This document shows, piece by piece, positions 1 to 64,000 of a stretch of DNA of 64,000 bases. The notes under the pieces were generated by a model. It saw nothing but the letters and a program-made list of their open reading frames with translations, did not search any database and was not told the DNA's origin. Source of the stretch: Peptococcaceae bacterium BICA1-7 (GTDB lineage Bacteria > Bacillota > Desulfotomaculia > Desulfotomaculales > Desulfocucumaceae); assembly GCA_000802095.1 (NCBI GenBank), contig JUEB01000015.1, forward strand, positions 62,001-126,000, written 5' to 3'. The position numbers and the translations under genes were made by a program. Position 1 is the stretch's first letter, and each line of letters begins with the position of its first letter.

Positions 1-2
1 CC

Positions 3-752
3 ATCATCAAATCGGCCAAACCATCCCCAAAGAAGACCCTTGGTATAATAAGAAGTTCCAAAGGAATATCATTAGAAAATACCGGGGAGATCAGCCCGGG
101 CCTGGCCCAGCTATCCCCCACCTCAATTGTTCCCGGAGGGATTCTGGCTGTGGTCACTCCCTGGAGGCCAAATCTTGCCGGCAGGCTGGCCGCCCAGGCG
201 GCAAAAATGTTCGGGGAGGTGGATGGTAGCCAGGTGTCATACATAGGAGCCAGCGGAAGCAGCACAGGGGCCCTTTGGCTGGACGTGCCGGAGGAGGAGC
301 TGCTTATGTCAGACTGGAGGGTGCCCGGATCCAGCTGCCCTATAACCAGGGGAAATATAAAAATATTTGCCGTGGATCCTGTTAAAGATCTGCATACCGG
401 AAGTGATGAGGAGTTAAAGGACCTGCTGCTCAGTGTGAGAAAGACTTCCACCTATACTGTGGTGGATTTTGCCGGAGATATGACCATGGCCCGGAAGGCT
501 GCCCTGCAGGGCCGCACTGTTTTGCTGGTGGTGGCTCCCGGAAATGACCCGGTGGAATTGAGGGTTTCAACCCTTTGGATAAGAAATATAAAGGATGGCT
601 GTAAAAATGTGGTGACCGGCATAGATATCCGGGGAGTGCTTCCGGAAATTCCCGAAGAATTAGACCCCAGGGTTATTGTAAGAAATAATCCCGCCGACTC
701 CCTCAATACAGCTCTGAAAAAGAATAATGATAATGTGTTTGTATGGGTATAA
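3..752 (+). CDS. C-terminal part of an unidentified protein, 5' end outside the window
   Basis: The frame is open from base 3, so the gene begins upstream of the window; the first in-window ATG at 150 is probably internal, because the preceding residues read smoothly into it. About 249 residues are visible. A glycine-rich turn followed by AVVTPWRPNLAGRLAAQ, then later YIGASGSSTGALWLDV and hydrophobic beta-strand stretches (TYTVVDFAGD, TVLLVVAPGND), suggests an alpha/beta Rossmann-like or P-loop-like fold of the CpaE/MinD kind, but no intact Walker A is visible. It ends in alternating polar and hydrophobic residues. I do not recognise the family securely and assign no function. Confidence 0.6.
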   Translation: MIKSAKPSPKKTLGIIRSSKGISLENTGEISPGLAQLSPTSIVPGGILAVVTPWRPNLAGRLAAQAAKMFGEVDGSQVSYIGASGSSTGALWLDVPEEELLMSDWRVPGSSCPITRGNIKIFAVDPVKDLHTGSDEELKDLLLSVRKTSTYTVVDFAGDMTMARKAALQGRTVLLVVAPGNDPVELRVSTLWIRNIKDGCKNVVTGIDIRGVLPEIPEELDPRVIVRNNPADSLNTALKKNNDNVFVWV

Positions 753-940
753 ATGTTTTCTATTCTATATTGTCAAATATGGCATAAATAGTCAGTAAAG
801 TTTTAAATATCGACAAATTAGCAGGGGGTTAAAGGAAAATTGTAGTATAATAGATAAATTAACTGAAACAAAAAAAGCTTTGCCAACGTCTTAAATTATA
901 AGTGATTCTTTTAAAAGAAACAGGTTTGGGGGGTTTGCTT

Positions 941-3688
941 TTGAGATCCAGGTGTCTGTTACCGTTACTGATGGCATTGTTGTTAACCCTCACTGTGGGG
1001 ACGGCCCAGGCTGCTGATTTGACATATGACTATACCGACGTGGGCAGTCACTGGGCCCAGGAGTCAATTGCAGAGTGCAGGGTTAATGATTTTATGACGG
1101 GTTATCCGGGCAACACCTTTGGTCCTGAGAGGGCACTCAGCAGGGCTGAGGCGCTGGTTTCCATCAACAGGGGACTGGGATGGGGGAAAGAGGCAGAAAG
1201 CGCCCCCACATCAACAATGAGGTTCCCACCGGATGTGGCAGACATTTTTAAAGGCCATATAGTTTTGGCTGCCAATAAACAGTTAATCAGTAAGAATGCT
1301 ATTTCGGTCATCAATTTTAACAGCCCTGCGCCCAGATACGAGGTGGCTGCCTGGATAGCCAGGGCCCTTAATCTAAAGGGGCAGGGGGGAAGCCTCTCCT
1401 TTACCGACATAGGCGGGATGACTCCTGAGAACAGGGATCTGCTGTCCGGAGTGGTCCAGGCGGGAATAATGAGTGGAGATCCTGAACATACTTTCAGGCC
1501 CAACGGTTCGCTGACCAGGGCTGAAATGGCCTCTATACTGGCCAGGATGCTGGACGGTGGGAAAATAAGCCCCGCTGCGGGCCGTCATATAACCGGCAAG
1601 CTGACCCAGGTGGAAGTGGTCCAAAAGAAGCTGACCGTGCAGACCTCCGGCAAAACTGAAACTTTTGATTTATCCGGACAGTATGCCCTTTTCAGGAATG
1701 GTAAAAAATCAAGCCTTGATCTTTTTAAGGTGGGGGATAATGTAAGGGTGTCCCTGGATGCTTCCGGCAAGTGTACTTTTGCCGCAGCCACCGGGGATGC
1801 CACCCCGGGGAGCCAAAACAGCGGGGCAGGAATAGAAAATACCGGCGCTCCTGACTCCAGCTATGTGCCCCGGGGTAAAACAGGATATGTGGTAAACAAG
1901 TACGCCGATTATTTTACAGTGCGCCTTAGCGATAATTCTGTCCAGGAATTATGGGCCTCAGGACTGACCTTTATAAAGGGCGGATCGCCGGGAAATTACA
2001 GCAGTATCCGGCAGGGGTCCTATGTTGAGCTGATCGGGGAAGGGTCCCAGGTAAAGGCTGTCCGGGAGCTTTACGTGGACCGAAAGCTTTTTGGCTTTGT
2101 GGAGACAATCACCTCCCAGACCATTCATATTGAAGACGATGATGACAGGTCTCTATCTCCTAATATTGCCGGAGGATGCCGCTTCCGTGACAGTGACGGC
2201 GACCGGGTTGACCTGGAAGATATAGAAAACGGGATGTACGTGGAGCTGACACTGAATGACAGTGATAAGGTTACTGAGATAAATATAAGCGGCGAGTCCC
2301 AGGGCCTTGAGGGAGAGGTAACCTACATCAGGACCTCGGGCACTAAAAAGATAACCATAGAAAAGGACAGTGGCCGGGAGGCCTCCTACTACCTGGATGA
2401 TGACGTGGTTGTGCGGGAGGGCAGTTATAGCAGGAGCCTTTCCTCTGTTGACGAGGGGATGGAAGTAAGGCTTGTGCTAAATGGCGATAATAAGGTTTCC
2501 CGCATAATTATAACCGACTCCTCAGATTCATCAGGGGCTACCGAGGGAGAGGTAACCTATATCAAGACCTCGGGAACTGAAAAAATAACCATAGAAGATG
2601 ATGACGGGGATGATCATACCTATTACATCGACGATGACGTTACCGTAAAGGAAGACGGCGCCACCAGAAACCTCTCCTACGTAAAAAAGGGAATGTACGT
2701 GGACCTGACCCTGGACAGCAGTGACAGGGTGACCAGGATTGAGATAGAGGAATCCGACGATACCGATGAGGTGGAGGGTGAGGTAACCGATGTAAGGACC
2801 TCAGGTAACGAAAGAATAACCATCGAGGAAGATGACGGAGATACAGAATACTATTACATTGACAATGACGTAATCATCAGGGAGGACGGCAGTTCCAGGG
2901 ACCTTTCCTATATTGATCAGGGAATGTATGTGGTGCTAACCCTGGATAGCAACGACAGGGTGACCAGGATTGAAATAGAGGACTCTGACAATGACAATGC
3001 CGATGAGGTGGAGGGAGAGGTAACCGACATAGACATCTCGGGAACAGAAAGAATAACCATTGAGGAGGATGACGGGGATAGAGACAGCTATTACATCGAT
3101 GATGATGTTATCATCAGGGAGGACGGTGTTTCCAGAAATCTGTCCTACATTGATGAGGGTATGTATGTGGAGCTTACCCTGAATAATAGCAACAGGGTGA
3201 CCAGGATTGAAATAGAGGACTCTGATTCTTCCGATGAGGTGGAAGGAGAGGTAACCTATATAAGAGCCTCCGGCACTGAAAGAATAACCATTGAGGATGA
3301 TGACGGGGACAGAGAGAGCTATTACATTGAAGATGACGTAATCGTAAGGGAGGACGGACATTCCAGGGACCTGGACGACGTGGATGAGGGGATGTACGTG
3401 GAGCTCACCCTGGATAGTAATGACGATGTCACCCGCATTGAAATAAAGGACTCAAATACATCTTCGGACCTGGTGAAGGGTGAGGTTACATATATACGGA
3501 CATCCGGAACCAAAAAAATTGAGGTGGACGAGGACGGGGGTTCGGAAGAATCCTACAACATTAGCGATAATGTAGTGATTAAGGAGGGTCTGGTAAATAA
3601 AAACATTTACTATATAGAAAAAGGAATGCAGGTGGAGCTTACCCTGGACTCCAATGATCGGGTCACCAGGATAGATATTATCAGGTGA
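941..3688 (+). CDS. Secreted S-layer-homology (SLH) protein with acidic tandem repeats
   Basis: Surface-anchored protein, function beyond cell-wall attachment unknown. I chose TTG 941 (MRSRCLLPLL...AQAAD) because it follows a GGGGGG ribosome site and gives a basic signal-peptide start; an in-frame GTG at 902 has no ribosome site. After a signal peptide of about 24 residues come three SLH domains (roughly 30-80, 95-140 and 150-205) with typical GYPGNTFGP and TFRPNGSLTRAEMA motifs; SLH domains bind pyruvylated secondary cell-wall polymer. The remaining ~700 residues are nine repeat units of about 75 residues: the first three diverged, the last six close copies of the pattern EGEVTYI..SGT..ITIE...D. 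The repeats are rich in Asp and Glu, fitting calcium binding. A TATAAT at 846-851 may be its -10 box. Confidence 0.85.
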   Translation: MRSRCLLPLLMALLLTLTVGTAQAADLTYDYTDVGSHWAQESIAECRVNDFMTGYPGNTFGPERALSRAEALVSINRGLGWGKEAESAPTSTMRFPPDVADIFKGHIVLAANKQLISKNAISVINFNSPAPRYEVAAWIARALNLKGQGGSLSFTDIGGMTPENRDLLSGVVQAGIMSGDPEHTFRPNGSLTRAEMASILARMLDGGKISPAAGRHITGKLTQVEVVQKKLTVQTSGKTETFDLSGQYALFRNGKKSSLDLFKVGDNVRVSLDASGKCTFAAATGDATPGSQNSGAGIENTGAPDSSYVPRGKTGYVVNKYADYFTVRLSDNSVQELWASGLTFIKGGSPGNYSSIRQGSYVELIGEGSQVKAVRELYVDRKLFGFVETITSQTIHIEDDDDRSLSPNIAGGCRFRDSDGDRVDLEDIENGMYVELTLNDSDKVTEINISGESQGLEGEVTYIRTSGTKKITIEKDSGREASYYLDDDVVVREGSYSRSLSSVDEGMEVRLVLNGDNKVSRIIITDSSDSSGATEGEVTYIKTSGTEKITIEDDDGDDHTYYIDDDVTVKEDGATRNLSYVKKGMYVDLTLDSSDRVTRIEIEESDDTDEVEGEVTDVRTSGNERITIEEDDGDTEYYYIDNDVIIREDGSSRDLSYIDQGMYVVLTLDSNDRVTRIEIEDSDNDNADEVEGEVTDIDISGTERITIEEDDGDRDSYYIDDDVIIREDGVSRNLSYIDEGMYVELTLNNSNRVTRIEIEDSDSSDEVEGEVTYIRASGTERITIEDDDGDRESYYIEDDVIVREDGHSRDLDDVDEGMYVELTLDSNDDVTRIEIKDSNTSSDLVKGEVTYIRTSGTKKIEVDEDGGSEESYNISDNVVIKEGLVNKNIYYIEKGMQVELTLDSNDRVTRIDIIR
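2309..3685 (+). repeat. Tandem coding repeats, period 231-237 bp
   Basis: Six repeat units inside the SLH gene start with a conserved GAGGGAGAGGTAACC-type segment at about 2309, 2543, 2774, 3011, 3242 and 3476, giving spacings of 234, 231, 237, 231 and 234 bp. Length differences are whole codons and lie in the Asp/Ser-rich linkers. The nucleotide similarity points to recent duplication or ongoing homogenisation. Three older, more diverged units precede them (about 1580-2308). Confidence 0.85.
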
Positions 3689-3700
3689 ATACCGGTATCA

Positions 3701-3736
3701 AAAAAGCTGTTGATGAAAAAATCAACAGCTTTTTTT
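3701..3736 (+). terminator. Rho-independent terminator of the SLH gene
   Basis: A 14-bp perfect stem (AAAAAGCTGTTGAT / ATCAACAGCTTTTT) with a 6-nt loop runs into a T tract, 12 bp after the SLH stop. The A-rich left arm means it can also serve the converging fumarase operon. Confidence 0.85.
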
Positions 3737-3777
3737 AATGTATAAGAAATTGTCTTATTGATTAAAAGTCATACTAT

Positions 3778-4350
3778 CTATTTACAGACTGGTAAATCCA
3801 GGCCGGCGTATTTGGGTATCTCATTTTGAAAAACATCTCCCCCGTATATATCGTATGCCACTATCAGGGGAAAGTCCACCACTTCCAGGCGGCGGATGGC
3901 CTCTGTGCCCAGGTCTGCATAGGCCACTACCTCGGCTTTCTCAACCGCCATAGCCAGGAGGGCCGATGCCCCGCCAATTCCAGCCAGGTATACGGCCCCG
4001 TATTGGGAGCAGGCCTCTTTGACCAATTCACGCCTGGGTCCTTTTCCAATGGTTCCCTTAACGCCGTAGCTTAGCATGGCTGGAGTAAAAGGGTCCATCC
4101 GGTAGGCCGTGGTTGGCCCGGCTGAGCCTATAGCCTGCCCCGGCCTGGGAGGACAGGGCCCTACATAATAGATGATCTGACCTTTTAAGTCAACGGGTAA
4201 GTCTTCCCCTTTTTCAATTAGCTCAATCAGCCTCTTGTGGGCCGCATCTCTTGCGGTAAAGATTGTCCCGGTGAGCAGCACTTCATCTCCACAGCGAAGG
4301 CTTTTGATATCTGCTTCAGATATAGGGGATTTAATCCGGTGAAGGGGCAT
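3778..4350 (-). CDS. Class I fumarate hydratase, beta (C-terminal) subunit, copy 1
   Basis: Beta subunit of a two-subunit [4Fe-4S] hydro-lyase (fumarase / L-tartrate dehydratase family) converting malate and fumarate, or a malate-like hydroxyacid. The 190-aa length is normal for Bacillota. Visible family motifs are LRCGDEVLLTGTIFTARDAAH near the N-terminus, GPTTAYRMDPFTP in the middle, and DLGTEAIRRLEVVDFPL near the C-terminus. ATG 4350 follows a GGGAGG ribosome site. It is the last gene of a minus-strand operon (slcC-like, comC-like, alpha, beta), 13 bp behind the alpha subunit. Its wording differs clearly from copy 2 at 16.9 kb, so the two are not recent duplicates. The exact substrate cannot be settled from sequence alone. 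Confidence 0.85.
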   Translation of the reverse strand: MPLHRIKSPISEADIKSLRCGDEVLLTGTIFTARDAAHKRLIELIEKGEDLPVDLKGQIIYYVGPCPPRPGQAIGSAGPTTAYRMDPFTPAMLSYGVKGTIGKGPRRELVKEACSQYGAVYLAGIGGASALLAMAVEKAEVVAYADLGTEAIRRLEVVDFPLIVAYDIYGGDVFQNEIPKYAGLDLPVCK

Positions 4351-4363
4351 TTAACGATCCTCC

Positions 4364-5206
4364 CTAAATTGTGGTTGTTTTTTTCCTGGCGGCATGACAT
4401 TGCAGGTTTACTGCCACCGGCAAGGCGGTTATATGGGTGGCATAGCTTTCCACGGCCACCCAGAGGGCGGTATTTACTCCTCCCAGGCCCTGGGGCCCTA
4501 TGCCTGATTGATTGATCAGGGGCAAAAGCTCCTTTTCAAGATGGGCCAGATGGGGTTTGGGATTATAAACACCAATATCCCTCAGGAGGGCTTTTTTGGC
4601 GAGGTAGGCAACATGATCAAATGTCCCGCCGATGCCCACGCCTACCACAACCGGCGGGCAGGCTTTTCCCCCGGCCTCCTGAACAGTTTGCAAAACAAAT
4701 TGTTTAATTCCCTCAACACCGTCTCCGGGCAGTAGAAATTTAAGCGAGCTCATGTTCTCGCTGCCCCCGCCCTTGGGAATAACAGTCAGTTTTATGCTTT
4801 GTCCCTCCACTATTTCTGTATGGACCACAGCCGGGGTGTTGTCTCCGGTATTTTCCCTTATTAGGGGGTCTCCCACCACCGACTTGCGCAGGTATCCTTC
4901 CTTGTAACCTTTGCGAACCCCGGCCTGTATTGCCTCGTGCAATGATCCGCCCACCACATGGACATCCTGGCCCATTTCCACAAAAACAACAGCCAGGCCG
5001 GTGTCGTGGCAGTATGGCATTCTTTCCCTGGTGGCAAGTTCTGCATTGTCTATTAATTTGTTTAAAATATTTTTCCCCAGAGGGGATTTCTCACTGTCGG
5101 CCGCGCATTTTATCGCCCTGAGAACGTCCGGGGGGAGATCGTAGCACGCCTCCATGCAAAGCAGGGATACTTCCTCTGTTATCTTGCCGGCATGTATTGT
5201 GCGCAT
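4364..5206 (-). CDS. Class I fumarate hydratase, alpha (N-terminal) subunit, copy 1
   Basis: Alpha subunit carrying the [4Fe-4S] cluster of a two-subunit fumarase/tartrate-dehydratase-type enzyme, 280 aa. Three cysteines in family positions are visible: MPYCHDTGLAV, GKACPPVVVGVGIGG and LQCHAARK. The segment PKGGGSENMSSLKFL is also typical. ATG 5206 has an AAGGAGG ribosome site. It lies 90 bp after the Ldh2-type dehydrogenase in the same operon and 13 bp before its beta subunit. In this setting it may hydrate fumarate to malate for the neighbouring dehydrogenases; an L-tartrate dehydratase role is the main alternative. Class I enzymes are oxygen-sensitive, which fits an anaerobe. Confidence 0.85.
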   Translation of the reverse strand: MRTIHAGKITEEVSLLCMEACYDLPPDVLRAIKCAADSEKSPLGKNILNKLIDNAELATRERMPYCHDTGLAVVFVEMGQDVHVVGGSLHEAIQAGVRKGYKEGYLRKSVVGDPLIRENTGDNTPAVVHTEIVEGQSIKLTVIPKGGGSENMSSLKFLLPGDGVEGIKQFVLQTVQEAGGKACPPVVVGVGIGGTFDHVAYLAKKALLRDIGVYNPKPHLAHLEKELLPLINQSGIGPQGLGGVNTALWVAVESYATHITALPVAVNLQCHAARKKTTTI

Positions 5207-5296
5207 GTTTCCTCCTTATACTGTCAGTTGTCATGCCCCGTAACAAAATGATTGCCTCCGGACCACCTGATTAATTAATGATAATTGTATTTTCCC

Positions 5297-6340
5297 CTAT
5301 TCCGCCAGGGGGTTGACGCCGAGGTCCCGGGCCAGTCCGTTGAGCTCTGACAAAAGCTGGTCTGATATGGGAAGACCGGCTGTTTTTCTCTTTTGGGCAT
5401 TAATAGTCCGGCGCTCTCCCGGTAAATATATTTCTTCGACACCAGTGGCCTTGGGAGAGGATTTTATTTCCCCGGCCATGTGGTCCAGCCGGGAGAGAAA
5501 GTCAGACAGGTTCATCATCTTGCCTATATCAATAGCTATAAAAAAGTGGCCTATATCGACCGGCTCAGTACTTTCATCATAAATCCAGCCCACCCGGGGA
5601 CCATAAGCCGACCCGCTCAGTATTCCGGACAGTATTTCTACCGCCAGGGCCATGGCGTAGCCCTTGGGGCCTGCCATGGGAAGGACAGCTCCTTCCAGGG
5701 CGGCCTTTGCATCTGTGGTTGGAAGCCCCTCGCTGTCTATGGCCCATCCTTCAGGGATGGGGTTGCCTTCCTTGGCTGCCATTATAATGTTTCCCCGGGC
5801 AACAGTACTGGAAGACATGTCTATGACCACAGGCTGATCTTTTCCGGGAAAGGCGAAGGCAATGGGGTTGGTTCCAAAATAAGCCTTTTTCCCTCCCCAG
5901 GGTGGAATTCCGGAGGGTGTATTGGTGAAGGCCATACCTATCATACCGGAAGAGCTGGCCATTTTGCAATAGTAGGACGAGGCTCCGTAATGGTTGCTGT
6001 GTTTGACTGCCACCGCTCCTACACCTGTTTCCCCGGCCAGGTTTATGGCGCTTTGCATGGACCGCACAGCCACCAGCTGACCAAGTCCGTTGTCGCCGTC
6101 TACATTGGCCAGGGAGGGTGCTGTACCATTTACTTTTATTGTGGGCCTGGGGTTTATCCGGCCGTTTTGTATTCTTGTCAGATAGATGGGCAGGCGGCTT
6201 ATTCCGTGGGTGTCAATTCCTTCCATGCTGGTATCTACCAGAACGTTTGCCACAATGGAGGCATCTTCATCCGGAACACCGGCACCCTTTAACAGTTCTT
6301 TGCAAAAAGCAAAAATATTTTGTTCTGAAAACATCGGCAA
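5297..6340 (-). CDS. comC: Ldh2-family malate/sulfolactate/lactate dehydrogenase (ComC-like)
   Basis: NAD(P)-dependent 2-hydroxyacid dehydrogenase of the Ldh2 (malate/L-lactate/sulfolactate) family, unrelated to the classical Rossmann-fold malate dehydrogenases. Motifs: DTHGISRLP, the catalytic-histidine region VKHSNHYGASSYY, GTNPIAFAFPG, VIDMSSSTVARGNI and GPKGYAMALAVEIL. I favour TTG 6340 because GGAG lies 8 nt upstream; GTG 6349 and ATG 6334 are alternatives. About 347 aa, normal for the family. It follows the SlcC-like gene by about 45 bp. In Chromohalobacter a ComC/SlcC dehydrogenase pair interconverts (R)- and (S)-sulfolactate through sulfopyruvate; the presence of both types plus SuyAB-like genes here supports that reading. 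Malate dehydrogenase is the alternative, so the symbol is provisional. Confidence 0.75.
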   Translation of the reverse strand: MPMFSEQNIFAFCKELLKGAGVPDEDASIVANVLVDTSMEGIDTHGISRLPIYLTRIQNGRINPRPTIKVNGTAPSLANVDGDNGLGQLVAVRSMQSAINLAGETGVGAVAVKHSNHYGASSYYCKMASSSGMIGMAFTNTPSGIPPWGGKKAYFGTNPIAFAFPGKDQPVVIDMSSSTVARGNIIMAAKEGNPIPEGWAIDSEGLPTTDAKAALEGAVLPMAGPKGYAMALAVEILSGILSGSAYGPRVGWIYDESTEPVDIGHFFIAIDIGKMMNLSDFLSRLDHMAGEIKSSPKATGVEEIYLPGERRTINAQKRKTAGLPISDQLLSELNGLARDLGVNPLAE

Positions 6341-6385
6341 TATGATCACTCCATATACTTTATTTGCTATAAGGCATGTCCTGCG

Positions 6386-7330
6386 CTATCTTACGCTGCA
6401 GCAGGAGGCCTGTCCCCTTAAAACCTTAACCACCTCTTTGGCCACCAGAACTGAAGTGCGCACCTGGGCCTCTTCAGTAAGCCCCGCAATATGCGGGGTG
6501 AGGATCACGTTGTCCAGATCCAGCAAAGGGGATCCCTGGGGTGGTTCCTTGGAGAGAACATCGAGGGCAGCCCCGGCAATTCTTTTGTCTAAAAGGGCCT
6601 CATATAGGTCCTGCTCATTTATTATTCCGCCCCTGGCAGTGTTGATTATACAGGCTGTAGGCTTCATCAGTGACAATGACTCTTTGTTTATAAAATTCCG
6701 GGTGTTTTCGTTAAGAGGAACGTGGAGGCTGATAAAATCAGACTCAGACAACAGGTTTTCAAGGCTGGTCATGGAGACTCCCAATTCAGTTATGGCAACC
6801 TCATAAGGAGGGAGGAAGGGGTCATGTCCCAGTATATTCATCCCAAAGGCCCTTGCTCTGGCGGCCAGACGTGTCCCTATTTCCCCGACACCTATGAGGC
6901 CGAGGGTTTTTCCATACAACTCGGATAATGTGAATTTTTTTCGGTTCCAGTTTCCATTTTTAACATCTTCGGTTGCTTTGTACGGCTGCCGGGAAAAGCT
7001 CAGCATGGCTGCAAAAACATATTCGGCCACAGAAATGGCGTTGGCGTTACGGGCAAATACAACTTCAACGCCTGCTTTCTTACATGCCCCAATGTCTATG
7101 TTGTCGAGGCCAACACCCAGACGGCCCACTACCTTCAGCTTTGAGGCCGGGGCAATTAGCCCCTCTGTAACTTTAGTCTGGTTTCGTACAATAAGGGCGT
7201 CAGAATCTCTAATAGAAGACTCCAGAGTTTCTTTTTTCCACAAATCGGGGTCATATATTACTTCCCCTACAGCTCTAAGTATATCCAATCCTTCTTCCCA
7301 GATCAGTTCTGTAACAACTATTTTGGCCAT
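6386..7330 (-). CDS. slcC: D-isomer-specific 2-hydroxyacid dehydrogenase (SlcC-like)
   Basis: NAD-dependent dehydrogenase of the D-2-hydroxyacid/phosphoglycerate dehydrogenase family, 314 aa. The Rossmann motif GLIGVGEIG sits near residue 145; the substrate arginine (NTARGGIINE), the glutamate (DVLSKEPP) and the catalytic histidine (LTPHIAGLTEEA) are all present. There is no C-terminal ACT domain, so it is shorter than a full SerA. ATG 7330 follows GAGGTG. It is the first gene of the slcC-comC-fumarase operon, with a promoter and FadR-type operator about 70 bp upstream. (S)-sulfolactate dehydrogenase SlcC belongs to this family; the context makes that the leading hypothesis. Glycerate or phosphoglycerate dehydrogenase remain possible. 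Confidence 0.75.
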   Translation of the reverse strand: MAKIVVTELIWEEGLDILRAVGEVIYDPDLWKKETLESSIRDSDALIVRNQTKVTEGLIAPASKLKVVGRLGVGLDNIDIGACKKAGVEVVFARNANAISVAEYVFAAMLSFSRQPYKATEDVKNGNWNRKKFTLSELYGKTLGLIGVGEIGTRLAARARAFGMNILGHDPFLPPYEVAITELGVSMTSLENLLSESDFISLHVPLNENTRNFINKESLSLMKPTACIINTARGGIINEQDLYEALLDKRIAGAALDVLSKEPPQGSPLLDLDNVILTPHIAGLTEEAQVRTSVLVAKEVVKVLRGQASCCSVR

Positions 7331-7395
7331 TCTTTTCCGTCACCTCGTGTATATATTTTTGTTTAAATTACGATTGGAAATACATCATAGGTATG

Positions 7396-7446
7396 TGGTA
7401 ATACCAATGTATTTACATTTTAACTTTGTGCTTTTTAAAGAGTCAA
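7396..7446 (-). promoter_or_regulatory. Promoter and FadR-type operator of the slcC operon
   Basis: On the minus strand TTGACT (7441-7446) is followed by an 18-bp spacer and TAAAAT (7417-7422). The perfect 11-bp palindrome TGGTAATACCA (7396-7406) lies just downstream of the -10 box, about where transcription starts, a position suited to repression. The same operator type occurs at six other promoters of this locus. Confidence 0.7.
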
Positions 7447-7508
7447 CCATTATTTTTATTATTCCCATAAAACAATTTCTGGCGCAGGCCTGTGTGTTTT
7501 ATATGTGC

Positions 7509-7543
7509 AAAAAACCCCGGCGCAAAAATGCCGGGGTTTTTTG
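7509..7543 (-). terminator. Terminator after the TTT transporter operon
   Basis: The stem AAAACCCCGG / CCGGGGTTTT with a short A-rich loop has a T tract on both strands. It follows the stop of tctB on the minus strand by about 50 bp and separates the racemase/TTT operon from the slcC promoter. Confidence 0.8.
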
Positions 7544-7593
7544 CAAGAGGATGCCATAAATGTAAACAGCAATGCAAAAGTTTTAAAAAATAA

Positions 7594-8040
7594 TTATCCT
7601 CCAAAAAGCATTCCCACCGGAAGAGGTACCAGAAATATATAATGAAACACAGAGTAGAATGCGCCGGTTATCAGCACCGCCAGGATCAGGGACCTGGCCA
7701 TGGAGGGGCTTTTATCGCCGCCACGCTCAAGGTACCAAAAAAAGAAAGCCAGAAAAAGGATCCCAGAAAGTATAAAGCCTATAAGCATAATTAAAGCCAC
7801 ATATAGGGAAATACCCAGGACCATGGAGATTACGCGCTTTGCATCAATTCCTGAAAAGGGTTCCTCCTTTTTCTTCTGTAAGAGGCTGACAGCTATCTGA
7901 ATGATGGCAAAAATACCCATCATAACTGCTATGACCCTGGGAAAGAAACTTCCCATTTTGCTCAGGTCTCCTGTCATATACCAGGCAGCAGCCGCAATTA
8001 TCAGAAATGCAAAAGATGAAATTGATGTGCTGTTAAGCAA
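7594..8040 (-). CDS. tctB: TTT transporter small membrane subunit (TctB type)
   Basis: Small integral membrane subunit of a tripartite tricarboxylate transporter, 148 aa with four predicted membrane segments (around 8-25, 35-52, 75-100 and 115-140), the usual TctB topology. Start TTG 8040 overlaps the end of tctA by 8 bp and follows a GGAGGGG site inside tctA, so translation is coupled. Sequence conservation in TctB is weak; assignment rests on topology, length and its place after tctC-tctA. In the sulfolactate cluster of Chromohalobacter the transporter (SlcHFG) is also of this type. Confidence 0.85.
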   Translation of the reverse strand: MLNSTSISSFAFLIIAAAAWYMTGDLSKMGSFFPRVIAVMMGIFAIIQIAVSLLQKKKEEPFSGIDAKRVISMVLGISLYVALIMLIGFILSGILFLAFFFWYLERGGDKSPSMARSLILAVLITGAFYSVFHYIFLVPLPVGMLFGG

Positions 8041-9544
8041 TTGAGGCCCCTCCCTTCCGGTTGCGGATGGATGAGATGACCGGCAAGGCCACAGATATTA
8101 CGCACAGAATTATTAAAACAACAGATATGGGGCGGGTGAAGAATACCTGGAACATACTGCCGGCGGCCTGTCCCATCAACATTGACTGGACAAGTCCGTT
8201 TTCCGCTATGGGGCCCAGGATAAGGCCCAGAACTATGGGGCCTGGCGTAAAGCCAGTTTTTTTAGTGATGTAACCAATTAGGCCAAAAAAGACCATCATT
8301 CCTACATCAAGCATATTATTACGAATGGCATAGGAGCCGATAATAGTCAGAAAAACCACAATAGGAGCCAGCATGCTGACGGGCAGGTTGATTACCCTGG
8401 CAACGTGCCGTGAACCGTAGAAACCCAGCACAAGCATGATTATATTGGCCAGCACAAACGAAAACAGGAAGGTATAGGTTATATCGCCATAGGTGGTATA
8501 CAGCTCAGGCCCGGGCCGCATTCCCTGTATCATAAGGGCGCCCAGCATTACTGCCGCCGGGGCGGCCCCAGGGATACCAAGGGTCAGAAGGGGCACAAGC
8601 GATCCGCCAACCTCAGCATTGTTTGATGCTTCAGATGCGGCCACTCCATCTATTATTCCAGTGCCAAATTTGCTTTTATCTTTTGAGAAGCGGACGGCCT
8701 CGTTATAAGCCATCAGTGAGGCTATATTTCCCCCGGCTCCGGGAACGATACCCACAAAAGCTCCTATAAGTGAAGACCTGATAAGCAGCACAGGCTTTTT
8801 AATCAGTTCCAGAATGACCTGTTTGGCCACGCCCTTTTGAGGTTTATAGCTGGTTATAGTTTGCTCTCCCAGCTTTTTCTCTATCATGGCCAGTACTTCC
8901 GGTATACAGAAGAATCCTATCAATACCACTATAAGCTCCAGGCCGGCCTGGAACTGGTAGAAGCCGAATGTAAAACGCATGTCTCCGCCAATCGGTGAAA
9001 TTCCGACAGTGCTTAAAAGAAGGCCGAAGGCTCCGCCGATGAGGCCTTTTAGCATTGACCCCGTAGACAGGGTGGCTATTATTGTGAGACCGAATACCGA
9101 CAGCCAGAAATATTCCGGCGGCCCGAACTTAAGGGCGGCCTCCGCCAGGGGAGGGGAGAGAAAAAGCAGAATCAGCGCTCCGATAACCCCACCTATCCCG
9201 GAGCTGAAGGCTGCTGTTACAAGGGCATGCTCTGCCTTACCCTTTTTGGTGAGTGGGTACCCGTCAAAAGTTGTGGCTATGGAGGCAGGCGTGCCCGGTG
9301 TGTTAACAAGAATTGCCGCAATACATCCGCCGTACATGGCTCCTACATAGACTCCCCCCAGCATCATGAGGCTCGCGTAGGCATTCATTGAGAAAGTGAA
9401 AGGAACCAGAAGGGCCAGCGCCATTGTTGCGGTTAGTCCGGGCAGTGCTCCTACAATAATACCTCCCGCCACTCCCAGTGTCATCAGTAGAAAGCTGGCG
9501 GGGTCAAATACATTGCCGATAGCGACAAGCATATTTTCTGTCAA
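8033..9544 (-). CDS. tctA: TTT transporter large membrane subunit (TctA type)
   Basis: Large permease of a tripartite tricarboxylate transporter, 503 aa, about 12 membrane segments. Typical TctA signatures are visible: GALPGLTATMALALLVPFTF near residue 32, NTPGTPASIATTFDGYPL near 80, GIVPGAGGNIASLMAYNEA near 265 and the repeat-like LGIPGAAPAAVMLGALMIQG near 320. TTG 9544 follows GAGGT. It sits between the periplasmic-type binding protein TctC and TctB in one operon with a racemase-family enzyme, so it probably imports the acid that the regulon breaks down. Ion-coupled uptake of di- or tricarboxylates is the known role; sulfolactate is an inference from the neighbours. Confidence 0.93.
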   Translation of the reverse strand: MTENMLVAIGNVFDPASFLLMTLGVAGGIIVGALPGLTATMALALLVPFTFSMNAYASLMMLGGVYVGAMYGGCIAAILVNTPGTPASIATTFDGYPLTKKGKAEHALVTAAFSSGIGGVIGALILLFLSPPLAEAALKFGPPEYFWLSVFGLTIIATLSTGSMLKGLIGGAFGLLLSTVGISPIGGDMRFTFGFYQFQAGLELIVVLIGFFCIPEVLAMIEKKLGEQTITSYKPQKGVAKQVILELIKKPVLLIRSSLIGAFVGIVPGAGGNIASLMAYNEAVRFSKDKSKFGTGIIDGVAASEASNNAEVGGSLVPLLTLGIPGAAPAAVMLGALMIQGMRPGPELYTTYGDITYTFLFSFVLANIIMLVLGFYGSRHVARVINLPVSMLAPIVVFLTIIGSYAIRNNMLDVGMMVFFGLIGYITKKTGFTPGPIVLGLILGPIAENGLVQSMLMGQAAGSMFQVFFTRPISVVLIILCVISVALPVISSIRNRKGGASIA

Positions 9545-9623
9545 TTTATACCTCCCCTTCCGGGATGCTGTGAAGAGTTTCCAGTGACCAGTGCTGGTAA
9601 CGGAAACTCTTCAGCGGTGAAAA

Positions 9624-10613
9624 TTATTTTTGAGTTTGCCCAAGTGAGTTGAAGATTTCGGTGAACACTTTAGTTCTTTCCTCTATATACTTTCTGGATT
9701 GCTCGGCGTTCATGGCCACCGGCTCAAAACCTTCCTTGAGCATCTGAGCCTTTATTGTTTCATCGTTGGCAATCTTCATAAAGGCCTCTTCCAGCTGCTT
9801 TACGATAGCCGGGTCTGTTCCCGGAGGGACTGCCACACCACGGTCAACACTGACCTGGATGTCATAACCTTGCTCCTTCATCGTGGGAGCGTCGGGGAGG
9901 GCCTTAAAGCGTTCCGGTGATGCCATTCCAAGCACTTTAATTTTATCCGGGTACTTTACAAGATCGTCTGAGTTCCCGGCCATGGCCACTGTGTGTCCTC
10001 CCAGAAGGGCCTGGGTGGCCGGTGCTGCGCCGGTGAAAGGAACGTATTGCAGCTTAATGCCGGCCTCTTTTTCCAACAGCAGTGTATAAAGGTGTGGGCC
10101 GGTGTTTGTTCCTGATCCGCCTATGGTAATGCTGCCCGGCTTTGCCTTGGCTGCATTTATAAAGTCTTCCAGAGTGTTATAGGGGCTGTTTTTGGGAACT
10201 GCCAGTCCAACTATGGTCTTTTGGAATATGGCCACCGGGTTTATCTGATCGGTTTTATACCCGGAATCTTTTCTTTCCAGGGGCTGCAGAATAATGTGGG
10301 GGATGTTGAAACCAGCCATGTAATATCCGTCTGGCTTTTGGTTGACCAGCTCGGCCCAGGCAACAGCGCCGCCGCCACCGGGCTTGTAACTTATAGTGAT
10401 AGGCTGTCCCAAAGTTTTCTCCAGGACTGGCTGCTGCCTTCTGGCCTCTATATCGGACTGGCCGCCGGCATTGAAGGCGATAACATAGTTTATCGGCTTG
10501 GTGGGGTACTTTTCAGCAGTTTTATTATCTCCGCCGGAACTTCCGCAACCGCCTGCCGTTAATGCAAAAATCATTAGTATAACGATAGGGGCAATGAACC
10601 TGATTTTTTTCAT
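9624..10613 (-). CDS. tctC: TTT transporter solute-binding lipoprotein (TctC type)
   Basis: Extracytoplasmic substrate-binding protein of the tripartite tricarboxylate transporter, 329 aa. The N-terminus MKKIRFIAP... ends in a lipobox (LTAGGCGSS), so it should be a lipoprotein held on the outer face of the membrane. The family motifs PTKPINYVIAFNAGGQSD, PGGGGAVAW and GSGTNTGPHLY line the ligand site in known members; the glycine-rich loop binds a carboxylate. ATG 10613 has an AGGAGG site. It is 57 bp after the racemase-family gene and about 80 bp before tctA, in one operon. TctC ligands range widely (citrate, malonate, tartrate, aromatic acids, sulfolactate); the sequence alone does not name one. 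Confidence 0.92.
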   Translation of the reverse strand: MKKIRFIAPIVILMIFALTAGGCGSSGGDNKTAEKYPTKPINYVIAFNAGGQSDIEARRQQPVLEKTLGQPITISYKPGGGGAVAWAELVNQKPDGYYMAGFNIPHIILQPLERKDSGYKTDQINPVAIFQKTIVGLAVPKNSPYNTLEDFINAAKAKPGSITIGGSGTNTGPHLYTLLLEKEAGIKLQYVPFTGAAPATQALLGGHTVAMAGNSDDLVKYPDKIKVLGMASPERFKALPDAPTMKEQGYDIQVSVDRGVAVPPGTDPAIVKQLEEAFMKIANDETIKAQMLKEGFEPVAMNAEQSRKYIEERTKVFTEIFNSLGQTQK

Positions 10614-10670
10614 TTCGATTCCTCCTTAGTGTTATAATTTCTCAATGTTGCGGCTTTTTTATTGTCCAGA

Positions 10671-11801
10671 CTACCTCCTTTCAAATTCATGTACAAGTTC
10701 CCCGTTAAGCGTGATTCCCAGTCCGGGCTTTTCAAAAGCCATTACAAAATCGCCTTTCTCAAATTCAAAGAACTTATCCAAAAGCAGGTCAGAGAGCAGG
10801 GGGTTGGGGTTTGCGTCAACTTCCATGAAAAGACCGCCGGGAGTAGAGGCAAGAAGGTGCAGTGAAGCCGCCAAACCTACTCCTGTGCCAAACATATGGG
10901 GAGCAAAGGGTAGATTCCAGGCCTGCGCCATCATGCATATAATCCGTGCTTCCGAAAGCCCGCCTGTCTTTGTGATGTCGGGCTGAACAATGTCAAGCGC
11001 ACTATTGAGAAAGGCATCGCGGAACCCATATCTTGAATAAATATTCTCGCCGCCTGCAACGGGCATAATTCCGCTTTCCCTGATTCTTTTTAAATCTTCC
11101 GGCTGGTCTGCCGGAACAGGCTCTTCAATAAAATCCAGATTATACTCCTGGTATTTTTTTAAATGCTCTATAGCCTCGGCTGAGTTTTCCCAGCCTTGAT
11201 TGGCGTCTATCATGAGGGAGAGATCATCTCCGATAAGCCGTCGCATGGTTTTCAGGTTTTGCATATCCAGTTCTTTACCGAACCCTACTTTCAGCTTAAA
11301 GGCGGAGTAGCCCTTTTTCAGACTTTCCCCGACGTACTCCTCATAGTCCCTGGGTCCCAGACCACTGGCATAGGCTTTTATTCTGTCACAAACCTTACCG
11401 CCCAGCAGCTGGTATACAGGAACATTTAATTTCTTTCCTATAATATCCCACAGAGCTATATCAACACCGCTTATGGCTTGCATAAGGGGCCCTTTTGCTC
11501 CCCACTGCAGGCCTGCGCCTGATTTCATAAGCGATCGGTACAGCTTGTTCCACAGGAAAGAAACATTCATCGGGTTCTCGTCAATTAAAAGAGGCTTCAA
11601 TCCTTTTTCCACGGTAATCTTTCTTTCGTCAGGGGCCCAGTGGGGGAAGTTTGTCCATGATTCCCCGATACCGTGGATACCTTCATCGGTATCTATCCGA
11701 ACCAGTACATTTGTACGGCTCTGCATTACCCCAAAGGATGTGGACACGGTTTTTTCCAGGGGATAAGAGATAATAATTGCTTTTACATCAATAATCTTCA
11801 T
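10671..11801 (-). CDS. Mandelate racemase / muconate-lactonizing-family enolase-superfamily enzyme
   Basis: Enolase-superfamily enzyme of 376 aa that removes the alpha-proton of a carboxylate substrate and causes racemisation, cycloisomerisation or dehydration. Visible: the catalytic KxK motif (SAFKLKVGFG, near 165), three metal ligands in IDANQGW, FIEEPV and GGENIYS, and a histidine motif APHMFGTGVGL that places it in the mandelate racemase subgroup. ATG 11801 follows AAGGGG. It is the first gene of the TTT operon and has two tandem FadR-type operators. Relatives next to such transporters are often acid-sugar or tartrate dehydratases. Its role beside sulfolactate-type genes is unclear: possibly racemase or dehydratase for a related hydroxyacid. 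Confidence 0.85.
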   Translation of the reverse strand: MKIIDVKAIIISYPLEKTVSTSFGVMQSRTNVLVRIDTDEGIHGIGESWTNFPHWAPDERKITVEKGLKPLLIDENPMNVSFLWNKLYRSLMKSGAGLQWGAKGPLMQAISGVDIALWDIIGKKLNVPVYQLLGGKVCDRIKAYASGLGPRDYEEYVGESLKKGYSAFKLKVGFGKELDMQNLKTMRRLIGDDLSLMIDANQGWENSAEAIEHLKKYQEYNLDFIEEPVPADQPEDLKRIRESGIMPVAGGENIYSRYGFRDAFLNSALDIVQPDITKTGGLSEARIICMMAQAWNLPFAPHMFGTGVGLAASLHLLASTPGGLFMEVDANPNPLLSDLLLDKFFEFEKGDFVMAFEKPGLGITLNGELVHEFERR

Positions 11802-11830
11802 AGCTTTACCCCTTTTATAAAACTTATTAT

Positions 11831-11887
11831 TGGTATTACCGCAGAGGTATTACCGCAATTATAGTTTTTTTAAGTCTTTTATGTCAA
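11831..11887 (-). promoter_or_regulatory. Promoter with two tandem FadR-type operators, racemase/TTT operon
   Basis: The minus strand carries a consensus promoter, TTGACA (11882-11887), an 18-bp spacer and TATAAT (11858-11863). Two operators follow directly: AGGTATTACCG (11845-11855) and TGGTATTACCG (11831-11841), centres 14 bp apart. The double site could give cooperative binding. The rest of the 554-bp gap up to fadR is AT-rich and holds only the fadR promoter at its right end. Confidence 0.75.
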
Positions 11888-12165
11888 TTAAAAAATTGAT
11901 CTAGTAAAGATTTGGCAGACATTGATTGCGGTGGAAAAAATTTTTAATTTTTGCTGCATGAATTATACAAAAACAGGCAATTAAACTACTAAATTAATTT
12001 GGTGCTAATTATTTCCCCTAAGCATCTCCTAAAGTTTTAATAGTTCTCTCTTGATTTTAATTTCTTCTGTTTCTGCATAATTATACTTAAAGAGGTTAAT
12101 TCCTTATTGTAAAGCTATATTTTCAATTTTTAGAGGGATTCTTGCATTAAATAATTATTTAGATA

Positions 12166-12235
12166 TTGCGCCTTCTGGTATGAAGATGGTATAATTATGA
12201 TGGCATGAGGTATGAGGAAAGAGGTAAGACCAAAA
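12166..12235 (+). promoter_or_regulatory. fadR-type regulator promoter and operator, leader element copy 1
   Basis: TTGCGC (12166-12171), an 18-bp spacer and TATAAT (12190-12195) are followed at 12207-12235 by a 29-bp element that recurs, with one substitution, at 15857-15885 before the second fumarase operon. Inside it AGGTAAGACCA (12222-12232) fits the GGTNNNACC operator core. This suggests autoregulation. The regulator start is about 120 bp downstream, after a further TTGGTATATG half-site-like sequence near 12301. Confidence 0.6.
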
Positions 12236-12355
12236 AGACCATAATTCCCATCATTTACAGGATCAGTTAGCTACATAGCAATATATTTGTTGAATTATTA
12301 TTGGTATATGATAAAATTTGTATCAGATAAATGATAATGTGGAGGTTATAACCCC

Positions 12356-13078
12356 ATGAGCGACAGGTTTCAGCCAGTGGTAACAGAAAACAGAAGCCGG
12401 TCAGATCGAATAGTGTCTCAGATAAAGAATCTAATGTTCGAGGATAAAATTAGGCCTGGTGATAAGCTACCCCCTGAAAGAGAACTGGCTGATCTTATGA
12501 ACGTTAGCAGGACATCGGTTAGAGAGGCAATCAAAACCCTTTCTGCCATGGGTCTTGTGGTTATAAAGAAGGGGCACGGCGTTTTTGTCAGCGAAGCAGA
12601 CCTTGGATCTGTAATAAACAAAATGGGAGATGCTCTGGTATTAAAAAAAGATGAGGTTGAGCAGCTGTTTGAAATACGTAAGGTACTTGAGACTCAAGCT
12701 GCGCAGTGGGCTGCCGAGAGAGCTACAAAAGAGGAGATTCAATTCCTTAAAATGATAGTGGATGAGGCAAAGGAGGCCTGCGAAAGTAAAGACACCAAAC
12801 CGGAAGTTGTGACCAACCATGATACAAGGTTTCATAATGCCGTTATTGAAGCATCACATAATAATGTGCTCGGTATGGTAATGACAGGAATGCTGGAGGC
12901 TCTGTCAAGAATAAGGCTAAAGACTATGCAGGTGCCGGGAAGGATTGTTCAGTCCGTTAATGACCATGAGGAAATAGTAAAGGCTATCATGGACAGGGAT
13001 GGAAAAGCCGCCAGAAAAGCAATGTACAGTCATATAGAAAGCGTTGAAAATTCAATTCGGGATAGTAATAGTCAATAA
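12356..13078 (+). CDS. GntR-family regulator, FadR (FCD) subfamily
   Basis: Transcription regulator of 240 aa. Residues 10-80 form the GntR winged helix (KLPPERELADLMNVSRTSVREAIKTLSAMGLV is the classic helix-turn-helix; only part is needed to recognise it). Residues 100-225 match the all-helical FCD effector domain with metal/carboxylate-binding positions (DTRFHNAVIEASHN, later DHEEIVKAI). FCD regulators usually sense small organic acids such as lactate, glycolate, gluconate or malonate. ATG 12356 follows TGGAGG. It is the only GntR gene in the block and lies among seven promoters carrying TGGTANTACCA/GGTNNNACC sites, the operator type known for FadR-subfamily proteins, so I infer it controls them. 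Confidence 0.9.
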   Translation: MSDRFQPVVTENRSRSDRIVSQIKNLMFEDKIRPGDKLPPERELADLMNVSRTSVREAIKTLSAMGLVVIKKGHGVFVSEADLGSVINKMGDALVLKKDEVEQLFEIRKVLETQAAQWAAERATKEEIQFLKMIVDEAKEACESKDTKPEVVTNHDTRFHNAVIEASHNNVLGMVMTGMLEALSRIRLKTMQVPGRIVQSVNDHEEIVKAIMDRDGKAARKAMYSHIESVENSIRDSNSQ

Positions 13079-13146
13079 GAAGAAAGAGGGAGAGAACCCG
13101 CTCTTTCTTCTTATTGTACCAGCAACGCCCCGCGGGGCGTTTTTTT
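13079..13146 (+). terminator. Two consecutive hairpins after the GntR gene
   Basis: A stem of AAGAAAGAG / CTCTTTCTT type (13079-13110) is followed by ACGCCCCGCGGGGCGT (13125-13140) and a run of seven T. The second is a textbook terminator. Confidence 0.8.
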
Positions 13147-13310
13147 AATGTCAATTATCAGCTATTAGCTATCAGCCGTCAGCCAAACAGTAAAACATTT
13201 TTCATGAAGACATTATTTAAAATTTCACTCCAAAGTAGCTGCTTATTTGTGGCCAGGTATTCAGATGCCGACTGCTGATTGCTGAGGGCTAGCTGCTTCC
13301 TGGGCGGCTT
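13147..13310. other. Non-coding spacer with simple TAGCTATCAGC-like repeats
   Basis: The spacer between the terminators and the tauE-like stop holds short imperfect repeats of the TCAGCTATTAGCTATCAGCC type near 13155-13183 and a related GACTGCTGATTGCTGAGGGCTAGC near 13269-13292. I see no gene in it. Confidence 0.4.
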
Positions 13311-14042
13311 TTAATGCCTTACAGTCAGGAGTATTCCGCTGATAAAAATCATTATATTGACGTAAAGCACAAACTGTGTGTCGGAAAGTTTTTTAATCAA
13401 CCTGCTGCCAAGCCAGCTTCCTATAAGAAGCGCTGGAATAAGCTCCAGGCCTGATACCAGAATGGGTTGGGTAAGAAGGCCAAGCTTTGTGTAGGTAACC
13501 ATCTTCAGTATATCGCTGAGGAAAAGTATTCCCACCAGTGTGGCTACGAAGGAGCTTTTACTAAGGTTTTTGGAAATCAGGTAAATGGTTAATATTATCC
13601 CGCCGGAGTGAGCTATTGCCGAAGAGGCGCCGGCAAAAAGACTTATTATGACACCGGTGGTATTGCTGACATCTATGCCGGAAAAAGTTTTGGGGTATTT
13701 GATTCTGGCAATCTGGTAGGCGCTAAATACCATGGCGATTATGCCTATGGTAACCTTGGTCAGGGAAGGGGAAGCCCAGGCGAGGTAATAAGAGCCGGCC
13801 AAGACACCTAAAAGAAATCCTGGAGACAAAAGCAGCACGTATTTGAGGTCCCACTTTTTCCAGTGCATCCAGAGGGTTGTAATGTCGGTGACAAGCATCA
13901 TGGGGGCCATTAGAGCCACTGCGGTTTTAGGAAACATAATCATTGAAAGCAGGGGAGTAAGAAAAACTCCTGCGCCTATTCCGAAAGCTGTTTTTATTAT
14001 TCCGGCCGACAGAGCGGCGATTACTGTCAAAACAGTAGTCAT
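13311..14042 (-). CDS. TauE/SafE (TSUP)-family membrane permease
   Basis: Integral membrane protein of 243 aa with about seven to eight hydrophobic segments. The N-terminal AALSAGIIKTAFGIGAGVFLTPLLSMI and the later GVIISLFAGASSAIAHSGGIILTIYL are the two inverted-repeat signatures of the TauE/SafE (sulfite/organosulfur exporter) family. ATG 14042 has an AGGTG site. It follows the ArsB/NhaD-like permease gene by 127 bp on the same strand and is probably cotranscribed from the operator-bearing promoter at 15.65 kb. TauE-type proteins accompany many sulfonate-degrading clusters as sulfite exporters; with SuyAB-like genes nearby, export of sulfite released from sulfolactate is a reasonable inference. 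Confidence 0.85.
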   Translation of the reverse strand: MTTVLTVIAALSAGIIKTAFGIGAGVFLTPLLSMIMFPKTAVALMAPMMLVTDITTLWMHWKKWDLKYVLLLSPGFLLGVLAGSYYLAWASPSLTKVTIGIIAMVFSAYQIARIKYPKTFSGIDVSNTTGVIISLFAGASSAIAHSGGIILTIYLISKNLSKSSFVATLVGILFLSDILKMVTYTKLGLLTQPILVSGLELIPALLIGSWLGSRLIKKLSDTQFVLYVNIMIFISGILLTVRH

Positions 14043-14113
14043 GAAAGCACCTGCCTTTCATATTAATAATAGGTTTGCTTAACAAAAAGAACACCCGGTA
14101 TTAAGCCGGGTAA

Positions 14114-14146
14114 ATTATCCCCGGCACAAAAGATACCGGGGATAAT
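14114..14146. other. Intergenic hairpin between two permease genes
   Basis: ATTATCCCCGG / CCGGGGATAAT forms an 11-bp perfect stem with an 11-nt loop. No T tract follows, so it is more likely an RNA-stability or partial attenuation hairpin than a full terminator. A weaker CCCGGTATTAAGCCGGG stem lies just beside it (14095-14110). Confidence 0.5.
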
Positions 14147-14169
14147 GGGAAATGAGGAGGTTGGATGTA

Positions 14170-15567
14170 TCAGGCATTTAGATTGGAAGCACTTCGTTCA
14201 AGGCGCTTGTTAAGTGGAATTAAAAGAATGCTCAGTATTGCTCCAAAGGCCAGAGTACCCAAAAGGCTAACCAGTCCCGGATAATAATACCAGAATAGAA
14301 TATATAAAGTACTCAGAATAATTGAGACAAGCATCAGCGGAAAAGCAATTTTAAAGAAGTTTAGGAAAGTTATATGCGTTCCCCTTTTTTCCGCCATTCC
14401 TATTACGACTACGTTGGCGGAAGCTCCGATGATAGTTCCATTGCCACCAAGACATGCCCCCAGTGAAAGCGACCACCATAGTACGTTCAGCGCCTCGGGA
14501 GCTACTCCCATAAGCCTTCCCATATCATGAATAAGGGGAATCATGGTGGCTACAAAGGGTATGTTGTCAATGAAGGCCGAGGCAATTGCAGACAGCCAGA
14601 GTATCAGCATTGAAGTGGGTACCCAGTCACCCCCGGTCAGCTCAAGGGACGCAGCGGCTATGGCCTCAATAACTCCCACCTTTTCCAGCGATCCAACCAG
14701 AACAAAAAGACCAATGAAGAAGAATATTACCGGCCATTCAACAGCGTGAAGAACGTGTTCGGGGTCCTGCCTGCTGAGAAGCAGGAGGAGACTGGCCCCT
14801 GACAGGGCAATCACAGAGGACTCCATGTGTATGTACTGGTGCAATATGAATCCAAGTATGGTAAGGGCCAGGACAAAAAGAGACTTTTTAAGGAGCGCCG
14901 GGTCTTTAATCTCATCTTTTTCATTTAATGTCATTATGTTTTGCTTGAGTTCGGGCTTTGTCACCAGCTGATTACGGTAGATTATTCTCAGCAATGTTAG
15001 GGTAACCACGTATATAACCACAACAATTGGGGCCAGGTTAATCAAAAAGTCCATAAATCCAAGGTGGGTTGCGCTTCCTATCATAATGTTGGGCGGGTCC
15101 CCGATCAGTGTCGCGGTTCCCCCTATGTTGGAAGCAAGGATTTCGGCTACAAGTATGGGAAGTGGATTTATTTTCAGCTTGCCGGCTATGGCAAAGGTTA
15201 CCGGTACAATCAGCAGCACCGTTGTAACATTGTCAAGGAGAGCAGAGAGCACCGCAGTGACCAGGGACAGGGCAACCATTATTTTTAGGGCTTCCCCGTT
15301 GGATTTTTTTGCCGCCTTTATGGCCAGGTACTCAAATACTCCGGTCTGACGGGTTATTCCCACAATAATCATCATTCCCACAAGAAGTCCAATAGTGTTA
15401 AAGTCAATGGCATGAACGGCTTCTTCTGTGTCAATAATCTTTAATACGACGATGAAGGCGGCTCCCATAAGGGCGGCTACGGTTCGGTGAATTTTCTCGG
15501 AAACAATAATTACGTAAGTAAGGACGAATACAATTGTGGCAAGAATTAATTGTAGCTGATCAGACAT
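14170..15567 (-). CDS. ArsB/NhaD-type ion-transporter-superfamily permease
   Basis: Polytopic membrane protein of about 465 aa with 11-12 segments. The paired signatures LLDNVTTVLLIVPVTFAIA with GGTATLIGDPPNIMIG in the first half, and AFIDNIPFVATMIPLI with LGACLGGNGTIIGASANVV in the second half, define the ArsB/NhaD/SLC13-like superfamily, whose members carry arsenite, sodium/proton or di- and tricarboxylates. ATG 15567 is chosen for its AAAGGTGG site. It heads an operon with the TauE-like gene and has a promoter with a FadR-type operator, so an organic-anion role (uptake or exchange of a malate-like acid) is likelier than arsenic resistance; no ars genes are near. Confidence 0.8.
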   Translation of the reverse strand: MSDQLQLILATIVFVLTYVIIVSEKIHRTVAALMGAAFIVVLKIIDTEEAVHAIDFNTIGLLVGMMIIVGITRQTGVFEYLAIKAAKKSNGEALKIMVALSLVTAVLSALLDNVTTVLLIVPVTFAIAGKLKINPLPILVAEILASNIGGTATLIGDPPNIMIGSATHLGFMDFLINLAPIVVVIYVVTLTLLRIIYRNQLVTKPELKQNIMTLNEKDEIKDPALLKKSLFVLALTILGFILHQYIHMESSVIALSGASLLLLLSRQDPEHVLHAVEWPVIFFFIGLFVLVGSLEKVGVIEAIAAASLELTGGDWVPTSMLILWLSAIASAFIDNIPFVATMIPLIHDMGRLMGVAPEALNVLWWSLSLGACLGGNGTIIGASANVVVIGMAEKRGTHITFLNFFKIAFPLMLVSIILSTLYILFWYYYPGLVSLLGTLAFGAILSILLIPLNKRLERSASNLNA

Positions 15568-15643
15568 AAATACCACCTTTCTTTAAGTTGAATAAATATT
15601 TGAGGTGAAGGATGGAAGACTTTTTTGTCTTTTGACTGGTCTG

Positions 15644-15696
15644 ATGTATTACCAGTTATTCAGTTATAATGATAAATGTTTTGATTTTTATGTCAA
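15644..15696 (-). promoter_or_regulatory. Promoter and FadR-type operator of the ArsB-like/TauE operon
   Basis: Minus-strand TTGACA (15691-15696), a 16-bp spacer and TATCAT (15669-15674) precede ATGTATTACCA (15644-15654), a 9 of 11 match to TGGTATTACCA. It also sits inside a wider ACTGGT-N10-ACCAGT inverted repeat. This is about 80 bp before the ArsB-like start. Confidence 0.65.
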
Positions 15697-15813
15697 TACT
15701 GAAAAAATAATTTTTCTATGGGAATATTAGACTGTTTGCCATAGACTTTTTTTTCGTCAGTACTAAAAAGAATAGCAAAAACGCAGTACCCAAATTATAC
15801 AGGCAAAATGCTA

Positions 15814-15885
15814 TTGCATCTGTAAAAAACATGATGCTATAATTATACAAAAGTAAGAGGTCTGAGGAAAGAGGTAAGACCAAAA
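15814..15885 (+). promoter_or_regulatory. Promoter and FadR-type operator of fumarase-2/sdh operon, leader element copy 2
   Basis: TTGCAT (15814-15819), an 18-bp spacer and TATAAT (15838-15843) are followed at 15857-15885 by the same 29-bp element found before the GntR gene, differing at one base. It contains AGGTAAGACCA (15872-15882) and an outer GGTCT...AGACC inverted repeat. The fumarase start is about 140 bp downstream. Confidence 0.65.
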
Positions 15886-16021
15886 TTTAAATTGTTTTAC
15901 CCCAATTTCTTAACTGGAAGATTTTTTCAGTTAACGGACCCAAAATTAGGGTAGCCATTTTTAAAAAATTTAAAAGGGGGTCTTTGTTTTATTTTTAGTT
16001 TGATTAAAGGAGGTAAAATAG

Positions 16022-16924
16022 TTGTCGAAAAAGCCTGTTTTGGATTCCTTTTATGAAGTGGTAGAAGAACTGTGCAAAGAACTTTACGTCAAGGCCTTAA
16101 AAGATCTGCCGCCCGATGTCAGGGAAGCAATCAAGAAGGCCTATGAATCCGAGCAATCAGAAACCGGAAAGCAAGTACTGTCGACTATGCTGGAAAACAT
16201 AGGTGTTGCGGACAACAGGAACCGCCTTATCTGCCAGGATACTGGAATCCCCATTTATTTTGTAAAGGTAGGCAATCAGTTAATAATTGATTTTGTCAGA
16301 CTGGAGGAAGCCATAATTAAGGGTTGCCAGAGGGCGACAGTTGAGCACCCCTTAAGGTCCAGCGTGGTTTCCCCCTTCAAGAGGGAGAATAATCAGAATA
16401 GCTCAGGCTACCGCATTCCATCGATCCACTACGATGTTGTCCAGAACAATGACAAGGTTGAAATTCTTATGGTCCCCAAAGGTTCCGGGTCAGAAAATAT
16501 GAGTTTTCTCAAAATGCTTATACCCGCTGAGGGAGTACGGGGCGTTAAGAGGTTTATTCTTGAGACAGTGGCCCAGAACATAGCGGCAAACCCCTGTCCT
16601 CCTTATGTGGTGGGCATCGGTATCGGCGGAACAGCGGATATGTGTATGAAGCTGGCCAAGACGGCAGCGGTTACCCGCCCCATCGGATCACGGAACCCGG
16701 ACCCCGAAATGGCTGCTTTCGAGGAAGAAATGTTCAGGTCCGTCAATGAGCTGGGCATCGGCCCCATGGGCCTTGGTGGACTCAACACAGCCATTGCTGT
16801 GAATGTGGAGTACGCCTACACCCACATCACCCAGAACCCGGTGGCCATCAATATGCAGTGCTGGCCGGCCCGCCGGGCCAGGGCCACCATTTCCGAAGAC
16901 GGCCAATACCAGATAGGCTACTAG
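16022..16924 (+). CDS. Class I fumarate hydratase / tartrate-dehydratase-type alpha subunit, copy 2
   Basis: Iron-sulfur alpha subunit of a two-subunit hydro-lyase, 300 aa, about 20 aa longer than copy 1. Cluster cysteines are visible in RLICQDTGIPIYF, NPCPPYVVGIGIGG and NMQCWPARRA; PKGSGSENMSFLKML is the shared family segment. TTG 16022 follows GGAGGT. It is the first gene of fumA-fumB-sdhCDBA, which argues that it links malate and fumarate for the adjacent fumarate reductase/succinate dehydrogenase. The longer length approaches TtdA of L-tartrate dehydratase, so that activity cannot be excluded. Confidence 0.87.
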   Translation: MSKKPVLDSFYEVVEELCKELYVKALKDLPPDVREAIKKAYESEQSETGKQVLSTMLENIGVADNRNRLICQDTGIPIYFVKVGNQLIIDFVRLEEAIIKGCQRATVEHPLRSSVVSPFKRENNQNSSGYRIPSIHYDVVQNNDKVEILMVPKGSGSENMSFLKMLIPAEGVRGVKRFILETVAQNIAANPCPPYVVGIGIGGTADMCMKLAKTAAVTRPIGSRNPDPEMAAFEEEMFRSVNELGIGPMGLGGLNTAIAVNVEYAYTHITQNPVAINMQCWPARRARATISEDGQYQIGY

Positions 16925-16939
16925 CAGGGGGGGATAAAA

Positions 16940-17533
16940 ATGGCTGAGTATACTTTGAAGACTCCTTTAACGGAAGAAGACGTAAGAAAGCTCAGGGTTG
17001 GTGATAAGGTAACGCTGGAGGGTGTTATTTTCGGGATCAGGGATGCCAATCTTATTCGGATGTTTGATGGACAAGTACCTTCTCCGGTGGACCTCACCGG
17101 AGCGGCATGCATACACACTGCCCCGAATGTGCGCAAGGTCGGCGAGGGCAAATACGAGCCGGTGTGCATCGGGACCACTACCAGCAGCCGGATGGACAGG
17201 TTTACCCCCGGGCTTATGTTTGAGTACGGGGTTCGTGCTGTTATAGGCAAGGCCGGCATGATGGAGGCCAGCATGGAGGCCATGAAAAAGCACGGCGGCT
17301 GCTATCTGGCCATTGTTGGCGGAGCTGCGGCCTGGGAGACCGAAAGAATAATGTCCATCGACGGAGTCTGGTGGGAAGACCTTATGCCGGAGGCTATCTG
17401 GAAATTCCAGACCAAGAACTTCGGACCACTGATCGTGGCCATGGATTCCCACGGCAACAACATTTACTTTGATGTCAAGGCCAAGGCGGCGTCAAAGCTG
17501 CCCGAAATCTTTAAAAAAATTGGTGCGGAGTAA
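16940..17533 (+). CDS. Class I fumarate hydratase / tartrate-dehydratase-type beta subunit, copy 2
   Basis: Beta subunit partner of the preceding gene, 197 aa. Motifs LRVGDKVTLEGVIFGIRDAN, GTTTSSRMDRFTPGLM and, near the C-terminus, PEAIWKFQTKNFGPLIVAMD followed by SHGNN. The last segment resembles E. coli TtdB ([20 protein letters not shown]...HGNN) more than copy 1 does. ATG 16940 follows GGGGGG, 15 bp after the alpha stop. Operon context with sdhCDBA favours fumarase; sequence wording leaves a tartrate-dehydratase or dual role open. The 70 bp before sdhC contain overlapping hairpins. Confidence 0.87.
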   Translation: MAEYTLKTPLTEEDVRKLRVGDKVTLEGVIFGIRDANLIRMFDGQVPSPVDLTGAACIHTAPNVRKVGEGKYEPVCIGTTTSSRMDRFTPGLMFEYGVRAVIGKAGMMEASMEAMKKHGGCYLAIVGGAAAWETERIMSIDGVWWEDLMPEAIWKFQTKNFGPLIVAMDSHGNNIYFDVKAKAASKLPEIFKKIGAE

Positions 17534-17540
17534 ATACCTG

Positions 17541-17578
17541 GTCCGTGGGCTCTTTGCTCACGGACTTGTATAAGTCCG
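17541..17578 (+). other. Overlapping hairpins between fumarase-2 and sdhC
   Basis: GTCCGTG / CACGGAC (17541-17565) overlaps GGACTT / AAGTCC (17563-17578), so the two stems are mutually exclusive. No T tract follows. They may set mRNA processing or relative expression within the operon. Confidence 0.4.
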
Positions 17579-17603
17579 GCAAAAATTAAGGAGGAATCTT
17601 TTT

Positions 17604-17993
17604 ATGTCCAACCGGGAGATGGCGGTCACTCCCAGATTCAAAACACACAGCCAGGTCTGGTCCGCAGTGGGAATGTGGGCCTGGATGCTGCACCGTTTAA
17701 CCGGTATCGGCATTGTGCTTTACCTTTTGCTGCATGCCACGCTGATGGGAACCAGCCTGATCAGGGGAGCCGAGGCATTTAATGCCACGCTGAATACTCT
17801 GATGACCAACCCGGTCCTGCACCTTGCAGAGATCGCTCTGGTGGGCGCTATAATCTACCACGGCATGAACGGTATTCGATTGCTGCTTTTTGATATCGGC
17901 ATAGGCTTTAGCAGGCAGAAGGAAATTTTCTGGGTGTCCATGGCCATTGGCGCTGCCATGTGGATTTTTGTTATTATATCAAAGCTTTCCTAA
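17604..17993 (+). CDS. sdhC: Succinate dehydrogenase/fumarate reductase cytochrome b subunit (SdhC)
   Basis: Membrane anchor of 129 aa with three membrane segments (about 30-55, 68-92 and 103-127). The motif WAWMLHRLTGIGIVLYLLLH and the histidine in ALVGAIIYHGMNGIRLLL match SdhC heme-ligand positions. It binds quinone and heme b in the membrane and carries the SdhB/SdhA catalytic part. ATG 17604 follows AAGGAGG. Gene order C-D-B-A follows the second fumarase pair, so the operon encodes consecutive malate-fumarate-succinate steps. Confidence 0.9.
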   Translation: MSNREMAVTPRFKTHSQVWSAVGMWAWMLHRLTGIGIVLYLLLHATLMGTSLIRGAEAFNATLNTLMTNPVLHLAEIALVGAIIYHGMNGIRLLLFDIGIGFSRQKEIFWVSMAIGAAMWIFVIISKLS

Positions 17994-18015
17994 AGAATAC
18001 GACACGGGGGATGGT

Positions 18016-18348
18016 GTGCGCGTGAACGCTATTACATGGTTATTTCAAAGAATCACCGCAGCGGTGCTGCTGGTTCTGCTGGGAGTGCACTTGTGGCTGC
18101 TTTATATGAACAACACTTCTGAGGTAATCAGCTTTGCCGAGGCCAAGGCCAGGCTGATGAGTGCTCCCTATATCACTCTTTACGTGCTGCTTCTTCTTTT
18201 CGGCTTGTTCCACGCCCTTAACGGACTGTACACGGTTATGGTGGATATGGGCATCAAGCCGAGAAAAACAGCCATCGGCGCTCTATTGGCCGTTGGTTTG
18301 GGCCTGTTTGGAATAGGCCTCATTTCAATTTTTCAATTTATCATGTAG
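18016..18348 (+). CDS. sdhD: Succinate dehydrogenase/fumarate reductase membrane anchor (SdhD)
   Basis: Second membrane anchor, about 110 aa with three membrane segments. GTG 18016 (MRVNAITWLFQRI) lies just behind GGGGG; GTG 18022 is an alternative, and starts further upstream would overlap sdhC. Histidines in LGVHLWLLYM and LFGLFHALNGLYTV are candidate heme ligands; with those of SdhC they would allow two hemes b, as in type A complexes (inference). It lies 22 bp after sdhC and 19 bp before sdhB. Confidence 0.85.
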   Translation: MRVNAITWLFQRITAAVLLVLLGVHLWLLYMNNTSEVISFAEAKARLMSAPYITLYVLLLLFGLFHALNGLYTVMVDMGIKPRKTAIGALLAVGLGLFGIGLISIFQFIM

Positions 18349-18367
18349 TTTATAGGAGGCGGATAAT

Positions 18368-19093
18368 TTGTCTTCCCAGGAGATTAAAGCTAGGATATTC
18401 CGCTATGACCCCGAGCAGGATGTCGAACCAAGGTTTGACGTCTATACTATACCGGTTATTAAAAATATGGCCATCCTGGACGTTGTTTTTCACGTTCAGA
18501 ACTATATCGATAAGTCTTTGGCCTTCAGGTGCTCCTGCCGGATAGGAATGTGCGGGTCGTGTGCGATGTACATCAACGGCAAGCCGAGGCTTGCCTGCCG
18601 CACCCAGGTTTCCAGCCTCGGAACCTCCGAGGTAACCATCATGCCGCTGCCCAATCTGCCCATTATCAGGGACCTGGCCACCGACATGGAGCCGTTCTTT
18701 GAGAAATGGAAGAAAATAAAGCCTTACTATGTGGGCAAGCCGGAACTTAAGGACCCTGTGGTTATTCGTCCTGACTCCGATGAGCGGGAGTTTATTGACC
18801 AGATGCTTGACTGCATAACCTGCGGCTGCTGTTATGGCGCCTGCTCCATGGTGGCTACCAACGAGGACTATCTCGGACCTGCCGCCCTCAACCGGGCATA
18901 TACCCTTGTGGCGGACAAACGTGACTCCATCAGGGTGGAAAGGCTTAAGGCCGTCGGCCGCTCCTATGGTGTATGGCGTTGCCATGACCAGTTCAACTGC
19001 GCCGAGGTCTGTCCGAAAAACCTTGTTCCCACCAAGTCCATACAACAGCTTAAGAAGCGGTGTGTAATGCAAAAATTCGGGGTCTTTAAATAA
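18368..19093 (+). CDS. sdhB: Succinate dehydrogenase/fumarate reductase iron-sulfur subunit (SdhB)
   Basis: Electron-transfer subunit, 241 aa, TTG 18368 after AGGAGG. The [2Fe-2S] site is visible in CSCRIGMCGSC (about residues 56-66) with a further cysteine at RLAC. CITCGCCYGAC near 148 with CAEVCP near 211 supplies the [4Fe-4S] cluster, and CHDQFNC supplies the [3Fe-4S] positions. It passes electrons between the flavin of SdhA and the heme/quinone site of SdhC/SdhD at the cytoplasmic face of the membrane. Direction (fumarate reduction or succinate oxidation) cannot be read from this subunit. Confidence 0.93.
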   Translation: MSSQEIKARIFRYDPEQDVEPRFDVYTIPVIKNMAILDVVFHVQNYIDKSLAFRCSCRIGMCGSCAMYINGKPRLACRTQVSSLGTSEVTIMPLPNLPIIRDLATDMEPFFEKWKKIKPYYVGKPELKDPVVIRPDSDEREFIDQMLDCITCGCCYGACSMVATNEDYLGPAALNRAYTLVADKRDSIRVERLKAVGRSYGVWRCHDQFNCAEVCPKNLVPTKSIQQLKKRCVMQKFGVFK

Positions 19094-19117
19094 GACGCTT
19101 TAAGGAGTGTGGCTTTA

Positions 19118-20848
19118 GTGGAAGAGATCAAAACTGATGTATTAATACTGGGCAGCGGTGGAGCGGGCCTTTTCGCCGCACTGCACGTCTATGACAATAA
19201 TCCGGGGCTGGACGTAATCCTGGCCACCAAGGGACTGATCGGCAAATGCGGCTGCAGCCGTATGGTGCAAGGCGGTATGAATGTGGTATTGAATTCCGCC
19301 GACTCCGTTGACAAGCACTTCATGGACACCATCAAGGGCGGGGGCTATATCAACGACCAGGAACTGGCCTATACCCTGGTGTCGGACGCACCCAAGGCGG
19401 TGCATGAGCTGGAAGTTAAGGTGGGCTGCTTCTTCGACCGGGCCGAGAACGGGGAAATACACCAGAAAGCCTTCGCCGGGCAGTCCTTTGACCGTACCGT
19501 CCACGTGGCCGACTTAAGCGGCATACAGATTATCGCCAGGCTGACCGACCAGGTTTTTCGCCGGCAGGACAGGATCAAGGTGCTGGAGGAGACCCGGGGA
19601 CTGGACCTGCTGACCACCGCTGAGGGCGACCGGGTGGTGGGGGCCGTACTGGCCGATATGAGGACCGGGGAATTGATCGTGGTTAATGCCAAGGTGGTTA
19701 TCGTGGCCACCGGCGGAGCTTCCTCTATGTACAAAATATCAGCCCCCTCCGTGGACAAGACCGGTGACGGAATGGCCATGTGCTTCAGGGCCGGGGCCGA
19801 GTTTTGCGATATGGAAATGATGCAGTTTCACCCCACCGGTCTGCTGGCAGGTCAGTCCAGGCTGAGCGGCAGCGTTCTGGAAGAGGGCTTAAGGGGCGCC
19901 GGCGGCTATCTGATCAACGGCCTCGGAGAAAGGTTCATGGAGCGCTACGACCCCGAGCGCATGGAGAGGTCCACCCGGGACCGCGTGGCCCGGGCGGGCT
20001 ACATGGAAATTATGGCCGGCCGGGGCACTGAGAGCGGCGGTGTTTATCTGGTGATGGGCCACCTGGGGTCCGAGTTCGTAGAGAAAAAGTTTCCAGGCAT
20101 GTGTGACCGGGTAAGAGACGTCGGCAAGGAGCTGTCCAAAGAGCCCGTGGAGATAAGCCCCACCTCCCACTTTATGATGGGGGGGGTAAAAATAGACAGG
20201 GACTGTCAGGCCAGTCTGAAAGGGCTTGTGGTGGCCGGGGAGGACTCCAGCGGGGTTCACGGGGCCAACCGTCTCGGCGGGAACGGGATCGGCGAGTCCG
20301 TTACCTTTGGCCGCAGGGCGGGAGATACCGCCGCCGCCCTTGCCGAGCAGGAGCTGCTGAGACCTTTCAGGCAGGAGCAGGTGGAGGAGATCAAACAGCG
20401 CTGGCTCAAGTTCTTCAAGCCTACCACCGGTGTTGACATTTATCCCATAAGAGACGAGATCAAGAACCTAATGTGGGAAAAGGTGGGCGTTGTCCGGGAA
20501 GCCAAGAAGCTGCAGGAGGCCATTTCCAGGCTTAACGGGATGTACGAGGAGGCCCAGAAGGCTTACGTGACCAACAGAACCCTCAGAAGGTTCAACATGG
20601 AGTGGAATGAAATAATGAACACCATTAACTGGATAACAGTGGCCAGGATGGTGGCCAACTCCGCCCTGCTGAGGAAAGAGAGCCGGGGGTCCCACTATCG
20701 CTCGGACTGCAAAACAGATAATGAGAACTGGCTGAAGAACATCTATATGAAGAAAAAAGGTGAGTTTGAGATCGAAACAGACATCCGGCCTATTATTTCC
20801 ACACGTTTCTCTATGGAAGAAATCAGAAAGCTGAATGTCCAGTACTGA
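19118..20848 (+). CDS. sdhA: Succinate dehydrogenase/fumarate reductase flavoprotein subunit (SdhA/FrdA)
   Basis: Catalytic FAD subunit of about 576 aa. GTG 19118 is chosen because TAAGGAG lies 10 nt upstream; GTG 19109 is too close to it. Visible: dinucleotide motif ILGSGGAGLFAALHV, substrate-site segments QFHPTGLLAG and SPTSHFMMGG, and VHGANRLGGNGIGESVTFG. The position where family members carry the histidine that binds FAD covalently (SHTxxxxGG) reads CGCSRMVQGG here, with Cys or Ser in place of His, so FAD may be non-covalent. In E. coli enzymes loss of that histidine mainly harms succinate oxidation, so fumarate reduction is favoured. It closes the operon; an unusual UxaA-like gene follows after 200 bp. 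Confidence 0.92.
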   Translation: MEEIKTDVLILGSGGAGLFAALHVYDNNPGLDVILATKGLIGKCGCSRMVQGGMNVVLNSADSVDKHFMDTIKGGGYINDQELAYTLVSDAPKAVHELEVKVGCFFDRAENGEIHQKAFAGQSFDRTVHVADLSGIQIIARLTDQVFRRQDRIKVLEETRGLDLLTTAEGDRVVGAVLADMRTGELIVVNAKVVIVATGGASSMYKISAPSVDKTGDGMAMCFRAGAEFCDMEMMQFHPTGLLAGQSRLSGSVLEEGLRGAGGYLINGLGERFMERYDPERMERSTRDRVARAGYMEIMAGRGTESGGVYLVMGHLGSEFVEKKFPGMCDRVRDVGKELSKEPVEISPTSHFMMGGVKIDRDCQASLKGLVVAGEDSSGVHGANRLGGNGIGESVTFGRRAGDTAAALAEQELLRPFRQEQVEEIKQRWLKFFKPTTGVDIYPIRDEIKNLMWEKVGVVREAKKLQEAISRLNGMYEEAQKAYVTNRTLRRFNMEWNEIMNTINWITVARMVANSALLRKESRGSHYRSDCKTDNENWLKNIYMKKKGEFEIETDIRPIISTRFSMEEIRKLNVQY

Positions 20849-21047
20849 TCACTGACGTCAGCCGGGGCCGGGTCAGGAAGGACATAAAGACTCTGGCTGC
20901 GCTGGATACATTAGTCCCTATTTCACTGTTTATAGAAGGCTGCGCTTTATAGCGTGTGGCCTTCACTTTTTATCTGCCACTGCTAGAGGACTGCCAATAG
21001 GGTATAATACTGTAGAATATGAGTTTAGATCCGGTGAGGTGATATAA

Positions 21048-21950
21048 TTGGAATTTCTTAGTTTTATAAGGCCTGACGGAGGCTTTGGGGTGAGAAATTA
21101 TATACTTGTAATTTCCGTTGATCCGGCAACCAACAGGCTGGCCCGGAACATTGCCGGGTCGGTGCTGCACGCTGTGGCGGTCCAGGCCTGGCCGGAGAAG
21201 GAAAAGTGCGCTGATTTCTTCATTGATATGGTGTCGAGCCCCAACGTTGCCGGGGCTGTGGTGGTGGCCCCGGAGCAGGGTGGCGTTGGCGATACAGTGG
21301 CCGAGAACATGAGGGCCATAGGTAAGCCCTGTGAACAGGTGTCCGTCAGCGCTGCCGGAGGGGCTATAAATGCTTCTGCCGTAGCTGTCAGGGCGGCCAT
21401 GTCCATGATCCTGGAGGCCAGCGCCATGCGCCGGCAGTTGAGCCTGACTTCCAGGCTGCTGCTGGGGGTGATCTACCGGGAGCAGCCCGGGGCCGGAGAG
21501 CTATTGTACCACTGCCTGGACCAGCTGGTGGAGAATAACGCCAGGATCATACTATCCAGGAAGGTTAATGACAAAAAGGACAAGATGCAAAAGCTGCCCG
21601 ATGTAAAAAAACTTCCTTCCGGCAAAAAGGTGGATCAGTCCCGGGGCATCTATGAAATTGAGTACTATGAAGATATCGGTAAAACGTTGTCGGCAATGGC
21701 TGCCAGGGGAGTTCAGCTAGTGTTGGCGGTGGGCTGCGGCCGGTGCCCCTCCGGGCATACAGTTATGCCGGTGGTGAATGTGACCGCAGACAGTGATTAT
21801 TATCAGTCCATGCAGGACATGGTAGACCTCAACCTGGGCGGCCTGGATTTGGGAAGTTACAAGGCAGAGGACTTCAGTCTGCTGCTGCTTAGTGAGATCA
21901 TAGCCATCGCCTCCGGCAAGCTGACCAAGGCTGAGATACTGAAGTTCTAG
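21048..21950 (+). CDS. Divergent, shortened UxaA-family protein
   Basis: The N-terminus LSFIRPDGGFGVRNYILVI and the later VGCGRCPSGHTVMPVVNVTAD align by eye with the SuyB/UxaA-like protein at 26 kb ([20 protein letters not shown] and [20 protein letters not shown]). At 300 aa it lacks about 90 residues from the middle, including the segments [10 protein letters not shown] and [17 protein letters not shown] that are conserved in the larger protein. It is therefore either a distinct subfamily or an inactive paralogue. TTG 21048 follows GAGGTG. A TATAAT at 21003-21008 suggests its own promoter, though it may also be read from the sdh operon. It has no small SAF-domain partner next to it. I propose no reaction. 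Confidence 0.65.
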   Translation: MEFLSFIRPDGGFGVRNYILVISVDPATNRLARNIAGSVLHAVAVQAWPEKEKCADFFIDMVSSPNVAGAVVVAPEQGGVGDTVAENMRAIGKPCEQVSVSAAGGAINASAVAVRAAMSMILEASAMRRQLSLTSRLLLGVIYREQPGAGELLYHCLDQLVENNARIILSRKVNDKKDKMQKLPDVKKLPSGKKVDQSRGIYEIEYYEDIGKTLSAMAARGVQLVLAVGCGRCPSGHTVMPVVNVTADSDYYQSMQDMVDLNLGGLDLGSYKAEDFSLLLLSEIIAIASGKLTKAEILKF

Positions 21951-21974
21951 ACTTCTTGATTCGTATAATTTTTT

Positions 21975-22048
21975 AAGAGGCTGCCCTCCAGAGTATGGGG
22001 GCAGCCTCTTATAGGCAGGGGGGCTGTCCAGTACCTGGACAGCCCCCC
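21975..22048. terminator. Twin hairpins between convergent genes
   Basis: AAGAGGCTGCCC / GGGGCAGCCTCTT (21975-22010) and GGGGGGCTGTCCA / TGGACAGCCCCCC (22018-22048) lie between the UxaA-like gene and the converging TRAP operon. Both stems are strong; T tracts are short, so bidirectional termination is likely but not textbook. Confidence 0.7.
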
Positions 22049-22071
22049 GCTCAAGTGAATTGATTTTCTTA

Positions 22072-24051
22072 TTAAACAGCCGGGTTGATTTCCTTGCTGA
22101 CTACCTTCTTCTTCCTGGTCAGGAACTGGAAGATAAGTATTGCGATGGCCATAGCAATGCCGATATAGTCTGAGTACTCACCGGGGTGTATGGTTAGCAC
22201 TGCCGCCACGGCCACCCACACCCGCTCTATAAGCATTAGCCTGCGTAGCAACCAGCTCTGGAAGAAGCAGGCGGCCATAATTACACCAACAGTGACGGAT
22301 ATGACTGTCCTGACAATTTCTGAGGTTTCACCCACCAGCAGTATGGCCGGAGCGTAGGCAAAGACCAGCGGCATGATATACAGAGGCTGGGCGAAAATAA
22401 GGGATGTCCAGCCTGTCTTCATGGGCGGCGCCTTGGCGATGGCCGCAGCCGCGAAGGCCGCCAGGCACACCGGAGGGTTCACGTTGGCGATCAGGCTGGC
22501 CCAGAAGATGATCAGGTGGGAGTGCAGCAGCGGCACGCCCATTTCCTGTAATGCCGGTGCTGCCAGCACAGCCAGGATGACGTAGGAGGTGGTGGCCGTG
22601 ATTCCCATTCCCAGCATATAGGCCGAAATTGCGATCAGTATGATGGCCATGAAAATGTAGCCGCCGGAGAGGGACAGAAGAAGGTCTGAGAACTTAAGGC
22701 CCAGTCCGGTCAGATAGACAACCCCGATGATCAGGCCGATGGCGCCCACCGTGGCCCCCACCGTGATGGAGGTTACAGCCGACTTGACCAGTGTGTTGTA
22801 GATATCTTGGGCTGACATCCTGGTGTCCTTGTCAATCCAGCTCAGCATCATCGCAAGCACCGAGGCGATGACGGCGGCCATGGGGGGCGAGTAGCCGGCC
22901 ACCAGCATGTAAACTATGACAATAATGGGGATGGTATAGTACCAGCCTTTTTTGAGTATCTGCCAGGGGTCGGGCAGTTCCTCTTTGGGAAGGCCCTTCA
23001 GTCCCAGGTTGTGCGCCTGGAAGTCCACCATCAGATACAGATAGAAGTAATAGAGTATGGCCGGGATAAAGCATGCCTTGACAATATCCCAGTAGGGGAT
23101 GCCCGTAAACTCGGCCATGATGAAGGCCCCTGCGCCCATGATGGGAGGCATCAGCATCCCGCCGGTGGAGGCCACGGTCTCGATGGCCCCGGCCATGTGG
23201 GGATGATAGCCCACCTTCTTCATCAGGGGAATGGTGAAGGTGCCGGTGGTCACCACGTTGGCGGTGGCGCTGCCGTTGATGCTGCCCATAAAGCCGCTGG
23301 CCAGCACGGCCACTTTCGCCGGGCCGCCCCGGGCCCTGCCGAGGAAGGAGTAGGGGAAGTCAATAAAGAACTTGCCCGCCCCGGAGGCCTCCAGGAAGGT
23401 GCCAAAGGTTATGAACAGGAAAACAAAGGAGGCGAAAATGGCGGCCACGGAACCGTAAATACCGTAAAGGGAGGCGTAAGAGAAGCTGGAAATTCTGGCT
23501 ATGCTGAAGCCCTTGTGGCTCAGCATTCCCGGGAAGTAGTTGCCAAAGTAGGCGTACAGCAGGAACACCGCGGCGATGATGCACAGAGCGTTGCCGGTGA
23601 CTCTCCTGACGCACTCCAGTGAAAGTATGATGGCAATTACGCTCATGACCATATCCAGGTCGGTGACAAAGCCTATGCGGTTGGCCATTTGCGGGTACAT
23701 AAACATAAAGTAGCCGGTGGTCACCAGTGCCGCTATGGCCAGGATGGCGTCCAGCACGGTGATCCTGTTCCCGGGTGACTTTTTGCTGGCCGGGAAAAGT
23801 AGAACGCTGAGGAAAATTGTTATTCCAACATAAACTCCTCTGTTGATCTCGGGGGCGATAACCCCCACACTGCCCTGGTACATGAAAAACAGCGTAAAAA
23901 GTGCGGCAACGGCGGCGATGAACTTTCCGAGGGGGCCTTTCATATTTCTTTTCTCCGAGGTGCCCTCGTATTGCTCAATCATTTTTTCCATTTCTTGCTC
24001 ACTAATGGCCGCCTGAGCAGTCATACCCGCCGGCTCTATATTTTTAGACAA
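22072..24051 (-). CDS. TRAP transporter fused permease (4TM/12TM), TAXI type
   Basis: Fused DctQ-DctM type TRAP permease of 659 aa with about 17 membrane segments. TTG 24051 is preferred because AAGGAGG lies 8 nt upstream; a GTG at 24081 would overlap that site. Typical segments: GFMGSINGSATANVVTTGTF (near 270), ASTGGMLMPPIMGAGAFIMAEF (near 300) and ANVNPPVCLAAFAAAAIA (near 550). It couples sodium or proton gradients to uptake of organic acids delivered by the TAXI binding protein encoded upstream. Both are transcribed divergently from suyAB-like genes, and both sides carry FadR-type operators, so it is a second candidate sulfolactate/carboxylate importer beside the TTT system. Confidence 0.92.
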   Translation of the reverse strand: MSKNIEPAGMTAQAAISEQEMEKMIEQYEGTSEKRNMKGPLGKFIAAVAALFTLFFMYQGSVGVIAPEINRGVYVGITIFLSVLLFPASKKSPGNRITVLDAILAIAALVTTGYFMFMYPQMANRIGFVTDLDMVMSVIAIILSLECVRRVTGNALCIIAAVFLLYAYFGNYFPGMLSHKGFSIARISSFSYASLYGIYGSVAAIFASFVFLFITFGTFLEASGAGKFFIDFPYSFLGRARGGPAKVAVLASGFMGSINGSATANVVTTGTFTIPLMKKVGYHPHMAGAIETVASTGGMLMPPIMGAGAFIMAEFTGIPYWDIVKACFIPAILYYFYLYLMVDFQAHNLGLKGLPKEELPDPWQILKKGWYYTIPIIVIVYMLVAGYSPPMAAVIASVLAMMLSWIDKDTRMSAQDIYNTLVKSAVTSITVGATVGAIGLIIGVVYLTGLGLKFSDLLLSLSGGYIFMAIILIAISAYMLGMGITATTSYVILAVLAAPALQEMGVPLLHSHLIIFWASLIANVNPPVCLAAFAAAAIAKAPPMKTGWTSLIFAQPLYIMPLVFAYAPAILLVGETSEIVRTVISVTVGVIMAACFFQSWLLRRLMLIERVWVAVAAVLTIHPGEYSDYIGIAMAIAILIFQFLTRKKKVVSKEINPAV

Positions 24052-24146
24052 TATCTGATCCTCCTTCCTGGGGTGTTTCACATAACTGGCACCCCAGCGG
24101 GTGCCAGTTATTCTTTTTTATATTTCATGTTTTCAGTCTTAAATTA

Positions 24147-25169
24147 CTACTTGTCAAGTCCGGCGGGGATTTCCACTTTCTGCTCGGTAAAGAATTTCAC
24201 AGCGCCGGGGTGCAGGGGCACGCCCATTTCCTTGACGCCCTTCATGGCGTTTTTAAGCGTCATGTCCTCAGCGGCCTTGTTGGTCTGCAGCATACGTTTC
24301 TGTCCGTTTTCAGAGTACACGGACTTCAGAATATCATAGATGACCTGATCGGAAACCTTGGTGCTGGCCACCAGGTAAACAGGGTTGCCGTACTTGGCCA
24401 CATCCTGGTCCTGTCCTTTGTAGGAGCCCTTGGGAATTACTGTTTTCACAAAGAATGGATACTTCTGCGCGAAACCGGCCTTCTCGCCTTCAATGGTGGG
24501 GTCAAGCAGATTGACATCCATGGTGGCGGTGATGTCCATCAGCGCAGACATGGGAACCCGGGAGAAATAGCCAAAAAGTGCGATCTTCTTATCTTTAAAG
24601 GAAGTTGCCTGGTCTTCGGGGGGCAGGTACTGGGGCGATACCTTGTCCCACATGCCAATAGCCTTCAGATAGGTCTCGGCGAAAACTGCCGCTCCCGAAC
24701 CCTGGGGTCCTATTCCCAGCTTTTTGCCCTGCAGGTCGGCAAAGCTCTTGATTCCGGAATCCTTGGGCACTGCCCAGTGATAGATAGCATCCCAGGAGAA
24801 TGCCACAACCCTAAAGTCTTTTATGGACTGTCCCTTGAAGAACTCCTCTCCGTTCCAGGCCCAGTATATTTCAGAGGCGTTGGCCCAGGCCAGGTCGGTT
24901 TCCCCGGACTGGATCAGTCTAAGGTTTTCCGCCGATCCACCACTGGTTTCTACGGAGATTTCAATTCCACTTTCCTTAGCCACACTGGCTATTCCGCCAC
25001 CCATGGGGTAGTATGTTCCGCCGGTTCCGGCAGTGGCCAGGCTGTACTGGTCCTTAGCCTTGGCATCCCCGGCACCCTTGTCCTGGCCACCGCCGCCGCA
25101 ACCTGCGGCAATTAGGGTGAACGCCAGAACAGCTATAAGTAAATACATTGATTTAGGCTTAAGACGCAT
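24147..25169 (-). CDS. TAXI-family TRAP transporter solute-binding lipoprotein
   Basis: Extracytoplasmic binding protein of about 340 aa. ATG 25169 (MRLKPKSMYLL) follows GAGGAGGT and starts a lipoprotein signal ending at the lipobox LIAAGCGGG. TAXI-type features: SLATAGTGGTYYPMGG at the start of the mature domain, TSGGSAENLRLIQSGETDLAWA, GPQGSGAAVFAETYL, and a long C-terminal helix region. The partner permease gene follows 95 bp downstream. TAXI proteins are known mostly for glutamate-like and dicarboxylic ligands; this one's ligand is unknown, but coregulation with suyAB-like genes suggests a sulfonated or hydroxylated C3-C4 acid. Confidence 0.9.
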   Translation of the reverse strand: MRLKPKSMYLLIAVLAFTLIAAGCGGGGQDKGAGDAKAKDQYSLATAGTGGTYYPMGGGIASVAKESGIEISVETSGGSAENLRLIQSGETDLAWANASEIYWAWNGEEFFKGQSIKDFRVVAFSWDAIYHWAVPKDSGIKSFADLQGKKLGIGPQGSGAAVFAETYLKAIGMWDKVSPQYLPPEDQATSFKDKKIALFGYFSRVPMSALMDITATMDVNLLDPTIEGEKAGFAQKYPFFVKTVIPKGSYKGQDQDVAKYGNPVYLVASTKVSDQVIYDILKSVYSENGQKRMLQTNKAAEDMTLKNAMKGVKEMGVPLHPGAVKFFTEQKVEIPAGLDK

Positions 25170-25335
25170 ATAGAATACCTCCTCTGAATATTCATACATT
25201 TTGGTGCAATATGCTGTTATGCTAACCATGTTCTATTGGCCTTCTGATACCCCCCCCTCCGGATATAAAATATTATTTTGAAGGTTGATCACCTCAAAAA
25301 TCAAAAATCAATAATTATGTCAATAAGCTATTCAT

Positions 25336-25406
25336 TGGTACTACCTCCTACCTCCGACATCCCCCCTCATGCCAATGATTATATCAGTTTGTCAATTATG
25401 ATACAA
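25336..25406 (-). promoter_or_regulatory. Promoter and FadR-type operator of the TAXI-TRAP operon
   Basis: Minus-strand TTGTAT (25401-25406), a 17-bp spacer and TATAAT (25378-25383). TGGTACTACCT (25336-25346), 10 of 11 matches to the palindromic operator, lies about 30 bp downstream of the -10 box in the untranslated leader. Confidence 0.65.
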
Positions 25407-25489
25407 TCCCCTTTTATACTTGAATTTTTTTTTTTGTTTTTTAATAAGAAGAAGGGGCAAAATTTTTAAAATCTCTGATTGATAAAGGA

Positions 25490-25534
25490 TTGACAGGGGA
25501 AAAAAAGAGTATAAAATAGTAAATGGTAGTACCA
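25490..25534 (+). promoter_or_regulatory. Promoter and FadR-type operator of suyAB
   Basis: TTGACA (25490-25495), a 16-bp spacer and TAAAAT (25512-25517) are followed by the perfect palindrome TGGTAGTACCA (25524-25534) over the expected transcription start. Directly after it CAGACCTCTTAC (25535-25546) is the reverse complement of GTAAGAGGTCTG at 15853-15864 in front of the second fumarase operon. Confidence 0.75.
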
Positions 25535-25680
25535 CAGACCTCTTACCATTGCCTTTAAAAAAGTAACATTTAATATTTGTAGTATTATGATTTGGGGGTG
25601 AGAGATGGAGTTCAGTGTAGTCCCGAAATGCTTGTATTCTAAATATCTAAGCTTTCAAAGCGAGAGGAGGACCCTTAAAG

Positions 25681-25965
25681 ATGAATAAACCGCAATTCAT
25701 AGTTCACGATTCAGTTGACAGTGTTGGTGTTGCAGTGCAGGAAATTAAGGCTGGAGAAACTGCAGAGGGATGGATTATGTCGGATGACTCCACTATAACC
25801 ATCGTTGCCAAAAACGATATCCCCCTGGGACATAAAATAGCATTGAAAGATGTTTCGGTTGGTGAATCAGTTATAAAATATGACGTGCCTATCGGTAAGG
25901 TTGTAGCACCCATAACCAAGGGTGATCATGTTCATATTCATAATCTTAAGACTGCGAGGTGGTAA
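25681..25965 (+). CDS. suyA: SAF-domain small subunit, probable (2R)-sulfolactate sulfo-lyase alpha (SuyA)
   Basis: Small subunit of 94 aa with a single SAF-type domain as found at the N-terminus of UxaA dehydratases. Signatures: [28 protein letters not shown] and the end [21 protein letters not shown] and the HNLKT-RW ending resemble SuyA as I remember it; generic altronate-type small subunits usually lack them. SuyAB splits (2R)-3-sulfolactate into pyruvate and sulfite. ATG 25681 follows GAGAGGAGG and the stop is 2 bp before the large-subunit start, so translation is coupled. SuyA is reported at about 8 kDa, near this size. Main alternative: small subunit of another UxaA-type hydroxyacid dehydratase. 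Confidence 0.72.
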
Positions 25966-25967
25966 AT

Positions 25968-27125
25968 ATGGCATTTCCGACTTTTTTAGGATACCGGCGT
26001 GAAAATGGTAGAGTGGGAATTAGAAACCACGTTGTTATACTGCCCCTGGATGACCTTTCCAACGCAGCCTGTGAAGCTGTAGCAAATAATATCAAGGGAA
26101 CATTAGCCCTTCCTCACGCATATGGACGCCTGCAGTTCGGTGAGGACCTGGACCTGTTTTTCCGCACAATAATTGGTATCGGCAGCAATCCCAACGTTGC
26201 AGCCGTTGTAGTTATAGGTATCGAGCCCGAGTGGACCGATGTTGTTGTTGAAGGCATCGCAAAAACAGGCAAGCCCGTAACCGGCTACGGCATCGAGCTG
26301 AACGGCGACATCAAGACTATTGAAAAGGCTTCCAGAAAAGCCAAGGAATATGTGCAGTGGGCAAGTGAGCTGCAAAAAGTTCCCTGCACCGTGGATGAGC
26401 TTTATGTATCCACTAAGTGCGGCGAGTCCGACACCACTTCCGGCCTGGCAGGCAACCCCACAGTGGGCAGGGCCTTTGAAAGACTCGATGCTGCCGGAGC
26501 TACCTTAAGCTTTGGCGAAACCTCCGAGATTACCGGCGGAGAAGATATTGTTAAGGCTCATGGCGCAACACCTGAAGTGGGTGAGGCTTTCTATAAAATC
26601 TGGAGCGAGTACAACGAGTTCATTATTAGCCAGGGTGTTGACCTTTCAGGATCTCAGCCCACCAAAGGGAATATCTTCGGCGGACTGACCACCATTGAGG
26701 AAAAGGCTCTGGGCAACCTTCAGAAAATAGGAAATTGCAAATATGTTGGAGTTCTGAAGCCTGCTGAGGCTCCTAAAGGAAAAGGACTCTGGTACATGGA
26801 CACCTCTTCGGCAGCTGCTGAAGCTGTTACCCTGTGGGCGGCTTCCGGTGCAGTGGCTCACTTCTTCCCCACCGGCCAGGGCAACATAATCGGCAACCCC
26901 ATTGTTCCGGTTATCAAGCTTACTGCTAACCCCCGCACAGCAACCACCATGTCCGAGCACATTGATGTTGACGTAAGCGGAGTTCTCCGTCGTGAGATGA
27001 ACCTTGATCAGGCTGCAGACGCACTGCTGGATATGCTTATCCGCACCTGCAATGGCCGGCTGACCGCCAACGAAGCTCTGGGACACAGGGAATTTGTTAT
27101 CACCAAGCTTTATAGAAGCGCTTAA
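25968..27125 (+). CDS. suyB: UxaA-family large subunit, probable (2R)-sulfolactate sulfo-lyase beta (SuyB)
   Basis: Catalytic subunit of about 385 aa (42 kDa, the size reported for SuyB). ATG 25968 is chosen over GTG 25959 because GAGGTGG precedes it. Family segments: [66 protein letters not shown] and [19 protein letters not shown]. Conserved cysteine and histidine residues suggest the iron dependence usual for UxaA dehydratases. Two further genes typical of sulfolactate clusters (ComC/SlcC type) and a TTT transporter occur in the same window under similar operators, and a TauE-type permease is present. Altronate or galactarate dehydratase is the competing call, but no hexuronate genes are nearby. 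Confidence 0.72.
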
Positions 27126-27158
27126 TATATATTGTAGTCCGGGTAATGGTTTATATAT

Positions 27159-27193
27159 AAAAGCAGGAGGACTTGATGTCCTCCTGCTTTTTG
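27159..27193 (+). terminator. Terminator of suyAB
   Basis: AAAAGCAGGAGGAC / GTCCTCCTGCTTTTT, a 14-bp stem with a 5-nt loop and T tract, 34 bp after the suyB stop. Confidence 0.9.
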
Positions 27194-27328
27194 TCAGGCA
27201 TAGGCTTGACTAACCTATGACTTATGATAACGTATATTGGGAATGATTTTTATTCGTCGAAAATAGATAGGTATGAACTTTAGTATAGGTATTGTATGGC
27301 CAAGCAGTCATAGAAAGCCGGTGGTTTA

Positions 27329-28723
27329 TTGCTCGGGCAGGCTCAATATATAAGTATGGGCGTTACGCTTTTCATAATAAGCCTGGTGGGGTTGTACTCC
27401 ACAAGGATGGTTAAATCTTCAGGGGATTTCATTATTGGTGGAAGAAAACTTGGTCCAATAATGGTTTTTGCCGGTATAGTGGGTGCGTTTGCTGGGGGCA
27501 CTGTAACCATAGGTACCGCCCAGATGGCATACATGTACGGAGTGAGCGGACTATGGTTTACTCTTGGAGCAGGCTCAGCATGTCTTATACTGTCGCTGTT
27601 TCTGGCAGCTCCTTTGAGGGGAAAAAATGTTGACACCATTTCACAGTTTCTATCCGGTTTTTACGGCAACGGAATTAAAACGGCTGTAGCTGTTTTTGTA
27701 AGTGTCGGAATGTTTATCCAGATGACCGTTCAGCTGCTGGCCTCCGTACCTCTTTTAGCCTCAATGTTTTACATTCCTCCCATGGGCGCAATTATACTGT
27801 TTTCCTGCCTCGCACTGGTGCTTGTTGTTGGCGGGGGCTTTATGGGCGCTGCCCTGGTGGGAGTATTAAAGCTGGTGCTTCTGACGGTGATCATGTTGCT
27901 ATCGGGAGTGGCAGGCTGGGGCCTGCTTGGAGGGCTAGGGGGAATTGAGAGACTGTCGTCTGTCTACTCATGCCTGGATATGTTTCCACGGGGGATATTC
28001 ACAGAGCTTGCGGGCTGGCTATCCGTGGTGGTGGGATTCATCTCTACCCAGTCCTTTATTCAGCCAGTTTTTGCAGGTAGTAATGTAAGGTCCGCGCGGC
28101 TGGGGGCTTTTTTGGCGGCAATCGCCCTGCCGGCCTTTGGGGCGGCAGGTGTTGTTGTGGGCATATATATGAGGGCCTCTCATCCTGGAATTGACCCGGT
28201 GGCTGCGCTCCCTCTCTTTATGCTGGTTCACCTGCCTTCATGGCTTGGCGGCCTGGGGGTGGCCACCTTACTGGTTTCTCTTTTGCTGACCGCCAGCGCT
28301 CTTGCTCTGGGGATTGCCACACTGTTTAGCAGAGATATATTTCCCCTTTTAAAGCCGGACTCAAAAGACAGGGAACAACTACAGGCGGCAAGGATTGTTG
28401 TTTTTGCGGCACTTCTTTTATCGTCCGTATTCGGATATAACATTCTTGGTGATTTGATACTGGACTGGAGTTACCTATCCAATGCTTTAAGAGGAGTAAC
28501 TGTTTTTCTACCGCTTCTGGGAGCGGTGTTCCTGACCAATAGGCTCTCCAGCGGGATAGGAATATGGGCTTTTACCATTCCGCCGGCATCTTCTATTATT
28601 TGGCTATTGTTTTTCCCGGGTATCCATCCCCTGTATATGGGACTGGCAATTAGCGCTGTTATAGTGCTTACAGGAATTTTTTTCCCGGGATTATATAAAA
28701 AAAAGGGCAGTGGCGCAAGGTGA
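27329..28723 (+). CDS. Sodium:solute symporter (SSS) family permease
   Basis: Polytopic membrane protein of 464 aa with 12-13 hydrophobic segments. The start region DFIIGGRKLGPIMVFAGIVG and AFAGGTVTIGTAQMAYMYG, plus the middle GFISTQSFIQPVFAGSNVRSAR, match the SSS (SLC5-like) family, which couples sodium entry to uptake of sugars, amino acids, acetate, pantothenate and others. TTG 27329 follows GGTGG. It stands alone between two terminators, 200 bp after suyB; I see no FadR-type operator in front of it, so inclusion in the regulon is doubtful. Substrate unknown. Confidence 0.85.
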   Translation: MLGQAQYISMGVTLFIISLVGLYSTRMVKSSGDFIIGGRKLGPIMVFAGIVGAFAGGTVTIGTAQMAYMYGVSGLWFTLGAGSACLILSLFLAAPLRGKNVDTISQFLSGFYGNGIKTAVAVFVSVGMFIQMTVQLLASVPLLASMFYIPPMGAIILFSCLALVLVVGGGFMGAALVGVLKLVLLTVIMLLSGVAGWGLLGGLGGIERLSSVYSCLDMFPRGIFTELAGWLSVVVGFISTQSFIQPVFAGSNVRSARLGAFLAAIALPAFGAAGVVVGIYMRASHPGIDPVAALPLFMLVHLPSWLGGLGVATLLVSLLLTASALALGIATLFSRDIFPLLKPDSKDREQLQAARIVVFAALLLSSVFGYNILGDLILDWSYLSNALRGVTVFLPLLGAVFLTNRLSSGIGIWAFTIPPASSIIWLLFFPGIHPLYMGLAISAVIVLTGIFFPGLYKKKGSGAR

Positions 28724-28794
28724 TAGCCCGGCAACATATACCGTTATGAAAGTAATTTAAATGTTCCCGGAAAAAAAATAAAAAGGCATTTATA

Positions 28795-28838
28795 AAAGCA
28801 AAAAAGGCCAGGGTCGGGACCGGCCTTTTTTGCTTTGG
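28795..28838 (+). terminator. Terminator of the SSS permease gene
   Basis: AAAGCAAAAAAGGCC / GGCCTTTTTTGCTTT, a 15-bp interrupted stem. The 225 bp that follow (28840-29065) are AT-rich and show no gene. Confidence 0.8.
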
Positions 28839-29065
28839 CAAGATTGTGTTCCTGCCAGAGTATCGGGAAGTGGATAGACGTGTATATAAGCTTACATAAT
28901 ATTATACCGGATATTATTTAGTTAACAACCTCGGACGGACATGAATTAAAGGCAGTTAGACATGAAATTGGGACTTTCGACATTTTAGAATGGTAAAACT
29001 GATTATTCTATGTTCCCAAAGCATTTTTTTATCTATAAATAATTAACTACAGTAATCAGCCATGA

Positions 29066-29096
29066 AAAGGGGGCCGGTATCTTACCGGCCCCCTTT
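29066..29096 (-). terminator. Terminator of the DUF1540 gene
   Basis: AAAGGGGGCCGGT / ACCGGCCCCCTTT, a 13-bp perfect stem, directly after the DUF1540 stop on the minus strand, with a short T-rich tail on that strand. Confidence 0.75.
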
Positions 29097-29100
29097 AGAA

Positions 29101-29250
29101 TCATCTTTTAGGCTTAAAGGTGTCACATTTTGTATCGTCAGAGCTGTCTGATGTATCAGCCCCGTTGTGGTTAACCTGAATCATCGGGGCATCACACATG
29201 ATGTCGGAATTGTATTGGCACTCGGTGACAGTGCACTTTATTTGCGGCAT
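29101..29250 (-). CDS. DUF1540 domain-containing small cysteine protein
   Basis: A 49-aa protein with the DUF1540 cysteine pattern: KCTVTECQYN, then MCDAPMIQV, then KCDTFKP at the end. These four cysteines are spaced for metal binding; the family is common in spore-forming Bacillota and of unknown function. ATG 29250 follows AAGGAGGTGAG. It stands alone, with its own terminator downstream. Confidence 0.88.
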   Translation of the reverse strand: MPQIKCTVTECQYNSDIMCDAPMIQVNHNGADTSDSSDDTKCDTFKPKR

Positions 29251-29356
29251 AATCTCACCTCCTTGACAGAGGTTATTATTGTCAAAAGGCAGTAGATGTA
29301 TACATGCCGCATTCTAATAGTCGGGATGGTCCTAAAACAGGCCCGGGGCCGAATGT

Positions 29357-29986
29357 CTATTGAACAGGCCTTAGTCCTGGCGGAAAGGGTGTGTAATCTT
29401 CCTCACGGGACAGCGACCTGGCCAGGGCTTCATATACCTGTTCAGTAAGGGTAAGGAGGTCATAATGGTGGGTTGAAAGCACCCAGCAGGTGGCTACCTC
29501 ATCCATGCTTCCAAAAATAATCTTCCGGGTGATTTTGGGATCCAGATCGGGCCGGAAATAGCCCCTTTTTATACCATCCACCACAATATTCTCAATTAGC
29601 CGGTAATATTCTTTTATTACTTCAGCTATTCCTTTTCTAATTGATTTCTCCGACTGGCGGAGCTCTATCTGAAGCACGTGAGCCAGCTTGGGATTGTTCT
29701 CAAGCCTGTAAAAGTGCAGATAAATAAGGTAGGCCAGCTGCTCAAAAGGATTCTCACTGCCATTAAGCTTTTGGGGGGCGGCAGCTATAAACTCCCCCAG
29801 CTTGTTTCTGAATATGGATATCAAAATATCTTCTTTGTTTTCAAAATACAGGTAAATTGTGCCTTCTGCAACACCGGCCTCCCTGGCTATTTTGGAGACC
29901 TGGGAGCCGTGATAGCCGTTATCGGCGATAACCCTTATGGCTGCTTCGATAATTACCCTGTATTTTTCTCTTGTTCTTTTTGGCAC
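29357..29986 (-). CDS. fadR: TetR/AcrR-family regulator of fatty-acid degradation (FadR type)
   Basis: DNA-binding regulator of about 209 aa. GTG 29986 (MPKRTREKYRVI) is preferred because AAGGAGG lies 6 nt upstream; a TTG at 30016 would include that site. Residues 10-50 form the TetR helix-turn-helix (NGYHGSQVSKIAREAGVAEG, then TIYLYFENKEDIL). The C-terminal half is helical and resembles Bacillus FadR/YsiA, which releases DNA on binding long-chain acyl-CoA. It lies behind a fadN-fadA-fadE type operon, whose promoter carries an operator matching the Bacillus FadR consensus, which supports this role. It is separated from fadE by a hairpin and may have its own promoter. Confidence 0.85.
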   Translation of the reverse strand: MPKRTREKYRVIIEAAIRVIADNGYHGSQVSKIAREAGVAEGTIYLYFENKEDILISIFRNKLGEFIAAAPQKLNGSENPFEQLAYLIYLHFYRLENNPKLAHVLQIELRQSEKSIRKGIAEVIKEYYRLIENIVVDGIKRGYFRPDLDPKITRKIIFGSMDEVATCWVLSTHHYDLLTLTEQVYEALARSLSREEDYTPFPPGLRPVQ

Positions 29987-30026
29987 AGGAGGCCTCCTTA
30001 TCGGCCCGGAAGGCAATTATTATAAT

Positions 30027-30067
30027 GGTAAAAAAATGAACGGCCGGTATGGGTAAAAAAATGAACG
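30027..30067. repeat. 16-bp direct repeat before the TetR gene
   Basis: GGTAAAAAAATGAACG occurs at 30027-30042 and 30052-30067, 25 bp apart, just upstream of the TetR-type gene. It could be a leftover duplication or a binding site. Confidence 0.4.
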
Positions 30068-30071
30068 CCCG

Positions 30072-30110
30072 CCCAGGGCGAGGAAAAACAACATTCTTCC
30101 TCGCCCTGGG
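30072..30110 (-). terminator. Terminator after the acyl-CoA dehydrogenase gene
   Basis: CCCAGGGCGAGGAA / TTCCTCGCCCTGGG, a 14-bp stem; on the minus strand a T tract follows about 10 nt later. It lies about 50 bp after the fadE-type stop. Confidence 0.7.
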
Positions 30111-30158
30111 CATAAGACCTGTTCAAGGGTCGGCGTCCGGGTAATTCTGATTAGATAA

Positions 30159-31913
30159 TTAGCAGATGTAGTCTTCCTTTTCAATTATCTGCGCGGCAAT
30201 TTTCCTGCGCAGGCTGACCAAATCAATGGGGATGTACCTGATCATCCGCTTGGCAATGCCAATCTGGGTGGCCAGCATATCGCCGGACTCCATGTAGCAC
30301 AGTGCTTCCTTGGCCAGGCTTTCAAATACAGACCACCTGTCATACATGTAAGCCAGGGTCAGGTCAATCTTGGTCTGGGCTGCCGCCGGATCCTTTTCCC
30401 AGGCCTTCAGTGCGCGGGCAATAGCTGATTCCATGGTGTAAAGCTCAATGATCATGTCGGCCATAATCTCGATCAGTTCCTGCTCATCGGCCAGCTTTTG
30501 CATGTACTTCTGGGCTGCGCTTCCGGCAACCATAATGATCAGCTTTTTGACCAGGTGAAGCATGCAGCGCTCGGTGTAGAGAGGCTTGTCATCATCGGCG
30601 GGCATGGTGGCGCCCAGGTTCATTATTTCCTTCTGCAGTCCCATAGCGGCCTGCAGGAAGGGCAGCTCGCCTTTCATGGCCTTCTTCATAAGGGTGGCCG
30701 GGATAATCAGACGGTTTATTTCGTTGGTGCCCTCAAACAGGCGGTTGATGCGGGAGTCCCTGTAGAAGCGCTCTGCGGGATACTCCTGGGTGTAGCCGTA
30801 GCCGCCGTGAATCTGCACGCACTCGTCCACACAGTAGTCCAGGCACTCGGAGCCCACAATTTTGCTTATTGAGCACTCAATGGCGTACTCCTCAATGGCC
30901 TTGCCCATTTCAGGGCCTGTGGGCACACCGTGCAGGGCCTCGTCAACCAGCCCGGCCAGGCGGTACTGCATTGACTCGGAGGCATAGGCATAAGCGTTCA
31001 TTTTAGCAAGCTTGGTCTGGATCATGCCAAAGCTGGAAATTGGCTTTTTGAACTGCACCCTCTGGTTGGCGTACTTTACAGCCACCTGGATGGATTTCTT
31101 GGCTGAACCGGTGGTCCCGGCGCCCAGCTTGAAGCGTCCTATGTTCAGAATGTTGAAGGCGATTACGTGACCTTTGCCTATATCGCCCAGCACGTTTTCC
31201 ACGGGAACCTTGGCGTCTTCAAATATAAGGCTGCAGGTGGAGGAGCCTTTGATGCCCATTTTCTTTTCTTCCGCTCCGATGCTGAAGCCAGGGGTATCTT
31301 TATCCACTATGAAGGCTGTGAATTTTTCGCCGTCAATTTTGGCGTAGGTCACAAACACATCGGCAATGCCGGCGTTGGTGATGAAAATCTTTTCACCGTT
31401 TAAGAGGTAGTTCTTGCCGTCTTCGGTAAGCACAGCCTTGGTCTTGGAGTTAAGGGCATCGGAGCCAGCGCCTGGCTCGGTAAGGGCGTAAGCCGCGATA
31501 AACTCACCGGTGGCCAGCTTGGGCAGGTACTTTTGCTTTTGTTCTTCATTTCCGAACATTACTATGGGCAGAGAGCCTATTCCGGTGTGGGCCAGCATGC
31601 CGGTGGCGAAAGAACCTCCGGTGGTCATGTTTTCGGTAATAATGATGGAGGCTATTTTGCCCAGGTCGGCGCCATCGTACTTCTCTTCAATGTCCGCGGA
31701 AAGAAGGCCCAGCTCTCCGGCCTTTTCCAGAAGGCTGCGTAGAAGTCCTTCCTTTTTGTGGTCCAGGTCGTCTATAACAGGAAGGACGTCTTTGTTAACA
31801 AAGTCAGCACAGGTGTCTGCGATCATCTTGTGCTCGTCTGAAAAATCCTCCGGGGTAAAAACATCCGCGGGATTTACGCTTTCAAGCAGGAACATTCCGC
31901 CTTTTTGTGGCAT
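30159..31913 (-). CDS. fadE: Acyl-CoA dehydrogenase (FadE type, long form)
   Basis: FAD enzyme for the first step of fatty-acid beta-oxidation, acyl-CoA to trans-2-enoyl-CoA. The 584-aa length with a C-terminal helical extension after residue 400 is that of the FadE form found in Bacillus fadNAE operons. Motifs: AYALTEPGAGSDALNSKTKA (substrate/FAD region), FITNAGIADVFVTYA, the CIQIHGGYGYTQEYPAERFYRDSRI-like segment (here VQIHGGYGYTQEYP) and LFEGTNEINRLII with a candidate catalytic Glu. ATG 31913 follows AAAGGAG. Third gene after fadN and fadA types. Electrons would go to an electron-transfer flavoprotein encoded elsewhere. Confidence 0.93.
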   Translation of the reverse strand: MPQKGGMFLLESVNPADVFTPEDFSDEHKMIADTCADFVNKDVLPVIDDLDHKKEGLLRSLLEKAGELGLLSADIEEKYDGADLGKIASIIITENMTTGGSFATGMLAHTGIGSLPIVMFGNEEQKQKYLPKLATGEFIAAYALTEPGAGSDALNSKTKAVLTEDGKNYLLNGEKIFITNAGIADVFVTYAKIDGEKFTAFIVDKDTPGFSIGAEEKKMGIKGSSTCSLIFEDAKVPVENVLGDIGKGHVIAFNILNIGRFKLGAGTTGSAKKSIQVAVKYANQRVQFKKPISSFGMIQTKLAKMNAYAYASESMQYRLAGLVDEALHGVPTGPEMGKAIEEYAIECSISKIVGSECLDYCVDECVQIHGGYGYTQEYPAERFYRDSRINRLFEGTNEINRLIIPATLMKKAMKGELPFLQAAMGLQKEIMNLGATMPADDDKPLYTERCMLHLVKKLIIMVAGSAAQKYMQKLADEQELIEIMADMIIELYTMESAIARALKAWEKDPAAAQTKIDLTLAYMYDRWSVFESLAKEALCYMESGDMLATQIGIAKRMIRYIPIDLVSLRRKIAAQIIEKEDYIC

Positions 31914-31998
31914 TTTAATTTACTCCTTTCATAATTAGGGTGTGTTTAATAATTATCCATGGCCGGGGCTATACTGCCCCGGCTGCCTATTTTTTTAC

Positions 31999-33174
31999 TT
32001 AAACCATTTCATATACACCGGCAGCTCCCATGCCTCCGCCGATGCACATGCTGACCACTCCATAGCGGGCTTTTTCCCTCTTCATTTCGTGCAGCAGGGT
32101 GGTGGTAAGCTTGGAGCCGGTGCAGCCCAGGGGGTGTCCCAGGGCAACGGCGCCGCCATTGTGGTTAACCTTGTTGATGTCTATGCCCAGTGTTTTAATG
32201 CTGGCCAGGGCCTGGGCGGCAAAGGCCTCGTTAAGCTCAAATACGTCCACCTGGTCCAGGGTTATTCCGGCCACCTTCAGTGCCTTGGGAATGGCCACAA
32301 TGGGCCCGATGCCCATAAGCTCGGGGGGGCAGCCTCCCACGGCATAGCCGCGGAATATGGCTATCGGCTTCAGACCCAGCTCGTCAGCCTTTTTCCGGCT
32401 CATCATGACCACACAGGCGGCCCCGTCACTGGTCTGTGAGGAGTTTCCGGCTGTTACACTGCCTCCGGCTCTGAATACAGGCTTCAGCTTGGCCAGTGTC
32501 TCCATGGTGGTGCCGGCCCGGGGGCCCTCGTCGGTATCAAATACAAAGCTTTTTTCCTTTATTCTGCTGCCCGACCACTGCTTTTCAACAACAGTGAGAG
32601 GCACTATTTCTTCCTTGAACTTGCCCTCCGCAATGGCCTTGAGGGCCTTATCGTGGCTTGCTACAGAAAACTGGTCCTGTTCTTCCCTGGATATGTTATA
32701 TTTATCGGCAACATTTTCCGCGGTAAGGCCCATGCCCATGTATGCCTCGGGGCAAATTCTCAATAGTTCCGGGTCCGGGGCCAGCTTGTTGCCGCCCATG
32801 GGCACTATGCTCATGCTCTCAACTCCGCCGGCTACAAAAACGTCCACGAATCCGGACATTATACGGGTAGCGCCCACGGCGATGGACTCTATGCCCGAAG
32901 AGCAGAAGCGGTTAATGGTGGCGCCGGAAACGCTCTGGGGCAGTCCGGCCAGCAGGTTGATCATCCTTCCCACGTTCATGCCCTGCTCGGCCTCAGGGAA
33001 GGAGCAGCCAAACAAAACGTCATCTATTTCCGCCGGGTCCAGGGCAGGCACCCGGGCCAGGGCTTCTTTCAATACGGTTGCGGCCATGTGCTCGGGCCGG
33101 GTATTCTTGAGCTTACCCCGGGGAGCCTTGCCCACCGCTGTACGCACCGCACTGACTATTACGGCTTCTTGCAT
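31999..33174 (-). CDS. fadA: Acetyl-CoA C-acyltransferase (thiolase, FadA type)
   Basis: Thiolase of 391 aa, last step of beta-oxidation (3-ketoacyl-CoA plus CoA to acetyl-CoA and shortened acyl-CoA). The nucleophile lies in [16 protein letters not shown] (about Cys 90), the two other catalytic residues in [16 protein letters not shown] and [15 protein letters not shown]. The deletion-free length and [11 protein letters not shown] (here [11 protein letters not shown]) are typical. ATG 33174 follows AAGGGGG, 64 bp after the fadN-type gene. The spacer before it holds short TCCCTAATCCCTA-like simple repeats. Confidence 0.94.
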
Positions 33175-33238
33175 TTTTCTTAAAACCCCCTTTATTCGGT
33201 GCTGATAGTGGTTTGGTCCAATCCCTAATCCCTATTTC

Positions 33239-35665
33239 CTAATTCCTAAGAGGCTTATTGGTTGTAAGCATATGGCGGATGCGGTCAATGGTCTTTGGCT
33301 CGCCCAGCAGGCTCAAGAAGGACTCACGCTCAAGGTCCAGCAGGTTTTGCTCGGTCAGGGGGGTGCCCGGTGTTACCCCGCCGCCGGTCAGTATGCTGGC
33401 AACTTTTCTGGCTATTTTAGCGTCGTGCTTGCTGATGTATTTGCCCCAGACCATGGTCTCTATACCCACCTCGATGGCGGCCTGACCGGGAGCGCCCAGT
33501 GCCTTGATGGTGGTGGGAACCGGAGGCATGAAGTCAGGAGCGGTCTCTAAGACCATCTTCTTGGCCTCTCCGATAAGCTGGTCCCGGTTGGTCACTATCT
33601 TGGTGTCAGACTTCCTTAAGAACCCCAGGGAAACGGCTTCCGGGCCACTTGTGGCCACCTTGGCCATGGCTATGTGTTCAAAGGCCCTGTTGATCATGGG
33701 CTGATAGCTGTTGGTGCCGCCGGTCTTTATGCTGGCAGACTTGGGAGGATCAAGCTCGGCAGCCCTAAAGGCCAGTTCCTTCACGCCGCCGCCGCCGGGA
33801 ACCAGGCCAACGCCCACTTCCACCAGTCCTATGTAGGACTCCGCACAGGCGGCAACCTTGTTGCCGTGCATGACTATTTCGCAGCCTCCGCCCAGGGCCA
33901 TGCCGTGGGGGGCCATCACTACCGGCTTTCTGCAGTATTTCATCCTCATGTTGGCGTCCTGGAGCTCTTTGACCATGAAGTCCAGCTCGACCCACTCCTG
34001 GGCCTCGGCGTACATCATGACCAGCATGATATTGGCGCCTACCGAGAAGTGCTGGCCATAGTTGGCCACTACCATGCCCTCGTAGTTTTTCTCTATTTCC
34101 TTTACGGAATAATTCATCATATTGACAATGTCACTGCCTATGGAGTTGGCCTTGCTGTGGAATTCCAGGCAGACAACACCGTTACCTATATCAATAAGGC
34201 TGGCCCCGTCATTTTTGGCGATAACCTTGTTCTGCTCTTTTAAGGGAGCCAGGAAAATGACGCTCTCACCGAATTTTTCAGGGTTGGCAGCCTTGGTGTT
34301 CTGGTCGAAAATGTAGCGGGCGCCGTCCTTCTTCTCGTAGAAGCTGGTTTTTCCGCTGGCCAGGAGGTCTTCCACAACCTTGGGAATCTTATCCCCCTCA
34401 GCCCTGAGGCGCTCCACAACGGCGGGAACACCGAGAATGTCCCAGGTTTCGAAGGGGCCGAAGTCCCAGTTGAAGCCCCACTTCATGGCCTGGTCAATGG
34501 ACTGTATGTCATCGGCGATTACACCCAGCAGGTTGGCGGCATAGAGAAGCTGCTGCTTGGTAACCTTCCAGGCGAACTGGGCAGCCTTGTCCTTGCCGTT
34601 TACAAGGACTTTAAGCATCCTTTCAGGCTTTTTCTTGGACTTGGCGTCGGAAAGTGACCCGAAGGTGGCCTTTTGCTTGGGGCGGTACTCCATTGTTTTA
34701 TAGTCCAGCACCAGCACTTCTCTGCCCTTTTCGGTCTTCACCTTTTTATAGAAGCCCTGTCCGGTTTTATCCCCCAGCCATTTGTTTTCCACCATCTTCT
34801 GGAGGAATTCCACCGGTGCGAATATGGCCTTCTCTTCGGGGTCTTCCGCTACGTCATACACAGTTTTGGCCACATGCAGCATTACATCCAGCCCCACCAT
34901 GTCCAGGGTGCGGAAGGAGGCGCTTTTGGGGTGGCCCATTACACGGCCGGTGAGCTCATCAACCTCGTCGGCGTTGAGGTCAAACTCAAGCATGGCCTTA
35001 ACAGTGGCACACATGCCAAAAACACCTATGCGGTTGGCCACAAAGTTGGGGGTGTCCTTACATACAACAACACCCTTGCCTAAAATTCTTTCGCTGAAGT
35101 CCACCATGAAATCCACAACTTCCTGGCTGGATTCCTTGGCCGGGATGATTTCCAAAAGGCGCATATACCTGGGAGGATTGAAGAAGTGCATTCCTACAAA
35201 GTTCTGTTTAAACTCCTGGGAACGGCCTTCAATCATAGTATTAATGGAAAGACCGGAGGTATTTGAGGCCACTATTGACCCCGGCTTCCAGTTTTTCTCC
35301 ACCTTCTCGAAGAGACTTTGCTTGATGTCCATTCTTTCCAGGACCACTTCAATAATAAGGTCGCACTGGGAAAGACAGTCCATATTATCCTCAAAGTTAC
35401 CGGGGGTAAGCAGTTTGGCATTTTCCGGAACATAGAGGGCGGCCGGTTTTGACTTCAGCAGATTGGCAATGCCGTTTACGGCAAATCTGTTGCGCACCTG
35501 GGGAGATTCCAGGGTCAGGCCTTTCTTTTCCTCATCCGGATTCAATGTCCCTGGCACTATGTCCAGAAGGTAGGTGGGTATCCCGACGTTTGCCAGGTGT
35601 CCGGCAATTGTGGCGCCCATAACCCCTGCTCCCAGCACGGCAGCTTTTTGTACGCTGCGCTTCAT
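33239..35665 (-). CDS. fadN: 3-hydroxyacyl-CoA dehydrogenase / enoyl-CoA hydratase fusion (FadN type)
   Basis: Bifunctional beta-oxidation enzyme of 808 aa. The order dehydrogenase first, hydratase second is that of Bacillus FadN, opposite to E. coli FadB. N-terminus VQKAAVLGAGVMGATIAGHL is the NAD site; FVGMHFFNPPRYMRLLEIIP and the GQGFYKK region belong to the dehydrogenase (to about 420). The hydratase part (about 490-700) shows ANYGQHFSVGANIMLVMM and HGMALGGGCEIVMHG, the oxyanion-hole segments. ATG 35665 follows AAAGGAGG. First gene of the operon, with a FadR-type palindrome 58 bp before its start. Confidence 0.94.
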   Translation of the reverse strand: MKRSVQKAAVLGAGVMGATIAGHLANVGIPTYLLDIVPGTLNPDEEKKGLTLESPQVRNRFAVNGIANLLKSKPAALYVPENAKLLTPGNFEDNMDCLSQCDLIIEVVLERMDIKQSLFEKVEKNWKPGSIVASNTSGLSINTMIEGRSQEFKQNFVGMHFFNPPRYMRLLEIIPAKESSQEVVDFMVDFSERILGKGVVVCKDTPNFVANRIGVFGMCATVKAMLEFDLNADEVDELTGRVMGHPKSASFRTLDMVGLDVMLHVAKTVYDVAEDPEEKAIFAPVEFLQKMVENKWLGDKTGQGFYKKVKTEKGREVLVLDYKTMEYRPKQKATFGSLSDAKSKKKPERMLKVLVNGKDKAAQFAWKVTKQQLLYAANLLGVIADDIQSIDQAMKWGFNWDFGPFETWDILGVPAVVERLRAEGDKIPKVVEDLLASGKTSFYEKKDGARYIFDQNTKAANPEKFGESVIFLAPLKEQNKVIAKNDGASLIDIGNGVVCLEFHSKANSIGSDIVNMMNYSVKEIEKNYEGMVVANYGQHFSVGANIMLVMMYAEAQEWVELDFMVKELQDANMRMKYCRKPVVMAPHGMALGGGCEIVMHGNKVAACAESYIGLVEVGVGLVPGGGGVKELAFRAAELDPPKSASIKTGGTNSYQPMINRAFEHIAMAKVATSGPEAVSLGFLRKSDTKIVTNRDQLIGEAKKMVLETAPDFMPPVPTTIKALGAPGQAAIEVGIETMVWGKYISKHDAKIARKVASILTGGGVTPGTPLTEQNLLDLERESFLSLLGEPKTIDRIRHMLTTNKPLRN

Positions 35666-35722
35666 CTTTTGCGTTTCCTCCTTTACCTTTAATTATTTGA
35701 CAGGTTAACTGGCTGGAAAAAG

Positions 35723-35755
35723 TGACTGAATCCTCACTCATTTTACTTAATTATA
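35723..35755 (-). promoter_or_regulatory. fadN promoter -10 box and FadR (TetR-type) operator
   Basis: TGACTGAATCCTCACTCA (35723-35740) is an inverted repeat, TGASTGA-N4-TCASTCA, close to the Bacillus FadR consensus TGAATGANTANTCATTCA. A minus-strand TATAAT lies 10 bp upstream (35750-35755). No convincing -35 box is visible. This ties the TetR-type gene to the fad operon. The rest of the 309-bp gap to 35974 is AT-rich and shows nothing else I can support. Confidence 0.75.
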
Positions 35756-35974
35756 AGTTATTTTATTTTAGGCAAAAGGTCAATAGGCAACAATGCTTTT
35801 TTTTTGCCATTAATGCAACTTAAGCTTGTCCTATCCATCAATTATACCGTCTGACACTGTTTTCATAAACACCCCAACATTATTTTGGGAGAAAAATAAT
35901 ATGACCAGTATAATATTAACCTGGTTAAAAAGGAAAAGCTTTGACAATAAAAGAATAATTATAATGGGTGATTA

Positions 35975-36565
35975 TTGTTGAAAAAAAAATTACTGGCAGT
36001 GGCTGGAGTTATAACAGCAATACTTTTTCTGACGTCCGGCCTTTGGCTTTCCGCATACGGCCGCTTCCTGGTGGTGGATGAAAGTCCTGATAAATGTGAC
36101 GCCATAGTGGTATTGGGGGGAGAAAACGTTACCCGGGTGGGCAGGGGTGTTGAGCTTTTCAGAGAAGGCTATGGGGACAAAATTATTATGTCCGGCGGGG
36201 GCAGGCTGACAACAAAACTGGCTGAGGCCGACCTGATGCTTATGGAGGCCCGGGATCTGGGGGTGGACCCTGCTGCTGTTCTTTTAGAGAGAGAGTCTGA
36301 GAGCACCTATGAGAACGCTGTTTTTGTAAAGCAAATAGTAATGGAAAAAGGCATCAAAAGCTTTCTGCTGGTAACCTCAAATTATCATACCAGGCGGGCC
36401 AGGCAGATATTTAGCAGGGTTTTTGACGGCACGGGGGTGCGGATTATTACAGTATCGGCCTCTGACCCCAAGTTTAGCCCCGATTCCTGGTGGAAGAAGG
36501 GTGAGGGGCAGCAGAGGGCACTTACCGAGCTGGCCAATATTGCAGTTTACCGGATAAAGTATTAA
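35975..36565 (+). CDS. YdcF/SanA (DUF218) family membrane-anchored protein
   Basis: Protein of 196 aa with one N-terminal membrane segment (residues 3-25) and an outward-facing DUF218 domain. Typical motifs: CDAIVVLGGE, GYGDKIIMSGG, LERESESTYENA and LLVTSNYHTRRARQIF. The family includes SanA and ElyC, linked to envelope polysaccharide or peptidoglycan metabolism; biochemical activity is largely unknown. Tandem TTG codons at 35975 and 35978 follow GGGTG; either may be the start. It is followed after 33 bp by a small unknown gene in the same direction. Confidence 0.85.
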   Translation: MLKKKLLAVAGVITAILFLTSGLWLSAYGRFLVVDESPDKCDAIVVLGGENVTRVGRGVELFREGYGDKIIMSGGGRLTTKLAEADLMLMEARDLGVDPAAVLLERESESTYENAVFVKQIVMEKGIKSFLLVTSNYHTRRARQIFSRVFDGTGVRIITVSASDPKFSPDSWWKKGEGQQRALTELANIAVYRIKY

Positions 36566-36598
36566 TGCCGGGCGCACAATATTTAAGAGGTGATGATT

Positions 36599-36934
36599 AT
36601 GCGCCTGGTTGCGCTGATGCCTGACACGGGTCAGGTGGGCTTTCTGGTGGACAGCCTTCGCAACGCCGGCTTTGACAGGAAGGACCTGATTATATCGGAT
36701 CTGGCCAGAGCCGGGGAGGAGAGAGGAAGGGACCCCGGGGAGTATGCGGATGAAATAGCCTACGTCAAAACAGAGCGGGATGAACTGTGGGAGACCGCGC
36801 CCTTTGCCGATGGCATCGAGGGGATGAATGCCGCCAGGGGGATTTTGGTGGCCGTAGAGTGCCCCAGGCACTCCACTTCCCGGGTCAGGGAAATAATGGA
36901 GCAGTCGGGGGCGGCTAAAATCTATCAGGACTGA
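36599..36934 (+). CDS. Hypothetical protein, 111 aa
   Basis: I do not recognise it with confidence. ATG 36599 is chosen because AAGAGG lies 8 nt upstream; GTG 36590 and ATG 36593 overlap that site. The protein reads MRLVALMPDTGQVGFLVDSL with later ILVAVECP and ends in a short GAAKI strand, a beta-alpha layout seen in small stress-type proteins such as the YflT family, which is only a suggestion. Charged, no signal peptide, no cysteine pattern. It is cotranscribed with the YdcF-type gene and followed by a terminator. Confidence 0.65.
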   Translation: MRLVALMPDTGQVGFLVDSLRNAGFDRKDLIISDLARAGEERGRDPGEYADEIAYVKTERDELWETAPFADGIEGMNAARGILVAVECPRHSTSRVREIMEQSGAAKIYQD

Positions 36935-36945
36935 TTTTTTTACAG

Positions 36946-36970
36946 ATCACCCTCAAGGGGTGATTTTTTT
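36946..36970 (+). terminator. Terminator after the YdcF-type operon
   Basis: ATCACCC-TCAAG-GGGTGAT followed by seven T, 12 bp after the stop of the small gene. Confidence 0.85.
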
Positions 36971-37021
36971 CCGGTGAAGTCAAGAACCCGGGAAAACCAT
37001 AGAACCATTATAAAGTGGCAG

Positions 37022-37894
37022 TCAACGGGATACAGTATTGCGGTAACCGGTGGGGGTGACTCCGACCCTCTTTTTGAAGGCTGCTGTAAAGTGGCTTCTG
37101 TTGTTGAAGCCGCATTGGTAACATACCTCGGTTACGGTCAAATTGCCTGCCGCCAGCAGTTCCCTGGCCTTTTCTATTTTATAGTCCAGCAGGAACTCAT
37201 AAGGGGTTTTGCCTGTCTGGGCTTTAAATACCCGAATGAAATGATAGGGGCTCAGGTTGGCCACTCCGGAGACATCTTTCAGTGAAAAATCCTTGTTAAA
37301 ACTAGCCCTGATAAACTCAATGGCCCGGGCTATATTGTCTTTTTCACCAAACTTATAGCTGAGGGAAGGGAGGCTTATATGGGGTAACCTTAAAAGGCAT
37401 ACAGCCAAATGTATGTCAAGACTCTGCAGTATAAACCGGTATCCGGGCTGCCGAAGGGCTGACTCCTCCATAAAGAGGTTAACTAGGCCTCTGAAACTGC
37501 TGTCGGGCAGTTGATCGCTGTTATTGAAATAAACGGCCCCTGTCCCGTAAACCTCGCGGGATACCTTCTGCAGGAATTTACTGTCCATGTGCAGGCCTAA
37601 CAGATTGATTCCTTTCATAGGTCTGTGGGTACCGTGATCCTGCCCCGGGTTGATCACCGCCAGGTGGTTTTTTCTTATAAGGAGGCTTCTTTTTTCTAAC
37701 CGGGATGTGAAGGTTTGTGACAGATTAATTACAAACTCATAGCTATCATGCTGGTGCACTCCCTGGGGAAGGTCCATTTTACTCCTGGACTGCAGGAGCA
37801 CTGTGTTTTCACTGGCACTTTTTTCCATAACAAGGGTTAGCTGCTCAGGAGTAAATGGAAATAAATTGATGCCCATTACATTTGTAATATCCAT
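37022..37894 (-). CDS. AraC-family transcriptional regulator, cupin N-domain
   Basis: Regulator of about 290 aa. The N-terminal half contains a cupin-like sensor (GVHQHDSYEFVINLSQ, then HLAVINPGQDHG); the C-terminal ~100 residues hold two helix-turn-helix units (FSLKDVSGVANLSPYHFIRVF and VTEVCYQCGFNNRSHFTAAF). ATG 37894 (MDITNVMGI) is a reasonable start after GGGGG; ORF extension to 37939 has no ribosome site. It stands alone, convergent with the YdcF-type operon. Ligand and targets unknown; AraC/cupin regulators usually control sugar or small-molecule use. Confidence 0.87.
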   Translation of the reverse strand: MDITNVMGINLFPFTPEQLTLVMEKSASENTVLLQSRSKMDLPQGVHQHDSYEFVINLSQTFTSRLEKRSLLIRKNHLAVINPGQDHGTHRPMKGINLLGLHMDSKFLQKVSREVYGTGAVYFNNSDQLPDSSFRGLVNLFMEESALRQPGYRFILQSLDIHLAVCLLRLPHISLPSLSYKFGEKDNIARAIEFIRASFNKDFSLKDVSGVANLSPYHFIRVFKAQTGKTPYEFLLDYKIEKARELLAAGNLTVTEVCYQCGFNNRSHFTAAFKKRVGVTPTGYRNTVSR

Positions 37895-37985
37895 TTTAAT
37901 AACTGCCCCCATAAATACCGCAGTACTAATTGCTTTCAAAAATTTTCTACATAAGTGCTGAAAATCCTCTATTATTGCATTAAAA

Positions 37986-38014
37986 TAAAAAAGCCCCGGA
38001 GAAGCAAATCCGGG
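37986..38014 (-). terminator. Terminator of the small membrane protein gene
   Basis: CCCGGA / TCCGGG stem with a T tract on the minus strand (A tract at 37986-37992 as written), about 20 bp after the stop at 38036. Confidence 0.65.
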
Positions 38015-38035
38015 TGAAATTTATTGCGTATAATC

Positions 38036-38320
38036 TTATATCCCCTTTTTCTTAATCCAGTTTAGTGGATTAAGATACCTTTTATACTTTTTGATTACCT
38101 CTCTGCCAAGAATAATTCCACCAACCCAGAAAGAAATTTCCCCGGACACTGCCAGGGCTGCTGACACAGCTATCTTTGTTCCGGTGGATAAAGGTGTAAA
38201 GGGAACAAGCAGCACCCCGCCATAAAGGAAAAAGGAGGCAGCGACCAGTGCTATACCCAGTTTTTTTGATATAGTTCTTGGGCGGGGTGGAAAATACTGA
38301 TTTTCACTTTGATGATCCAA
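38036..38320 (-). CDS. Small membrane protein with a transporter-suffix-type domain
   Basis: A 94-aa protein with two hydrophobic segments (about 22-45 and 50-72). The pattern LGIALVAASFFLYGGVLLVP, then GEISFWVGGIILGREVIKKY and KRYLNPLNWIKKK, is that of the short domain found at the end of some permeases and as a stand-alone protein. Function unknown. TTG 38320 follows CGGAGG. Monocistronic. Confidence 0.75.
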   Translation of the reverse strand: MDHQSENQYFPPRPRTISKKLGIALVAASFFLYGGVLLVPFTPLSTGTKIAVSAALAVSGEISFWVGGIILGREVIKKYKRYLNPLNWIKKKGI

Positions 38321-38709
38321 TAATTATAACCTCCGGGGGAGTTGCTTTTATTCTATTTTACCTTTATTGAAATAAAATGAGAACTATACAAATATATTAT
38401 CGCATTTTATGCTTTATTCATTTTTGAGGAGCGGGAGGAAGGCTGACTAAATGTTAATTACGTTAAATATTACCAGGGTCAATGAAAGCCTTCTCCCAGC
38501 GATAAAATTAGGATGGTGATTGTTACAAAGATAAATAGGGGTTAAAGCATTTTGAAAGTCACCTGCCGGGTAAATGTCTATACCCGGGGGTGATTTTTAT
38601 TTGTAGTGGTTTTTATGACAAATAATAAAAAAATTCGTAATATTAACAAATATTTCCTGTTAAATTTCTGTAAAGTTTTGTATTATAAATATATGTTTTT
38701 TAATAAGGA

Positions 38710-38870
38710 GGTGAATCAGGCTAAGTTACCACTTGATCCTGAAATAATAATGCACCTAATTCTTTTTTATGAAACGGGGGAACCAGTTACCAGGGGTGAA
38801 TTGCCTTCGGCAAGGGGCTAACTTTCGGCCCTAACCCGTCAGCTAACTCCGTAGGTGTAGAAAGTGGGGC
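38710..38870 (+). promoter_or_regulatory. Cyclic di-AMP (ydaO/yuaA-type) riboswitch
   Basis: The leader of the LysM-NlpC/P60 gene matches the ydaO motif in its conserved blocks: GCTAAGTTACCACTTGATCC (38719-38738), ACGGGGGAACC with CCAGGGGTGAAT (38773-38800), the variable hairpin TTGCCTTCGGCAA, GGGGCTAACTTTCGGCCC (38814-38831), and AACCCGTCAGCTAACTCCGTAGG (read in two parts, 38833-38855). This class binds c-di-AMP and usually turns off cell-wall hydrolase and transport genes, consistent with the next gene. The structure ends only a few bases before the start codon, so control may be at translation or by a merged terminator I cannot resolve. Confidence 0.9.
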
Positions 38871-38874
38871 ACAA

Positions 38875-39510
38875 GTGCTAAAGGCAAAAATATTAATAGC
38901 GTTCTTTTTTAGTATAGCCATGCTGGCAATGCCAACAATTGCCTTCGCCGATACGTATTATACTGTAAAATCAGGCGACTCCCTGTGGAAAATTGCAAAT
39001 TCATTCAGCGTCTCCATAGATCAGATTAAAAATTTAAATTCCCTGAAGTCAGATCTCCTGCAACCGGGCCAGTCACTGCTGGTCAAAAAAAGTACCGACC
39101 AAAGGCCTGCCAGCGCAGAGATTGCTGAAACTTCCAGGGGGACAAGCCGTCCAGACACAATAATAAGCTATGCCAAAAAGTATATCGGGGTTCCCTACCG
39201 GGGTGGCGGACAGACTCCCCGGGGATTCGACTGCTCCGGCTATGTCCAGTATGTTTTTAAGAATTTTGGCATTAATATGCCCCGCACGGCAGCTGAACAG
39301 TATTCTGCAGGCAGGAAGGTGAGCAGGCAGGAGGCCGAGCCTGGAGATATAATCGCCTTCAGGACAGGAAAATATATTTCCCACTCCGGAATCTACCTTG
39401 GGGGAGGTAAATTTATCAGCTCAACATCCAGCCGCGGAGTTATTATTACCTCTATTCAAGACCCTTACTGGTCTGATCACTTTTTGGGTTTCAGCAGAAT
39501 AATAGAATAA
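38875..39510 (+). CDS. Secreted LysM-NlpC/P60 peptidoglycan hydrolase
   Basis: Cell-wall endopeptidase of 211 aa. Signal peptide (residues 1-24, ending AFAD), one LysM domain (YTVKSGDSLWKIANSF to about 70) that binds peptidoglycan, a linker, then an NlpC/P60 domain from about 95. The catalytic cysteine lies in GFDCSGYVQYVF, the histidine in HSGIYLGGGKFI, and SSTSSRGVI follows. It cuts D-glutamyl-meso-diaminopimelate type bonds in stem peptides. GTG 38875 is preceded by GGGG within the riboswitch end. Expression is expected to fall when c-di-AMP is high. Confidence 0.93.
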   Translation: MLKAKILIAFFFSIAMLAMPTIAFADTYYTVKSGDSLWKIANSFSVSIDQIKNLNSLKSDLLQPGQSLLVKKSTDQRPASAEIAETSRGTSRPDTIISYAKKYIGVPYRGGGQTPRGFDCSGYVQYVFKNFGINMPRTAAEQYSAGRKVSRQEAEPGDIIAFRTGKYISHSGIYLGGGKFISSTSSRGVIITSIQDPYWSDHFLGFSRIIE

Positions 39511-39531
39511 TTAGTTTAAAAAAAGCAGTAA

Positions 39532-39566
39532 AAGAAGGTTTGGGTAGAACCCGGCCTTCTTTTTTA
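39532..39566 (+). terminator. Terminator of the NlpC/P60 gene
   Basis: AAGAAGG / CCTTCTT with a TTGGGT/ACCCGG inner pairing and a T tract, 22 bp after the stop. Confidence 0.85.
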
Positions 39567-39693
39567 TTTGGAAAACCAATATAGCCATGACCGGGTACAG
39601 GCTGGATTTTCTTGCATTATTGCAGGAGTATTGCTTTTCTGATTAAATGCACCTAAAATAGGTTTTATTTAATAAAAATAAGCAGGTAGGGCA

Positions 39694-40644
39694 ATGAAAA
39701 AAATACAGTCAAATGAGCGGCTATTAGGAATAGCATCGGGTATGGGAGCGTATCTTCTGTGGGGGATACTGCCCATCTACTGGAAGCTCCTCAGCAGTGT
39801 CCAGCCCATGGAGGTTTTAGCACACAGAATAATATGGTCATTCATATTCCTTGCGGCAGTATTGACTGTAACCGGGAAATTGTTTGCATTTATTAAAGAG
39901 CTGCGCCAGGTAGCAGCAGCTCCCTCAAGGTTTGTCAAAGTGGTATTGGCCTCTTTGGTTATAAGTGTTAACTGGTTAACCTATATATGGGCCGTAAACA
40001 ATGACCATGTTATTGAAACAAGCCTGGGTTATTATATCAACCCCCTTATAAGCGTGCTGCTGGGGATCATTGTATTAAAAGAGAGGCTTTCCCTCTGGCA
40101 GACGGTATCATTTTTAATAGCCATGATAGGCGTTTTAAACATGACCATTCATTTTGGCGCCATACCCTGGGCTGCACTGCTGCTGGCTTTTAGTTTCGGC
40201 CTGTATGGACTGCTAAAAAAAATGGTCAGCCTGGGGGCAATAACCGGAATAACCATAGAAACCCTTTTAATTTCCCCCTTCGCCCTTCTCTACATAGGTT
40301 ATATGCAAAAAAGCGGAAGCGGGGCCTTCGGAGTCATCTCACCTGAAACAACGGGGTTCATGATAGGGGCCGGTGTGATCACCGCAGTGCCGCTGATACT
40401 CTTTGCCGGCGGAGCCAACCGCCTCCCTCTGTCCATAGTGGGTTTCTTGCAGTATATTTCCCCCACCATCACGCTAATACTGGGAGTTTTCCTCTATCAC
40501 GAGCCCTTTACCAGGGTTCATCTCTCATCCTTTATAATGATCTGGACTTCCCTGACAATTTTCTCACTGTCCAGGACAAGGTTGTTCATAGGTCTGGAAG
40601 ACCTTTTAAAAAGAAAAGTGTTCAGGGCCGGGGAGGCAAAATAG
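39694..40644 (+). CDS. rarD: RarD-type EamA/DMT-superfamily permease
   Basis: Membrane protein of 316 aa with ten hydrophobic segments. The RarD-specific start GIASGMGAYLLWGILPIYWK, with VLAHRIIWSF and SVNWLTYIWAVNNDHVIETSLGYYINPL, is clear; the second half repeats the fold (PLILFAGGANRLPLSIVGFL). RarD proteins are predicted drug/metabolite carriers, substrate unknown. ATG 39694 follows GGTAGGG. Monocistronic, between the hydrolase and the large-gene cluster. Confidence 0.92.
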   Translation: MKKIQSNERLLGIASGMGAYLLWGILPIYWKLLSSVQPMEVLAHRIIWSFIFLAAVLTVTGKLFAFIKELRQVAAAPSRFVKVVLASLVISVNWLTYIWAVNNDHVIETSLGYYINPLISVLLGIIVLKERLSLWQTVSFLIAMIGVLNMTIHFGAIPWAALLLAFSFGLYGLLKKMVSLGAITGITIETLLISPFALLYIGYMQKSGSGAFGVISPETTGFMIGAGVITAVPLILFAGGANRLPLSIVGFLQYISPTITLILGVFLYHEPFTRVHLSSFIMIWTSLTIFSLSRTRLFIGLEDLLKRKVFRAGEAK

Positions 40645-40956
40645 GTATAATGGCCTATTTTTGAGCACATTTATAGGTAACAATGTCATATATTGCATAA
40701 AATGGCAGGAGATCCTTCATGGATGTTGTATATATTAATAAAGGGCACTCCTGCCATTGGCATTATCACCATTTAACATCCTTTTCGCCGCGAAGATCTC
40801 TCATGCGATCCTTCCTGCCAATGACTTTTAGGAAATTCCCTTCACTTTATTTCTTACTGATTAACCTGTCAACGTTATCATTCAAAAAGATTAGTTTGCG
40901 TCTATGCCAAGGCGGAGAGTTGACGCCGGTGCAAGACAGGTAAGGAGCAAATCCCC
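40645..40956. other. Non-coding spacer with a long-loop inverted repeat
   Basis: ATGGCAGGAG (40702-40711) and CTCCTGCCAT (40748-40757) form a perfect 10-bp inverted repeat around a 36-nt AT-rich core; GATCCTTC recurs at 40712 and about 40807. No plausible gene is present (a 74-codon frame at 40719 has no ribosome site). The spacer marks the left edge of the G+C-rich large-gene block and may be a mobile-element scar. No clear promoter for the block is visible. Confidence 0.5.
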
Positions 40957-43900
40957 ATGAACAAAGAACTGATTCTAATTAGCGTGGCCTCGGACGGATC
41001 GGTGGAGCAATGGGACGGGCTTAATACACCGAAGGGCATTCTCCTGCGCTGGTTCCATGGATCCCTTGGCTTCCCGGAATTGGGCTATGATGTCTTCCGG
41101 GCGAAGATTACCGATCCTGCCGGGCTTGACTGGGCCAGGTTAGCTGATGGCATGAATGGCCGGGAAAGCTACAAAACCGCTGATGGGCTTGTTATAACCT
41201 GTCCGGAGGGGTTTCAGTTTGCCGGTTATCAGGGCCGGCCCGGGCTGAAAATCACACTGAAAAACCCGGTTACCTTTATTTTTCCTGATCCCGCCTGGTA
41301 TCTTTCTCTTCAGACAGCCCCGGTCCAGGGCAGTCATAATATCACCGTGAATTTATTTGTGTCCGGCAAGGTCCGGGAGACCCTCTATTTGGACTCCGTT
41401 AACCCCGGGGCGGTCTGCCGCACCCGCGGCATTGACCGGGTGGAGCTATCTGGAGAGGGCATTTGCACAGTATTTTCCTATCAGCTTATCTCTTCCATAG
41501 CCGGTTGGCAGCTGATTTGGCACGCCTGCCTGCCGGTGACCGATCCGGCCTATGCCGGCGGGTCCGGCTGGAGCGGGTCCGATGAGGACGAGGCCCGGCG
41601 GCGCCTGCCCCCCAAAGCTGATTGGTCTGGCCGTTACGGCCCTGCGTTTAAAGAACTATATACCTATTTGAAAAGTATTGCTGCTGGAAAGCCGCTGCCT
41701 GAGCTGCCGCCTGCGGCTCAAACCGGGGTGGAGGCCCCTTCCCTTAATCTTACTGTACCGGAGGCCATCGAGACCGCCATGCTAAATCCCCATGTGGCGC
41801 GTATGCTGGGCACTGCCTGGGATGATCCGCTGGGGGGGAGCCTGGACGGCGATGCCTATGCCTATAAGGTGGTGGGCGCCTGGAAGGGGGCTTTGCACCG
41901 GTGGCTCTTCCGCTCCCCCAAGGTTCTAAGTGTACTTCGTGAAAATGGCATCGATATTACAGTGCCAACTGTACTATTTCCTATTGGAAGAAGCGGCTGG
42001 GAAATCTCCTTGCCGGCCCGGGGTGCCATAGAGATTACGGTGAAAAAGCCGTGTGAGCATCTGTCGATAGTGCTTTCCTCAGCCCGGGATTTGAACTGGC
42101 AGACCCTGGATGCAAAGGGCCGGCTGCTTGATCGGGGAGTTTTTCCGGCTACGAAAAAATATGCTGAGCTGAAGGTTAAGGGCTACCGGCTTCACCGGCT
42201 CCAATTGCTGGGTCCGGCCGAAATCCGCCTGACACAGCTGCGTCTGCAGAATCTGCCGGTGGAGCGCACTGCTCTGCTTCCCTGTGTAATAGCCCAGGAA
42301 CCCGGGGCGCCATCAGGGCCGGGGCTTCTATACCCGGAAGTGGTACAGGCCGGGAACGCAGTGCGATCCCTGGAGGCGCGCCTGCATTGGGATCTGCCCC
42401 TTTCCCGGTCAGGGGCGGTCTCAGAGACCGGACCGGTGTTTTACCAGGTGGCGGGAGTGCAGGTGGGGGACGATCCGGAGCAGCCGGCACAGCAGCCTCC
42501 TCAATTCAATAACAACTTTTTCCTTCATAAAGACCAGTTATTAATGGTTCCACCCCAGGCCGCCGCTGCGGATTACCCCTGCTTTTTCATCGATCGGCCC
42601 CTGTCCGAAGGCTGGCGCTGCTGGTGGGTCAGGGGAGTGGATTTATTCGGGCGGGTCAGTGTGTTTTCGGCTCCTGAAATTGCGCAAATTGTGGACAACG
42701 CGCTGCCTCCTGCCCCCTCTATACTGCTGGCGGAGTATGTTCAGGATAGCCTGGCGGCCAGCCAGCAGAGCCTTACCGGGTATTCAGAGTTTGGACAGGC
42801 CTGGCTGGCTGCCAACCCTGGAGGTCAGGCGGTGGTGGTGGGCTGGGGCTGGACCCCGGAACTGGCCCTGGAATGGCCGGATGTGGACTGTTTCCAGGTG
42901 CACGTGAGGCGGCCGCAGACAATACAATTCCCGGAGCCGAACGGTCCCATTGCTGCCTACCCTGAGGATCCGTCCTCCTGGGGGCCGGATCGAGCCCAAT
43001 TGGCCCCGGTGGCGGCCCGCCTGGACGGTAGAATCAGGGATGTCTTTAATGGAATTCCCCAGGTTGCACTGACCACCTTTGAAGTGGCCGATGAGGCCCA
43101 TACTGTTTATCAAACCGATATTTCACTGGATCTGGGCCGGGGAGCATTGCTGGGAGCTGTGGTCAGGGCTGCCCACGGCGGGACTGAGGGCATTATTGCA
43201 GGGCATGGAGAAGGTCCCCGCATATTGATTACTCTGGAACATCCCGAAAACCAGTCCCCCAATAACGGAACTTATTCTATTGCCCGGGGAGACGGAAAGC
43301 TGTTTACGGTGGAGACTGATATCGTTCCCGGGCCTCTGGATCAAGATCCATTTCACCGGCGCATAAGCGGGGTACTGATCAAGGGTGATCAGCGCTGGGC
43401 AGTCCTGCGCCAGGATTCCGGCCGCTTTCTATGCCTGGGTGACATTCCGCCGGTATCCGGCGATGGCATCGCCTGGCTGCCGGCGTACCTGATGGCCATC
43501 CCGGACAATAATTTCGGCCCGGATCCCAAAGGCACAGGGCTACCCGTGGCATACGCCCAGGTGGCGGTGCGATCGGTGCGGCACTGGAAGCAGCGGCCGC
43601 TGTTTTCAGAATTCAGCCGGCCTGGGACCCTGAGCGCAGTGGATTGCGCTCAGCCCAGTCCGCCCGAGGTAGAATACCTGCCCTGCGGGCCCTTCTGCGC
43701 CCAATTGGCCACCAGGGCGGACTGGTACGGCATCTCCCGTTTCACTCTAAGCTGGGAAACCAGGCCTGGTGAAACCTACCAGGTTTATCGCGCCCTGGGT
43801 GAGGCGATCTACGCCCTTGACCGGCAAGCCCACGGCGCCGGTGCGCATCCCTTTCCGAATGATCCCGGCGGGGTGTGGCCGGTGGGGATATACTCCGAGA

Positions 43901-44901
43901 TTATTGCGGAGGCCGATCGTAAAGCCATAGTGCAGGAGGATTTCAACCTGCTGGATGCCGCTCTGCACAGCGGCAGTGATGAGGCTATCAGGATTACCTA
44001 CCGGAAGCTTCATGCCGACACTCAGCGTTTGCTGGCAGGCCAGGCCTGTGTGGAGTCAGCCTATTCACTGAGGCATGGACATCCCCTTACTGCCGGCCAG
44101 GTACCCTTTACTGATGAATTTGACGGCCGCTCCCGGGCTCACTGGTTCTACCGGGTTACCGCCCTTTCCCACTCCGGGGTGGAAAGTCACAAGACTGAGC
44201 CCACCCCGCCCATCTGCTGCCCGGATGTGGTGCCGCCGGCCCCTCCCACAGCGCACATGGCCCTTGCCGGAGAGGGTGTGGTCAAGCTGCACTGGCTGCC
44301 GTCCAGCGCAGAAGATCTGAATTGCTACCTTATCTACCGGGCTGACGGCGAGGATGCGGCTACTGACATCCGGTCTATGTTTCAGGTAGCCAGGATTACA
44401 AAAGATCCCACTGTGCCCGGGGCTGTTGATGAAAAACCCCCCGCATGGGTTACAGACCAGGGAGGAAATGTAGTCACTCCCAGGCGGTTGGAATACTGTG
44501 ACCCGGCTCCTCCGGGTAAGGAGTGGTTTTATCGGATAGTGGCTGAAGATAGTTCCGGCAATCGGTCCCAGCCGTCTATTATTTTACGCGGCCGGGCGCT
44601 GCTGGCGCCGCCCGCGCCCCCGGTGTGGAACCCGCCGGCGCGTGTTCCGGAAACCAATCCGGTAAAAATACAGCTTTCGTGGACCCATCCAACCGACCAG
44701 CGGCTGGCCTGTTTGGTGGAAAGACGCGTGGCTGGAGGAAGCCTGTGGATTGGGGTATCCAGTTGGCTGCCACGAAGTGTATATAATTTTAAAGACACCC
44801 CCCCCGATATAACGCTGGCCTGGGAATACCGGCTGCGGGTTCGTAACCACGGGGGTCAGCAAGCTTCAGAAATGCCAGTAGTGCTTTTAAATGCACTTTA
44901 A
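40957..44901 (+). CDS. Large FnIII-like modular protein of unknown function
   Basis: A 1314-aa protein with no signal peptide or membrane segment. ATG 40957 follows AAGGAG. The first ~240 residues are beta-rich; about residues 270-320 hold AMLNPHVARMLGTAWDD then AYAYKVVGAW. Proline-rich linkers (PPAPP, APPAPP) introduce fibronectin-III-like modules near 1090-1205 (ending EWFYRIVAEDSSGNRS) and 1216-1314; a third such module around 900-1085 is interrupted by a helical insertion. Tryptophan- and proline-rich, low lysine, base composition clearly richer in G+C than both flanks. First of three adjacent genes with 10-11 bp gaps. The layout suggests a structural or binding scaffold; I recognise no enzyme. 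Confidence 0.85.
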   Translation: MNKELILISVASDGSVEQWDGLNTPKGILLRWFHGSLGFPELGYDVFRAKITDPAGLDWARLADGMNGRESYKTADGLVITCPEGFQFAGYQGRPGLKITLKNPVTFIFPDPAWYLSLQTAPVQGSHNITVNLFVSGKVRETLYLDSVNPGAVCRTRGIDRVELSGEGICTVFSYQLISSIAGWQLIWHACLPVTDPAYAGGSGWSGSDEDEARRRLPPKADWSGRYGPAFKELYTYLKSIAAGKPLPELPPAAQTGVEAPSLNLTVPEAIETAMLNPHVARMLGTAWDDPLGGSLDGDAYAYKVVGAWKGALHRWLFRSPKVLSVLRENGIDITVPTVLFPIGRSGWEISLPARGAIEITVKKPCEHLSIVLSSARDLNWQTLDAKGRLLDRGVFPATKKYAELKVKGYRLHRLQLLGPAEIRLTQLRLQNLPVERTALLPCVIAQEPGAPSGPGLLYPEVVQAGNAVRSLEARLHWDLPLSRSGAVSETGPVFYQVAGVQVGDDPEQPAQQPPQFNNNFFLHKDQLLMVPPQAAAADYPCFFIDRPLSEGWRCWWVRGVDLFGRVSVFSAPEIAQIVDNALPPAPSILLAEYVQDSLAASQQSLTGYSEFGQAWLAANPGGQAVVVGWGWTPELALEWPDVDCFQVHVRRPQTIQFPEPNGPIAAYPEDPSSWGPDRAQLAPVAARLDGRIRDVFNGIPQVALTTFEVADEAHTVYQTDISLDLGRGALLGAVVRAAHGGTEGIIAGHGEGPRILITLEHPENQSPNNGTYSIARGDGKLFTVETDIVPGPLDQDPFHRRISGVLIKGDQRWAVLRQDSGRFLCLGDIPPVSGDGIAWLPAYLMAIPDNNFGPDPKGTGLPVAYAQVAVRSVRHWKQRPLFSEFSRPGTLSAVDCAQPSPPEVEYLPCGPFCAQLATRADWYGISRFTLSWETRPGETYQVYRALGEAIYALDRQAHGAGAHPFPNDPGGVWPVGIYSEIIAEADRKAIVQEDFNLLDAALHSGSDEAIRITYRKLHADTQRLLAGQACVESAYSLRHGHPLTAGQVPFTDEFDGRSRAHWFYRVTALSHSGVESHKTEPTPPICCPDVVPPAPPTAHMALAGEGVVKLHWLPSSAEDLNCYLIYRADGEDAATDIRSMFQVARITKDPTVPGAVDEKPPAWVTDQGGNVVTPRRLEYCDPAPPGKEWFYRIVAEDSSGNRSQPSIILRGRALLAPPAPPVWNPPARVPETNPVKIQLSWTHPTDQRLACLVERRVAGGSLWIGVSSWLPRSVYNFKDTPPDITLAWEYRLRVRNHGGQQASEMPVVLLNAL

Positions 44902-44911
44902 TGGAGGTAGT

Positions 44912-46972
44912 ATGCGAGACAATGGATTTCTCCGGACACCTATTCGGGCTGACCAGCAAGCCCAACTACAGGGTCTGCAAGTGCACGAACAGCCCTTGCT
45001 GGGCGATCCAAAACCAGGCGATCCTTACCCTCAAACGCTGGTAATTACTTTCACTTCTCCTGCAGGAGGGCCTGATGTTCAGATTGCCCCCCTGTGGGAA
45101 GGCGCGCTGTATTTCCTGGCTGATTCCACAGCCGGGTTGCCAACCAGGCCTGCAGATGCGGTCGAAGCCAAGTTCTCATCCTGGACGCTGGTGGGTGACT
45201 TGGTGCTGATTACGCCACAGGGACTGGAGAACGCCTTCAGGAACCATATCCCGCTTATTACCCCACCGCCGGGAAGTGTGCGCTACAGCAAGGTCAGACT
45301 GACCCGTGAATTTCTGTTTACGACCTTAAAGAGACTCAGGAAATTTACTTTCGCTTTTCAGGGCCAGGCCACAACGTCAAACGAACACGCCAAGTGTCTG
45401 GTGGGCTTTCTGCAAGGCCGCACCGGAGTGTTGTGCGCAGTGGATGCCAGGGACCCTGGCCAGGACAATGCGCAGCTGGACATGCCGGTGGTATACTCAG
45501 CCGGTGGAGGGACTGCCACCCTGCGTGTGACCGCATCGAGCCTGATTCCAGAGATTAATAAAGCGCATTGGTTCGATCAATGCCCGGATTACGATGACCT
45601 TGCCGGGGAAACGCTGGTGCCGGCCGGACTGGCACAGCCGGAATTTCAGAGATTCCACCCCTGTCATCCAAGCCATTCGGTAGTATCGTTGCTGGCCTTA
45701 TTTCAAACGGCCGCCGCATCTGTATACGCACCAGATCATGGTGTGAGCACACCCTTACGCACGCTTATGAGCGCTCCACTGCAGGGCGGTAAGGTATATC
45801 GCCGGCTCACCGTCAGACGTCCGCCCATACCTGGGGTGATCACATCCAGCCCCAACCGTTCTTTTCCTTCCTATCAACTTGTTTTGCAAGGCGCTGGTGA
45901 GACCGGCTCGCTGCGCATTCCCCTTAGCGGACGGATGTATCTGCCACTGGCCGACGGGCCGTATCTGATATTTGCCATCCCCCGCTCCCTCGATCCTCAA
46001 AATGGCATTGCCGGTCAGCCCTTCCCACTTTCTTTGGATCACAGCACTCAAGGTAAAAGATACCTTGATTTTCCAACTCCAACAGTGACGGTGGATTTAG
46101 CTGCCGGGCAGACAGATGTCACGATTTACGCGCATTTACGGGAATACGACTCCAGGAGGGCCTGGAAAGTGTTCCGCGATTTAACCGCCAGGCAGAGAGC
46201 GTTGAGGAGAACATTGGGCGTTCGATGGAACGTTGGACCTATGGACCAGCCTAATGTTCAGACCACTATGGCCTGGTATGTCCCTACCCAGGATCCGGTC
46301 AATATTGATTACGCGGCTGTTTACGGCTACATCCGGGAAGCAGCCGGACGTCACGGGCTATCGCCCGAATTCCTGCATGCCGTTCTAATGGGTGAGGGTG
46401 TGTCAGGGGGTAATCTAAGTCTTCTATACATTAACCTGCACCATGTTCCGCCTATCCGTTACGATGATACTAATCAGAATTTTAATAGTTTTTCTTATTT
46501 GGGCTTGGATGACATCTGGCTGGAAGTGGACACCCTGATTGCCGAAAACTATGTAGACCCCCGTTTTAAGGCCCAAATGACCGCCTTGCCCCAGATCCCC
46601 CACGAGCTTAATGATCTGGTAACACCCGCTATTATTAAGGGCTGGGAAGCTGCGGTGGAACTGATGGCGGCAGATCTCCACTGGCGTCAGGATCTGGGGA
46701 CAGCCTATTGTCAAAACCACGTTCCAGCTATCTCATGCCGTACAGAGTTGAGACGTCGCTATCTAACCTATGTGCATTTCAACACCGGCCAGCCCTGGCA
46801 GCCTGATTCAGGTCAGCGCAGGGCAGAAAGACGGCTGAATCTCATCGAAAGTCAATGTTCACCATGGCCATCCACTGAGCCCCGGCCATCGGGGCCGGGT
46901 GATGCCCGCTTCAATTCGCTGGTTCGTGTGGCTACGGCTGCCTGGTACGATCAAATCCAAGTCTACAGATAG
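44912..46972 (+). CDS. Large unknown protein with a lysozyme-like C-terminal segment
   Basis: A protein of 686 aa; ATG 44912 follows TGGAGG and the spacing to the preceding stop is 10 bp. Residues 1-450 are beta-rich with no recognised motif. Around 465-600, YGYIREAAGRHGLSPEFLHA followed by VLMGEGVSGG resembles the start of lytic-transglycosylase/goose-lysozyme folds, where a glutamate after HGLxPxxLxAV is catalytic; here Glu 495 is the candidate. The following region (NFNSFSYLGLDDIW) would be the loop side. Four-cysteine content is low and there is no signal peptide, so if it acts on peptidoglycan it must be delivered by another route. This domain call is by eye and tentative. Confidence 0.82.
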   Translation: MRDNGFLRTPIRADQQAQLQGLQVHEQPLLGDPKPGDPYPQTLVITFTSPAGGPDVQIAPLWEGALYFLADSTAGLPTRPADAVEAKFSSWTLVGDLVLITPQGLENAFRNHIPLITPPPGSVRYSKVRLTREFLFTTLKRLRKFTFAFQGQATTSNEHAKCLVGFLQGRTGVLCAVDARDPGQDNAQLDMPVVYSAGGGTATLRVTASSLIPEINKAHWFDQCPDYDDLAGETLVPAGLAQPEFQRFHPCHPSHSVVSLLALFQTAAASVYAPDHGVSTPLRTLMSAPLQGGKVYRRLTVRRPPIPGVITSSPNRSFPSYQLVLQGAGETGSLRIPLSGRMYLPLADGPYLIFAIPRSLDPQNGIAGQPFPLSLDHSTQGKRYLDFPTPTVTVDLAAGQTDVTIYAHLREYDSRRAWKVFRDLTARQRALRRTLGVRWNVGPMDQPNVQTTMAWYVPTQDPVNIDYAAVYGYIREAAGRHGLSPEFLHAVLMGEGVSGGNLSLLYINLHHVPPIRYDDTNQNFNSFSYLGLDDIWLEVDTLIAENYVDPRFKAQMTALPQIPHELNDLVTPAIIKGWEAAVELMAADLHWRQDLGTAYCQNHVPAISCRTELRRRYLTYVHFNTGQPWQPDSGQRRAERRLNLIESQCSPWPSTEPRPSGPGDARFNSLVRVATAAWYDQIQVYR

Positions 46973-46983
46973 GAGGATCAAGA

Positions 46984-49900
46984 GTGCTCACTGCGACGGA
47001 ACTTGAAGGGAAATTACTATATCCTCTTGGCGATGTGCTGGAGTCTGAGCCTCTAGCCTCTACCCTGGGTGGACTAAAGGATGCTATAGCGGAGGCTATG
47101 GACCGGCTCTTTTTTGCAGATCCGTCCTTTGCCTGGGTGGATAATGGCTGGCTCGGCTCAGCTACACTGGTGGTGAGCGAGGAAGTTGAGCTTTCACTGC
47201 CGGGACTTGATTCTTTTGCCGTTGTTTTGGGCAGCGGTCAGGGAGTAAGTGGCTTCAATCTGGAAGTTGAACTTGTACAGGATCCGGTGCTTACCTCGTT
47301 CAGGGTCGGGGTGCAGCAGGTTGAAATTAAGTTGCGCATCGGTTCAGATATACTGCGGCCGGTCAAACCCGGCACTCAGGAGGTAGATCAGGACGCCAGG
47401 GGCGTAGATATTTCCCTGGGTGCGATTGATTTGACTCTGGATGATGAGGGCCCTCACTTCGATTTTAATGCGGCTCTTTCCATTCCACCCTGTATGATAG
47501 GTTCCACCGGGATTATCCTGCAGATAAAACAAGCCCGCTGGCTAACGCGCTCCTCGGAAAATTTGCCTCCCAATATGCCTGCGGATTTCACCGGCCTGTT
47601 TCTGGACGATGTGGAGGTGACCATCCCCGGGCTGCCCGGGACCTTCCGCCTGGATGACGCCTTTATCGGCACCGGCGGTTTTTCCGGCAAGATCTCGGAA
47701 ACCGGCCTGGCACTCACCTGGGACAGTGCCAAAAAGGAATTCCAGGGTGACCTGGCGGGTGGTCTATTTGGCTTCCAGGGAGGTCTTAAGGAAGTATCGC
47801 TGGAATTCAGACAGAGCATGCCCACCGGCTGCAGTATCACCGGAGATGTTTTTATACCGTATCTGGAAAAGAGGGTGGGGCTTACTCTGGGCCTCACCGG
47901 GGGCGGCGGCCTGACTGCGGCGGCCGGAGTTCCCTTTTCCACCAGTACGGACCCCAATGACCAGTCAGCGGCTGAGGCCCCCGGCGCCGATGAATATCTG
48001 ATCAGTGTCAAGCTTGGCGATTTCTTCGAATTTGACGTGGCCACCCTTAAATTTGAAGTGCCTTTTCAGGGCCCTGCCGCAGTGGAATTGAGCGGCCGGA
48101 CTCAAATCAAATTTAGTGAAAAAACCCCTCCAATTTCCTTCAAGGGCCTGCGCATCGACAGCGGGGGCAATGTTTCCATCAGCGGAGGCTGGTTGGATCT
48201 GGACCGCCAGGAGCTGATCAATTTCAATGGCTTCTCTCTGGAAATTTCCAGGATCGGCTTCGGGGTGTTTGACGATGGCCGGCACTGGATCGGCTTAAAC
48301 GGCGGGCTGCATTTGGCCCAGGGCCTGCCCATGGGGGCCTCGGTGGAAGGGCTGCGGCTCTCGTGGGATCCTAAAGCGTCCAGACCCTTTGACACTCTTT
48401 CCGTGAGTCTTGACGGCATAGGGCTTGAGCTCACGGTCCAGAATGTTTTTTCATTCGCAGGTGAGGTGGCCTTTTTCAATGACGACCAGGGAAAAGGTTT
48501 CCGGGGGCATGTCAAGCTAAGCCTGATTCAGCTCAAACTTACTGTAGACGCCGAGATCGTGGTGGGCCGGAGCAATGATGGGATCACCTTCTTCTACTTC
48601 TATTTGTCGGTGGACCTGCCCACCGGCATTCCGCTGGGCAATACCGGAGCGGCCTTCTTCGGCTTCCAGGGGCTGCTTGCCCGGCACATGGCCCCCAACA
48701 AGCGCGCCGATGAAGAGTGGTATTATGGCTGGTATCTCCGCTCTCCCAAGGGAGCCACCTCCGGGAAAAAGTGGGGATATGAACGTGATGCCTTTGCCGT
48801 GGGGCTGGGCACCACCATAGGCACCAATTCCGATAACGGTTTTATAGTTCACGCCCGGGTGCTCCTGGTGATAGTGCTTCCAGGCCCGCGCTTGCTCCTG
48901 GAAGGCAAGGGCAATTTTATCAAACAGCGGGGCGACAGCACCATGGAAGGAACCTTTGAAGCCCTCCTGGCGCTGGATTTCTGCGCCCAGCTGTTTCAGT
49001 TCAACCTGGCGGTTACCTTTAAGATCCAGGACCTGCTGGATGTTACGGCCGGCACGGATATCGCCTTCTCCTGGGCGCCCACCCCCCCTGCGGACTGGTG
49101 GCATGTCTATATGGGCCAGAAAAATCCCCCGGAAAAGCGCTGCCGGGCCAATCTCCTGTCCATTGTGCAGGGCTATTCCTATTTCCAGCTCTGGCGCAAC
49201 CGCATGCTGCTTGGCGCCTGGATAGGCATTGAAAAAGACTGGAAATTCGGGCCTGTGCATGCCTGGGTGAAAGCGTCCCTGGAGGGAGAGGCCGATGTCC
49301 GCTATATCGCAGTGCCGCCCTCCACCGAGCGGGCTATCCAGTTCGAGGCCTATTTGCGTCTGAGCGGTGGCGCGGGACTGGAAGTCTTTGGAGCAGGTTT
49401 AAGTGTGTTGCTTGATGCCCAGGCCATGGCCAAGGGGCCGGCACCCTGGTTCCTTTCCATGAACGTCCACCTGGAGATCAGGATAGACCTGTGGATTGAT
49501 GAATGGAGCTGGGAAAAGGATCTGCCGCTGACCTGGGGCGATGAAAGTGTACCTCTACCCCAGCCGGTCCAGCCCATCGTGGCCCGGATTGCCTGGGAGC
49601 ATCCCAAGGTAATGGAGCGGGCCGATGACAGGCCTGCGGAGCTGGAAGGAGCCGTCATACCCCCGGACGCCCGGCCGGTTATTATATTTGACCGGCCGGT
49701 GCGTGATTTACCTGGCCTGGGGGCTCCCGGTATTCCCAACCTGGCCGCTGAAGAAGTAGGTAAGAGAAAGTTTTCCTACCAGCTGCACCACCTGGTTTTA
49801 GTGCGTAAAGACAGCCGGGGAGAGCATTTGGTGGGTGCGTCCGGAGTGCTGAAGGTCAGCCGTGGACTGGCCTCCCTGCAGGGCGTAAGCACACTGCCGG

Positions 49901-52900
49901 ATACCGGCGGCAGCATGCTCAACATCGGGGAGTATCCCAATTTGCGGGTGATATCCAACCAAAATGGACAGCTGGTTTTGTCTGCGCCGCTTCCGGATGG
50001 AGATTACGCCTACAGGATGACCGGCCCACTGCCTAAGGCCAGTGTGACCATTATTTCCGCCAGTTTTTCCGGTTACGGCACCGCCGAGGTGACACTTGGC
50101 GCGGATCCGGGGCTGGAGGCCGATATTTGCGCAGGCGGGCTACTGGGCGCAGGCGATAAACAGTGGACAGTGGTGACGCACCAGGGAACCACAGTTGTTG
50201 TCCGGGTGGAGGGAGATATGCCGGCAGCAGGCGCCGCAACCCTGAGGGCATTGAAATCGTCTACTCTGGAAGGTGTCTGGCTGCCGGCTAAAGACCAGCA
50301 GCCGGAAGCTACCAAGCTAATGCTGGGGGCGAAAACGCCCTTTACATATTTCCGCAACAGCTTTACAGAGGTAATAGAGGGGTTTGACTTGCACAATCCG
50401 GATTACGCCTGCGGGCCCCAGGCTGAAGAAGAGCCCATCTGCGCCAATTTTGACGACTTGCCTCTGGGTGTGCTGGCGGGGCCCTTTGCCACGGAGCTTT
50501 TGACCGGTGAAGCCCAGGGTGAAAACTGCGTGGTGATGGATGGTCTTTTCCAGGCCAAGCCGTGCCTGGGAGTAGGTGTCAGGTACGATCAGTCCTGGAA
50601 CGGCAGTGGTACCGTGACTTTAGGCTTTGAACCGGCGGTGGAGCGGGTTTGGGTTCACTGCCGCACCGATGAGGGCGGGGAAGTGGAGGTATGGTCCCGG
50701 GGAAAACTGCTGGGCTCTGCCTGGGTACCTCATGGACAATCGGCAGGAGTGATAGATTTTTCAGGCGAGATTGATACCATTGTGATCAAAGGATCTCTGG
50801 TATACTGTCACCGGGTCTGTTTCCTGCCGGGTTGGACCTGTGTGGATTTTGATGAACAGTCCTTCCCGCAGCAGTCCACCGGACGGCAAAGCTATGCAGG
50901 GCTGTACTGGGATACCCCGGGGACCATGTTGGTGACCAATGGTCAGCTGAAGGTAGAGCCACCTCCGGCGAAAAAACCCGCCAGCAAGCGGAAAGTAATA
51001 GATATGACAGCCCTTTGGTCCAGACAAAGATTTAAGGTGTGGCCGCTAATCCCGGAAAACAAAGAGATGGCCCCGCGGGTCATCGGGATCCCATGGAAAG
51101 CTGCGGTTTTAGAGCAACAGGGCAGGCCTCTTTATATTCCCGGAGTGGGGCTGGCCTCGCTGGCTTCAACCAGGCCCAACAATATCTCGGGCCGGTTAAA
51201 CCCGTCGGTGGATTTTGATCTGCCTGACCTGCCAGATCTGCCCGATGGTCCCCTAAAGCCCCCACAGGTTACACTGGTGTCCCTGTCCATTGATTTGCCC
51301 CAGCCGGTTACCCGGGTGCTCCTGGATTTGGGCTGGTCTGCCTTTGCCACCGCTTATGCCGGTTCCACGGTGGTCGATAGCGCCCACGGCCAGAGCGGAG
51401 GGACGCTTATTCTGCGGGCGCGCAGCGGTTGGATCGGCCGGGTGGTACTGGTGGCGCCCTTTCAGCTTGTGCTTAAGAGTATCTGCTATGATGCGGGCGA
51501 ATTTGGCTGGCTCCGGTTTGAGCAGTGGAGCTGGCGGAATAGTACGCTGCACTCCATTGAGGCCTTTTACCAGGAAGACCCTGTTTTGCAGCCAGGGGAT
51601 TACCGGCTGGATGTGATAACAGCCTGGGATGATGAAAATGACTCCAGGCCCCCCGAGACGTCTTTAACCTCTGCTCAGTTTACAGTGGGGCCGCCGCCGG
51701 GTCTGGGCGCTGTTGCACAGCCGCAGTCCAGGCCCGGTGAGCCTTCACCCGGGACCGCGCCCCAGAAGTATCCTGAGGGCGGGCCATTGGCCGATCTCCG
51801 CCTTTATGTGGCTAAAACCCTGCCCGCCGACGGACAGCGGCCTTTCTACCGCAGCTATGATTTGTCCATAGAGTTTAATGAAAATTACATCACCCGTATG
51901 TATCTCGGCGCCAGGGCTCCTTTAAGTATCCGGGTGTTTGACTCCAGCGGGCAGGAGCGCCGGCCGGCCGCACCTGTGGTCTGGGGCAGCGGCCACACGG
52001 TGGCCCTCTCAGCGGAAGAAGTGGTGTGGACCAAGACACTGCACAATGACGGCAGCCGCCGCTGCGCTTCTATCGATATGGAAGATGTGGTGCGTGATGA
52101 GAGGGCCAGTCTGGGCAGCGGTGAATTAATGGCCCCGGCCATGATCCATACCGGTATTGTTTCGTCTGCCGGGAAGAACTTATACCGGTTTGAATTTACC
52201 ACTTCAAGGTATGCGGATTTTCGTTCCCAGATCAATGATTTTGACGGCCAGTGCCGGGCAGCGGCAGGAGAAATTACCTCCATCATGATCCCGTCCGCAG
52301 TGTTTCAGGCAAGACAGCAGCAGGCCGATGTCCTAAAGGCATACAGTGACGCCCTGGATGCCATCAATACAGGTAATCCCCCGGCCGCTGAGTTTGAAAA
52401 ATATCATCTGGCGCAAGACAGCCTTGTGCAGGCGCAAGCCTCTTTGCGTCTGGCGGAGCAGCAAGCCTTTGAGTATCTGTGGAGCCAATGTTCCCTGGGA
52501 GGAATTGCTGATTTGCCGGATCGGCTGGAAGTGTCCGCCCTTTCGGGGGGATTTGTGCTGCAAAGCCCGGAGCCAATGCATTTTGAACGATTGTCTGTTA
52601 CGGTGGACAGGTGTTCCGCTCCGCCGCTGAGACAACGCCAGATCACCTTTGGCGCGGATTTTGGCGGGCCGGATATGGGGGATTTTTCATATGCCGGATT
52701 GGAATGGAGCACCAACTTGGAACTGGAAGCCAAAAATGGCGCTATGCGAACCCGTCTGGCCCAGCCCTGGACATTGACACTGAAAGTCAGTCACGCTGTC
52801 AGTGTGGAAATTGATCTAACTCTGGAGGCTGGCGTCACAGCCACTCTGCACGGGCAGGGGACGGCGGTTTTGACCGACGCCTCAGCCACGGCGGCCGGTG

Positions 52901-53580
52901 GGTCTCAGGCCACCACCCTGATGGTTACTGCAGCCAAACTGGATAGTGTGACATTGAGCGGATCGGGTATCTCGGTTTCGGCCATACGCCTGGTTGAACT
53001 CTTCATGCCGGTGCCTGCTTCCGGGCCGTTGCGCCTGATTATGGCCAAATTTCCAGCTAACGCGGCGGACACCCGGCATACTGTGGATATGCTTGCCTAT
53101 GAGGATACAGACCTCACCGGCTGGACCATCCGGGGCCATGCAGCCTTCCATCCGGAACAAACCTTCATCTATCGTGTTTTTAGCGGCGGAACCTTAAAGG
53201 CCAACCGGGTGGCCAGGATATACGCAGGGATGGCTTCAGGTATGCAGGACTCAGGGGTGGATTTATATTTCGGAGGTTTGAGCGGAAATGTTCCGTCCGA
53301 AGGGGCAGTGCTGCAACTGGTAGACCCAAATGGCAAAGTTCGGCATGAAACAGCGCTCCTGCCCAATTCCGCCTATGTTGGTGAGTATATGGCCCCGCCG
53401 CTCCCCAATAGCGATCATACCAAGGCCTTTATACTGGCAGGGGCGCCTCTGCAGTTTGGGTACTGGAGAATCAAGTTTAATTTCGCCCGCCATAAAGACT
53501 CATACCTGCCTATACTTACTGTGGGCGGGAGCTCTGAGCCTGAGGTGGCGGAAGTGAGGCTTCTGGCAGGCCATTTATGA
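46984..53580 (+). CDS. Giant beta-strand-rich protein, 2198 aa, unknown function
   Basis: The largest gene of the window; GTG 46984 follows AGGAGG, 11 bp after the previous stop. Residues 1-850 are built of alternating polar and hydrophobic strands (for example SFAVVLGSGQGVSGFNLEVE, GFSLEISRIGFGVFDDG, FAVGLGTTIGTNSDNGFIVH), similar in feel to large beta-groove or barrel proteins. About 860-1200 and 1390-1600 contain jelly-roll-like strands and proline hinges; a segment DFDLPDLPDLPDGPLKPP near 1420 is a linker. Around 1770-1840 lies the only clear long helix (QARQQQADVLKAYSDALDAI). The C-terminal 350 residues are again beta-rich. No signal peptide or membrane anchor. The long domain may belong to a DUF family of large bacterial proteins; I cannot name it. 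Confidence 0.85.
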   Translation: MLTATELEGKLLYPLGDVLESEPLASTLGGLKDAIAEAMDRLFFADPSFAWVDNGWLGSATLVVSEEVELSLPGLDSFAVVLGSGQGVSGFNLEVELVQDPVLTSFRVGVQQVEIKLRIGSDILRPVKPGTQEVDQDARGVDISLGAIDLTLDDEGPHFDFNAALSIPPCMIGSTGIILQIKQARWLTRSSENLPPNMPADFTGLFLDDVEVTIPGLPGTFRLDDAFIGTGGFSGKISETGLALTWDSAKKEFQGDLAGGLFGFQGGLKEVSLEFRQSMPTGCSITGDVFIPYLEKRVGLTLGLTGGGGLTAAAGVPFSTSTDPNDQSAAEAPGADEYLISVKLGDFFEFDVATLKFEVPFQGPAAVELSGRTQIKFSEKTPPISFKGLRIDSGGNVSISGGWLDLDRQELINFNGFSLEISRIGFGVFDDGRHWIGLNGGLHLAQGLPMGASVEGLRLSWDPKASRPFDTLSVSLDGIGLELTVQNVFSFAGEVAFFNDDQGKGFRGHVKLSLIQLKLTVDAEIVVGRSNDGITFFYFYLSVDLPTGIPLGNTGAAFFGFQGLLARHMAPNKRADEEWYYGWYLRSPKGATSGKKWGYERDAFAVGLGTTIGTNSDNGFIVHARVLLVIVLPGPRLLLEGKGNFIKQRGDSTMEGTFEALLALDFCAQLFQFNLAVTFKIQDLLDVTAGTDIAFSWAPTPPADWWHVYMGQKNPPEKRCRANLLSIVQGYSYFQLWRNRMLLGAWIGIEKDWKFGPVHAWVKASLEGEADVRYIAVPPSTERAIQFEAYLRLSGGAGLEVFGAGLSVLLDAQAMAKGPAPWFLSMNVHLEIRIDLWIDEWSWEKDLPLTWGDESVPLPQPVQPIVARIAWEHPKVMERADDRPAELEGAVIPPDARPVIIFDRPVRDLPGLGAPGIPNLAAEEVGKRKFSYQLHHLVLVRKDSRGEHLVGASGVLKVSRGLASLQGVSTLPDTGGSMLNIGEYPNLRVISNQNGQLVLSAPLPDGDYAYRMTGPLPKASVTIISASFSGYGTAEVTLGADPGLEADICAGGLLGAGDKQWTVVTHQGTTVVVRVEGDMPAAGAATLRALKSSTLEGVWLPAKDQQPEATKLMLGAKTPFTYFRNSFTEVIEGFDLHNPDYACGPQAEEEPICANFDDLPLGVLAGPFATELLTGEAQGENCVVMDGLFQAKPCLGVGVRYDQSWNGSGTVTLGFEPAVERVWVHCRTDEGGEVEVWSRGKLLGSAWVPHGQSAGVIDFSGEIDTIVIKGSLVYCHRVCFLPGWTCVDFDEQSFPQQSTGRQSYAGLYWDTPGTMLVTNGQLKVEPPPAKKPASKRKVIDMTALWSRQRFKVWPLIPENKEMAPRVIGIPWKAAVLEQQGRPLYIPGVGLASLASTRPNNISGRLNPSVDFDLPDLPDLPDGPLKPPQVTLVSLSIDLPQPVTRVLLDLGWSAFATAYAGSTVVDSAHGQSGGTLILRARSGWIGRVVLVAPFQLVLKSICYDAGEFGWLRFEQWSWRNSTLHSIEAFYQEDPVLQPGDYRLDVITAWDDENDSRPPETSLTSAQFTVGPPPGLGAVAQPQSRPGEPSPGTAPQKYPEGGPLADLRLYVAKTLPADGQRPFYRSYDLSIEFNENYITRMYLGARAPLSIRVFDSSGQERRPAAPVVWGSGHTVALSAEEVVWTKTLHNDGSRRCASIDMEDVVRDERASLGSGELMAPAMIHTGIVSSAGKNLYRFEFTTSRYADFRSQINDFDGQCRAAAGEITSIMIPSAVFQARQQQADVLKAYSDALDAINTGNPPAAEFEKYHLAQDSLVQAQASLRLAEQQAFEYLWSQCSLGGIADLPDRLEVSALSGGFVLQSPEPMHFERLSVTVDRCSAPPLRQRQITFGADFGGPDMGDFSYAGLEWSTNLELEAKNGAMRTRLAQPWTLTLKVSHAVSVEIDLTLEAGVTATLHGQGTAVLTDASATAAGGSQATTLMVTAAKLDSVTLSGSGISVSAIRLVELFMPVPASGPLRLIMAKFPANAADTRHTVDMLAYEDTDLTGWTIRGHAAFHPEQTFIYRVFSGGTLKANRVARIYAGMASGMQDSGVDLYFGGLSGNVPSEGAVLQLVDPNGKVRHETALLPNSAYVGEYMAPPLPNSDHTKAFILAGAPLQFGYWRIKFNFARHKDSYLPILTVGGSSEPEVAEVRLLAGHL

Positions 53581-53676
53581 CCGAAGGCAAGGGCACAGAG
53601 CATTATCCTGTAAGCCCAGCCTGGTCAGATGCACTTTAGAGCTGCTGCAAAAGGCTTTCGGGTTTTTATGAAAGTA

Positions 53677-53704
53677 AAGGCTCAAACAAAATAGTTTGAG
53701 CCTT
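53677..53704 (+). terminator. Hairpin after the large-gene operon
   Basis: AAGGCTCAAAC / GTTTGAGCCTT, an 11-bp perfect stem with a 6-nt loop, about 100 bp after the giant gene. The T tract is weak. Confidence 0.5.
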
Positions 53705-53712
53705 CACTAGCT

Positions 53713-53823
53713 TTTCGCACTAACATTTACCCTCACTTCTATATGACCAAAGCCGCGTCGCCTCATCTTAAAACAGGCAGCTCCATAATTAATACCGCTT
53801 CCATAACCGCCTTTTATGGGGGA
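53713..53823 (+). pseudogene. Fragment of a short-chain dehydrogenase (YhdF type)
   Basis: The frame reads [19 protein letters not shown], then [17 protein letters not shown], the centre of a classical short-chain dehydrogenase including the catalytic-serine strand (NTASITA). Nothing before or after belongs to such an enzyme: no NAD-binding glycine motif and no YxxxK. It is a remnant of about 37 codons. Confidence 0.7.
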
Positions 53824-53867
53824 GAATACATGTTAACGGTCCCTACGACATGTCCCTATGGCGGATT

Positions 53868-53926
53868 TGAAAACCGGCTATCTCTTTTACGAGAAGGCCG
53901 GTTTTCTACTGGAGGCAACACCCGAA
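53868..53926 (-). pseudogene. tRNA-Cys 3'-end remnant with terminator, copy A
   Basis: Minus strand: ATTCGGGTGTTGCCTCCA (a tRNA acceptor/T-arm 3' end with the U discriminator and CCA typical of tRNA-Cys, at about 53909-53926) followed by GTAGAAAACCGGCC and a hairpin AAAACCGG / CCGGTTTT. The same unit occurs at 54236 and 56637. No tRNA body precedes it. Confidence 0.6.
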
Positions 53927-53946
53927 TAATTACTCCAGGGCTTTTT

Positions 53947-54066
53947 TTAGTTCTTCTCTCCGTAGAACCCGCCGCCAAAGCCGCTGCCAAAGACAAGCAG
54001 GATGAGTATTAAGAAAAGGATGAAACTGGGATCTGAACCGATTCCGCCACCAACACCAAAACCCAT
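53947..54066 (-). CDS. YjcZ-like small spore membrane protein
   Basis: A 39-aa peptide: glycine-rich start [10 protein letters not shown], one hydrophobic helix [16 protein letters not shown], and GGGFYGEKN at the end. This is the layout of YjcZ-family sporulation peptides, common in many copies in Bacillota spore formers. ATG 54066 follows AAGGAGG. It sits between tRNA-Cys remnants A and B. Function unknown; spore coat or membrane association is likely. Confidence 0.8.
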
Positions 54067-54235
54067 TAAGATTCCTCCTTCCGTAAGCTATTTTATATCC
54101 TATGGAATTAAGGGGAAAAGTGTTCTTGTTTAGCCGTTAGAAAAAAAGGGACAACCTTTATATGCAAAGGGGCTATACCAGCCTATGACATATCAACAGG
54201 CTGGCCACGGCATATTACTGGAGCATTAAATAATA

Positions 54236-54335
54236 AAAACCGGCTATCTTTAAAGAAGGCCGGTTTTTTACTGGAGGATATACCCAGATTGGAACTGGGA
54301 ATGGTGTGGATTAAAATGTGCAATAAGTATTTGGA
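54236..54335 (-). pseudogene. tRNA-Cys-like remnant with terminator, copy B
   Basis: Minus strand: TTGCACATTTTAA, then CATTCCCAGTTCCAATCTGG and GTATATCCTCCAGTA, then the hairpin ACCGGC...GCCGGT with a T tract. T-arm and acceptor 3' end are recognisable but the acceptor is mutated (TATATCC for TGTTGCC) and the anticodon and D arms are lost. Confidence 0.6.
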
Positions 54336-54374
54336 GCATAAGGTTGTTCCACATGCAAAGAATTTAATTCATAA

Positions 54375-55316
54375 TCAGTTAATTATACTTATCATAATAC
54401 TTACAATAGGAATAGTAATTATACTTGCTAATGTAGTAACAAAAATTATTTCTGTGGCAAATTCATCATCCGATTGATATGCTTTGGCAACCATGGCAAC
54501 TGTGGTCATAGACGGTAGCCCAACAATCAGTGTTAAAATGGTTCTTGGAATCTGTGGCAATAAAAAGCCTAAGAAATAATAGACAATAACTGGCAAAACA
54601 AGCATTTTAATTGCAGTTACTGCAAATATGCTTTGTTTTTTAATGGTTTTTCCCACTGCAACGTAAGCCAGAGAACCGCCTAAATATATTAGAGTTAAAT
54701 ATTTAGCGGTACCGCCTATACCAGAAATTGTATCCATTAGTAAATTAGGTATTGGAATTCTAAAAAACATTATTGTAAAAGCAATAAGTAATGCAACAGT
54801 AGTTGGGTTCACCATGTTTTTTATAGCATTCCAGGAAGTTGAGTTTTCCTTATGTCTGCTACATAGGTAAACGCCTAATGTCCATAACAGTGCCATATCC
54901 ACTAAGGTGAATACAGAAATACAAACTTGAGCAACAGGGTCTTTGAAAATTTCAAGTATAAGGGGTATCCCCATAAAGCCCATATTACCAAAAGTTGCCA
55001 GAGCAATAAAAACATTTGCGGTCTTACCTTTAAGTCTGAACAGTTTACTGATTACTATTCCGTTAAGTATAAGGAGGCAAAAACATAGTACCACGCCTAT
55101 GGCAAATCTGCCGCTGATTAAAAATTCCTCCACTGTAACCCCTTCAGCTACAATACTAAATATTAATGCAGGAAGAATTATTCTTACTATAAGCCGAGAC
55201 AGATCATCCAGCCCACTTTTTGTTAAAACCTTTGTTTTTGCTGAAATAAAGCCTATAGCCATAAGTATTGCAAATATAGTCACCTGATTAACTACAACAA
55301 CTACTTGCCCTGACAT
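54375..55316 (-). CDS. AEC-family (auxin efflux carrier-like) permease
   Basis: Membrane protein of 313 aa with ten hydrophobic segments. Family features: AIGFISAKTKVLTKSGLDDL near the start, LPALIFSIVAEG, and ATFGNMGFMGIPLI around residue 110, and the second-half LPSMTTVAMVAKAYQSDDEFA. Bacterial AEC proteins carry malate, malonate or lactate. ATG 55316 has a weak GGAGAAGG site. The gene is AT-rich compared with the large-gene block next to it and stands alone between tRNA remnants B and C. Confidence 0.9.
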   Translation of the reverse strand: MSGQVVVVVNQVTIFAILMAIGFISAKTKVLTKSGLDDLSRLIVRIILPALIFSIVAEGVTVEEFLISGRFAIGVVLCFCLLILNGIVISKLFRLKGKTANVFIALATFGNMGFMGIPLILEIFKDPVAQVCISVFTLVDMALLWTLGVYLCSRHKENSTSWNAIKNMVNPTTVALLIAFTIMFFRIPIPNLLMDTISGIGGTAKYLTLIYLGGSLAYVAVGKTIKKQSIFAVTAIKMLVLPVIVYYFLGFLLPQIPRTILTLIVGLPSMTTVAMVAKAYQSDDEFATEIIFVTTLASIITIPIVSIMISIIN

Positions 55317-55514
55317 TTACCTTCTCCCATGTTTATATGCGTTTAATTAAAAATACTAGGATCATGAAAGCATGAATATAGCGCAATCATAAAATTCTTT
55401 ATCAAAATTTAAAAACCCTTTTTAATCTTGAAAATAATGCCGCAGTATCTCTGTAATGCTCATTTTTTTACATTTCTACAATCTTATTTTGCTCCAGTCT
55501 GTCAACCGAATATC

Positions 55515-55545
55515 AAAAAAGCGGAAGGAATTAATCCCTCCGCTG
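55515..55545 (-). terminator. Terminator after the AraC/GyrI-like gene
   Basis: AGCGGAAGG / CCCTCCGCT stem; on the minus strand it ends in TTTTTT. It lies about 80 bp after the stop at 55624. Confidence 0.75.
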
Positions 55546-55623
55546 TCGCTATTCCCTTGTCAACATGTCTTTTATGCACAGAAGCGTAATGAATTATCAC
55601 AGATCTCCATGAGAATACAGCAA

Positions 55624-56541
55624 TTATTCTTGGTTTAGCAGTCTCACCGGTCTTGCTTCTATATAACCTCTGTACCCCATTGGTGCAAGCTGGAATCTTG
55701 GCCCATCTTCATCAGCCCATTTAAAGCCATAGATCTCAGGATTATAGTTCTTCATAACTTCCCATAGTTCTTCTATTGCTTCACCAAATTCTTTGTCATC
55801 AAAAGGCTGCCCCTGGAAAACCATCATCTTGCACGGCGGAAGGTCAATCAATTCAAAACCTTCCGGGTTTTCTCCCGCATAATCAGCTGGAACTTCGACA
55901 CCTTGAGCATATATTGATGTGCCTGGGGCGCGTAGGTTTTCCGGCATCCACATTCCTATAGGCTCATAAATGGCTTCTTTTATATTGGACAGCACATCCC
56001 ATACATCACATCCTACTTCCTCGCAGTATTCAAAATAATGCTTGGCGTTAATACCACGTTTTAAGAGTACTTTTCTTGCGGGACGATCAACTACCTGAAC
56101 AAATACGGTTTTTACATTAGAATATTTAGGCACTTTCTTCTCTCCTTTTTGTAGTGTAAGGTAATAGTCACGGACGCTGTTGGGAATAAAAAGCTTGTGT
56201 AGAGGCGGACTTTCGCATCTGCAATAATATTGAGGTGTCATACCAAACTGCTTTGAAAAAGCCCGTGTAAAGCCTTCATGTGAATCGAATACAAAATCGA
56301 AAGCTATGTCGATTATTCTTACATGCTTATTTCGCAGCTTAACAGCCGCCTGGGACAGCCGAAGCGCCCGAATGTATTCAAATGGCGTTTTGCCTGTTAA
56401 TTCCTTAAATATTCTTGCAGAGTGCCACGGTGAATACCTTGCTGCACTTGCAAGCATATGAAGAGTTATTGGTTCGTTTAAATGCTTATCAATATATTCT
56501 TGCATGTGTTGAACAGCTTTTATCTTTTCCCAACGCTCCAT
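55624..56541 (-). CDS. AraC-family regulator with GyrI-like effector domain
   Basis: Regulator of 305 aa. The N-terminal ~105 residues are the AraC DNA-binding unit (PITLHMLASAARYSPWHSAR, then HVRIIDIAFDFVFDSHEGF). Residues 145-300 form a GyrI/SOUL-like ligand domain ending in FQLAPMGYRGYIEARPV. This order matches the SoxS/Rob-like multidrug-sensing regulators of Bacillota. ATG 56541 follows GGGGAGG. No obvious target gene is adjacent; the AEC permease downstream is separated by a terminator. Confidence 0.88.
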   Translation of the reverse strand: MERWEKIKAVQHMQEYIDKHLNEPITLHMLASAARYSPWHSARIFKELTGKTPFEYIRALRLSQAAVKLRNKHVRIIDIAFDFVFDSHEGFTRAFSKQFGMTPQYYCRCESPPLHKLFIPNSVRDYYLTLQKGEKKVPKYSNVKTVFVQVVDRPARKVLLKRGINAKHYFEYCEEVGCDVWDVLSNIKEAIYEPIGMWMPENLRAPGTSIYAQGVEVPADYAGENPEGFELIDLPPCKMMVFQGQPFDDKEFGEAIEELWEVMKNYNPEIYGFKWADEDGPRFQLAPMGYRGYIEARPVRLLNQE

Positions 56542-56636
56542 GTTCTCACCTCCCCGCTAAAAGGATAGCACGAAAAGCTAAAAACTTGCTTGACCTGTTT
56601 TGCTAATACATCTCTCCGCCCCTGAGACAGGACTAA

Positions 56637-56755
56637 AAAAACGGCTATCTCTTTTTCGAAGGCCGGTTTTCTACTAAGGCAACACCTGTATTCGAGCTGG
56701 GAATGGAGGATTGGTATACCTACTGCCGTAACATTTTTAAAATGTGCAACAGAGT
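56637..56755 (-). pseudogene. Degenerate tRNA-Cys gene with terminator, copy C
   Basis: This is the most complete of the remnants. Minus strand: ACGGCAGTAGGTATACC (anticodon-arm region), TCCTCCATTCCCAGCTCGAA (variable loop and T arm) and ACAGGTGTTGCCT (acceptor 3' side), then GTAGAAAACCGGCC and a T-rich hairpin end. The GCA anticodon is gone and the 5' half is unrecognisable apart from TTGCACATTTTAA, shared with copy B. Confidence 0.6.
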
Positions 56756-56839
56756 TTCACACAATAACGGGAATCAAAATTGAATTTTTTCTTAAAAAAA
56801 AGGAAAAATATAAAAAATAGAATCAGGAGGTGTTTTAAA

Positions 56840-57055
56840 TTGAGCCATATTTCAACTGCCGAAAAGCTTCAGCTCCGGGAATTATTGCAGATGGAAACAA
56901 ATTCTGTTGCTAAAGCAAAGGCAACGCAAGCACTGATTCAGGATGATGAGATGCTAACCTTGGCTAAATCTGGAATTCAGGCCAGTGAAGCCCGAATAAA
57001 AAATCTGCAAAAATTTATTAGCGAAAACAATATTGTTTCTATGGAGGTGCACTGA
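56840..57055 (+). CDS. Small helical protein, probable spore-coat partner
   Basis: A 71-aa, all-helical protein (MSHISTAEKLQLRELLQMET... ASEARIKNLQKFI). TTG 56840 follows AGGAGG 8 nt upstream; upstream extension is unlikely. Its stop overlaps the start of the CotF-like gene by one base, so the two are cotranslated. Such short helical proteins often accompany Coat F genes in spore formers. I infer a spore-coat role from this pairing only. Confidence 0.75.
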   Translation: MSHISTAEKLQLRELLQMETNSVAKAKATQALIQDDEMLTLAKSGIQASEARIKNLQKFISENNIVSMEVH

Positions 57056-57363
57056 TGGCCAACCTATTTCAAAATATAATGGGCAATGATGATGACTTCA
57101 AGATAAACGACCAAGTAATAGCCAATGATGCGTTAGCCGGTTTAAAAGGCGCCTCCATGGCTTATCTCGGTGCAACGCTGGAATCTTCAACCCCAGAGGT
57201 GAGAAGAATGTACAGCGATTTTTTAACCCAGTGCGTCATGGCCCACGAAGGAATGACTGGACTAGCTATTAAGAAAGGTTGGTATAAGCCATACCTTGCA
57301 CCGGAAGAACAGATAACGGAAACTTTTAAACAAGCCCAATGGGTACTAAACACAAATACTTAG
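57055..57363 (+). CDS. Coat F-family spore coat protein
   Basis: A 102-aa protein matching the Coat F domain: NDQVIANDALAGLKGASMAYL, then VRRMYSDFLTQCVMAHEGMT and a C-terminal KKGWYKPYLAPEEQ. The ferritin-like helical fold is typical. ATG 57055 follows GGAGGTG within the preceding gene. It supports a spore-forming host. A terminator follows 12 bp after the stop. Confidence 0.88.
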   Translation: MANLFQNIMGNDDDFKINDQVIANDALAGLKGASMAYLGATLESSTPEVRRMYSDFLTQCVMAHEGMTGLAIKKGWYKPYLAPEEQITETFKQAQWVLNTNT

Positions 57364-57375
57364 GAACTAAGGACT

Positions 57376-57408
57376 AACCTCCGGCTTAGTTGTAGCTGGG
57401 GGTTTTTT
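57376..57408 (+). terminator. Terminator of the CotF-like operon
   Basis: AACCTCC...GGGGGTT stem with a pyrimidine-rich loop and six T. Confidence 0.75.
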
Positions 57409-57556
57409 ACTTATAAGACGAATGGTGCCAGGCGATTAACTTATTAACTTATTCTAGATTATGCAGACACCTCTTGTTAGAATAGTAGCAGGTATGTAAA
57501 ATTATGGCAAGAGAGGGAAGATCCCCTGCTGCCAGTCCTCTGCCCCCAAAAACAAA

Positions 57557-57584
57557 AATCACCTACTTCTTACAGTAGGTGATT
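57557..57584 (-). terminator. Terminator beside the tRNA-Cys 3' end
   Basis: AATCACCTAC / GTAGGTGATT with a T-rich tail on the minus strand. It lies about 35 bp beyond the tRNA-Cys 3'-end sequence at 57619-57639, where a tRNA gene's own terminator would be. Confidence 0.65.
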
Positions 57585-57618
57585 CGCTATCCCTTGGTAC
57601 TCAAGGGCTTTAGCTCTT

Positions 57619-57639
57619 TGGAGGCGACACCCGGATTTG
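57619..57639 (-). other. Putative attachment site: 3' end of a tRNA-Cys gene
   Basis: On the minus strand the sequence ends AATCCGGGTGTCGCCTCCA, the T-arm 3' half, acceptor strand and CCA of a tRNA-Cys. The base-paired remainder of the tRNA is absent upstream: only TTTGAACA matches for a few bases. A 3'-terminal tRNA fragment at a sharp change of gene content is the usual scar left by a site-specific integrase. The intact tRNA would lie at the other end of the element, beyond 64000. Confidence 0.6.
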
Positions 57640-57788
57640 TTCAAATATCCTAATTAGGCAGCCAGTTAATATAAGAAGAAAAAAACCTTATAGGAAGCGG
57701 GTTTAAGTGTATAAGAATGATTTACTTGGCCTTTTTTATAGACGGGCAACTCTGGCCACCAGATATCCAGTGTCTATTTCTATACTGT

Positions 57789-57989
57789 CTAGTTTTTTTC
57801 AATAACCTGATTCACTTTTTCTTCCCGAACTTTGTCGGCATCAAAAAGCACTCGTATTTTATCAATGACTTCGCTCTCCATGCGGAGTTCCAGCTTGTCA
57901 ACCTTGGAATCTAATCTTTGTTGACCATCTTTTAGACTCTTTAGTTCGCCTGTTATGGCTTGATGGCTTCCCTGATGTTTTTTAACGCT
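57789..57989 (-). pseudogene. Fragment of a coiled-coil phage/ICE-type protein
   Basis: The minus-strand frame reads SLKDGQQRLDSKVDKLELRM, then ESEVIDKIRVLFDADK, a coiled coil resembling the C-terminal part of hypothetical proteins often found beside XRE regulators. No start codon or ribosome site is present and a stop lies just upstream; it overlaps the end of the HicB-like frame in another frame, as if joined by deletion. Confidence 0.5.
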
Positions 57990-58090
57990 TCATTTTCTGT
58001 TTCCCCCTGAGAAATGCAACCTGGTATAATGGGGCATTCAGCTATAAAGTAACCGTCCTCACCGTGACAAACAGTTACAGGAAATTTCAT
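57953..58090 (-). pseudogene. HicB-type antitoxin, probably truncated
   Basis: The 45-aa frame has the HicB pattern: MKFPVTVCHGEDGYFIAECP, IIPGCISQGETENEALKNI, REAI. ATG 58090 follows GGAGTG. HicB antitoxins normally run 70 or more residues with a DNA-binding tail; here the protein stops after KP. No HicA toxin gene is visible on either side. It may be an orphan antitoxin fragment or a short functional HicB-like protein. Confidence 0.65.
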
Positions 58091-58145
58091 AATTAATTTC
58101 ACTCCTTCCTATCCAATAGTTGGGAAAGTTGCTTTGAATCTATTT

Positions 58146-58658
58146 TTAAGTTCTTCCCAATTTTTTATTTAACTTCTCAGTGAGCTCTTGTTTCTCCTCT
58201 TCCGAATATTTACCCCGTTCCTCCTCCGGAAGCAAATCTTCATCAACCCATCGAGTTTGACCTTCGCCTTTTCCAATGCCATATCTTTTCTTTAATTGAT
58301 CAGTGATATTATCCAAGGCCAGATTTAAGGAAACAATCCATTCTTCAATTACTTCATTTGTATAGCCAGCATTCCTCATGTCTTGAATCATTCGGATCAG
58401 GGCTTGATTTTTGGGGTCTATGGCAAATTGGGCAATGTCGGGAGGTACACTTGTTGGCAATTCCGTGTCAGCGAAGAACTGACCCATAGTAATATTAAAA
58501 ACTTTACATATAGCATCCAAATCGTTAAAAGAAGGCAATCTTCTCCCCAGCTCAATATGGCTTATATATCCCTGTGTTACCCCTATCGCTTCCGCAAGAT
58601 CATTTTGACTAAATCCCTTCATCTGCCTAAAGTTAACTACCCTTTCACCTATGCTCAT
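58146..58658 (-). CDS. XRE-family regulator (repressor type), 170 aa
   Basis: DNA-binding protein with an N-terminal HTH_3 domain (GFSQNDLAEAIGVTQGYISH, then IELGRRLPSFNDLDAICKVF) and a charged helical C-terminal half without a recognisable protease domain. ATG 58658 follows GAGAGGAAG. It is transcribed away from a small XRE protein gene at 58.8 kb, with two palindromic sites between them, as in phage-type switches. Confidence 0.9.
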   Translation of the reverse strand: MSIGERVVNFRQMKGFSQNDLAEAIGVTQGYISHIELGRRLPSFNDLDAICKVFNITMGQFFADTELPTSVPPDIAQFAIDPKNQALIRMIQDMRNAGYTNEVIEEWIVSLNLALDNITDQLKKRYGIGKGEGQTRWVDEDLLPEEERGKYSEEEKQELTEKLNKKLGRT

Positions 58659-58683
58659 AATAACTTCCTCTCAAAAGAGATAT

Positions 58684-58766
58684 TACACAGTGTATTATAT
58701 CACGCAAAACATATTTAAAAAACATTACAATGTGTATTGACTTGGGAATACTAATTGTATTATTAT
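58684..58766. promoter_or_regulatory. Divergent XRE promoter/operator region
   Basis: TACACAGTGTA (58684-58694) is a perfect palindrome and TACAATGTGTA (58726-58736) a close copy, 42 bp apart. The second abuts a plus-strand promoter TTGACT (58737-58742), 18-bp spacer, TATTAT (58761-58766) for the small XRE gene. These are likely binding sites of one or both XRE proteins. Confidence 0.6.
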
Positions 58767-58789
58767 GGTTTCAGACAGGAGGTGTTCTC

Positions 58790-58999
58790 GTGAAACTAAA
58801 GGAATTTCGTGAGCGCGCCGGGCTTTCACAGTCTGAACTTGCTTCGAGAGTCGGCGTAACTCAAGGGTTTATTAGTCATATAGAACTCGGGATAAGAGAA
58901 CCTACGCTTAAATTAATAAGAAAACTGGCTGAGGCTGTGGAGGTTAGTGTTTCAGAGCTTGTTGACGATAACACCAAGGACAAAGCTTCCGGCGAATAG
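58790..58999 (+). CDS. Small XRE-family regulator, 69 aa
   Basis: The protein is little more than one HTH_3 domain: ERAGLSQSELASRVGVTQGF, then ISHIELGIREPTLKLIRKLA and VSVSELVDD. GTG 58790 follows AGGAGGTG. Its recognition helix is nearly identical to that of the divergent 170-aa XRE protein (GVTQG-ISHIELG), so both may bind the same sites. Cro-like role by analogy. Confidence 0.88.
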   Translation: MKLKEFRERAGLSQSELASRVGVTQGFISHIELGIREPTLKLIRKLAEAVEVSVSELVDDNTKDKASGE

Positions 59000-59010
59000 G
59001 TGGTGTACAG

Positions 59011-59169
59011 ATGATACCAAAAATTAAAGTGGTTCAAACAGACATTCCGGTTCCGGCCAGTGCTTACCGCTTGGGCATGGAAACTCTGGCCAGGCTGATT
59101 GTCCGGTCGGTAAAAGAGGAAACGGAAAAGCAAAGTCAGCAAAAAGCCGAAAAAAACCAAGCCAGCTAA
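59011..59169 (+). CDS. Hypothetical protein, 52 aa
   Basis: ATG 59011 follows GGTGG, 11 bp after the small XRE stop. The peptide has a hydrophobic/basic first half (KVVQTDIPVPASAYRLG, ARLIVRSVK) and a Gln/Lys/Glu-rich tail. No family recognised. The close spacing suggests cotranscription with the XRE gene. The 220 bp after it show no gene. Confidence 0.55.
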   Translation: MIPKIKVVQTDIPVPASAYRLGMETLARLIVRSVKEETEKQSQQKAEKNQAS

Positions 59170-59391
59170 GAGGTAAGCAAAGGAAAGGATCCCTTGCTCG
59201 ATAAGAAAGCTGGTGAAAAGCTAAACTTCAAGCAATAGATAGAGTCATTATTATATTTAATACTGGTGCCAATAAATGGTATTTTATCACTGCCCTGCTT
59301 AATGGTCAAGTTAGATTCTGATTGCCTAGGATCTTATAAAACTCTTTTGATTTTGCCTGCCCTCGCAGTTTTATGAAACGAGGTATTTCAT

Positions 59392-60273
59392 ATGGTGGTT
59401 GATATTGACAGCATCAAAATAGTTAACCGGATAAGAAAAAGCTATGGCGATATCCAGGGCCTTGCCGATGATGTCAAAGAGAACGGCCTTATTAATCCTC
59501 CTGTGGTTACACCGGAGCTTGTGTTAATTGCAGGTGAGAGAAGAGTAAAGGCTTGTAAGCTTCTTGGATACCAACAAATTGAAGTCAGGGTTATGACCGT
59601 TAAAGATTTTGAGCACCAACTCAAAATTGAAATATCTGAGAATGAAAGACGCAAGGAGTTTGTGCTAAGTGAACGGGTAGAATGGGCAAGGCGCCTGGAG
59701 CAAGTAGAAAGATTAAAAGCAAAAGAACGTCAGGGGGCAAGGTCAGACATTCAGGAAAATTTTCCTGAATGTGATAAGGGTCAGGTACGGGATAAAGTGG
59801 CCCTGCAAGCTGGCTTTGGATCCGGGAAAAACTATGAGAAGGCTAAGTTCATTGTGGACAACGCCGACAAGGAAACAATCAATCAACTTGATGACGGGCA
59901 AATCAGTATCCATAAAGCATACCAGGAGACAGTTAAAAGAACCCGTCCCACTCAGGCTATGATCCGTAGCGCAGTACAGTATGTTGAAGCTGTAGGAAAA
60001 TACCCCCAATTGGCAACACTGCCACAAAATACCGCTATAAAACGTGCCCGGGAAATGGACAAGGCCCAGGCGGACCTCTCATTATCTCAACCTACCACAA
60101 TCGACCTTATTAACCTGTCTGTCGATGAAATCAAAAATGTTATTGAACAGATATCCGCTGTTAAAATGAAAATTCCGTCAAAATACAACCGACGTTTAAG
60201 CGAGATGGCTCAACTTATTAATGAAATGGCCCAATTTCTAAAATTCGTCCTTGAAAGGGGTAGTAGTAAGTGA
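59392..60273 (+). CDS. ParB/RepB-like nuclease-domain protein
   Basis: Protein of 293 aa with an N-terminal ParB domain (VKENGLINPPVVTPELVLIA, then GERRVKACKLLGYQQIEVRV and a Glu-rich ISENERRKEF segment) and a helical middle containing a HTH-like stretch around 125-180. ATG 59392 follows CGAGGT. It lacks the usual ParA neighbour, and overlaps by 4 bp a second protein with a ParB-type N-terminus. In mobile elements such genes serve segregation or regulation; which applies here is unknown. Confidence 0.82.
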   Translation: MVVDIDSIKIVNRIRKSYGDIQGLADDVKENGLINPPVVTPELVLIAGERRVKACKLLGYQQIEVRVMTVKDFEHQLKIEISENERRKEFVLSERVEWARRLEQVERLKAKERQGARSDIQENFPECDKGQVRDKVALQAGFGSGKNYEKAKFIVDNADKETINQLDDGQISIHKAYQETVKRTRPTQAMIRSAVQYVEAVGKYPQLATLPQNTAIKRAREMDKAQADLSLSQPTTIDLINLSVDEIKNVIEQISAVKMKIPSKYNRRLSEMAQLINEMAQFLKFVLERGSSK

Positions 60274-61073
60274 AATCTGAAGGAAGCTATGAACAGATAC
60301 CGGTGGAGTCTCTTAAAATTGACCGTGACTACCAGCGAAAACTGATGCCGGGGAAAGTCAAGGCCATGGTAAAAAATTACGACCGACAAGCTTTAGGAGT
60401 CCTTGTGGTCAATCGACGTAAGGACGGAGATACTGTGGTTCTTGATGGGCAGCATCGCCTGGAGACATTAAGAATTAAAGGTGTACCGCTGGCTCCCTGC
60501 AAGGTCTACGAAGGCTTGAGCAAAACCGAGGAGGCCCGGATTTTTATCCATTTCAATACCCAGAGAGCCAACCCAAAAGCGATTGATATCTTCAAGGCTC
60601 AGTTGGGATCAAATGATCCGGCAGCTGTAAAGATAAAGGAAATCGTGGAAGGCTGTGGCTACCGGATTAGCTTTAGTAACACTGGCAATGAAACAACGGG
60701 TATTAAATCAGTCAGTGTTCTGACGGCAATATATGAAAAGGGAGGGGAGGAGGTTCTGCATGGCGTCCTTGATATTGTAAAAATGGCTTGGCCTGGAGAC
60801 GCAAGTGCTCTACAGGGTATAGTGCTCCACGGAGTCCATCGATTTCTCAGTGCGTATTCTACAGACGAGAATCTTGATAAAGACCGCTTGGTTTCAAAGC
60901 TCCAACAAACACCGGTTGTAATACTGGTCAACAAGGCAAAAGGATATGCAAAACTTATGCAGGGAAACATGGCCACTAACGTTGCCCGGGCTATGTTAGA
61001 GGTATATAACGAAAGGCTGAAATACAAGCGGTTGCCAAATAAATTTGGAGCCTTTTCAGTAGAACAGGAATAA
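60270..61073 (+). CDS. ParB-N/DUF6551-like protein with DGQHR motif
   Basis: Protein of 267 aa beginning with a ParB-type fold: VESLKIDRDYQRKL, then VVNRRKDGDTVVLDGQHRLE and a FIHFNTQRANPKAID segment, as in DUF6551 and DndB/DGQHR-related proteins. The C-terminal 150 residues are helical. Start ATG-equivalent GTG 60270 overlaps the previous stop by 4 bp, so the two are translationally coupled. Function unknown; nucleic-acid or nucleotide binding is likely from the DGQHR motif. Confidence 0.78.
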   Translation: MKSEGSYEQIPVESLKIDRDYQRKLMPGKVKAMVKNYDRQALGVLVVNRRKDGDTVVLDGQHRLETLRIKGVPLAPCKVYEGLSKTEEARIFIHFNTQRANPKAIDIFKAQLGSNDPAAVKIKEIVEGCGYRISFSNTGNETTGIKSVSVLTAIYEKGGEEVLHGVLDIVKMAWPGDASALQGIVLHGVHRFLSAYSTDENLDKDRLVSKLQQTPVVILVNKAKGYAKLMQGNMATNVARAMLEVYNERLKYKRLPNKFGAFSVEQE

Positions 61074-61078
61074 AGAAA

Positions 61079-61097
61079 AGCCGCTTTTAAAGCGGCA
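61079..61097. other. Hairpin after the ParB/DUF6551 pair
   Basis: GCCGCTTT / AAAGCGGC, an 8-bp stem with almost no loop and no T tract. Possible weak terminator or processing site. Confidence 0.35.
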
Positions 61098-61159
61098 GAA
61101 GGATTTTACGTTTACGAATTCTATCACGTCCTGAAAGCCAAGTCAAGGAGATGGGGCCA

Positions 61160-61432
61160 TTGAAATGCGGTAACTGTGCCATGAGCATAACATTACCCGA
61201 TCGAAATCAGTTAAACAGGCGATGCAATGTCGCAATGAAAATCCTCGGTGAGCTTTCGCAAACTGTGGACCGTGAATGTGATGCGCCAGAAGAAAAACTG
61301 GCCAGTAAGATTAATCAATTAAATGAGAGGCTATATGTATACGCAGGTGAGATTTCGGAAATTCACAACGCTATAACCTGTATACGAAAAATTCAAAGTA
61401 AAAGGCGGGTTGAAAGATGTCTGAAGTCATAA
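61160..61432 (+). CDS. Small cysteine-containing protein, 90 aa
   Basis: TTG 61160 is chosen because AAGGAG lies about 10 nt upstream; ATG 61151 is too close to it. It starts MKCGNCAMSITLPDRNQ, a CxxC pair, then is helical and charged, with two more cysteines near the end (CIRKI..., RCLKS). No family recognised. It overlaps the next small gene. Confidence 0.55.
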   Translation: MKCGNCAMSITLPDRNQLNRRCNVAMKILGELSQTVDRECDAPEEKLASKINQLNERLYVYAGEISEIHNAITCIRKIQSKRRVERCLKS

Positions 61433-61587
61433 GTACATACGGAAACTGTCAGCAATCAGGATGCCAATGCAGATCCTGCGGAAATGACCATAACGGAAAG
61501 TGCCGGGCGGAAACCGGGAACTGTACCGAAGCAGTTCAACAGGGACGTTGCCCCGTCAGTATATGCCCTTATTTTAACCCGAAATAA
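61417..61587 (+). CDS. Small cysteine-rich protein, 56 aa
   Basis: ATG 61417 lies inside the end of the previous gene, 15 bp before its stop, after a GGCGGG site. The peptide has nine cysteines in a zinc-finger-like spread (NCQQSGCQCRSCGN, KCRAETGNC, GRCPVSICPYF). No family recognised; metal binding is likely. The 160 bp after it are G+C-rich with no gene that I can support. Confidence 0.6.
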   Translation: MSEVISTYGNCQQSGCQCRSCGNDHNGKCRAETGNCTEAVQQGRCPVSICPYFNPK

Positions 61588-61748
61588 CATTTTCCCGTTG
61601 GCAGGACTGCTGATGCGGGGGACACCTGGCGGGAATATATAAAATGCCTGCCCGGCGCCCGAAGCCGTAATCCAGGTAGTAGCGGCCGGCTGAGGTTGGG
61701 CGGTCAGGTATTAATAATTCTCAAAGTTCCGAAAGGAGTGAAATATTC

Positions 61749-62270
61749 ATGTCTCAAAACACATGTACACGCTGTAACAGAGCCCTAAAGGATCCCCAGA
61801 GTGTTAAGCGCGGAATGGGACCCATATGCTATCGGGAGTTAGGTGGCGGTATCTTTGAGGCAGATATGGAAGTCGATGAAAAGGAATGGGCCAGGCGGGA
61901 TGAACTGTTAAGGCATGGCGGCGAGGTTGATTTCGGGGTTAACTGGCAATATCCGATTGAGGGGAATTTACTACCCACATTATACACGCTCAGGGTCAGC
62001 GTCCGTTTCAAGGATGAGAATTTCGAAGCTTACGGGATTGTAACTGGGCCGGGGAAAAATGAGGAAGTAATTTTTACCTCCACTCCAGATATAAAAGCAG
62101 CTTACCGGGCTGCTATTGATGCAGGTCCCCGGTGTTCAGCCGAAGCATTTCAGGCATGGAAACAAGGGGCACGGGAAGCACGGAAGATGATGCAAAAAAG
62201 TGGGATAAATAGAGCAACATGCGTTAAGAGGCGTGATGGGACAAGCTCACCAGGCCGTGACTATACCTAA
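61749..62270 (+). CDS. DUF6011-type zinc-ribbon protein
   Basis: Protein of 173 aa. The start CTRCNRALKDPQSVKRGMGP followed by ICYRE is the DUF6011 zinc-ribbon pattern (CxxC ... GxxC). The remaining part has beta strands around YTLRVSVRFKDENFEAYGIV and a helical C-terminus. ATG 61749 follows AAAGGAG. Such proteins are common in phages and elements; function unknown. Confidence 0.75.
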   Translation: MSQNTCTRCNRALKDPQSVKRGMGPICYRELGGGIFEADMEVDEKEWARRDELLRHGGEVDFGVNWQYPIEGNLLPTLYTLRVSVRFKDENFEAYGIVTGPGKNEEVIFTSTPDIKAAYRAAIDAGPRCSAEAFQAWKQGAREARKMMQKSGINRATCVKRRDGTSSPGRDYT

Positions 62271-62343
62271 GGGACCTGGAGTCTCCCTATCAAATTTTTT
62301 GCTTGTCCTTTACTTGGTAAAGCAGCGTAAAGTGGGTGATTTT

Positions 62344-62526
62344 TTGAACGGCACCCTGAACAAAAATTTAAAACTGATAAAGCAGCGTGGGAGATTAGTC
62401 GATACTGCCCAAAAGTATGGCTACAGCGATCCGCGTACATTGAAGGAAAGCAGGAAACTTGACAAATTGGTTATGGAAATGCAAGGGGAAGTTAGGGACA
62501 TAGAAACATTGGCCCATTCGGGTTAG
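62344..62526 (+). CDS. Spo0E-like aspartyl-phosphate phosphatase
   Basis: A 60-aa helical hairpin protein. TTG 62344 follows GGGTGAT and gives a normal length; the frame extends upstream without a ribosome site. LIKQRGRLVDTAQKYGYSDP, then RTLKESRKLDKLVMEMQ, fits the Spo0E signature (start-helix basic residue, turn, and S-x-x-LD motif). Spo0E proteins remove phosphate from Spo0A and delay sporulation. On an integrated element this could keep the host from entering sporulation. Confidence 0.75.
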   Translation: MNGTLNKNLKLIKQRGRLVDTAQKYGYSDPRTLKESRKLDKLVMEMQGEVRDIETLAHSG

Positions 62527-62548
62527 GACATTTTTAGGAGCTGGGAAT

Positions 62549-62815
62549 GTGCATATTGCAAAAACACACCGTTTTATATGCAAGGAAACAGCATATTGCG
62601 CCTTGGCGATGTCAATTTTGACCGAATGTACACCAGAGCAATCATTTGCCAGGCTGGGGGTCAAAGAACCTAAAAAGACTATTACATGTGAGGATATTCA
62701 GGACATGGTCATGCTCAAAGAATCGCTAACCTATAAGCAGATAGGGACGATATACAACCTTTCCGATAAGGCTGTTTTTAATCGAATAAAGAAGTACCGG
62801 AGGGAAAACAGATGA
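62549..62815 (+). CDS. Small helix-turn-helix protein, 88 aa
   Basis: GTG 62549 follows TAGGAG. The C-terminal half (DIQDMVMLKESLTYKQIGTI, then YNLSDKAVFNRIKKYRR) is a helix-turn-helix resembling sigma-70 region 4 or phage late regulators. The N-terminal 30 residues have several cysteines and may be a second small domain. The stop overlaps the next gene start by 4 bp. Probably DNA binding; target unknown. Confidence 0.65.
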   Translation: MHIAKTHRFICKETAYCALAMSILTECTPEQSFARLGVKEPKKTITCEDIQDMVMLKESLTYKQIGTIYNLSDKAVFNRIKKYRRENR

Positions 62816-63321
62816 GAGTCGGTCAACGTAGCCTAATTTGGGGAGTTCATCAGTTTTTATGGCACCCATTAACGGTCCTGTTGGCTTGGTGGTCGTTGTA
62901 TGGTACACCAAACTGGCGGGAGGCAGTATGCATTTTAATCCACGATTGGGGCTACTGGTTTTGTTCTGATATGGACGGCCCCCAGGGGGAGAAGCACCCG
63001 GAGTTTGCTGCGCAGCTGGCCGGGCAGTGGTTTGGCCCGGAGTACCGTGACCTCTGTCTTTATCATTCACGGCACTATGCTAGATTAGCCGGCCGGGATC
63101 CATCCCGGTTGTGCTGGTCGGACAAGTATTCTGTAATTTTTGAGCCATGGTGGTTTTACCTACTCCGGGCATGGGCTGGTGGTGAGCTGAAGGAGTATAG
63201 GCAGAATGCAGCCAGGGACGGGGTAGTTCCCCTGGCGGTGAGCCACCGAGAATGGCACATGTGCATAAGAAACCTTTTTATAAGTCAGGCAAAAGAAAAG
63301 TACATGAATGTTGTGTTTTAA
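62812..63321 (+). CDS. HD-like protein of mobile elements, 169 aa
   Basis: ATG 62812 lies 4 bp inside the preceding gene after GGAGG. The protein has WHPLTVLLAWWSLYGTP, then AVCILIHDWGYWFCSDMDGP, LYHSRHYARLAG and LCWSDKYSVIF, a pattern of spaced H, HD, H and D residues as in small HD-type hydrolases. It is unusually rich in tryptophan. I have not placed it in a named family; metal-dependent hydrolysis of a nucleotide is a guess from the HD pattern. Confidence 0.6.
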   Translation: MRVGQRSLIWGVHQFLWHPLTVLLAWWSLYGTPNWREAVCILIHDWGYWFCSDMDGPQGEKHPEFAAQLAGQWFGPEYRDLCLYHSRHYARLAGRDPSRLCWSDKYSVIFEPWWFYLLRAWAGGELKEYRQNAARDGVVPLAVSHREWHMCIRNLFISQAKEKYMNVVF

Positions 63322-63347
63322 ATCAATAACCAGGGAGCGATGAAATC

Positions 63348-63449
63348 ATGACCCAACCTGAAAGAATAGCCAAGGGCCTCTACTGGGATCGTGCATGGTC
63401 ATTGGTCGGAGGATGCTCAAATGTTAGTCCCGGTTGTGACATATCCTAA
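63348..63449 (+). pseudogene. N-terminal fragment of a DUF5131 (phage Gp37/Gp68-type) protein
   Basis: ATG 63348 follows AGGGAG, giving MTQPERIAKGLYWDRAWSLV, then GGCSNVSPGCDIS and a stop. The WxxxxGCxxVSPGC start is that of DUF5131 proteins, normally over 200 aa with a further CxxC. After the stop the downstream sequence does not continue the family, so the gene is truncated. Confidence 0.65.
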
Positions 63450-63693
63450 CAACCATATGGCGATGTTGAGGCGCACGAAGCAATGGATGTTTTACATGAA
63501 AAAAGGTATGGCCACCGAAATCCGAAATGTTCAAATCGCTAAGCGAAAAGGGCAACTATCATTGTTTGATATGTATGACGCTGAAGACCTTCTCGAAATC
63601 AAGCAGTGCATCTTTGACAGCATCGATCAAATGGTGTGGGATGATGACACATTGGTTGACGAGGGACAAAAATTTGACCCGGAAGTGGCTTAG
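63391..63693 (+). CDS. Hypothetical protein overlapping the DUF5131 fragment
   Basis: The frame starts at GTG 63391 with no clear ribosome site; ATG 63457 (MAMLRRTKQWMFYMKKGMA) is a plausible later start. The second half (YDAEDLLEIKQCIFDSIDQM, VWDDDTLVDEG) is helical and acidic. No family recognised. It may be a fusion product of the deletion that truncated the DUF5131 gene. Confidence 0.45.
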   Translation: MHGHWSEDAQMLVPVVTYPNNHMAMLRRTKQWMFYMKKGMATEIRNVQIAKRKGQLSLFDMYDAEDLLEIKQCIFDSIDQMVWDDDTLVDEGQKFDPEVA

Positions 63694-63777
63694 TAATTGT
63701 TTTAAAGATTTTTGGCCCATATTTGTAAGATGTGGTTGCTGCAAAAACATTCAGTACATAGGTGGGGTGTGTATTTC

Positions 63778-64000
63778 ATGGAAGAGCATTTTAAGCAATA
63801 TTACCTGGAACTTGAAAATGTACCGGATTTGTTAAAATCGGAGGTTAATAAGTATCTCAGAGATAATGAGAACTCAAAGCTATTGGCTATTAAAGCCGTT
63901 GAATCATGCCCATATATAGATAAAAGTATAATAAGTACCAGATTTAGCGCTTTATTTGAAAATGGCAACCTGTTGACGGTATTACATCTGAGTCTTTGTT
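63778..64000 (+). CDS. Hypothetical protein, 3' end outside the window
   Basis: ATG 63778 follows AGGTGGGG. The visible 74 residues (MEEHFKQYYLELENVPDLLK, later NSKLLAIKAVESCPYID) are helical and charged, with no recognised domain. The frame stays open to the window end. Confidence 0.55.
   Translation, partial: MEEHFKQYYLELENVPDLLKSEVNKYLRDNENSKLLAIKAVESCPYIDKSIISTRFSALFENGNLLTVLHLSLC

What the first reader, a model, noticed from the sequence alone, without database searches (positions are those of the whole stretch)
40957..53580. A three-gene operon of giant, unrecognised proteins with foreign-looking composition
Seen: 1314-, 686- and 2198-aa genes with 10-11 bp gaps, good ribosome sites, no signal peptides or membrane segments, and base composition clearly richer in G+C than the AT-rich DNA on its right. 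Gene 1 has FnIII-like modules, gene 2 a lysozyme-like segment, gene 3 long runs of alternating beta strands and one coiled coil. Cytoplasmic proteins of this size and kind occurring as a trio suggest an assembled machine or an injected/encapsulated particle rather than metabolism. I cannot match it to a known secretion, tailocin or defence system.
Basis: partly seen in the sequence, partly recalled or inferred. Interest (0 to 1): 0.8.

Follow-up and report, generated by a model that had tools for sequence, protein, structure and literature searches.

The report
Giant-protein operon with swappable middle enzyme
Two giant bacterial proteins of unknown function are kept as a pair in at least three bacterial phyla, while the gene between them, which in most relatives encodes a membrane-lipid-cutting enzyme, has been replaced here by a different gene together with the start of the neighbouring giant gene, as if a carrier were fitted with exchangeable cargo.

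Summary
The three ORFs are real (40957-44901, 44912-46972, 46984-53580). They are not an inseparable trio. They are a conserved giant pair (g1, g3) flanking a swappable middle gene. g1 has C-terminal FnIII-type modules and an N-terminal 'GIxLRW' motif. The core of g3 is a distant relative of DUF6603/PF20248 (profile-profile E 2e-11), although PF20248 itself gives no hit. Related cassettes occur in two other genomes of the same order, in Mycetohabitans plasmids (both with a phospholipase D-like middle gene) and in Azospirillum. More distant g3 relatives occur in Paracoccus, Rhizobium and a Bacteroidota-like contig. Against the closest relative (g1 73%, g3 76% identical) homologous DNA stops at the end of g1 and resumes at residue 194 of g3. 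The unit exchanged is therefore the middle gene plus the N-terminal ~190 residues of g3. Both giants are under purifying selection (dN/dS about 0.17-0.19). 'Foreign composition' is not supported: codon usage is ordinary for this genome. 'Lysozyme-like' is unproven. Best explanation: a cytosol-assembled giant carrier with exchangeable, probably envelope-attacking, enzyme cargo and a cargo-matched adaptor; delivery and target are unknown. The Mycetohabitans cluster was mentioned in 2011 as 'three large hypothetical proteins'; no functional study was found in the library searched.

The parts
40957..44901 (+). g1: 1314-aa giant protein, conserved member of the pair
   Evidence: homologues 73% in L002, 22-30% in L003/L004/L012, Azospirillum by profile E 4e-13
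41035..41100 (+). N-terminal motif of g1, GILLRW..SLGFPELGYDVFR
   Evidence: A profile of this region finds, as its best hits outside the training set, the giant neighbours of g3 in L008 (E 8e-4) and L005 (E 2e-3)
44209..44898 (+). C-terminal FnIII-type modules of g1
   Evidence: Profile A9 against PDB: BDI_3064 3e-8, titin 1e-7, PTPRF 5e-5
44912..46972 (+). g2: 686-aa variable middle gene (cargo slot); replaced by a phospholipase D-like gene in relatives
   Evidence: no full-length homologue
44945..45565 (+). N-terminal domain of g2 shared with the third gene of the Azospirillum cassette
   Evidence: 28% over 232 columns, E 4e-9 in a pairwise test, 1e-6 in a 369-ORF set
46984..53580 (+). g3: 2198-aa giant protein (GTG start), second conserved member of the pair
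46984..47563 (+). N-terminal ~190 residues of g3: exchanged together with the middle gene; proposed cargo-matched adaptor
   Evidence: 18-43% identity to L002 in the first 180 residues against 80-95% over residues 181-960; region-to-core ratio 0.41 against 0.96-1.02 for pairs sharing closely related middle genes
48163..49602 (+). Conserved core of g3, distant relative of DUF6603 (PF20248)
   Evidence: hhalign 97% probability, E 2e-11 and 9e-11; no direct PF20248 hit
52300..52494 (+). Helical, coiled-coil-like stretch near the C-terminal part of g3, conserved in L002
   Evidence: sequence inspection
44845..47563 (+). Exchange block: no alignable DNA with the closest relative; flanks on both sides alignable at 71% and 81% DNA identity
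   Evidence: blastn boundaries at 44844 and 47564

Best explanation
The locus encodes a two-part giant carrier, g1 (FnIII-type scaffold) and g3 (beta-rich protein with a distant DUF6603 core), loaded with one exchangeable enzyme encoded between them. The first ~190 residues of g3 act as an adaptor specific for the resident enzyme and are replaced with it when the cassette recombines through the conserved parts of g1 and g3. The relatives' cargo is a phospholipase D-like protein (two HxK motifs, the second a full HxKxxxxD), or in Azospirillum a protein with a peptidoglycan-binding-type domain. The cargo is therefore probably an envelope-attacking enzyme. The complex is made in the cytosol without signal peptides and would leave the cell by lysis or by an unidentified exporter. 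Shown: the conserved pair, the swapped slot, the coupled exchange of the g3 N-terminus, purifying selection, the DUF6603 relation and the FnIII modules. Inferred: physical complex, adaptor role, enzyme activity of g2, export and target.
For: g1 and g3 flank a different gene in L002, with the order g1-PLD-g3 also in L003/L004 and L012 and g3-g1-g2-like in Azospirillum. Exchange boundaries lie inside the giant genes. The N-terminus of g3 tracks the middle gene: window against L002 ratio 0.41; Mycetohabitans against G427, which share PLDs 43% identical, ratio 1.02. dN/dS 0.19 for g1 and 0.17 for g3. PLD profile matches PLD1/2 (2e-26) and a 1099-aa 'Phospholipase D' chain, 7v53 (6e-19). Azospirillum gene-2 C-terminus belongs to a family with PG_binding_1 members. 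No secretion or membrane signals. Plasmid location of the relatives found in the plasmid set and sporadic presence in the class (3 of 113 genomes).
Against: No structure could be predicted, so no complex is shown. The enzymatic nature of the window's own g2 is unproven. No immunity gene is evident beside the cassette: the 0.8 kb after g3 holds only ORFs under 90 aa, which does not fit an antibacterial toxin aimed at kin. The coupled swap rests on one close pair of genomes, and fast divergence of the g3 N-terminus in one lineage cannot be fully excluded.
Confidence: 0.42

Rival explanations
1. A cell-envelope, spore-coat or matrix assembly of the producing cell: g1 and g3 form a structural scaffold and the middle enzyme remodels the cell's own lipid or wall.
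For: No immunity gene next to the cassette, genome-typical codon usage, FnIII modules and beta-rich giant proteins; PLD in one case and a PG-binding-type protein in another suit envelope remodelling.
Against: Absent from both congeners and most of the class, plasmid-borne in several phyla, no signal peptides, enzyme swapped for an unrelated one.
Confidence: 0.25
2. [quoted passage not shown]
For: This genome has an eCIS-like cluster on another contig (sheath, two gp19 tubes, Pvc16, AAA). The 2011 genome paper raised T4SS substrates for pBRH02. The PLD profile also matches a 1099-aa PLD chain that I recall as a T6SS effector.
Against: The genome carrying the closest cassette (G415, 99% complete) has no contractile sheath, no cassette found is linked to such genes, and 2000-aa proteins are unusual cargo.
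Confidence: 0.12
3. An anti-phage or anti-plasmid defence system with variable effectors.
For: Sporadic, often plasmid-borne, swapped effector; weak PADLOC matches of the PLD gene to DrmC and MkoB.
Against: The PADLOC matches are generic PLD similarity; g1, g2 and g3 match no defence model; no sensor ATPase or nuclease domain.
Confidence: 0.08
4. Independent unrelated genes that lie together by chance.
For: Gene 2 is an orphan.
Against: g1 and g3 recur together, mostly around a middle gene, in three unrelated groups.
Confidence: 0.03

Closest known systems
DUF6603 (PF20248) giant-gene clusters of Streptomyces, Nocardia, Rhizobium and haloarchaeal plasmids
   Same: Distant homology of the g3 core; clusters of several giant unannotated proteins, on plasmids
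   Different: PF20248 does not hit g3 directly; the giant neighbour next to DUF6603 in those clusters is not detectably related to g1; no function published in the library searched
Three-gene cluster of large proteins on Mycetohabitans (Burkholderia) rhizoxinica plasmid pBRH02 (RBRH_03371 region, PMC3102044)
   Same: Homologous g1 and g3 in the same order
   Different: Middle gene is PLD-like; window g2 is unrelated to the PLD gene tested; the paper gives no analysis beyond naming it
Modular toxin-carrier systems (T6SS effector-adaptor modules, polymorphic toxins, Tc toxin complexes)
   Same: Conserved carrier with exchangeable enzyme and an adaptor region exchanged with it, as a working analogy
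   Different: No Rhs, VgrG, PAAR or Tc domains found in g1-g3, no secretion signal, no adjacent immunity gene

Membership tests
DUF6603 (PF20248) | Match to PF20248 above its 27-bit cut-off | tested here: not met
   No hit of g3 or of the genome; an annotated Streptomyces DUF6603 protein gives 395 bits
DUF6603 (PF20248) | Remote homology of the core to DUF6603 proteins | tested here: met
   hhalign profile-profile 97%, E 2e-11 and 9e-11
g1-PLD-g3 cassette family | Homologous g1 and g3 flanking one middle gene | tested here: met
g1-PLD-g3 cassette family | Phospholipase D-like middle gene | tested here: not met
   Window g2 shows no PLD domain or similarity
Tc toxin complex | TcA, TcB or TcC/Rhs domains | tested here: not met
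   No Pfam or NCBIfam domain at E up to 1 that would indicate these
Contractile injection system or tailocin | Sheath, tube and baseplate genes in the cluster | tested here: not met
   No PHROG match; sheath genes lie on other contigs and none is found in G415
Known anti-phage defence systems | Match to PADLOC models | tested here: not met
Lysozyme superfamily (for g2) | Profile or fold match to a lysozyme-like domain | tested here: inconclusive
   No sequence match; fold prediction failed
Secreted multi-protein carrier | Physical complex and release from cells | not testable with these tools
   needs biochemistry

The most novel reading that the evidence does not exclude
A previously undescribed, non-contractile class of giant protein delivery complexes spread across several bacterial phyla, whose enzyme cargo and cargo-adaptor domain are exchanged as one cassette by recombination inside the carrier genes, and which shares an ancient beta-rich core (DUF6603) with giant-gene clusters in actinobacteria and haloarchaea.
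Probability: 0.25. Interest if true: 0.9.

Novelty: new variant of a known kind. Interest (0 to 1): 0.6.

Why it matters
DUF6603-type giant-gene clusters occur in bacteria and archaea, and no paper in the library searched mentions the domain. The natural cargo swap found here gives a concrete, testable hypothesis of what such clusters do (carry an enzyme) and which region selects the cargo (first ~190 residues of g3).

Tried and rejected
Foreign composition: rejected, codon usage is native. Lysozyme-like g2: no support. AlphaFold models of g3 residues 1-930 and of g2: pLDDT 34 and 33, so no fold search was run on them. Phage origin: no phage record matches g3 or g2; one IMG/VR contig carries distant g3 and g1 relatives. 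Known defence or contractile system: no matches. Common origin of g1 and the giant neighbour of classical DUF6603: not detected. Empty-site comparison with congeners: the left flanking transporter has no match there. Wider sampling of the phylum gave nothing more.

Full report
What is there. Three co-directional ORFs with tight spacing and good ribosome sites are present as described. None of the three proteins has a meaningful Pfam, PHROG, NCBIfam or PADLOC match, and none has a signal peptide or membrane helix. The composition argument fails: GC3 and codon usage are ordinary when compared with 92 genes sampled from ten other stretches of the same genome. Total G+C is high (97th-98th percentile for g1 and g3), which reflects amino-acid content, and the right flank is AT-rich.

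Relatives. One other genome of the order (Desulfotomaculum sp. MAG BL5_bin.2, L002, which appears to be the same contig as G415:C61) carries g1 (73% identical) and g3 (76%). Between them it has a 514-aa phospholipase D-like gene instead of g2. A second genome of the order (G427, complete) has g1 (1400 aa), PLD (514 aa) and g3 (1875 aa). Mycetohabitans plasmids have the same g1-PLD-g3 order; the 2011 genome paper of B. rhizoxinica mentions this cluster as three large hypothetical proteins, one with a PLD domain. Azospirillum oryzae has g3, g1 and a third gene whose N-terminal domain matches the N-terminus of the window's g2. The C-terminus of that third gene belongs to a family annotated as peptidoglycan-binding in Streptomyces and Rhizobium, and in Streptomyces it stands next to a classical DUF6603 gene. 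Paracoccus, Rhizobium tropici and Azospirillum thermophilum carry distant g3 relatives. A Bacteroidota-like IMG/VR contig carries g3, followed by a giant protein with the g1 N-terminal motif; its assignment to Bacteroidota is my reading of the sequence, not a test. Within the window's class only 3 of 113 genomes have g3 and both congeners lack it.

The exchange block. DNA similarity between the window and L002 runs to the last residues of g1 (44844), stops, and resumes at 47564, inside g3 at residue 194. Protein identity of g3 is 18%, 32% and 43% in the first three 60-residue bins and jumps to 80% or more after residue 180. As control, the ratio of N-terminal to core identity is 0.96 between two Mycetohabitans genomes and 1.02 between Mycetohabitans and G427, which share related PLDs (43% identical), against 0.41 for window and L002. 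The g3 N-terminus is thus not inherently fast evolving; it appears to travel with the middle gene. This rests on one close pair and needs more pairs. Both giant genes are under purifying selection (dS about 0.9-1.0, dN 0.15-0.18).

What the parts are. The g1 C-terminus is FnIII-type. The g3 core is a remote DUF6603 relative by profile-profile comparison, although the Pfam model misses it. Classical DUF6603 genes also sit in clusters of giant proteins in actinobacteria, rhizobia and haloarchaea; the conserved giant neighbour there is not detectably related to g1. The relatives' PLD genes keep two HxK motifs, the second a full HxKxxxxD, and match eukaryotic PLD1/2 and PDB chain 7v53 by profile. 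The window's own g2 remains unidentified; its lysozyme-like nature is not shown.

Mechanism. I favour a cytosolic giant carrier with exchangeable enzyme cargo and a cargo-matched adaptor at the start of g3. The conserved pair, the swapped slot, the coupled exchange and the selection are shown; the complex, the adaptor role, the enzyme activity of g2, release and target are inferred. The eCIS of this genome lies on another contig, and the genome with the closest cassette has no contractile sheath, so a contractile machine is not required. An own-envelope role remains a serious rival, mainly because no immunity gene is evident beside the cassette. The DUF6603 and cassette literature search was limited to the open-access library.

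Noticed in passing
G000 contig C9, L050:2125-9392: eCIS-like cluster in the same genome: two gp19-type tubes, sheath, Pvc16 N-terminal domain and an AAA ATPase, unlinked to the window.
   Followed up: partly
L014, L020-L025: Syntenic clusters of DUF6603 with other conserved giant proteins shared between actinobacteria, rhizobia and haloarchaea, on plasmids; one neighbour carries a PhoD-like phosphatase, another a PG_binding domain with the Azospirillum gene-2 C-terminus.
   Followed up: partly
G000 contig C32, near 16431-20771: A 9256-aa open frame with FnIII-like stretches in the same genome.
   Followed up: no
window 53950-54070, minus strand: A 39-aa glycine-rich hydrophobic ORF ([39 protein letters not shown]) that resembles, from memory, small YjcZ-type sporulation proteins.
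   Followed up: no
L002:16502-17158: A protein with pentapeptide-like repeats just downstream of g3 in the closest relative; not found after g3 in the window.
   Followed up: no
L015:12523-21204: Two more giant proteins (2569 aa and about 2490 aa) close to a PG-binding-domain gene on a Rhizobium ruizarguesonis plasmid, not related to g3 by the profile used.
   Followed up: no
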